From the IMG/VR virus record IMGVR_UViG_3300031343_000316, positions 1-20,808 of that record: a stretch of 20,808 nucleotides of DNA; one strand, written 5' to 3'. The notes under the pieces were generated by a model. The model was not told where the DNA came from. It saw only the letters and a list, made by a program, of their open reading frames with translations, and ran no database searches. Of this stretch, positions 1-20,808 are shown one piece after another. The position numbers and the translations under genes are program-made. This stretch comes from a virus. Every line of letters starts with the position of its first letter. Within the stretch, counting starts at the first letter, position 1.

Positions 1-975
1 CTCGATGCGCTGACATATGCCGCGTGCCTCGCCAATGTGACACCCGTAGCAGACAACCCGCTGTATGCCTTCGAGCAGGCCGATATTCGCGACCGCCCGG
101 CTTTGGATAGCGTCTTTGACGCCCACCAACCCGACATCGTCATGCATCTGGCTGCGGAATCCCATGTTGATCGCTCAATCGACGGCCCGGGAGATTTTAT
201 CGAGACCAATATCACGGGTACGTTCAATATGCTGGAAGCAGCGCGCAAATACTGGGTCGAGCGCGGCAAGCCGGACGCGTTCCGCTTTCACCATATCTCA
301 ACAGACGAAGTCTTCGGCTCACTGCCCGCTGATCCTGCTATGCTGTTCACGGAAGACACGCCCTACGATCCGCGCAGTCCATATTCAGCGTCGAAGGCCA
401 GTTCCGACCATCTGGTACGCGCCTGGAATGAAACCTATGGCTTGCCTGTGGTTCTTAGCAATTGTTCGAACAATTACGGCCCCTATCACTTCCCCGAAAA
501 ACTCATACCAGTTGTCATCCTGAACGCGCTGGCCGGAAAGACACTGCCAATCTATGGCGATGGCAGTAATGTCCGCGACTGGCTCTATGTCGAGGACCAC
601 GCTGATGCGCTGCTCTTAGTGGCGCAAAAAGGCCAGATCGGGCGCAGCTACAACATTGGCGGCGAAAACGAGCGCACGAATCTCGATCTGGTTCGCATGA
701 TTTGCCAGGTTCTGGACCAGCTGCAGCCACGTGTCACCGGCAGCTATGCCGACCTGATCACCTTTGTCACCGACCGGCCCGGCCATGACGCGCGCTATGC
801 GATCGATCCCAGCCGCATCCGTGAGGAATTAGGCTGGCGCCCCTCGGTTACCGTGGAAGAGGGGCTGGAACTTACTGTGCGTTGGTATCTGGAAAACGAG
901 GATTGGTGGCGTCCGCTATTGGCCCGTCAGGGCGTGGGTCAGCGGCTGGGTGCGGACCAGAAAGCCACACAGTGA
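1..975 (+). CDS. rmlB: dTDP-glucose 4,6-dehydratase (5' end outside window)
   Basis: Converts dTDP-D-glucose to dTDP-4-keto-6-deoxy-D-glucose, the second step of dTDP-L-rhamnose synthesis in the cytoplasm. The frame is open from base 1 ([13 protein letters not shown]...), so the true start and the NAD-binding GxxGxxG loop lie upstream; a GTG at 37 is internal. 324 residues are present and roughly 30 are missing for this extended SDR family. Visible signatures are [10 protein letters not shown], the catalytic STDEVFGSL (Thr-Asp-Glu triad) and the YSASK of the YxxxK motif, followed by [14 protein letters not shown] and the nucleotide-sugar region [12 protein letters not shown]. The stop overlaps the rmlD start (GTGA at 972-975), so the genes are an operon. 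Family assignment is very secure. Confidence 0.96.
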
Positions 976-1826
976 CAAGCATTCTGGTCTTTGGCCGCAC
1001 GGGCCAAGTGGCAACCGAGCTTCGAACCTTGGCCGATGTCGTAGCGTTGGGACGCGCTGAAGTGGATCTGTCGGAGCCAGCCGCTTGCGCTGCCGCAATC
1101 CACGGCCATCGGCCCCATGCCGTGATTAATGCAGCCGCCTACACTGCCGTTGACCGTGCCGAAGAGGAAGAAGCGCTGGCCACCGTGATCAATGGCGATG
1201 CGCCCGCCGCCATGGCTGGGGCCTGCGCGGCGCTGAATATTCCGCTGGTGCATATCTCCACCGATTATGTCTTCGCGGGCATCGGCACGCGTGCTTGGGC
1301 GCCAGATGATAAAACTTCACCAAAAAACGCTTATGGCCGCTCTAAACTGGCGGGTGAACAAGGAATCCGAGCAGCGGGTGGTACGCATGCGATCCTGCGG
1401 ACCTCTTGGGTGTTTTCTGCGCATGGCGGTAATTTCGTCAAAACCATGCTGCGCCTCTCTGACAGCCGCGACGAGCTTAGCGTTGTTGACGACCAGATCG
1501 GTGGCCCAACCCCCGCCCGCGCGATTGCTGCAGCGTGCTTATCAATTGCGCAGCAGCTATGTGATGACCTGAACAAGACTGGCATTTATCATTTCAGCGG
1601 CGAGCCAGACGTCAGCTGGTGCGCGTTCGCCCGAGAGATCTTTACACAAGCCGGACGAGGCACACGCGTTTCCCCGATCGGCACGCGGCTTTACCCCACG
1701 CCCGCTGCGCGGCCGCTGAATTCGCGGCTAGACTGCCAGACCACAGAACAGGTATTCGGCATACCCCGCCCTGATTGGCGTGCGGGCCTCACTGAGACCG
1801 TGACAGAATTAGGGATCACCACATGA
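972..1826 (+). CDS. rmlD: dTDP-4-dehydrorhamnose reductase
   Basis: Reduces dTDP-4-keto-L-rhamnose to dTDP-L-rhamnose, the last step of the pathway. I place the start at the GTG at 972, giving [17 protein letters not shown] (284 aa). The frame is open back to 882, but those 30 residues are unlike the family and would overlap rmlB by 94 bp. The N-terminal Rossmann loop (FGRTGQVA), [10 protein letters not shown] and the catalytic YGRSK (YxxxK) are all present; [18 protein letters not shown] and the C-terminal RPLNSRLDC segment are also typical of RmlD. It overlaps rmlB by 4 bp at its start and rmlA by 4 bp (ATGA) at its end, implying translational coupling. Confidence 0.95.
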
Positions 1827-2695
1827 CACAACGCAAGGGCATTATTCTGGCAGGCGGCTCTGGCACGCGGCTTTACCCCATCACCATGGGCGTCTCGAAG
1901 CAGCTGTTGCCAATCTATGACAAGCCGATGGTCTATTACCCGCTGACGGTGCTGATGCTGGCCGGCATCCGCGAGATCATGATCATCACCACCCCGCATG
2001 ACCAAGACCAATTCCAGCGCACGCTGGGCGATGGTAGCCAGTGGGGTGTCGCACTGAGCTACATGATCCAGCCCAGTCCTGACGGGCTGGCGCAGGCCTT
2101 CATCTTGGGTGAAGCGTTCCTTGATGGCGCGCCCTCGGCGATGGTGCTCGGCGACAATATTTTCTTTGGTCACGGTTTGCCTGACCTGTTGCGGGAAGCC
2201 GAAGAGGCGCAGGCGGGTGCTACCGTGTTTGGCTACCGCGTCGCAGACCCAGAGCGCTACGGCGTGGTGGATTTTGACGCCGATGGCACCGTGCGGGCGA
2301 TAGTCGAAAAACCGCCATTGCCGCCTTCGAACTATGCCGTAACGGGGCTTTACTTCATGGATGGCACCGCTCCCGAACGCGCTAAGGCTGTACGCCCTTC
2401 GGCCCGCGGTGAGCTGGAGATCACCAGCCTATTGGAAAGCTATCTTCACGACGGCGCGCTCAGCGTGCAGAAAATGGGCCGTGGCTTTGCTTGGCTGGAC
2501 ACCGGCACCCATGCCAGCTTGCTTGACGCGGGCAATTTTGTGCGCACCTTGACCGAACGCCAAGGCCAACAAGTCGGCTCGCCTGACGAGGTGGCCTTTG
2601 AGATGGGCTGGATTGATGCCGCCCAGCTTCAGGCGCGCGCGGATCAGTTCGGTAAGAACGGTTACGGCGAATATCTCAGTGGCCTACGGCGCTAG
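1823..2695 (+). CDS. rmlA: glucose-1-phosphate thymidylyltransferase
   Basis: Forms dTDP-glucose from dTTP and glucose-1-phosphate, the first step of dTDP-rhamnose synthesis, and is usually feedback-inhibited by dTDP-rhamnose. 290 aa, the normal length. The nucleotidyltransferase signature AGGSGTRLYPIT is at about residues 10-21, followed by SKQLLPIYDKPMVYYPL, LGDNIFFGHG (metal-binding Asp) and IVEKPPLPPSNYAVTGLYF. The C-terminal WLDTGTHASLLDAGNFV is also characteristic. The ATG overlaps the rmlD stop (ATGA). It is the last gene on this strand and runs convergently into the prophage lysis genes 43 bp away. rmlC (3,5-epimerase) is not seen downstream and may lie upstream of the window or elsewhere. 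Confidence 0.96.
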   Translation: MTQRKGIILAGGSGTRLYPITMGVSKQLLPIYDKPMVYYPLTVLMLAGIREIMIITTPHDQDQFQRTLGDGSQWGVALSYMIQPSPDGLAQAFILGEAFLDGAPSAMVLGDNIFFGHGLPDLLREAEEAQAGATVFGYRVADPERYGVVDFDADGTVRAIVEKPPLPPSNYAVTGLYFMDGTAPERAKAVRPSARGELEITSLLESYLHDGALSVQKMGRGFAWLDTGTHASLLDAGNFVRTLTERQGQQVGSPDEVAFEMGWIDAAQLQARADQFGKNGYGEYLSGLRR

Positions 2696-2738
2696 ACGGC
2701 GCGCAAGTATGTGCTCAGTGAGAACAAAATATGAACAA
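2696..2738. other. convergent junction between rml operon and prophage lysis end
   Basis: This 43-bp AT-richer spacer separates the stop of rmlA (plus strand) from the stop of the outer-spanin gene (minus strand). I see no convincing hairpin with a T-run in either direction, no tRNA end and no obvious attachment core. A short direct repeat of GAACA (in GAACAAAATATGAACAA, about 2722-2738) is the only pattern. If the prophage ends here, the attachment site should be in or beside this spacer, but nothing in the sequence proves it. Confidence 0.4.
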
Positions 2739-2987
2739 TTATTGACACGCCCGCACTTGATCCCGTAACACTGCATAATCCGCGAGCCAGTCAGAGATGA
2801 CCGAGCCGTCCTGCAACGTCGACACTTCATCGGCCACGCGCGCCTGCTCAGCCTGACTGTACTCCACAATTGGCGGACATGGACCTGACGCAGTCTCAAA
2901 ACCCACCCCCGCGCAGCCGGTCAACAAGATTATCACGACTGCGAGGGCGGCGGGCGGCCGCGTCCAGCATCTGGCGGTGGATGGCAT
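2739..2987 (-). CDS. outer-membrane spanin (Rz1-like lipoprotein)
   Basis: Probable o-spanin: a small lipoprotein that pairs with an inner-membrane Rz-type protein to fuse the membranes in the last step of host lysis. The 82-aa product begins MPSTARCWTR, has a hydrophobic stretch AALAVVIILL and a lipobox LLTGC whose Cys (about residue 25) would be lipidated. The rest is a short, charged soluble domain ending in RDQVRACQ. I chose the ATG at 2987, with AGGGG upstream, over the in-frame TTG at 3008. It overlaps the 3' part of the Rz-like gene by 92 bp in another frame, the arrangement typical of Rz/Rz1. The spanin role rests on lipobox, size and position after the endolysin, not on sequence similarity I can test. 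Confidence 0.75.
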   Translation of the reverse strand: MPSTARCWTRPPAALAVVIILLTGCAGVGFETASGPCPPIVEYSQAEQARVADEVSTLQDGSVISDWLADYAVLRDQVRACQ

Positions 2988-3153
2988 CGTTACGCCCCTG
3001 TGCGTCAAGCCGCTCGACGGCGCGGCCAGCGCGCTCGGCCGTGCGGCGAAGGTTGAAAATGAACAGCGTGATAGTGAGTGCTGCGAGGGCGAATTCCGCC
3101 ACTCGCCGTCCCAAAGGCCGGGTGATGGCTCCGGCCAGAAACGTACCCCACAT
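2896..3153 (-). CDS. inner-membrane spanin (Rz-like)
   Basis: Probable i-spanin of 85 aa. Starting at the ATG at 3153 it reads MWGTFLAGAITRPLGRRV, then one membrane segment (about residues 18-32, AEFALAALTITLFIF), then a charged helical tail rich in Arg/Glu/Asp (RRTAERAGRAVERLDAQ...) that could form a coiled coil. It ends RDNLVDRLRGGGF. The start shares its A with the endolysin stop (TGATG), and an in-frame TTG at 3174 is rejected. The downstream lipoprotein gene starts inside this gene in another frame. N-terminal anchor plus coiled coil, next to a lipoprotein and an endolysin, is the classic Rz layout. It is shorter than lambda Rz (153 aa) but compatible with small spanins. Confidence 0.72.
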   Translation of the reverse strand: MWGTFLAGAITRPLGRRVAEFALAALTITLFIFNLRRTAERAGRAVERLDAQGRNDAIHRQMLDAAARRPRSRDNLVDRLRGGGF

Positions 3154-3827
3154 CAGCGCAGCCCTCGCTTCCAATCATCCAGCCGCGCCCAGACCGCCAC
3201 GGCGATCCCGCCCAGCGCCAGCGCAATGAATACCCACCTGAGCGTATCAAGATGCGGTACCAGCGGCAGAATTGCGCCCTGAGCTTCCGCCAACACGTCC
3301 TGCGCAACCTCGACACCGGCGGCACCGAGGGTGGCAACCCCGGCTGCGCCAGTCCCACGCAATGTCCGGCTGTCGGCCAGCACCTCGCGCGCAGGGGGCG
3401 TCTCGGCTGCAAACGGCACTGCCTGGACTGGGAACCGTTCCCCCCAACTGCGTGCAGGCCCAAGATCTATATGGATGAACCTAGAGCGCGGATAAAACCC
3501 GAACCCGAGAAACCCCACCTCCCGCGCCGCCGCCTCAAACGTCACTGGGTCATGATTGCTCATCGCAATATCAAACGCCACACCGGCCATGTGCTTGGAT
3601 CGCGTCGCGCCGCCAACAGCGCGGTTATGCTCAGGGCTGCGATAGGCGGAACGGACGATCAGCGGCTTGCCCAGCCGATCGCGCAGCGCCTGCAGCTTGT
3701 CGAGCGCCGGCTCGTTGATCAGCAGCTTGCCGGTGCCGCGACACGCGATCTCCGCTGGCGAGAAGTTCCCCCACCGCCAGACACTGTCGGGTACGTCACG
3801 GAAGTGGGCATAGGTATTGTTGGTCAT
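3153..3827 (-). CDS. M15-family peptidase endolysin with C-terminal membrane segment
   Basis: Zinc peptidase predicted to cut peptidoglycan cross-links during lysis. 224 aa from the ATG at 3827, chosen because GGAG (3838-3835) lies 7 nt upstream; an in-frame TTG at 3848 lies in the terminator. The M15 domain covers about residues 1-135: SAYRSPEHN, then SKHMAGVAFDIAM (SxHxxGxAxD; His79 and Asp86) and FIHIDLG (His119) supply the expected zinc ligands. Residues about 140-195 are an Ala/Gly/Val-rich linker. A single membrane helix follows (about 197-213, WVFIALALGGIAVAVW) with a basic tail RLDDWKRGLR. The membrane anchor is unusual for a simple soluble endolysin and could link it to the holin step. 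The stop is fused to the Rz-like start (TGATG). Confidence 0.88.
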   Translation of the reverse strand: MTNNTYAHFRDVPDSVWRWGNFSPAEIACRGTGKLLINEPALDKLQALRDRLGKPLIVRSAYRSPEHNRAVGGATRSKHMAGVAFDIAMSNHDPVTFEAAAREVGFLGFGFYPRSRFIHIDLGPARSWGERFPVQAVPFAAETPPAREVLADSRTLRGTGAAGVATLGAAGVEVAQDVLAEAQGAILPLVPHLDTLRWVFIALALGGIAVAVWARLDDWKRGLR

Positions 3828-3840
3828 GATGGATCTCCAG

Positions 3841-3868
3841 AAATGCAAAACCCGCCTCTGAGGCGGGT
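3841..3868 (-). terminator. rho-independent terminator before the lysis genes
   Basis: On the minus strand ACCCGCCT-CAG-AGGCGGGT (3868-3850) makes a perfect 8-bp GC-rich stem with a 3-nt loop, immediately followed by TTTTGCATTT. The plus strand has no T-run after the hairpin, so it acts on the minus strand. It lies 35 bp after the stop of the membrane/coiled-coil gene and only a few bases before the GGAG of the endolysin gene. Confidence 0.82.
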
Positions 3869-3902
3869 CGGGTGATAGGTTCAGGGGTGGTTTGTCTGTC
3901 GG
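3869..3902 (-). other. short spacer without recognisable promoter
   Basis: This spacer lies between the stop of the membrane/coiled-coil gene and the terminator. On the minus strand it reads from CCGACAGACAAACC to CTATCACCCG. I see no TTGACA/TATAAT-like pair at correct spacing, so a dedicated lysis promoter here is not supported by the sequence. Confidence 0.4.
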
Positions 3903-4214
3903 TCAGTCCGTACGCCCGCGCTGAAAGGCTTCGAACATCACGTCACGCATGGCGCGGATATCGGTCTCGATGCGGTCCAGCCGCTGGGCATCAGCCTGAC
4001 GGTCCTCGGCCCGCTGTGCTTCGATGCGGGTACGATCGGCGATGAGTTCGCGGTCCAGCCGCTGCAAGAGGGCTTCATTGGTAAAAGCGCGGCGCGTGAT
4101 GGCGGCAATCAGGGCAAGAAAGCCTCCGATCAGTGCGGTGATGGCTGCCGTCAGACCATGATCGCGGAAAGCCTGCCCGACCTCTGCCAAGCGGCCGGGA
4201 GTGTCATCGCTCAT
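3903..4214 (-). CDS. small membrane protein with C-terminal coiled coil (holin candidate)
   Basis: 103 aa. After a short acidic N-terminus there is one hydrophobic segment (about residues 22-40, TAAITALIGGFLALIAAI) followed by RR. A long, highly charged helix then covers about 45-100 (LLQRLDRELIADRTRIEAQR..., QRLDRIETDIRAMRDVMF) with heptad-like spacing, so a coiled coil is likely. Its ATG overlaps the upstream DUF2793 gene by 4 bp (ATGA) and it is the last gene before the terminator and lysis genes. Small size, a membrane segment and proximity to the endolysin make a holin plausible, but a single helix plus coiled coil could equally be another tail- or membrane-associated phage protein. I do not recognise a named family. 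Confidence 0.6.
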   Translation of the reverse strand: MSDDTPGRLAEVGQAFRDHGLTAAITALIGGFLALIAAITRRAFTNEALLQRLDRELIADRTRIEAQRAEDRQADAQRLDRIETDIRAMRDVMFEAFQRGRTD

Positions 4215-4954
4215 GACGGTCCTCCCAATGTCAGATAATGAATGGCGATGCGCACAGAACCGCCGGTGAAACTGCCACCGCGGGCCGTGAGCACAATGGG
4301 CGTGTCAGCATAAAACGCCTGCGGGCCGATCACGCCGATATTGGTGCTTCCTGCGACCACACCGAGCGCGCCACCAAATTTGCTGGCCTCACCTGCAATC
4401 CCGCAATCATAGGAGGTCGCACCGGTGATGGTGGTCACGGTGCGCGTCGAGACCCCGAGCACGATGGCGCGGTCCGGGATTGCGATGGCGGATGTCACCG
4501 TGGCCCCGGTGAGACCGGTGAGGCTTTGTTCCAGCACCGCTATTCCGGTGGTACTGCCTAGTGTGCCCTTGGCGACATCCACGCTGGCGGCGTGTGACAG
4601 CAGCCCCATTGCGACATCCAACGGCGTCCAGATTGCGCCAATTCTAACCACCACCGTGGCCTCATCCTGCACCCAGACCATCCAGCCTGGGCGGGCTGGC
4701 AGGCGCAGCCATGCGCCATCGGACCAGAGCGCCACATCCCCGGCCCAGCCTGCCCAGGCACCACTCGCGCCGCTGGCCACGATATAGCGCGCGCCCTCGA
4801 CCGGTGAGGCAGGCGGTGCTATGCGATTGCGGTCCAGCACCGACAGCTGGATAAGCCCGTCAAGCAGCCGCAGGGCCTCGTTATGGGTGACATGCTTTTG
4901 GGCCTGCGCTGCCAGAATATACGGCAGCGTGAGGAGCGTGGTGGTATCGGCCAT
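4211..4954 (-). CDS. DUF2793-containing phage tail-associated protein
   Basis: 247 aa. The N-terminal half matches what I know of DUF2793: LPYILAAQAQKHVTHNEALRLLDGL, then VLDRNRIAPPASPVEGARYIV, GAWAGWAGDVALWSDGAWL and PRPGWMVWVQDE-like turns (about residues 9-105). This domain is common just after the megatron gene in Rhodobacteraceae prophages. The C-terminal part (about 140-247) is Gly/Thr/Val-rich beta sequence ending in GGSFTGGSVRIAIHYLTLGG, like tail-spike C-terminal domains. It starts 10 bp after the megatron stop with AAAGGA as ribosome binding site, and overlaps the next gene by 4 bp. A role in host contact at the tail tip is an inference from position and beta-rich C-terminus. Confidence 0.82.
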   Translation of the reverse strand: MADTTTLLTLPYILAAQAQKHVTHNEALRLLDGLIQLSVLDRNRIAPPASPVEGARYIVASGASGAWAGWAGDVALWSDGAWLRLPARPGWMVWVQDEATVVVRIGAIWTPLDVAMGLLSHAASVDVAKGTLGSTTGIAVLEQSLTGLTGATVTSAIAIPDRAIVLGVSTRTVTTITGATSYDCGIAGEASKFGGALGVVAGSTNIGVIGPQAFYADTPIVLTARGGSFTGGSVRIAIHYLTLGGPS

Positions 4955-4964
4955 TTGGTGTCCT

Positions 4965-7900
4965 TTAGAAGTTCAGTGTCACGGTCTGGCTGGTTCCGCG
5001 CCCAACCAGCGCGGAGAGCTGTGCAATGCGGATATCGAGGGTATCGCCGGGACCCAGCAAGGATCCCCAATCCGCCATCTGCTGGGACGCCGTGTAGACC
5101 GCGTATGTTGTCGTGGTGCTCAAGGTCCGCTTCACGTCGGCCCCGTCGAGGATATCGACCTCATAAGCTTCACTGGCCTCGGACATCGGCACCTCGACCG
5201 CTTCCCAGCTGTCGCTGACCAGCGCGCGGTCGCGGCGGGTCCAGCGGAGGGTCAGATCGCCCGGGATGCGGCCGCGCCGCCAGGGCTGCTCGACATTGGC
5301 AACCGAGAATGGCCGCAGCCCGACACCTTGAGGCGTGAAGGTGCGTGCGATGTAGCTCTCGTCGGTGAATGGCAGCGATGCCGGGCCAATGCGCCAGTTC
5401 CACGGAATGCCAAGGTCGGATTGCGCGACAGGCATGCGCGACAGCGCTGCATCCAGCACAACAATGCGCGAGCCAGCTGCCACATTTGCCGCCACCGCGT
5501 GCTCAGTTCCGCGCTGGCCGCGCAGCAGGCGCGTGATGCGGTACCGTCCAGGTGCGATCAGTTCGGCCATGCTGCCCTGTACTATCTCCCAGACGCCGGG
5601 CGCGCTCTCGACCGCGAAAGCGTTGGCACCGCGAAACAGCGCAAGGTCCGTCATGCTCGCGAGCGTGCCGCTGCGCAGGTCGACCAACAGCGCGTTTGCC
5701 ATGTCAAAGCGCGACGTCGGCCCCGCTGCAAGGTCAGCGACAAGTGTGCCAAGGCGCGCCTGCGTACCAAAGGTCTGGAACAGCTCGAAGCCCTCATCCG
5801 CATAACTGCGCCAGACCGCGACATTCCCGGGCCACGGCCGGGCAAAACCCGCGATTAGCGGCTGGTGGTCAGTCTCCGCCTCAGTGAGTTGCGGCACATC
5901 GAGAAACACCACCTCCGTGCCGCCGAAGACGATGGGCCGCGCCAGCGAGGCTGCGCGCGGCTGGCCGGGTGGCAGATCATAAACGCTGCGATCCTGGAAC
6001 AGTGTTTCCATCGCCCGCGCGTCGCTGTCTGCAACGGAGACAACGCGCAGGTCGATCAGGCGCTGGTCGTGCTCAAGGCGCAAGACATCGCCGGGATCGA
6101 TGGCCAGGTGTGATGCAGGCAGACGGAAGGCAGCGCTTTCGCGGCCCACCCATGCCTCCATCAGCGCGCGGCGGCAGCGGCGCTCTGCTTCCTCGGGCGG
6201 CACCGCCAAGGGAAAGGACTCCGCGCTAACGCGGGACGCTTCAACCGTGATCCTGCGGGCCTCGACCAGCGCTGCGTCGTAATCCTCGTCCGCGCGCGCC
6301 ATCTGCCACTTCAGCGCTTGTGGCAGTTCGGTTTCCTGTCCGCGGGTCAGCTCAAAGACCTCACCGTCGCCGCTTGGTGCGGCAACCATGTCATCCGGAG
6401 ACATTGTGATGACTGGCGCGCGCCCGCGCATCAGAAACTTGATCACACCCTCACTCTCAACAGCATCAAAGCCAAAGTGTCGCGCCAACGTGGTCAGTGA
6501 TGTGCGCGGCGCTTCCAGCGCGCTGATTACATAGCCCTCGACCGCACCCCAGAGGCCGCTGACGTCGATGCGGTCCGCGGGCATTCCGGCGCGCGTGCAC
6601 AGCGTGCGCACCAGCGCTTGCAGCGACACGGACCCCAGTCGCCCGGTCAGCCAATGCCCGAGACGCCAGTTCGCCCCATCGGTCCAGACGTCCTGCAGTT
6701 CGGGAAACCACGGATAGGGCCGCGCGTCCCATGTCCAGGCGGCACATTCCGGGATCCGGATCATGCGGTCGCCGTACACAGTCGAGACCGGGTTGTTGGT
6801 GGGCTTGCCCCAATAGTCGAGGGTTGCCTCAAGATACGCCCGCTGGATGGCGTCGTCGCGCCAACCGCGCGAGAAGTGCGGCGCAAAGCTCTCGGACGAC
6901 TTGGGATCGAAAAACACGTTGGGCTGGTTGGCGCCCCGGTCGATGGCGGGGCATCCGAACTCGGTGAACCAGAAGGGCTTGGATTGCGGCACCCATGCGG
7001 TGGGCACAGCACTCTCGACACCACCGGGGCGGTTGAAGTGCGGGTTGCTCCACCAGCTGGGCAGGTCCTTGTTGCGGAAAACCCATGCTTTGGCCGCCGA
7101 GCCGTCTGTGATCGGGGTCCGCACTTGCGCAGTGCGATCATCAACGCCGACGTAGAACCAGTCGAAGCCTTCGCCACCTTCGATGTTGGATTGCAGGTAG
7201 TTGCTATCGTAGATCACCGGCCAGTTCTGGGCGTCGCGATGGGCATAGCCATCGCGCCAGTCGGACAGCGGCATGTAGTTGTCGATGCCGATGAAATCGA
7301 TGTTGGCGTCGGCCCAGAGCGGATCGAGGTGGAAATACACATCGCCGCTGCCATCGTCCGGGTGGTGGCCAAAATATTCTGACCAGTCGGCTGCGTAGCT
7401 GATCTTGGTGCCCGGGCCGAGAATCGCGCGCACATCCGCCGCAAGGGCACGCAATTGCGCGACGCTGGGATAGGTTCCAGCTGCAGAGCGGACCTGTGTG
7501 AGCCCGCGCATCTCCGAGCCGATGATGAATGCGTCGACGCCTCCAGCCGCTTTGCACAGATGCGCGTAATGCAGAACCATGCGGCGCAGGCTCCACTCAC
7601 CAGCGGGGCCGGTAAAGGTGACATTCGTGCCTGACACCACGAATTGTGCAGGCGTGGCCGCGCCGAACAGCGCCGCGACCTGCGCAGCGGCCGTGGCGGT
7701 TTTGTCCGCGGTGCCTGCGTATCCTGCGGCCGGGCTACAGGTAATCCGTCCGCGCCAGGGGAAAGCAGGCTGTCCTGCCTCGCCCGCATTGTCGCTGTAA
7801 GGGTTCGGCCGCGTATTGCCTGCGGGCACATCCATCAGGATGAACGGATAAAACGTCACGCGCAGCCCGCGCGCTTTGATCTCTTGAATCGCCTGCTCGA

Positions 7901-8933
7901 CCGTGAAATCTGCTGGCGTGCCGCCATAGACCGGTCGATTGGCGCTGTCGCGACTGACCAAATACGCGCTCGCGCGCCCCACGCCATTCACAGACCACCC
8001 GGGCGTCGTGCTTTTGCTGGCCGCCTCGACGCCGGGGCGCAGTTTGCAGCTCGCCGCGCGCAGATCATCCCCGAACCAGGCCACAACCAGCGAGGTGCTT
8101 TTGACCTTGGGGGCCTGCGCCTGCAGCCGGTCCAACGCCACCACGAAATCTGCGGTGCTGGCCAGCGCGTTGGCGTTCTCGGCCGTTGTTGCCGATCCTT
8201 CACGTTTGCGCACGATCTGTGTTGCATAGCTGAATTCGCCCGAGGCCGGGATGATGGTGACTGCCTTTGTCAGCCCCTCGGCAGTGTCGGGTTCCGCAAG
8301 CGGGCGGAAAACCTCGAAGGACAGCTGCGGCAGGCGGTTGCCGAAGGTCTCCAGCGCAAGCTCCTCGAACACGATATAAGCGGTGCCGCGATAGGCGGGC
8401 GTGTTCCCTGCACCCATTTTTGCCGCGATAAACGGGTCCGCTGTTTGCGTCTCATCACCCGGATACCAGCGCCAGACCACGCCTTGCATATCCATTGGCT
8501 TGCCGTCGGCCCAGATGCGTCCAATGCCGCTGATCGCGCCTTCGCTGATCGCAACCGCGAAGCTGGCGAAATACAGATACTCGGTGGTGGTGACCTTGCC
8601 GCCTCCACCGCCTTTGCCACCGCCTTGGGTGGTGGTGCGCACCTCCTCCCGAAAATCCGTGGCCCAGATCACATTGCCGCCCATGCGCATGCGCCCGTAA
8701 ACTCGGGGCAGGATCGCGCCTTCGGTCGAGGAGGTGATCCGCAGGTTGTCCAGTCGCGCGCCTTCGATCCGCTGACCAGGTGTCAGCGACGAGATGATCC
8801 AACTATCGACGACCGAGCCTATGGTTGAGCCAACAAAGCCACCGATGGCCGCACCGGTCAGCCCGAGGACCGTGCCGGAAATGAAGGTGCCGCCGAGGGC
8901 GGTGCCCACAGCGCCGAGAACAAGTGTGGCCAT
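4965..8933 (-). CDS. tail tip megatron protein with TIM-barrel domain (RcGTA orfg15-like)
   Basis: 1,322 aa, the largest gene here, matching the host-specificity/baseplate megatron family of RcGTA and related siphoviruses. The N-terminus (1-45) is hydrophobic and Gly/Ala-rich (MATLVLGAVGTALGGTFISG). A glycine loop TQGGGKGGGGGK sits at about 102-113. A glycoside-hydrolase-like TIM barrel spans about 340-765, with KISYAADWSEYFGHHP (510-525), IDFIGIDNYMPLSDW (545-559) and PFWFTEFGCPAID (653-665) as typical strands. The phage-tail_3-type and C-terminal fibre-related domains follow (about 770-1322). It starts 3 bp after the NlpC/P60 stop. In RcGTA the homologue forms the bulk of the baseplate and contacts the cell envelope. 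Whether the barrel is an active glycosidase cannot be told from sequence alone. Confidence 0.93.
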   Translation of the reverse strand: MATLVLGAVGTALGGTFISGTVLGLTGAAIGGFVGSTIGSVVDSWIISSLTPGQRIEGARLDNLRITSSTEGAILPRVYGRMRMGGNVIWATDFREEVRTTTQGGGKGGGGGKVTTTEYLYFASFAVAISEGAISGIGRIWADGKPMDMQGVVWRWYPGDETQTADPFIAAKMGAGNTPAYRGTAYIVFEELALETFGNRLPQLSFEVFRPLAEPDTAEGLTKAVTIIPASGEFSYATQIVRKREGSATTAENANALASTADFVVALDRLQAQAPKVKSTSLVVAWFGDDLRAASCKLRPGVEAASKSTTPGWSVNGVGRASAYLVSRDSANRPVYGGTPADFTVEQAIQEIKARGLRVTFYPFILMDVPAGNTRPNPYSDNAGEAGQPAFPWRGRITCSPAAGYAGTADKTATAAAQVAALFGAATPAQFVVSGTNVTFTGPAGEWSLRRMVLHYAHLCKAAGGVDAFIIGSEMRGLTQVRSAAGTYPSVAQLRALAADVRAILGPGTKISYAADWSEYFGHHPDDGSGDVYFHLDPLWADANIDFIGIDNYMPLSDWRDGYAHRDAQNWPVIYDSNYLQSNIEGGEGFDWFYVGVDDRTAQVRTPITDGSAAKAWVFRNKDLPSWWSNPHFNRPGGVESAVPTAWVPQSKPFWFTEFGCPAIDRGANQPNVFFDPKSSESFAPHFSRGWRDDAIQRAYLEATLDYWGKPTNNPVSTVYGDRMIRIPECAAWTWDARPYPWFPELQDVWTDGANWRLGHWLTGRLGSVSLQALVRTLCTRAGMPADRIDVSGLWGAVEGYVISALEAPRTSLTTLARHFGFDAVESEGVIKFLMRGRAPVITMSPDDMVAAPSGDGEVFELTRGQETELPQALKWQMARADEDYDAALVEARRITVEASRVSAESFPLAVPPEEAERRCRRALMEAWVGRESAAFRLPASHLAIDPGDVLRLEHDQRLIDLRVVSVADSDARAMETLFQDRSVYDLPPGQPRAASLARPIVFGGTEVVFLDVPQLTEAETDHQPLIAGFARPWPGNVAVWRSYADEGFELFQTFGTQARLGTLVADLAAGPTSRFDMANALLVDLRSGTLASMTDLALFRGANAFAVESAPGVWEIVQGSMAELIAPGRYRITRLLRGQRGTEHAVAANVAAGSRIVVLDAALSRMPVAQSDLGIPWNWRIGPASLPFTDESYIARTFTPQGVGLRPFSVANVEQPWRRGRIPGDLTLRWTRRDRALVSDSWEAVEVPMSEASEAYEVDILDGADVKRTLSTTTTYAVYTASQQMADWGSLLGPGDTLDIRIAQLSALVGRGTSQTVTLNF

Positions 8934-8936
8934 GGG

Positions 8937-9425
8937 TCAGGATCTCTTTTTGCGGGCGCGCTTTGGGCGCGGGAAACGAAAGGCAAAGGCAATGCGCCGC
9001 CGCCAGGCCTCGGTCAGGGGCTCCTCGATCACGCCGAGACGCTCATAGGCATGCACAAAGTGGTCAGGCGCGGTGAGAATGCCGACATGCTTGGCGATCG
9101 CACCGCGGTAGATGCGAAACAGGATCATGTCGCCGGGCGCGGCGCTGTCGACCGGCACCGCAATCATGGCGCGTGCTGCCCCTTCGAAGAGCACCTCGCG
9201 GTGCCCGGTCTCACCCCAATCGCGGCTGTAGGGAGGAATTGGCACCGGTTCCGGTCCCACAACGTCGCGCCAGACGCCGCGCGCGAGGCCGAGGCAGTCA
9301 CAGCCCACACTGCGCAGACTGGCCTGATCGTGATAGGGCGTGCCAAGCCATGCGCGGGCAGCGGCTACCACTACGTCCGGATCAGCGGGGCGGGGCGCGT
9401 GACGGCGCGTTGAGGTGGTGGTCAT
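8937..9425 (-). CDS. NlpC/P60-family tail peptidase (RcGTA orfg14-like)
   Basis: 162 aa, a cysteine peptidase of the NlpC/P60 fold found at the tail tip, thought to open peptidoglycan during DNA entry. The catalytic Cys is in GCDCLGLARG (Cys44), the catalytic His in AKHVGIL (His113), and the third polar residue is probably His125 (VHAYERL). AARAWLGTPY and APGDMILFRI are other hallmarks of the phage subfamily. It is translationally coupled to the DUF2163 gene (ATGA, 9422-9425) and precedes the megatron gene by 3 bp, exactly the RcGTA order orfg13-14-15. The C-terminus is strongly basic (RPKRARKKRS). Confidence 0.93.
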   Translation of the reverse strand: MTTTSTRRHAPRPADPDVVVAAARAWLGTPYHDQASLRSVGCDCLGLARGVWRDVVGPEPVPIPPYSRDWGETGHREVLFEGAARAMIAVPVDSAAPGDMILFRIYRGAIAKHVGILTAPDHFVHAYERLGVIEEPLTEAWRRRIAFAFRFPRPKRARKKRS

Positions 9426-10306
9426 AGAACATTGCCCTCGTGGCCACCGTCCTTGGTGGCGTAGCGGATGATGGCGTCCTGACCGGGGATGTGCGGAAAG
9501 CCGCGGAAGTTCACGTTGTTGGCAAACTTGTCCCGACAGGTCTCGACGCGCTTGTCGCAGCCTGCGCGGATCACGAAGGTATCGCTGGGTGTGATTGCCC
9601 GCACCGGTGCTTCGAGCAGCGTTATTGTGACGATCCCGCCCGACACGGCGTGGATCAGGACCTCTGCCAACCGCCCGTCATTCGCACCGGATGTCCAAGC
9701 CACCGTGCCGCCGGAAAACCAGCCATCCGCAAAGCTGAAAATGCCAGAGGCCAGAAAGGTGCGATCGCGCAGCAGGTCGGTCACCAGACCTGTGCCCTTG
9801 AAGGCCGGGTTCTCCAGATCAATCCCGCAGCGCGCATCGCCAAGGGCTGCGTCACAGGTTCCCTGAAAACTGCGCCCCACCGTCTGGCCCAGTACATGGG
9901 CCATGCTGCGCACCTCAGCCACAAAGGCTAACCGCCCACGCCTGATCTGCCCGATGGCCCCACGGCGCATGAGCACGCGCTGGCCCGTGTCGGCCCAATT
10001 GACCCGCCAGACCTCGACGGCCGCGTTGTCCCAGCGGCCATCGGATATGTCGGTCTCGCTAATGCGGTCCGAGGTCAGTACGCCCTCAGCGTCCTGCGCA
10101 TCGACCGACAGATCAGATCCCGACCGGACCTCAGAGGCCACAAGACCGCTCTCTGGCTCAAATGTGGTCTGGTCAAAGGTCAGGTGGCGATCATGATCGG
10201 TGAAACCCAGCACAACGCCGTCGGCCCGCGTGATGCGCCAGCACCACGCCAGCGTGGTCGTGCCGCTGTCGAGATGGGCTTGCAGGTCGGGTGAAAGGGT
10301 CTTCAT
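9422..10306 (-). CDS. DUF2163 tail hub protein (RcGTA orfg13-like)
   Basis: 294 aa. The N-terminal DUF2163 region shows LQAHLDSGTTTLAWCWRI and VVLGFTDHDRHLTF; the C-terminal BR0599-type region shows GTCDAALGDARCGIDL, VIRAGCDKRVETCRDKF and NNVNFRGFPHIPGQD. Four cysteines (151, 160, 250, 257) are spaced like those that bind an iron-sulfur cluster in lambda gpL-type hub proteins; that metal binding is inferred from the family. It forms the tail hub between distal tail protein and megatron. The start overlaps the stop of the heme-oxygenase-like gene (ATGA, 10303-10306) and its stop overlaps the NlpC/P60 start, so the accessory gene is wired into the core tail operon. Confidence 0.92.
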   Translation of the reverse strand: MKTLSPDLQAHLDSGTTTLAWCWRITRADGVVLGFTDHDRHLTFDQTTFEPESGLVASEVRSGSDLSVDAQDAEGVLTSDRISETDISDGRWDNAAVEVWRVNWADTGQRVLMRRGAIGQIRRGRLAFVAEVRSMAHVLGQTVGRSFQGTCDAALGDARCGIDLENPAFKGTGLVTDLLRDRTFLASGIFSFADGWFSGGTVAWTSGANDGRLAEVLIHAVSGGIVTITLLEAPVRAITPSDTFVIRAGCDKRVETCRDKFANNVNFRGFPHIPGQDAIIRYATKDGGHEGNVL

Positions 10307-10848
10307 CGCGCAGCCTCCGCCGCAATGCGCGGCGCCGCGAAATCATCCCGCGCGATGATCTCATCCATGACCGCCAGCAGACAGGCGAATGTGGCCCGGG
10401 CCTGAGGGGCAAGATCGACCCGGCCGCGGGTGTGCTGCACCCATGCCTGCACGGCCTCGGGATCACGGTAGACAATGTGGCCGCAAGGCAGCCCCCGCTT
10501 GATCAGCTTCGGGGCCAGCACCCGCCCGCCGCTCCGGTGCGCGCCATGCAAGACATAAGCCGCACCCGTGGTGTCCATGTCCGCATCAGAGCCGCAAAGC
10601 TGAAGCGCAAACCGCAGGGCAGCACGGCTCGGTGGTACCGCTGGCAGCACCGAGAGATCCGCTGCCAGCAATGCATCGCGGTGCATTTTTGCAGGCAGCG
10701 CCGGATCGACAATTTGGTGCAGTGTGCGAAACGCCGACAGCCAGGCGGCCCATTCCGCGCGGGTGATATTGCCCGCAGCCATGCGTTGCCCCAGTGGGTG
10801 TTGCTCGCAGGCGTGGTGCTGGTCGCGGGTCGCATCGAACAATGTCAT
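10303..10848 (-). CDS. heme-oxygenase-like protein in tail operon
   Basis: 181 aa from the ATG at 10848, which overlaps the stop of the DUF4376-type gene (ATGA). The open frame extends upstream to 11025, but that extension is low-complexity Arg/Gly sequence antisense in style and overlaps a better gene. The product resembles bacterial biliverdin-producing heme oxygenases: LFDATRDQHHACEQHPL has the H-x3-E of the proximal heme-ligand helix (His11/Glu15), followed by a helix NITRAEWAAWLSAFRTLHQIV. The distal-helix region GAAYVLHGAHRSGGRVLAPK (95-114) carries the Gly-rich kink expected over heme. Length is close to the small bacterial heme oxygenases. No other phage gene family comes to mind. The fold call is moderate; catalytic activity and why a tail operon needs it are unknown. 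Confidence 0.6.
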   Translation of the reverse strand: MTLFDATRDQHHACEQHPLGQRMAAGNITRAEWAAWLSAFRTLHQIVDPALPAKMHRDALLAADLSVLPAVPPSRAALRFALQLCGSDADMDTTGAAYVLHGAHRSGGRVLAPKLIKRGLPCGHIVYRDPEAVQAWVQHTRGRVDLAPQARATFACLLAVMDEIIARDDFAAPRIAAEAAR

Positions 10849-11420
10849 TCTGTCATTTCCGCAAGATATGCCGCCTGAAACAGCCCGGCGACATCGGCCT
10901 TTGTGGGATCGTCCATGGCGTCCAGCTGGGCGGCCACGACGCGCTCGGCCCGAAAGCAGGCTTTGACATGCGCGCCGACGGCCTGGGCCACGGCCGTGAC
11001 CTGTGCGGTGGTCAATTCCGCCCATCCGCTGTCGAGCTTGTAGGTGACGGGTTCAGTGATGAGACTCAGCTGCAGGGAATTGATCACGGCGGTGATCTGC
11101 GCCTGGCTTTCGCGGGTGGTCTGGATGCGCTGCCCACCCGGCAAATCGAGGCCTGCCGTCTCGTATCGCCAACGATGATCCGCCAGCTTTGCGAACGGAT
11201 CGCGTAGGCGCAGGGTTTCCAGCCATTCGGCGAGGGCTTTTGGATAATCCCGTTTCAGCGCGTCCAGACGCTGGCGCTGGACCAGCGCACTGTTGTGCGT
11301 CTCGAGGTGGTCCAACCCTGTCGAGATGCGCTCGCCTGGAGCGAGCATACCGCTCTGCAGGTCGTCCGTGCTGTGGGCAATCCAAAATGTGCGCGATTGT
11401 GCTGTCAGGCTGTGTGTCAT
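10845..11420 (-). CDS. DUF4376-type phage protein, probable tail fibre accessory
   Basis: 191 aa. The C-terminal half fits the DUF4376 pattern seen in phage tail-fibre loci: QRIQTTRESQAQITAVINSL (about 97-116), then WAELTTAQVTAVAQAVGAHV and KACFRAERVVAAQLDAM. The middle (about 45-90) is helical and charged (RQRLDALKRDYPKALAEWLE). It lies between the big repeat adhesin and the heme-oxygenase-like gene with 4-bp overlaps on both sides. Proteins of this type usually neighbour tail-fibre genes and may act as assembly factors. That role is an inference from position, since no catalytic motif is visible. Confidence 0.65.
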   Translation of the reverse strand: MTHSLTAQSRTFWIAHSTDDLQSGMLAPGERISTGLDHLETHNSALVQRQRLDALKRDYPKALAEWLETLRLRDPFAKLADHRWRYETAGLDLPGGQRIQTTRESQAQITAVINSLQLSLITEPVTYKLDSGWAELTTAQVTAVAQAVGAHVKACFRAERVVAAQLDAMDDPTKADVAGLFQAAYLAEMTE

Positions 11421-14311
11421 GTCGGGCTATCTCCTGTAATTGTCCAGCCCGCGCCCGCGTTGAGCACGGTCGCGCCAGACAGAACGCCTGTCCATGCGGC
11501 GACCTCCCACGCGTGGGTTCCGTCGCCGGTGGACTGTTCTGCGCTCGTGTCATCGAACAGGGTCCATGTCGGCCCCGACTTCAGGAAGAACCAGCCATTG
11601 CCGTTGACGTAGGATCCCGTCGCCGCGTTGAATGCATAACTTCCGTTTGCATCTGGATCAGACGCACCAACAACCGAAAGGGCCCGCGCAGCAACGAGGT
11701 ATGCGCGCCCATCGGCAGCGTTGGTGAAGCGCGAGGCGGGATAGTATGCGGTGGCATTGAAGGAACGACCCTCGAACGTGGTACTGACGATGAAGGGGCC
11801 GCTGTTCTGGGCAACACGGTTCGGCCATCCCGTGAGAAGGCGGGAGTAATTCTCTTCGGAGAACTGTCGGCCAGCCCCATCTGATTGATAATCGCGCATG
11901 AAGCCATCAAGCTGGACGCTCGGATTGAGGTTCCATCCTGAAATGTCTTCATCAAACGAATGGTTGCTTGTCCTGGCATCAAACATGCCGCGCATATCGG
12001 TAACGTTGGACACATCCCAATTGCCGATCGGCTGGTTGAAATCGCTGATTATGCCCTCGTTCTGACCGCGCCCGAACATCGCAAACATGTTGGTCACGGC
12101 AGACACATTCCAAGTGTTGATGCCCGGAGAGCCGCCGTTGTTAAACGGTTGGACCTGACCGCTGCCACGGCCGAGGCTGCCAAACATGTGCCGCATGATT
12201 ATGGCGCTGGAAACGTCCCAGTCCGACAGGTCCTGGTCGAAGTAGTTGGTGCGGGTATTTGTAAGACCCGTTGCGAACATTGCCTCAAAGGTCGTGACGT
12301 TGGAGACGTCCCAGTTGCCGATCGGCTGATTGAACGGGCAAGCGTTGAACATGAAACTCATGTCGAAGACATTGGCTAGTGTGCTTCCCTCGTCCTCCCA
12401 GCCTGCCAGCGGTTGGTTGTAGAGGCTGAACGAGAACATCTCGCTCATGTCGGTGACAGCGGAGACATCCCAGGCATTGAGGCTGCGGTTAAACCCGTGC
12501 ACCCCCGCCACGCCGCGGAACATACCGGCCATCGTGGTGACATTGGCAGTGTTCCAGCTGGAGATGTCCTGATTAAAACTGCGCGCTATAGCGAACATGC
12601 GGGTCATATTGGCCGCGGCCGAAGTGTTCCACTGGTTCAGAGGTTGGTTGAAGGCATGGGTGTTCTGGCTGATACCCGGATTACTCAGATGGCCCATGAA
12701 GCCCTCGAAATTCTGGACCACGCGCACATCCCAGGCGTTGATCGGCTGGTTAAAGTCCGCGCCAATGCCACCGACATTGGCATTGGCCGTGCAGCCGAAC
12801 ATCAGGCGCATGTTGGTGATGCTGCTCATGTCCCATGTCGCGATCGGCTGGTTGAAGCGCACGCGGCCGTCGCGCCCGCCGTAGTAATCGCCGATGGTCT
12901 GAACAAACATCTCCTCCATCGAGGTGAGGCTCTCCCAATTGCCCAAGGAGAACGGGCTGTTCATCTGGGAATTGGCAAAAGCCTGAAACACATCCTCCAC
13001 CCGGCCCACATCCCAGTTCGCGCAATTGGGGCCTGTGCCGTCGGAACGGAAGAATATCCGCCGGATCGTGGTGATGTTGCGCGTGTCCATGTCGCGCAGA
13101 TCGGCCGCGCAGGCGCTCTCGTAGAACAGTTCTTCAAAACTGGTGACAGTCTCTGGGATGTTTGGCGTGATGTAATCCAGCGCGATGGTGGTTCCGCGGA
13201 ACGCACCACGCAGGCTGGTCAGGCCCATGGCAAAGCCGATGTTCTCGACGCGCACCAGTCCGGCCTGATCTATCGGCTGGCTCGTGCCATACCAGTCCAT
13301 GCGTCCTGTCAGTGTTACAGTGACACGCGGGCCCACGCTCTCGGCATAGGCATGCGGCTTGATCCCCGGTGTGGTGAACCGCTCGGTGCTGCCATCGCCC
13401 CAATCGATGGTCACGTCGAGCGGGTTGTTCACGGTGCCGCCGCCCAGCGGGATGTGGATTGTGCGCGCGGTGGCCAGCGTCAGATCATAGGTCAGAATCA
13501 GCGACGCTGCGCCCAGAAAGAACACCCTTGGGCTCGACCAGTTTGAATAAATCACCGGTGCGGCGGCATTGAGCCGCCCGCCATAGCGGCTGCGCCAGAG
13601 ATAATCTTGTGCGGGCTCCAGCGGCGGGATCGGTACGGTGGTGATCGCTCCGCCGGTCTGGGTCACGGTGATCGGCGGCGCATCGACACCCGGCGTCGCA
13701 TCGGGCGCGTAAAACTCGGTCTGGGTCTCGGCATAGCCATAGCCAAAGATCGCAGCGCTTTCAAAATCGGTCACACGCACGGTGCCGGTGATGGCATTCT
13801 CGCGGGTGATCGGGCTGGGACGCGAAATCAGCTCCGGAAACGTCTGGGCATAGGGCACGGAGAAGTTCGACTGCGCACCGCCCGTTCCGGTGTAGGCCGC
13901 GCGCCAGAGCACGCGATCGCCGGGGCCAAAGCCGTCCTCGGGAAACTCGATCTGATAGGCATTGCCGAAGCCCGGCACGATGCGCGTGATCGCGCCGTCA
14001 AAATCCGCCCCATTGGTGGAAATCTCGAAGATGATCCCGGTCTGCTCGAGGCCAGCAGGTGAGCGAAACGTGGTCAGGCGCAGCTGGGTGCGCTCATCCA
14101 CGCTGAACGGCACCAGTGCGGACGGGCGCAGGATCTCGTTATCCTCGATGGGCACGATCCATTCGAGGCCGTTCGAGTAGTAGAACTGGCCGTCCTCGCC
14201 CACCACTGCCGCCCCGAAATACTGCGCGGCGTCGAGCGGGATCGGGACGGGATAGATCAGGGATTGGCCGACAAAGCGGCCCCGGCCAGTGCCGTAGCTG
14301 AGCGCGCTCAT
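11417..14311 (-). CDS. BspA-like DUF285 repeat tail protein, candidate receptor-binding adhesin
   Basis: 964 aa. The N-terminal 270 residues are beta-rich and look like a phage structural base with Ig/Fn3-like strands (WRAAYTGTGGAQSNF, DYLWRSRYGGRLNAAAPVIY). Residues about 271-340 contain a PKD-like domain (DVTIDWGDGSTERFTTPG). About 391-805 hold some 13 units of the DUF285/BspA leucine-rich-type repeat, for example FNQPIGNWDVSNVTDMRGMF, FNQDISSWNTANVTTMAGMF and FNRSLNAWDVSAVTDMSEMF. The C-terminus (about 840-964) is a beta-rich tail. It sits in the accessory block between distal tail and hub genes, with ATGA overlaps on both sides. DUF285 proteins elsewhere are surface adhesins, so host-receptor or surface binding is the likely role; it could instead be a side fibre or capsid decoration. 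Confidence 0.85.
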   Translation of the reverse strand: MSALSYGTGRGRFVGQSLIYPVPIPLDAAQYFGAAVVGEDGQFYYSNGLEWIVPIEDNEILRPSALVPFSVDERTQLRLTTFRSPAGLEQTGIIFEISTNGADFDGAITRIVPGFGNAYQIEFPEDGFGPGDRVLWRAAYTGTGGAQSNFSVPYAQTFPELISRPSPITRENAITGTVRVTDFESAAIFGYGYAETQTEFYAPDATPGVDAPPITVTQTGGAITTVPIPPLEPAQDYLWRSRYGGRLNAAAPVIYSNWSSPRVFFLGAASLILTYDLTLATARTIHIPLGGGTVNNPLDVTIDWGDGSTERFTTPGIKPHAYAESVGPRVTVTLTGRMDWYGTSQPIDQAGLVRVENIGFAMGLTSLRGAFRGTTIALDYITPNIPETVTSFEELFYESACAADLRDMDTRNITTIRRIFFRSDGTGPNCANWDVGRVEDVFQAFANSQMNSPFSLGNWESLTSMEEMFVQTIGDYYGGRDGRVRFNQPIATWDMSSITNMRLMFGCTANANVGGIGADFNQPINAWDVRVVQNFEGFMGHLSNPGISQNTHAFNQPLNQWNTSAAANMTRMFAIARSFNQDISSWNTANVTTMAGMFRGVAGVHGFNRSLNAWDVSAVTDMSEMFSFSLYNQPLAGWEDEGSTLANVFDMSFMFNACPFNQPIGNWDVSNVTTFEAMFATGLTNTRTNYFDQDLSDWDVSSAIIMRHMFGSLGRGSGQVQPFNNGGSPGINTWNVSAVTNMFAMFGRGQNEGIISDFNQPIGNWDVSNVTDMRGMFDARTSNHSFDEDISGWNLNPSVQLDGFMRDYQSDGAGRQFSEENYSRLLTGWPNRVAQNSGPFIVSTTFEGRSFNATAYYPASRFTNAADGRAYLVAARALSVVGASDPDANGSYAFNAATGSYVNGNGWFFLKSGPTWTLFDDTSAEQSTGDGTHAWEVAAWTGVLSGATVLNAGAGWTITGDSPT
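11897..13141 (-). repeat. DUF285 coding repeat array (about 13 units)
   Basis: Degenerate tandem units of roughly 23-35 codons with core [F]NQP[IL]xxWDVSxVTxMxxMF. Some units keep high DNA identity: 12001-12040 and 12295-12334 agree at about 35 of 40 bases (core ttgccgatcggctg). Spacer length between cores varies, so units carry loops of different size. Such arrays can lose, gain or shuffle units by recombination. Confidence 0.85.
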
Positions 14312-14721
14312 GTGATCACCGTGAATTCTTCGCGTTGGTTGAGGATGAAAGAAAAGTGCGCGACGGCCGCTTCGCCAGCCTCGACCTTCATTTGCAGCCG
14401 CTCACCCGATTTAAGCACCTGGCGGTCAAGCCCAATCGAGAGCACATCGCCCGAGGGGGCAAAGGCGCGGTCGAGCAGCAGCCACGGCGTGTTGTTCAGC
14501 GCCAGCACCCGGATCGAGACGCGCACAGCGGCCTCGGCCGCAGGCGTGATCAGCACGCCGGTCATGATGGCGGCGGCGGCAATGGCGCGCGCTGGATCTG
14601 GCCCAGAGGCTGGGATCAGGTAATCGGGCACGTCATAGACCGTGGCCCAGTCGGTAGTCAGCGTCTGGCGGACGACCTCGAAGAGGTTCAGCGGTGGACG
14701 CGGTGTAGTGATAGTGGCCAT
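14308..14721 (-). CDS. small beta-sandwich phage structural protein
   Basis: 137 aa, family not firmly recognised. It begins MATITTPRPPLNLFEVVRQ, continues TTDWATVYDVPDYLIP, then alternating hydrophobic strands VRVSIRVLALNN and WLLLDRAFAPSG, and ends VLKSGERLQMKVEAGEA and VAHFSFILNQREEFTVIT. The pattern of a start-up coupling segment, an inter-strand charged turn and a GDxLxI...L.xGExLxxK ending resembles small beta-sandwich structural proteins that accompany tail-fibre genes in marine phages. It starts 3 bp after the beta-helix gene and overlaps the repeat adhesin by 4 bp, so it probably co-assembles with one of them. Function is inferred from context only. Confidence 0.6.
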   Translation of the reverse strand: MATITTPRPPLNLFEVVRQTLTTDWATVYDVPDYLIPASGPDPARAIAAAAIMTGVLITPAAEAAVRVSIRVLALNNTPWLLLDRAFAPSGDVLSIGLDRQVLKSGERLQMKVEAGEAAVAHFSFILNQREEFTVIT

Positions 14722-14724
14722 GGG

Positions 14725-16695
14725 TCAGGCTCCGAGACCGATGATGAGAGGAAGGGCGATGTTCTGGACACCGCGCGAGAAGGCCTGGCCTTCGATGGTG
14801 TTGCGCTCGAAATCCACCCGCAGGTCTTCGCCAAGATAGGTGTCGCCGACCTCGGTGGAGAAGGTGGCGTAGATCCGGCCACCGCCGGTCTTGAGCAGGG
14901 TGCTGGCGGGATCAGGGGCGCGGCCGGTGCCACGCTGGCTGAAGGGCAGCGCGTTGTAATTGACGCCGGAGCCTGCGTAGCTGAACTGCTGGCCGGTGGC
15001 CTCGATGACGGAGGCAAAGCCCACGCGGTAGTCTTGCGGACGCGCGATCACATCCGAGATCAGTCCGATCAGGGAGGTGATCATGGCCTGTGCCGCGTTG
15101 TCGGTGATCCGGTCGACCAGCTCGAGGCGGACCTGCTCCCAAGTGGCGAGAAACAGCGGCACGAGGGCGATGGAGAAGACATAATTGGCGTTCCAGTCGA
15201 AGAGCCCTTTGGCAAAGGACTGCGCGCAGCGGTCCTGGCCTGAGCGCAGATCATTGATCAGGCTGCGCAGCAGGGTGCGGGTGTCGCGCTCGGTGAAAGC
15301 CTTGTCGCGCTCCGACAGGCCATTGAAGCCTGCAAGAGTTGGATAGCGGGTGCCCATCAGGGCAGTGATGATGGCCTCGGTCTGGGCGGTGATTGTGTTG
15401 GCGGTGGCGGTTTGGGTGGCCAGCACGCCGGTTCCGGCCAGCCCTTCGATCTGGACCGTGTTGCGAAACCCCGTCGCAGCGAGGGCATAATCGCCAAAGG
15501 TGTTGTTAGAGTTGGCGACGGTGATCTGGCCGCCGTCATGCGCCCAGAGGCCGACGCGGGCCCAGTTGGTGAAGACCGAGACCAGCTGGACAAAAGCGTT
15601 GCGGGTGACGGCGTAACCCACGCCATTGGGATTGATCGCGGTATAGCTGTCGACCACCACCGAGCGCAGCGGGGAGGACGGGGCGAGCACCGAGCCGTCG
15701 GCCAGCAGGTTGCCCCCGCCTCGCGGCATCAGGGGATTGCCTGCGGCTTTGTCGATCGGAAGGCTCATCTGGTCTTGGGTGAAGGCATGCAGCTGCGAGC
15801 AATCGGCAATATAGGGTGATCGCGTGAGAAGCTCGCCGGGCTTGAAGACGAAGGCCCAGCCTTTTTGCGGTGGTCCGCCCGCCAGGGTGTAGGGCTCATG
15901 GCGCAGGTTTGAAAAGGTAAAGCCGCGGGCTTTAATGCCGTTGGACATCTGGAACATGTTGTTCACCTCTTGGCCGGGCGGCAGGCTCAGCTTGGTGACG
16001 CGCAGATCGTAGCCGTAAAGCGCGCAGTTGGCGGAGATGATCGTATTGGGCGGCACAGTGTATTCGCCGGGCTGTACGATCACCACGCAGGGCTGCGCTA
16101 CAGCGGCTGCGCGCGCGAGGCCCTCGGCAATGGAGGCCAGGGGTGCGGTCAGCGAGGAGCCCTCGTTTAGGTCCTTGCCGTCCATGGTGACATAGAATGT
16201 TCGCGCGACGGGCAGCGAGACAAAGGGCAGCCGCTCGAGGCTGCAGACCTCGACGTCTGTGGCGTGATTGATCCCGAACGTGCGCACCCAGGGAATGGCG
16301 TAGCGTGCACCGATTGGGGCCACGACGCTGGAGGGGCCATCGGCTTCTGCAACGACGGAGGTGCGGACCTCGCGCCGCCCGTCCGCGACCGTGAAATTGA
16401 GGATGGTCTCGATGGTTGTTGTGGACAGCGGGGTCTTGTCCGCTGCCAGCCAGTCGATGCCGCAAGCAATGGCATCGTCGGAGGGATCGGGGCTGTTGGT
16501 GGCACGCCGAAACACAGCGCGGAACGCATAGCGCTCCTCGGCCTCGATCGGCACTGGCGCGACGGCTGTGACCTGCTGGCTGGAATTGAGGCGGACGACT
16601 TTGCCGTCTGCGTTTTGCGCAACAAGCCCGCCGTCGATGTCGTACAGCTGGGGCGTGTCGCCCGGGCGATGCTCAAGGGGCGTATAAGTTTGCAT
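14725..16695 (-). CDS. parallel beta-helix phage structural protein
   Basis: 656 aa. Residues about 165-405 have the turn-rich repeats of a right-handed beta-helix: TFYVTMDGKDLNEGSSLTAP, VVIVQPGEYTVPPNTII, YGYDLRVTKLSL, RGFTFSNLRH, TRSPYIADCSQ, SVVVDSYTAINPNGVGYAV and NAFVQLVSVFTNWARVGLWA, then NSNNTFGDYALAATG. This string of motifs closely resembles a structural protein family I know from T4-like marine cyanophages. The N-terminal 160 residues look like a beta-sandwich attachment domain, and the C-terminal 240 are helical then beta (EDLRVDFERNTIEGQAF). The ATG at 16695 has AAGGA about 8 nt upstream and is 11 bp from the DUF2460 stop. Likely a tail-side fibre, spike or decoration protein; no catalytic residues can be assigned. 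Confidence 0.78.
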   Translation of the reverse strand: MQTYTPLEHRPGDTPQLYDIDGGLVAQNADGKVVRLNSSQQVTAVAPVPIEAEERYAFRAVFRRATNSPDPSDDAIACGIDWLAADKTPLSTTTIETILNFTVADGRREVRTSVVAEADGPSSVVAPIGARYAIPWVRTFGINHATDVEVCSLERLPFVSLPVARTFYVTMDGKDLNEGSSLTAPLASIAEGLARAAAVAQPCVVIVQPGEYTVPPNTIISANCALYGYDLRVTKLSLPPGQEVNNMFQMSNGIKARGFTFSNLRHEPYTLAGGPPQKGWAFVFKPGELLTRSPYIADCSQLHAFTQDQMSLPIDKAAGNPLMPRGGGNLLADGSVLAPSSPLRSVVVDSYTAINPNGVGYAVTRNAFVQLVSVFTNWARVGLWAHDGGQITVANSNNTFGDYALAATGFRNTVQIEGLAGTGVLATQTATANTITAQTEAIITALMGTRYPTLAGFNGLSERDKAFTERDTRTLLRSLINDLRSGQDRCAQSFAKGLFDWNANYVFSIALVPLFLATWEQVRLELVDRITDNAAQAMITSLIGLISDVIARPQDYRVGFASVIEATGQQFSYAGSGVNYNALPFSQRGTGRAPDPASTLLKTGGGRIYATFSTEVGDTYLGEDLRVDFERNTIEGQAFSRGVQNIALPLIIGLGA

Positions 16696-16706
16696 GGGCG
16701 GGGTCC

Positions 16707-17336
16707 TTAGCTGAGGCGGAGTTCCACAAGCGGGATGGATGTGATCGAGCCGAGGCGCTCGATATCGAGGGTGACGTCCATCAGATCGCTGTCGAAGCGG
16801 ACCGGCACGTCGAACTGATAGCCAGCTGTGATAGAGACGTCGGAGTCCGGAGCCGCATCAAACGTGATGATCCCGGTGTCATTATCGATGGACCAGCCAT
16901 TGAACTGCTCTGCTCCGCTAAGCGCGACACGCACTGTGCCCGCAACCGGCTTCTCGATGCGGCGCTGGTAGATGTGGGGCGCGGTGCCATAGGCTTTGGT
17001 CAGCGCGAACGCTGTGGTCTCGCCATCCCCGGTGCCTATCAGCTGATCCATCTCAGAAACGCCCTTTGAGGGCGCGCAGGATTTGTAATCCGCCCAATCC
17101 TTGAAGCGGAAGCCATAGAGCCGCCCGAGGCGGGCCTCAAAGAAGGCGACCACCGCGTGCAGGTCATCGACGCGGCGGATGCCGTAGGAGACATCGTAGC
17201 GACGCCGCGAGGCCGACCAGCTGGCGTTGCGCTCCTCACGGCCCGAAGCCAGCTCAACAATCTGCGTGCGGCGTTGTGGCCCGCCACGCGCGCCGCGGCT
17301 GATATTGTCGGGGAACTGCACCTCGTGAAACGCCAT
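16707..17336 (-). CDS. DUF2460 distal tail protein (RcGTA orfg12-like)
   Basis: 209 aa. Family hallmarks: MAFHEVQFPDNISRGARGGP, RRTQIVELASGREERNASW, the YDVSYGIRRVDDLHAVVAFFE segment, GRLYGFRFKDWADYKSC and TITRPVAGTVRV-type turns here as RRIEKPVAGTVRVAL. The C-terminus VPVRFDSDLMDVTLDIER and SITSIPLVELR completes the pattern. In RcGTA this protein joins the tail tube to the hub. The start shares a base with the tape measure stop (TAATG at 17338-17334). In RcGTA the next gene would be the DUF2163 hub; here an accessory block of 6.4 kb intervenes. Confidence 0.92.
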   Translation of the reverse strand: MAFHEVQFPDNISRGARGGPQRRTQIVELASGREERNASWSASRRRYDVSYGIRRVDDLHAVVAFFEARLGRLYGFRFKDWADYKSCAPSKGVSEMDQLIGTGDGETTAFALTKAYGTAPHIYQRRIEKPVAGTVRVALSGAEQFNGWSIDNDTGIITFDAAPDSDVSITAGYQFDVPVRFDSDLMDVTLDIERLGSITSIPLVELRLS

Positions 17337-19744
17337 TACATGCCCCTCCGGCCCATGGAGACCGCGCGGGCGATATCGGCTGCGACCTGCGTTCTGCTCT
17401 GCCGGAAGCTTTCGGCATCACGGGTCTGGATGTTGATGGTGACGCCGCCGCCACTGTTGCCGCCTCCACCAGCGCCACCGTGGCTGCGGGCCTCCCGCCG
17501 CGAGAGCACGCGCTCGCCACGCTGCAGGATCGCCGGGACCTCGTCGGATTTGAGCCCGGCCCAGCCACCTTGGTGCATTCTGGGCGCGTTGGCGAAAGCT
17601 ATGGCAGGCACCATGCGCGAGGGCGCAGGACCGCCCACGATACCGCCCTGATGGAACACACCGGCAAACATGCCACCGAGGTTGCCCAGCGCGCCGGAAA
17701 GCGCATTGGCAATGGGCCCGAGGATGAACTTGCGTGCGCCGAGCTTGGCGAGGTCCGCGATCATCGAGGTGACCAGGCCTTTGAAATCCAGCTTGCCGGT
17801 CTTCACAAAGTTCCCGATCGCGTCTTCCGCACTTTGAAACGCGCTCACGAGCACGTTGCCGATGTCTGCGCCCACATCGCGGGCTTTGTCCGCGTATTCG
17901 CTGACCGCGTTCACAACCGCCTGCCAGCCAGTGGCTGCCGCCTCGGCACCCTTGGCCGCATCAGTACCTGCCTGACGCGCTGCCCCACCCGCGCGGCCTG
18001 CCTGATCCTCGGTCTCCTCCAGCGCATTGTTGAACCGGTCCGCTGAATTGGCGGCACTTTCGAGCGCCGCCGTGCCTTCATCGCCCGCACCAGAAATGGC
18101 ATCCTTCAGCGCCTGCCATGCGGTCATGGGGCGGGACGCTGCATCTGAGAGCATTCCAGCTGCCTCGGCATAGCCAGCCGCCCTGCCGCGCGCATCATCT
18201 GCCATGCCGCCAAAGAGTTCAGGCACCTGGAATGGATTGTCCGAGAAGGCCCTGTCGTAGGCCTCCCGCGCCCGCGCTCCAAGGTTAACGGCTTCCAGGA
18301 CCGCGGACTGCCATTCCGAGAGATCAGGGGCTGCGATGGCCCATTCGGGACGCAGACCGCCAAGGGTCAATACGCCGTTGACCGCCTCGGTAATGCCCGC
18401 AATGCCGGTCTCCATCACCTCGACCAGACCGTTGATTGCAAGTGCACCAACGCGCTCGAAAACATCCGGCAGCGCGTCCCAGATGGCCTGCACTGCAAGG
18501 AACGTGCCCTCGAATGTGTTGACGGTACTGTTTGCCCAGCCGACCACCGCCGCTGTTGCATCTTGCAGACCGTCATAAATACCGGCCTGCGCCGTGGCCC
18601 ATCCGGCTTCCACGCGTGCCCAAGCTGCATCCGCGCTGAGCGATACCCGGTCCCAGACCTCAACCGCCACGTCCTTGAGCAGATCAAGCGCGTTGCCGAA
18701 CCCGCCCGCGCCAGAAACCAGCCGCGTGAACTGATAGACCAGCTCGCCTGCGCCAACGATTAGCGCACCGATGCCGGTGCGGATCAGCGCTGCGCGCAGA
18801 AAGACCAGACCGGTCACCAGCCCACTGACCGAGAAGGTCGCGGCCACAAGCCCGGCCACCCACCGGCCCGCCATCACGCCTGCGAAGGTCACGGCGTATG
18901 TGGTCAGTCGGCCAATGTTCTCAAACAGACCCTGAATGGCACTTCCAAGAGGACCGGTTGTGCGCGCCATCGCCGCCAGCGCATCCGCTACTGCTTCAAG
19001 CGCGGGTGCTGCGGCCACCGCCAGCTGGTTTGAGACGCCGCGCCAGATCAGACCGAGGCGGGAGATCGCATCATTGGTGCGCTCGATCTGGTCCGCGTCC
19101 TGCTCAGAGACAACGATGCCAAAATCATTCACATCAGCGGTGGCCTGACGCAGCGTGGCGGTATCAATGCGGGTGAACACGATGGCCGCGCGATCGCCAA
19201 AGAACTGCGAGGCAACCGCCGCACGCTCTGCCTCCGGCACGAACTCCGCCAGCCGGTCCTGGATCAAAGCGATGCGCTGATCGAGCGGCAGGTTTTGTAG
19301 CTCGCTGACTGAGAGCCCAAGGCGGTCGAGGGCATCGACGGCTGGGCCCGCACCGGCGGCAGCCTGGCTTAACCGTCGTGTCAGCTGCACCGTGGCCTGC
19401 TCGACATTGCCCATGGAGACGCCCGAGAGGTCAGCAGCACGCTCCAGCACCTGCAAGCTTTCGACCGTCGTATCGAGCGATTGCGCCAGCTTTGCGGTTT
19501 GGTCGATCGTTTGCAGTCCGGAGCGGATCATCGCAGCACCAGCTGCCACCACAGCTGCACCTGCGGCTGCCGCTGCGATCGTGGCGCGGCGCGTGAATGC
19601 AGCAAGCCGTGCGTTGGCCACATCGACCTCGCGCGACAGCCGCCCGAGCCCGCGCGCGCCAGCGTCGCCAATGCCAATCAGCTCCGCCTTTACTTGTCGT
19701 CCGCCAACGGCTGCGAGGCGCACGAAGACGCGTTTATCGGCCAT
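17336..19744 (-). CDS. tail length tape measure protein
   Basis: 802 aa from the ATG at 19744, preceded by GGAGGG; the ATG at 19765 lacks a ribosome binding site. It overlaps the end of the GT frame by 11 bp. The N-terminal part is helical and Ala-rich (EVDVANARLAAFTRRATIAAA), with hydrophobic stretches at about 55-75 and 285-335 as in other tape measures. The C-terminal part matches the lambda-type tape measure region (NFVKTGKLDFKGLVTSMIAD, then LGARKFILGPIANALSG and GGIVGGPAPSRMVPA, SDEVPAILQRGERVLSR), followed by a Gly-rich linker and basic end. It sets tail length and is ejected with DNA. At about 0.15 nm per residue the tail would be near 120 nm, which is an inference. It is much longer than the short RcGTA tape measure. 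Confidence 0.92.
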   Translation of the reverse strand: MADKRVFVRLAAVGGRQVKAELIGIGDAGARGLGRLSREVDVANARLAAFTRRATIAAAAAGAAVVAAGAAMIRSGLQTIDQTAKLAQSLDTTVESLQVLERAADLSGVSMGNVEQATVQLTRRLSQAAAGAGPAVDALDRLGLSVSELQNLPLDQRIALIQDRLAEFVPEAERAAVASQFFGDRAAIVFTRIDTATLRQATADVNDFGIVVSEQDADQIERTNDAISRLGLIWRGVSNQLAVAAAPALEAVADALAAMARTTGPLGSAIQGLFENIGRLTTYAVTFAGVMAGRWVAGLVAATFSVSGLVTGLVFLRAALIRTGIGALIVGAGELVYQFTRLVSGAGGFGNALDLLKDVAVEVWDRVSLSADAAWARVEAGWATAQAGIYDGLQDATAAVVGWANSTVNTFEGTFLAVQAIWDALPDVFERVGALAINGLVEVMETGIAGITEAVNGVLTLGGLRPEWAIAAPDLSEWQSAVLEAVNLGARAREAYDRAFSDNPFQVPELFGGMADDARGRAAGYAEAAGMLSDAASRPMTAWQALKDAISGAGDEGTAALESAANSADRFNNALEETEDQAGRAGGAARQAGTDAAKGAEAAATGWQAVVNAVSEYADKARDVGADIGNVLVSAFQSAEDAIGNFVKTGKLDFKGLVTSMIADLAKLGARKFILGPIANALSGALGNLGGMFAGVFHQGGIVGGPAPSRMVPAIAFANAPRMHQGGWAGLKSDEVPAILQRGERVLSRREARSHGGAGGGGNSGGGVTINIQTRDAESFRQSRTQVAADIARAVSMGRRGM

Positions 19745-20437
19745 CCAGCCCTCCAATCTGTTCATTCACGCGTTTGACCATGACGGCTTCGATCTCGGGC
19801 AGCAGCTCCATCGCTGCGAGGCCGTTGATGCCAAGGGCGCGCGCCATGGCCAGCGCAGCTCCCATGTCCCAGCCGAGGATGGTCTGTTGTGTGGCGCGCA
19901 GCTGGCCGCCCAGCCGTCCGACCAGGTCCCAGACCTGCGCGCCCTCAAAGGTCTGGGGACGGTTTATTTTGGCTGGGCACTCCGGGCACGGGACTTTGCA
20001 TGCCTCGCGGGCTTCGTAAGTCTCGAGGGCTTCGCAAGCCTCGCAGTAGCGATCGCCCCCGCTGAAGTGCCAGTCAGCAAGGGCGCGGAGACGTTTTTTT
20101 CCTGATCCAGGATCAGTGCCTTGGCGACGTAGCCTGCCTGGAAGGCCTCGAAGATCGGATAGATGTCGAGCAAGGCGTCGACACCGTCAGCCGTCAGGTC
20201 CAGCACGTTGCCGTCCATGTCGCCCACGCCCTCCCATTCCACCACGGCGCGCCGCCCCAGCGCCTTGGCAAAGACCAGCGCGCGGTCCTCAACGCTGGCG
20301 TCCTCGGGAAGGGCTTCAATGCTGGGATCGTTGCGGGTGGTCACCATCAGGGCGGTGGTGAGCGGGAGCAGGCGCACCCGGACGCCGGGGGCGAGATCGA
20401 GCCAGCGCGGATCGGTCGAGAGGTCAAGCTTCAGCAT
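19734..20437 (-). CDS. tail assembly chaperone GT (-1 frameshift fusion)
   Basis: The T part (20093-19737, stop TAA 19736-19734) has no start codon upstream of its conserved segment and is open from the slippery site. A -1 shift on A-AAA-AAC (20099-20093) joins 115 residues of G to 119 residues of T, giving 234 aa. The T sequence begins RLRALADWHFSGGDRYCEAC, carries a cysteine cluster (CEAC, then EACKVPCPEC), and continues GAQVWDLVGRLGGQLRATQQ, ILGWDMGAALAMARALGING and AAMELLPEIEAVMVKRVNEQ. The pattern of a G gene with a T extension made by -1 frameshifting, just before the tape measure, is the classic lambda-like arrangement; that this segment is T-like is clear from position and coding quality. 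T overlaps the tape measure start by 11 bp. Confidence 0.85.
19964..20437 (-). CDS. tail assembly chaperone G
   Basis: 157 aa, the zero-frame chaperone product. The ATG at 20437 begins MLKLDLSTDPRWLDLAPGVR and follows GGAGG by 10 nt; the open frame runs on to 20515 but overlaps the tail tube gene. RVRLLPLTTALMV, ALPEDASVEDRALVFAKAL and EWEGVGDMDGNVLDLT are typical of the small gpG-like chaperones of Rhodobacteraceae phages. The segment FEAFQAGYVAKALILDQEKN leads directly into the slippery site. After it the zero frame is a low-complexity basic tail (RLAKPSRLTKPARHAKS), apparently shaped by overlap with the shifted frame. The protein binds tape measure protein during tail assembly. The start is 2 bp after the tail tube stop. 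Confidence 0.87.
   Translation of the reverse strand: MLKLDLSTDPRWLDLAPGVRVRLLPLTTALMVTTRNDPSIEALPEDASVEDRALVFAKALGRRAVVEWEGVGDMDGNVLDLTADGVDALLDIYPIFEAFQAGYVAKALILDQEKNVSAPLLTGTSAGAIATARLAKPSRLTKPARHAKSRARSAQPK
20004..20041 (-). repeat. 18-bp tandem repeat translated in two frames
   Basis: Two adjacent 18-bp units, 20004-20021 and 20022-20039 (consensus ctcgNgggcttcgNaagN on the plus strand), followed by a partial third unit. In the G frame they give RLAKPSRLTKPA and in the T frame EACEALETYEAREACK. Because 18 is a multiple of 3, both frames survive unit gain or loss. Confidence 0.7.
20093..20116 (-). promoter_or_regulatory. -1 frameshift slippery site with upstream hairpin
   Basis: On the minus strand seven As and a C give A-AAA-AAC in the G reading frame (GAA AAA AAC, 20101-20093), a canonical X-XXY-YYZ heptamer. 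Directly 5' lies CTGATCC-T-GGATCAG (20116-20102), a 7-bp inverted repeat able to form a short hairpin. The frame after the shift is open for 119 codons. Efficiency cannot be judged from sequence. Confidence 0.8.
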
Positions 20438-20439
20438 GA

Positions 20440-20808
20440 TCAATAGGCCTCCACGCCGTTGATGAGCGTGACCGTGCACATCCGGTCCAGGATGGCTTCC
20501 TTGGCAGCCTGCCAATCAAAGGTGGCCTGAATGCCCTGCGGCCCACCGATCTCGACGCGTGGACGCGGGAGATAGACGGAGTGCACGGTGAAGGTCAGGC
20601 TCTCGCCGGTGGGCAGGCTGTAGGAGAACTCAAGCGCACAATCGGTGCCGTTGATCGCCTGATCCATCAGCGTGGTGTCGGCAAAGCGGACCTCCATACT
20701 GCCCGAGAGCATTGCCATGGAGGGATCAGCTCCGTCGATCTTGCCGTCGGCGCGGATCGTCTCGATGCGATCGAGGTTGTTCCCATAGGTGATCTGTGTC
20801 GAGACCAC
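20440..20808 (-). CDS. tail tube protein (5' end outside window)
   Basis: The C-terminal 122 residues; the frame is open at the window edge, and the GTG at 20808 is probably an internal Val. Features of siphovirus/GTA-type tube proteins: RIETIRADGKIDGADPSMAM, SGSMEVRFADTTLMDQAING, ALEFSYSLPTGESLTFTV, YLPRPRVEIGGPQGIQATFD and the end MCTVTLINGVEAY. The gene lies immediately upstream of the chaperone G/GT and tape measure genes, which is where the major tail tube gene is expected. Six-ring tube subunits of this class carry beta-sandwich cores. The assignment rests on this context and sequence pattern. Confidence 0.75.
   Translation of the reverse strand: MVSTQITYGNNLDRIETIRADGKIDGADPSMAMLSGSMEVRFADTTLMDQAINGTDCALEFSYSLPTGESLTFTVHSVYLPRPRVEIGGPQGIQATFDWQAAKEAILDRMCTVTLINGVEAY

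Follow-up and report, generated by a model that had tools for sequence, protein, structure and literature searches.

Tail operon and the heme-oxygenase-like gene

The window, a 20.8-kb virus fragment from the IMG/VR collection, carries on its minus strand a tail operon that includes a gene for a heme-oxygenase-like (HO-like) protein (Table 1). The genes follow in the order tape-measure-like, DUF2460, beta-helix, p137, DUF285-repeat, DUF4376, HO-like, hub, NlpC/P60, and megatron. An earlier note on this DNA had reported the 181-aa gene without its strand; the ORF is present and reads on the minus strand from 10848 to 10303, whereas the plus-strand frame of the same positions gives an unrelated translation. 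The identities that it proposed for the two neighbours, a DUF4376-type gene and a DUF2163 hub gene, agree with the profile searches. The start of the HO-like gene shares four nucleotides, ATGA (GAATGACATT), with the stop of the DUF4376 gene, and its stop shares four, also ATGA (GCGATGAAG), with the start of the hub gene. These overlaps, which had been described as 4 bp each, and the surrounding tail genes bear out the claimed translational coupling into a tail operon. Among 40 representatives of the family, the preceding ORF terminates, counted from the HO-like start, at exactly +4 or +1 in 25. Most pairs of close relatives have a dN/dS ratio of about 0.10-0.20, which marks the ORF as a real gene under purifying selection. 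Relatives occur in more than 100 IMG/VR loci (tblastn supported 103 stretches, of which 80 were retained), so the ORF is more than a chance reading frame.

Table 1. Genes of the tail operon in the window
Feature	Coordinates	Strand	Characteristics
Tape-measure-like protein	17336-19765	-	name inferred from size, position, and sequence
DUF2460 distal-tail-like protein	16707..17336	-	PF09343 2.6e-87
Beta-helix/tail-spike-like protein, 656 aa	14725..16695	-	weak PF22842; kin of cyanophage tail fibre proteins
p137, 137-aa beta-sandwich protein, module marker	14308..14721	-	
Fibre/adhesin-like protein, 964 aa, DUF285 repeats	11417..14311	-	PF03382 1.5e-73
DUF4376 protein, 191 aa	10845..11420	-	PF14301 1.2e-19; phrog_10508 tail fiber; tail-fibre chaperone family (V22 gp27, A5 gp9)
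HO-family protein, 181 aa	10303..10848	-	axial His11, Glu15; distal helix Y98-A103-H104-G107-G108; H124, R141
Baseplate hub protein, DUF2163/TIGR02218 type	9422..10306	-	TIGR02218 3.7e-89; PF09931/PF09356
NlpC/P60 tail peptidase	8937..9425	-	
GTA TIM-barrel 'megatron' tail protein	4965..8933	-	PF13547 3.5e-154

The beta-helix protein, p137, the fibre, and the DUF4376 chaperone form a module that sits between the DUF2460 gene and the hub in the window. The beta-helix protein has tblastn matches in 159 phage records, mostly cyanophages, many of them annotated as tail fiber. The structure model of p137 is confident (pLDDT 92) and has no convincing match in the PDB. DUF285 repeats (PF03382), a family first described from Mycoplasma, are unusual in a phage adhesin. 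The hub is the downstream neighbour of the HO-like gene and lies outside the mobile module; it is of the four-Cys Fe-S type (Cys151, 160, 250, and 257; pattern from PMC7296036). The tail operons of RcGTA and roseophage R4C have DUF2460, hub, NlpC/P60, and megatron genes in common with the window (PMC7296036, PMC10276861), but in the window the fibre and HO-like module separates DUF2460 from the hub. The role of DUF4376 proteins as tail-fibre chaperones is established (PMC7289586, PMC10579305), and the module thus has a chaperone of its own. Alteromonas phages V22 and A5 likewise have a fibre gene and then a DUF4376 chaperone gene, an order common to distantly related phages (PMC10579305), whereas the module of the window additionally contains p137 and the HO-like gene.

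Relationship to heme oxygenases

The kinship with heme oxygenases proposed in the earlier note is well supported, and is faint only when the single sequence is searched. The window protein alone matched PF01126 weakly (E 0.24, 11.6 bits), below the curated cut-off of 23, and single-sequence searches with it found nothing in PHROGs, NCBIfam, or the PDB (phmmer); such searches would have missed the HO-like family. By contrast, all 18 PDB matches of a profile built from 40 relatives were heme oxygenases (best 1.8e-5), and no other family was returned. PF01126 was matched individually by 25 of the 40 members (best 2.9e-6), and hhalign aligned the family profile with alphaproteobacterial HOs at 99% probability. 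The AlphaFold2 model (pLDDT 94.5) has nine helices and the all-helical heme oxygenase fold. With this model as the Foldseek query, heme oxygenases made up 50 of 50 among the PDB matches listed, at TMq 0.61-0.79 and a best E of 5.5e-5 (for example, rat HO-1, TMq 0.77, and HmuO, TMq 0.71). Membership of the HO-like protein in the heme oxygenase superfamily is well supported by these profile, hhalign, AlphaFold2, and Foldseek results. Its membership among the canonical, active HOs is uncertain.

The family shares with the PF01126 HOs (human HO-1, HmuO, and BphO) the all-helical fold, the axial His with Glu at +4, the distal Gly-Gly, and Arg at the R183 position. It differs from them in length (about 165-181 aa against about 200-215) and in having A103 at G139, mostly His104 at Asp140, and H44 or Gln at Tyr58.

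Conservation of the heme pocket

The H-x3-E helix (His11/Glu15) and the Gly-rich segment that had been noticed in the 181-aa protein can both be read in it, in the N-terminus MTLFDATRDQHHACEQHPLG and in the segment GAAYVLHGAHRSGGRVLAPK. Because the motif HHACE was used in the first scan, conservation among its hits is partly selected. We therefore judged the pocket on 26 relatives obtained outside the His motif, by other patterns or by a genome profile search. H11, E15, D48, D64, G107, G108, H124, and R141 are invariant in these 26, which upholds His11 in particular as a conserved residue. None of the three findings that the earlier note had named as refuting the kinship (a different fold, a profile match to another family, loss of His11) was thus obtained. 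A103 is present in 25 of 26, H104 in 24 (Tyr or Thr in the other two), and H44 in 16, with Gln in the remaining 10. The HMMER alignment to HO-1 pairs His11 with His25, Glu15 with Glu29, His44 with Tyr58, Asp48 with Glu62, and Tyr98 with Tyr134, and on the distal side Ala103 with Gly139, His104 with Asp140, Gly107/108 with Gly143/144, and Arg141 with Arg183. In sequence and model, the axial-His/Glu/Gly-Gly pocket is intact in the family.

The abundance of conserved His might also suggest a metal enzyme that uses no heme, in the manner of the HO-fold diiron oxidases, with H11, E15, H44, D48, H104, and H124 as ligands, since a core helix carries H44-x3-D48 and the distal helix H104. However, the profile matches and the listed fold matches are heme oxygenases only, and H44 and H104 both vary in the relatives picked without the His motif (10 of the 26 have Gln instead of H44, and two have Tyr or Thr instead of H104), which is unlikely in metal ligands. 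We rejected these two as ligands and consider a diiron enzyme very improbable.

The distal side is where the family departs from HO-1 and HmuO, whose distal Asp is absent from all 26 relatives. The catalytic Asp140 position is mostly His (24 of 26) and Ala replaces Gly139 in 25 of 26, while the equivalents of G143/G144 are invariant. BphO-type HOs, which are active enzymes, also have no distal Asp, so its absence is not decisive; the alignment to BphO requires a one-residue gap in the distal Gly segment. Asp140 and Tyr58 are part of the HO-1 catalytic network, and D140A makes HO-1 a peroxidase (PMC5623701). Changes at Gly139 of human HO-1 likewise favour peroxidase chemistry, as titles cited in PMC5542595 indicate. 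In the pseudo-HO PfHO, the His is lost and Lys-Glu stands in place of Gly-Gly (PMC11634067). Since the HO-like family, unlike the pseudo-HOs, keeps both His and Gly-Gly, its protein probably binds heme. Judged from the same residues, heme cleavage is plausible, normal oxygenase chemistry is uncertain, and true conversion of heme to biliverdin is possible but somewhat doubtful.

Distribution and phylogeny

Named host genomes that carry the gene are Aliiroseovarius sp. S1123, Roseovarius sp. TE539, and one Rhodobacteraceae MAG, and profile searches found further copies within the same bacterial family and class. A divergent HO-like copy (L111, about 8030-8986, minus strand) lies in a bacterial genome among unrelated neighbours and no tail genes; it has no clear start codon and is possibly a remnant. 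In the prophage L113, the HO-like gene is followed by one for a DUF5131 protein (PF07505; 6670-7494, minus strand). The window protein had no relatives in plasmids, the L095 protein used as viral query gave no relatives, and tblastn of four diverse members against 50,697 GenBank phages gave zero matches. Canonical queries found GenBank phage HOs in cyanophages, other marine viruses, and one Acinetobacter record.

In the maximum-likelihood tree, the HO-like family is monophyletic (99/96) and separate from the HOs of cyanophages and bacteria; its deeper placement is unsure because the branches are long. Recent capture from the host was considered and rejected, as three host genomes carrying the gene contain no PF01126 match and the phage clade is separate. 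The phage heme oxygenases known so far are accessory genes of pigment synthesis or metabolism. The cyanophage and pelagiphage HOs (Ho1, HemO with PcyX/PebS, vAlaS cassettes) resemble the HO-like family as phage-borne HO homologues. The cyanophage HOs differ from it in their tree position and their setting: in the annotated cyanophage records viewed, cyanophage HOs lie mostly beside photosynthesis, transaldolase, or ribonucleotide reductase genes, whereas the HO-like gene belongs to a late tail-fibre module. Bilin reductase (PF05996) was found in 0 of 35 records of phages with the HO-like gene, many of which are fragments, while the Synechococcus elongatus control was detected. Bilin pigment synthesis is thus unsupported in these 35 phages, incomplete as many of the records are.

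Two BFVD entries from uncultured Caudovirales, A0A6J5RJ96 and A0A6J5KN38, have a compact HO fold (175-189 aa, TM 0.79-0.80) and only 19-20% identity to the HO-like protein. Both carry the annotation heme oxygenase or haem oxygenase-like, so databases already contain related compact phage HOs under automatic annotation. In cyanophage P-SSM2, about 0.5 kb separates an HO of the cyanophage branch from a tail-fibre gene with homology to the beta-helix protein of the window; such proximity was not seen in the other annotated cyanophages viewed.

Association with the tail-fibre module

Of 46 loci with the HO-like gene, 29 have a homologue of the beta-helix protein by iterated profile search, 25 one of p137, 25 one of the DUF285 protein, which precedes the HO-like gene, and 15 one of the DUF4376 protein. 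In GTA-like operons the module lies between DUF2460 and the hub, and in other phages (e.g., L006, L011, L037, L055, L070, and the prophage L113) the module and the HO-like gene occur together with no adjacent hub. As an independent test, IMG/VR was scanned with p137 as the query, which gave 64 loci, 25 of them too short for judging. The HO-like gene was present in 39 of the 39 assessable loci, always on the same strand and 2.1-6.2 kb downstream, and no p137 locus that extends 6 kb or more downstream was without it. The 39 loci, which overlap the earlier record set, group into 24 clusters at 90% identity, 12 at 70%, and 5 at 50%, and so are not one recent clone. In the reverse direction, 22 of 32 HO-bearing records matched the p137 profile, some of them from the lineage in which the gene is non-adjacent.

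Because every assessable p137 locus carries it, the HO-like gene, as judged from sequence, tracks the host-recognition module and not the Fe-S hub. The earlier suggestion that the protein releases iron for the Fe-S hub is weakened, since the gene accompanies the fibre module into phages with no hub beside it. The fixed association with one host-recognition module had gone unnoticed and is a stronger lead than the hub-iron idea. We consider a functional tie between the HO-like protein and the fibre module fairly likely.

Two other readings have to be weighed against this association. The protein may be a free auxiliary metabolic HO that converts host heme late in infection to biliverdin, CO, and Fe2+, for iron supply (e.g., to the hub Fe-S cluster) or to disable host respiration; its position in the tail operon would then determine only the late timing. 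The conserved heme pocket, the four-Cys Fe-S pattern of the adjoining hub, the missing Asp of BphO-type HOs, and the activity of other phage HOs as enzymes (PMC11480375) are consistent with it, as is a Dps/ferritin-like gene that nine loci of one sublineage carry 1.4-3 kb downstream. It fits less well with a gene that goes with the p137 fibre module in every assessable locus, including where the hub is not adjacent, and that is found with no bilin reductase in the 35 phages, whereas cyanophage HOs lie among metabolic genes in most records viewed. The HxH iron motif is also absent from the cassette proteins (0 of 8 cassette or neighbouring proteins checked), and we discarded iron-binding HxH fibres as an explanation. 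On this evidence a free metabolic enzyme seems rather unlikely.

In the second reading, the HO fold has been taken over for tail-fibre assembly, as a structural or chaperone protein that binds no heme. It would explain the linkage to the module and the position behind the fibre and its chaperone, and non-enzymatic pseudo-HOs such as PfHO and AtHO2 are known (PMC11634067). However, PfHO and AtHO2 lose the His, and PfHO also the Gly-Gly, while His11, Glu15, and GG are invariant here, and a DUF4376 chaperone is already encoded next door. We regard a heme-free protein as quite improbable.

The Dps/ferritin-like gene lies at 8082-8525 of L063, where genes like L,D-transpeptidase and lytic transglycolase surround it; equivalents are found in L049, L057, L062, L065, L068, L073, L075, and L076.

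Proposed role of the HO-like protein

Judged from its residues and its linkage, the most likely role of the HO-like protein is that of a heme-binding protein in service of the fibre module. We lean towards a compact, phage-specific HO branch that has become fixed in a mobile tail-fibre module, binds heme through His11, and serves that module. This reading builds on the HO homology and fold, pocket conservation, translational coupling, co-inheritance with p137, and lack of a bilin pathway, which we regard as demonstrated at the level of sequences and models. The protein would be co-translated with the fibre and the DUF4376 chaperone late in infection and may bind heme b through His11 during tail production. 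The bound heme might then undergo ring cleavage or be carried on or into the tail; peroxidase-like chemistry is another option because His104 stands at the catalytic Asp140 position. The replacement of Asp140 and the Ala at G139 speak against this reading to some extent, as such changes in HO-1 favour peroxidase chemistry. So does the sublineage in which the gene lies away from tail genes near the Dps/ferritin gene, a setting that suits a free iron enzyme better.

A more specific form, in which the HO-fold protein binds heme within the adsorption apparatus or its maturation and the heme takes part in host recognition, is unlikely. For example, fibre-borne heme might dock on, or compete for, heme or hemophore receptors. 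To our knowledge, such a module would be the first phage receptor system that depends on heme. The presence of the HO-like gene in every assessable p137 locus suggests an unexpected link between heme and attachment, in which a separate phage-specific HO branch retains its heme pocket while tied to a host-recognition module. That module moves between different tail backbones, in Rhodobacteraceae phages and prophages and in other uncultured viruses. If tail assembly or adsorption makes use of heme, iron and heme chemistry would be linked to phage-host recognition, and the Ferrojan Horse hypothesis and like ideas would become testable with one gene.

Other genes of the window

Downstream of the megatron gene, the minus strand (2739-4954) encodes a 247-aa protein and then a lysis-like cluster with a 231-aa M15 peptidase endolysin-like protein. 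Three plus-strand genes (37-2695) that flank the tail and lysis genes read like the dTDP-rhamnose synthesis enzymes RmlB, RmlD, and RmlA, and could serve phage surface modification or belong to a host flank.

Follow-up and report, generated by a model that had tools for sequence, protein, structure and literature searches.

A slot between the DUF2460 and DUF2163 tail genes of GTA-type baseplate phages, occupied in one prophage by a fibre-type module with a heme-oxygenase-fold protein

In phages that infect marine bacteria of the Roseobacter type, the junction between the DUF2460 and DUF2163 genes of GTA-type tail operons is a slot with alternative contents, and this variability is specific to this junction. 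The sequence analyzed here (the window) comprises an entire IMG/VR record, 20,808 bases in length. The explanation favored, with a probability of roughly 80%, is that the junction is a tolerated insertion slot of phages with a GTA-type baseplate, and that in the window it holds a fibre module.

The minus strand of the window displays a GTA-type tail operon that extends from the tape measure gene through an M15 endolysin gene (Table 1). Homologues of g11–g15 are all present and in order, and the sole interruption is at g12/g13. The order tape measure, DUF2460, DUF2163, NlpC and megatron is the same in RcGTA g11–g15 (rcc01694–rcc01698) and in RcSwan, RcOceanus, RDJL3 and R4C. However, in RcGTA and in phages with the same baseplate the DUF2460 and DUF2163 genes are adjacent (PMC11409702 for g11–15), whereas in the window 6.4 kb of fibre-type genes lies between them. 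The DUF2163 translation contains four Cys residues (TCDAALGDARCG ... GCDKRVETC) which, judged from the translation, are candidate counterparts of the four cysteines of the hub iron-sulfur site.

Table 1. Features of the window, in the direction of the tail operon
Feature	Position	Strand	Evidence
Tape measure (g11-like), upstream flank	17336..19765	-	PF09718 8.5e-22, phrog_8462 7e-174
DUF2460 distal tail protein (g12-like), left border of slot	16707..17336	-	PF09343 2.6e-87
Cargo 1, 656-aa tailspike/fibre-like protein	14725..16695	-	PHROG tail-fibre matches to 1.6e-22, weak beta-helix Pfam match
Cargo 2, 137-aa small protein	14308..14721	-	kept in module (15-sequence alignment)
Cargo 3, 964-aa DUF285/PARCEL-repeat protein	11417..14311	-	DUF285 PF03382 1.5e-73; TIGR02167 7.1e-19
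Cargo 4, 191-aa DUF4376 protein	10845..11420	-	PF14301 1.2e-19; phrog_10508 tail fibre 5.6e-23
Cargo 5, 181-aa heme-oxygenase-fold protein	10303..10848 (true extent)	-	structure prediction, residue conservation
DUF2163 hub protein (g13-like), right border of slot	9422..10306	-	PF09931 4.1e-61, PF09356 1.1e-27
NlpC/P60 tail peptidase (g14-like)	8937..9425	-	PF00877 2.3e-07
Megatron (g15-like)	4965..8933	-	PF13547 3.5e-154, PF13550, PF23666
DUF2793 protein, possible megatron-linked fibre	4211..4954	-	PF10983 1.3e-31
Small protein with hydrophobic stretch, holin-like by eye	3903..4214	-	translation
M15-type endolysin, hydrophobic segment at C-terminus	3153..3848	-	PF08291 8.9e-28
Host flank: rmlB (partial), rmlD, rmlA	1..2695	+	Pfam

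The closest cultured relative of the window prophage is found in Aliiroseovarius sp. S1123. A 17.6-kb stretch of the S1123 contig is colinear with the window (78%) and extends to rmlA at the same place, and the two rmlA products have 88% protein identity. On the basis of this colinearity the window most likely represents one end of a prophage integrated next to the rml genes. A gene transfer agent would have no integrase, a conserved locus beside cysE and lysis genes elsewhere in the genome, and the element does not fit this description. An endolysin gene adjoins its tail genes, related records contain an integrase, and the Aliiroseovarius contig has one about 23 kb upstream. The flank in both the window and this contig is rmlA. 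A chimeric assembly is excluded, as several contigs and one cultured-strain genome show the same arrangement. The Aliiroseovarius prophage also has a small hydrophobic (holin-like) protein at the same position as in the window.

Related loci were retrieved from viral contigs and named genomes by searches with DUF2163 and DUF2460 as queries, and the interval that separates these genes was measured at each. After removal of duplicates there were 153 distinct loci, the selection being based on how similar the flanking genes were and not on the interval (a few were found with the heme-oxygenase-like query). The slot is empty in 76 of these, and it is filled by a lysis cassette in 49, by the five-gene set in 16, by a single long fibre gene in six and by other contents in six; these class frequencies are not population frequencies, because the selection favored flanking genes like those of the window. 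In the empty state DUF2460 and DUF2163 mostly overlap by 4 nt. The interval exceeds 300 bp at this junction in 76/153 loci, compared with 3/147, 3/148, 2/138 and 6/93 at the four remaining junctions within these operons. The sequence-only reading had proposed a module that can be swapped at a fixed point of a conserved tail operon, and had suggested that the interval be compared across relatives. The comparison agrees with that proposal: the same flanks enclose different cargo or none, and the five genes are not shared by all relatives.

The slot is empty in the cultured Rhodobacter/Roseobacter phages RcSwan, RcOceanus, RcKemmy, RDJL3, vB_PmaS-R3 and R4C, and in RcCronus it has a 108-base open reading frame only. 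The lysis cassette combines a 116-aa membrane-type protein and a phage lysozyme (PF00959 1.5e-22) with a small protein, an Rz-like spanin (phrog_1026 6.9e-4) and a short lipoprotein-like open reading frame; at one locus (L012) an HNH endonuclease gene is inside the cassette. In the window phage the lysis gene is the M15-type endolysin, which is outside of the slot. Three further loci (L322, L324 and L325) have the five genes and a lysis cassette together in one slot. The slot of L157, one of the six with other contents, contains an antisense toxin-antitoxin pair, in which a TacA-type antitoxin (PF08681 3.4e-24) is coupled with a GNAT protein. Among the defence genes listed by PADLOC there is no match for this pair or for the heme-oxygenase-like protein. 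The interval of L216 was rejected as cargo; a transposase is located within a broken DUF2163 gene there. The five-gene set is also present in the cultured Aliiroseovarius sp. S1123 (L173), in a divergent version in Roseovarius sp. TE539 (L174), where the first gene is apparently broken, and in another version in one metagenome-assembled genome (L247).

The five extra genes of the window are all present at positions 10303–16695 on the minus strand, end to end, as had been read from the sequence. The first begins 11 nt after DUF2460, the next gap is 3 nt and the remaining junctions are 4-nt overlaps, which bears out the tight joining that had been described. The last overlap is ATGA, in which the stop codon of the fifth gene overlaps the start of DUF2163. 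The labels of a DUF285 repeat protein and a DUF4376-type protein are upheld by the PF03382 and PF14301 matches.

The 656-aa protein encoded by the first gene has a profile match to the pectate lyase 1ru4 (E-value = 0.0055), and its middle region is pectate-lyase-like. Its N-terminal domain (about residues 31–157) is jelly-roll-like and well modelled, and by Foldseek it resembles carbohydrate-binding modules and tailspike domains, with low overall model confidence. The full-length model is poor except for this domain (pLDDT 49.8), and the beta-helix region has no confident model. The 137-aa protein, for which the sequence-only reading had suggested a beta-sandwich, is a constant partner in the module. 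Neither it nor the heme-oxygenase-like protein matches a curated family above cut-off. The DUF285/PARCEL repeat units of the third protein are in five stretches, and its alleles are the most divergent of the module. The DUF4376 domain match scores 71.2 bits against a cut-off of 25 bits.

From these protein families, the tailspike-like protein and the DUF285-repeat protein are probable host-surface-binding parts, the latter being a putative receptor-binding protein, and the DUF4376 protein is a probable fibre-assembly factor. The earlier suggestion of a module for host interaction is thus probable for the window, whose set is of fibre type by its families, but it does not extend to the slot in general, since a lysis cassette is the commonest content of filled slots, making up most of them, and a toxin-antitoxin pair is present in one.

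In the RcGTA distal tail protein the insertion domain is of OB type (PMC7296036). This DUF2460 OB domain is contacted by the RcGTA tailspike TspA (PMC13420450, 2026 preprint). TspA is a beta-helix tailspike at the baseplate to which the tailspike-like protein of the window can be likened by description. TspA is, however, encoded elsewhere in the genome, whereas the tailspike-like gene directly follows DUF2460, and TspA is reported to have no phage homologue beyond a stretch of 46–71 residues (PMC13420450). With the insertion region taken as residues 90–171 of DUF2460, the identity between the empty and lysis classes is 74%, the same as within the empty class (74%). Between the five-gene and single-fibre classes the insertion domain is 52% identical, though the DUF2460 cores are 90% identical. 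Structural cargo accompanies its own DUF2460 insertion domain and non-structural cargo does not, a contrast that rests on few independent lineages. This pattern, in which the fibre-bearing classes differ and the lysis class is like the empty one, fits fibre docking at the insertion domain, and by analogy with TspA the fibre proteins probably dock there. At one locus (L225) DUF2460 is fused in frame to a fibre, although this may be a broken gene, with the fibre seeming to run into a second open reading frame.

The module recombines and is mobile. In L002 the flanking genes have 92% and 83% DNA identity to the window but the cargo genes only 73, 66, 58 and 65%, and in L139 the DUF285 and DUF4376 genes (81, 78%) exceed both flanking genes (76, 67%) in similarity to the window. 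The tailspike gene of L136 switches near residue 500 from a window-like sequence (88–98%) to one 100% like that of L099. No sign of diversity-generating or invertase-driven switching came to notice in the window. The five genes recur in unchanged order in genome G305, behind a different tail, with no DUF2460 or DUF2163 gene found near the set. Further viral contigs have the tailspike, small protein and heme-oxygenase-like genes around fibre genes of other kinds; elsewhere the heme-oxygenase-like gene is directly after Mtd_N/collagen-type fibre or Phage_tail_APC genes and before endolysin genes. Since it is also found in unrelated tails, the module travels as a unit.

The five-gene set could instead be the ancestral core of its lineage, with the empty and lysis states elsewhere representing losses or replacements and no swapping in the window's own lineage. 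All close relatives retain the set, and it forms nearly one clade on the DUF2460 tree, where its presence changes twice in one analysis and once in another. The five changes on the DUF2163 tree, the recombining alleles and the occurrence of the module in unrelated tails argue against an ancestral core, as does the lysis cassette, whose presence changes ~29–30 times on the trees (~44 with shuffled labels), i.e. it is gained and lost often. An ancestral core without swapping is thus rather improbable. The module is tied to its own DUF2460 lineage and is nearly fixed there, so that the term cargo partly reflects lineage history, and swapping within this lineage is mostly recombination of alleles inside and downstream of the set.

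The fifth gene product is the most open and most interesting part of the locus, and is a constant member of the fibre module. It had been called heme-oxygenase-like by eye, and structure prediction confirms the label. A model built with 12 relatives (pLDDT 91) has heme oxygenases as best Foldseek matches (5e-05), and a second aligner places it on rat HO-1 with Z 19.1 and an rmsd of 2.3 over 170 residues. A profile search of PDB sequences with the protein finds human HO-1 (E-value = 0.0028). It shares with the heme oxygenase family PF01126 the fold and the proximal His, Glu, Tyr and Gly-Gly residues; the equivalents of HO-1 His25, Glu29, Tyr134, Gly143 and Gly144 are invariant in 51 of 51 distinct relatives, and so the proximal heme-ligand His is present in all. 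Unlike members of PF01126, it is below the curated family cut-off (no match for the window protein; the best relative scores 21.5 against 23 bits), it is linked to phage fibre genes and it has His in place of the catalytic Asp. At this distal position, equivalent to Asp140, the 51 relatives have His (49), Tyr (1) or Thr (1), and Asp in none. A search with the window's protein sequence gave zero matches in 50,697 phage records.

Heme binding is plausible because neither the heme-ligand His nor its neighbouring residues vary, and the modelled protein may bind heme. Asp140 is required for heme oxygenase activity in HO-1, and its replacement makes ordinary activity doubtful; judged by its residues, the protein is probably no normal heme oxygenase. 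It is therefore unlikely, although the conserved His, Glu, Tyr and Gly-Gly residues would suit it, that the gene is an auxiliary metabolic gene for a working enzyme that supplies iron or biliverdin to the infected cell and is unrelated to fibres. One cellular relative is ~400 bp from a bacteriophytochrome-type PAS/GAF gene, which also favors an enzyme and hints at an origin from a bacteriophytochrome-linked heme oxygenase, but the gene keeps its place beside fibre and fibre-chaperone genes in different tail types. That place, right after fibre or Phage_tail_APC genes both in GTA-type tails and in tails of other types, would also suit a protein that acts only as a fibre folding or assembly chaperone, with a borrowed helical fold and without heme. 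The position just behind a fibre gene is typical of phage fibre chaperones; the invariant heme-ligand His and its neighbours, however, are not obviously needed by a heme-free chaperone, and this possibility is a tentative one. Equally tentatively, alphaproteobacterial phages of several tail types may have a heme-binding protein of this fold fixed in the tail-fibre module, as part of the virion or as a requirement for fibre assembly or triggering.

The slot of the window resembles the loci at which tailed phages exchange fibre and receptor-binding genes, which commonly have conserved N-termini, divergent C-termini, recombination and a chaperone-type gene adjoining the fibre gene. It differs from them in its location between distal tail and hub genes, in its acceptance of lysis and toxin-antitoxin genes, and in the heme-oxygenase-fold gene as a constant member of the module. 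Under the tolerated-slot explanation, cargo that lies in the direction of the tail genes would presumably be co-transcribed with them, and many cassettes appear to retain start-codon coupling to the hub gene, for which reason the tail would still assemble. In the fibre module the tailspike-like and DUF285-repeat proteins would bind the host surface, the DUF4376 protein would help in fibre assembly and the fibres would dock on the OB insertion domain of DUF2460. Homologous recombination, acting both in the module itself and via the conserved flanks, would spread the variants.

The literature searched describes neither this slot nor a tail gene of the heme-oxygenase-like kind, and it does not mention the fibre-gene-linked family of heme-oxygenase-fold proteins that is uncovered here. 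The slot gives a precise address for the exchange of fibre and lysis genes in GTA-type phages, which aids host-range prediction and the annotation of many Rhodobacteraceae prophages. The module also provides a phage-encoded candidate for the partner of the distal-tail OB domain. If the heme-binding role in the fibre module is true, phage adsorption would be linked to heme or iron through a heme-oxygenase-fold protein.

The interval between the DUF2460 and DUF2163 tail genes (the slot) carries other cargo in the related loci L157 and L012, and its border genes are altered in L225 and L216 (table below). In L225 a second open reading frame apparently carries on the fibre of the DUF2460 fusion. 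Inserts of near-constant size are found, rarely, at two other junctions of the operon: about 786 bp between the tape measure and DUF2460 genes (L028, L182 and L232), and about 510 bp between the megatron and DUF2793 genes (L028, L054, L175, L198, L209 and L228).

Of the DUF4376 gene, fourth of the five-gene fibre module, only the first 68 codons remain in L123, L126 and L130, and L247 has a short version of 82 codons; the constant portion is the N-terminal one. A cellular relative of the heme-oxygenase-like protein, in L269, has 65% identity to a phage protein of this type.

Coordinates of features in the window and in related loci
Locus	Positions	Feature
Window	1-3150	stretch holding the prophage end, which lies between the endolysin gene and rmlA
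L012	9257-9841	HNH endonuclease gene within the slot's lysis cassette
L157	8158-9020	antisense pair in the slot: TacA-type antitoxin and GNAT toxin-like protein
L216 (Jannaschia seosinensis)	9935-11164	DUF2163 start broken by a transposase gene
L225	3872-5911	in-frame fusion of DUF2460 with a beta-helix-like fibre
L269	8372-9840	cellular heme-oxygenase-like relative near a truncated bacteriophytochrome-type gene, the latter beside a transposase

No tRNA is present at the prophage end within the tabulated stretch. The prophage of Aliiroseovarius sp. S1123, the closest cultured relative, is colinear with the window prophage and adjoins the same rmlA gene, which suggests that the two prophages have a common integration site.
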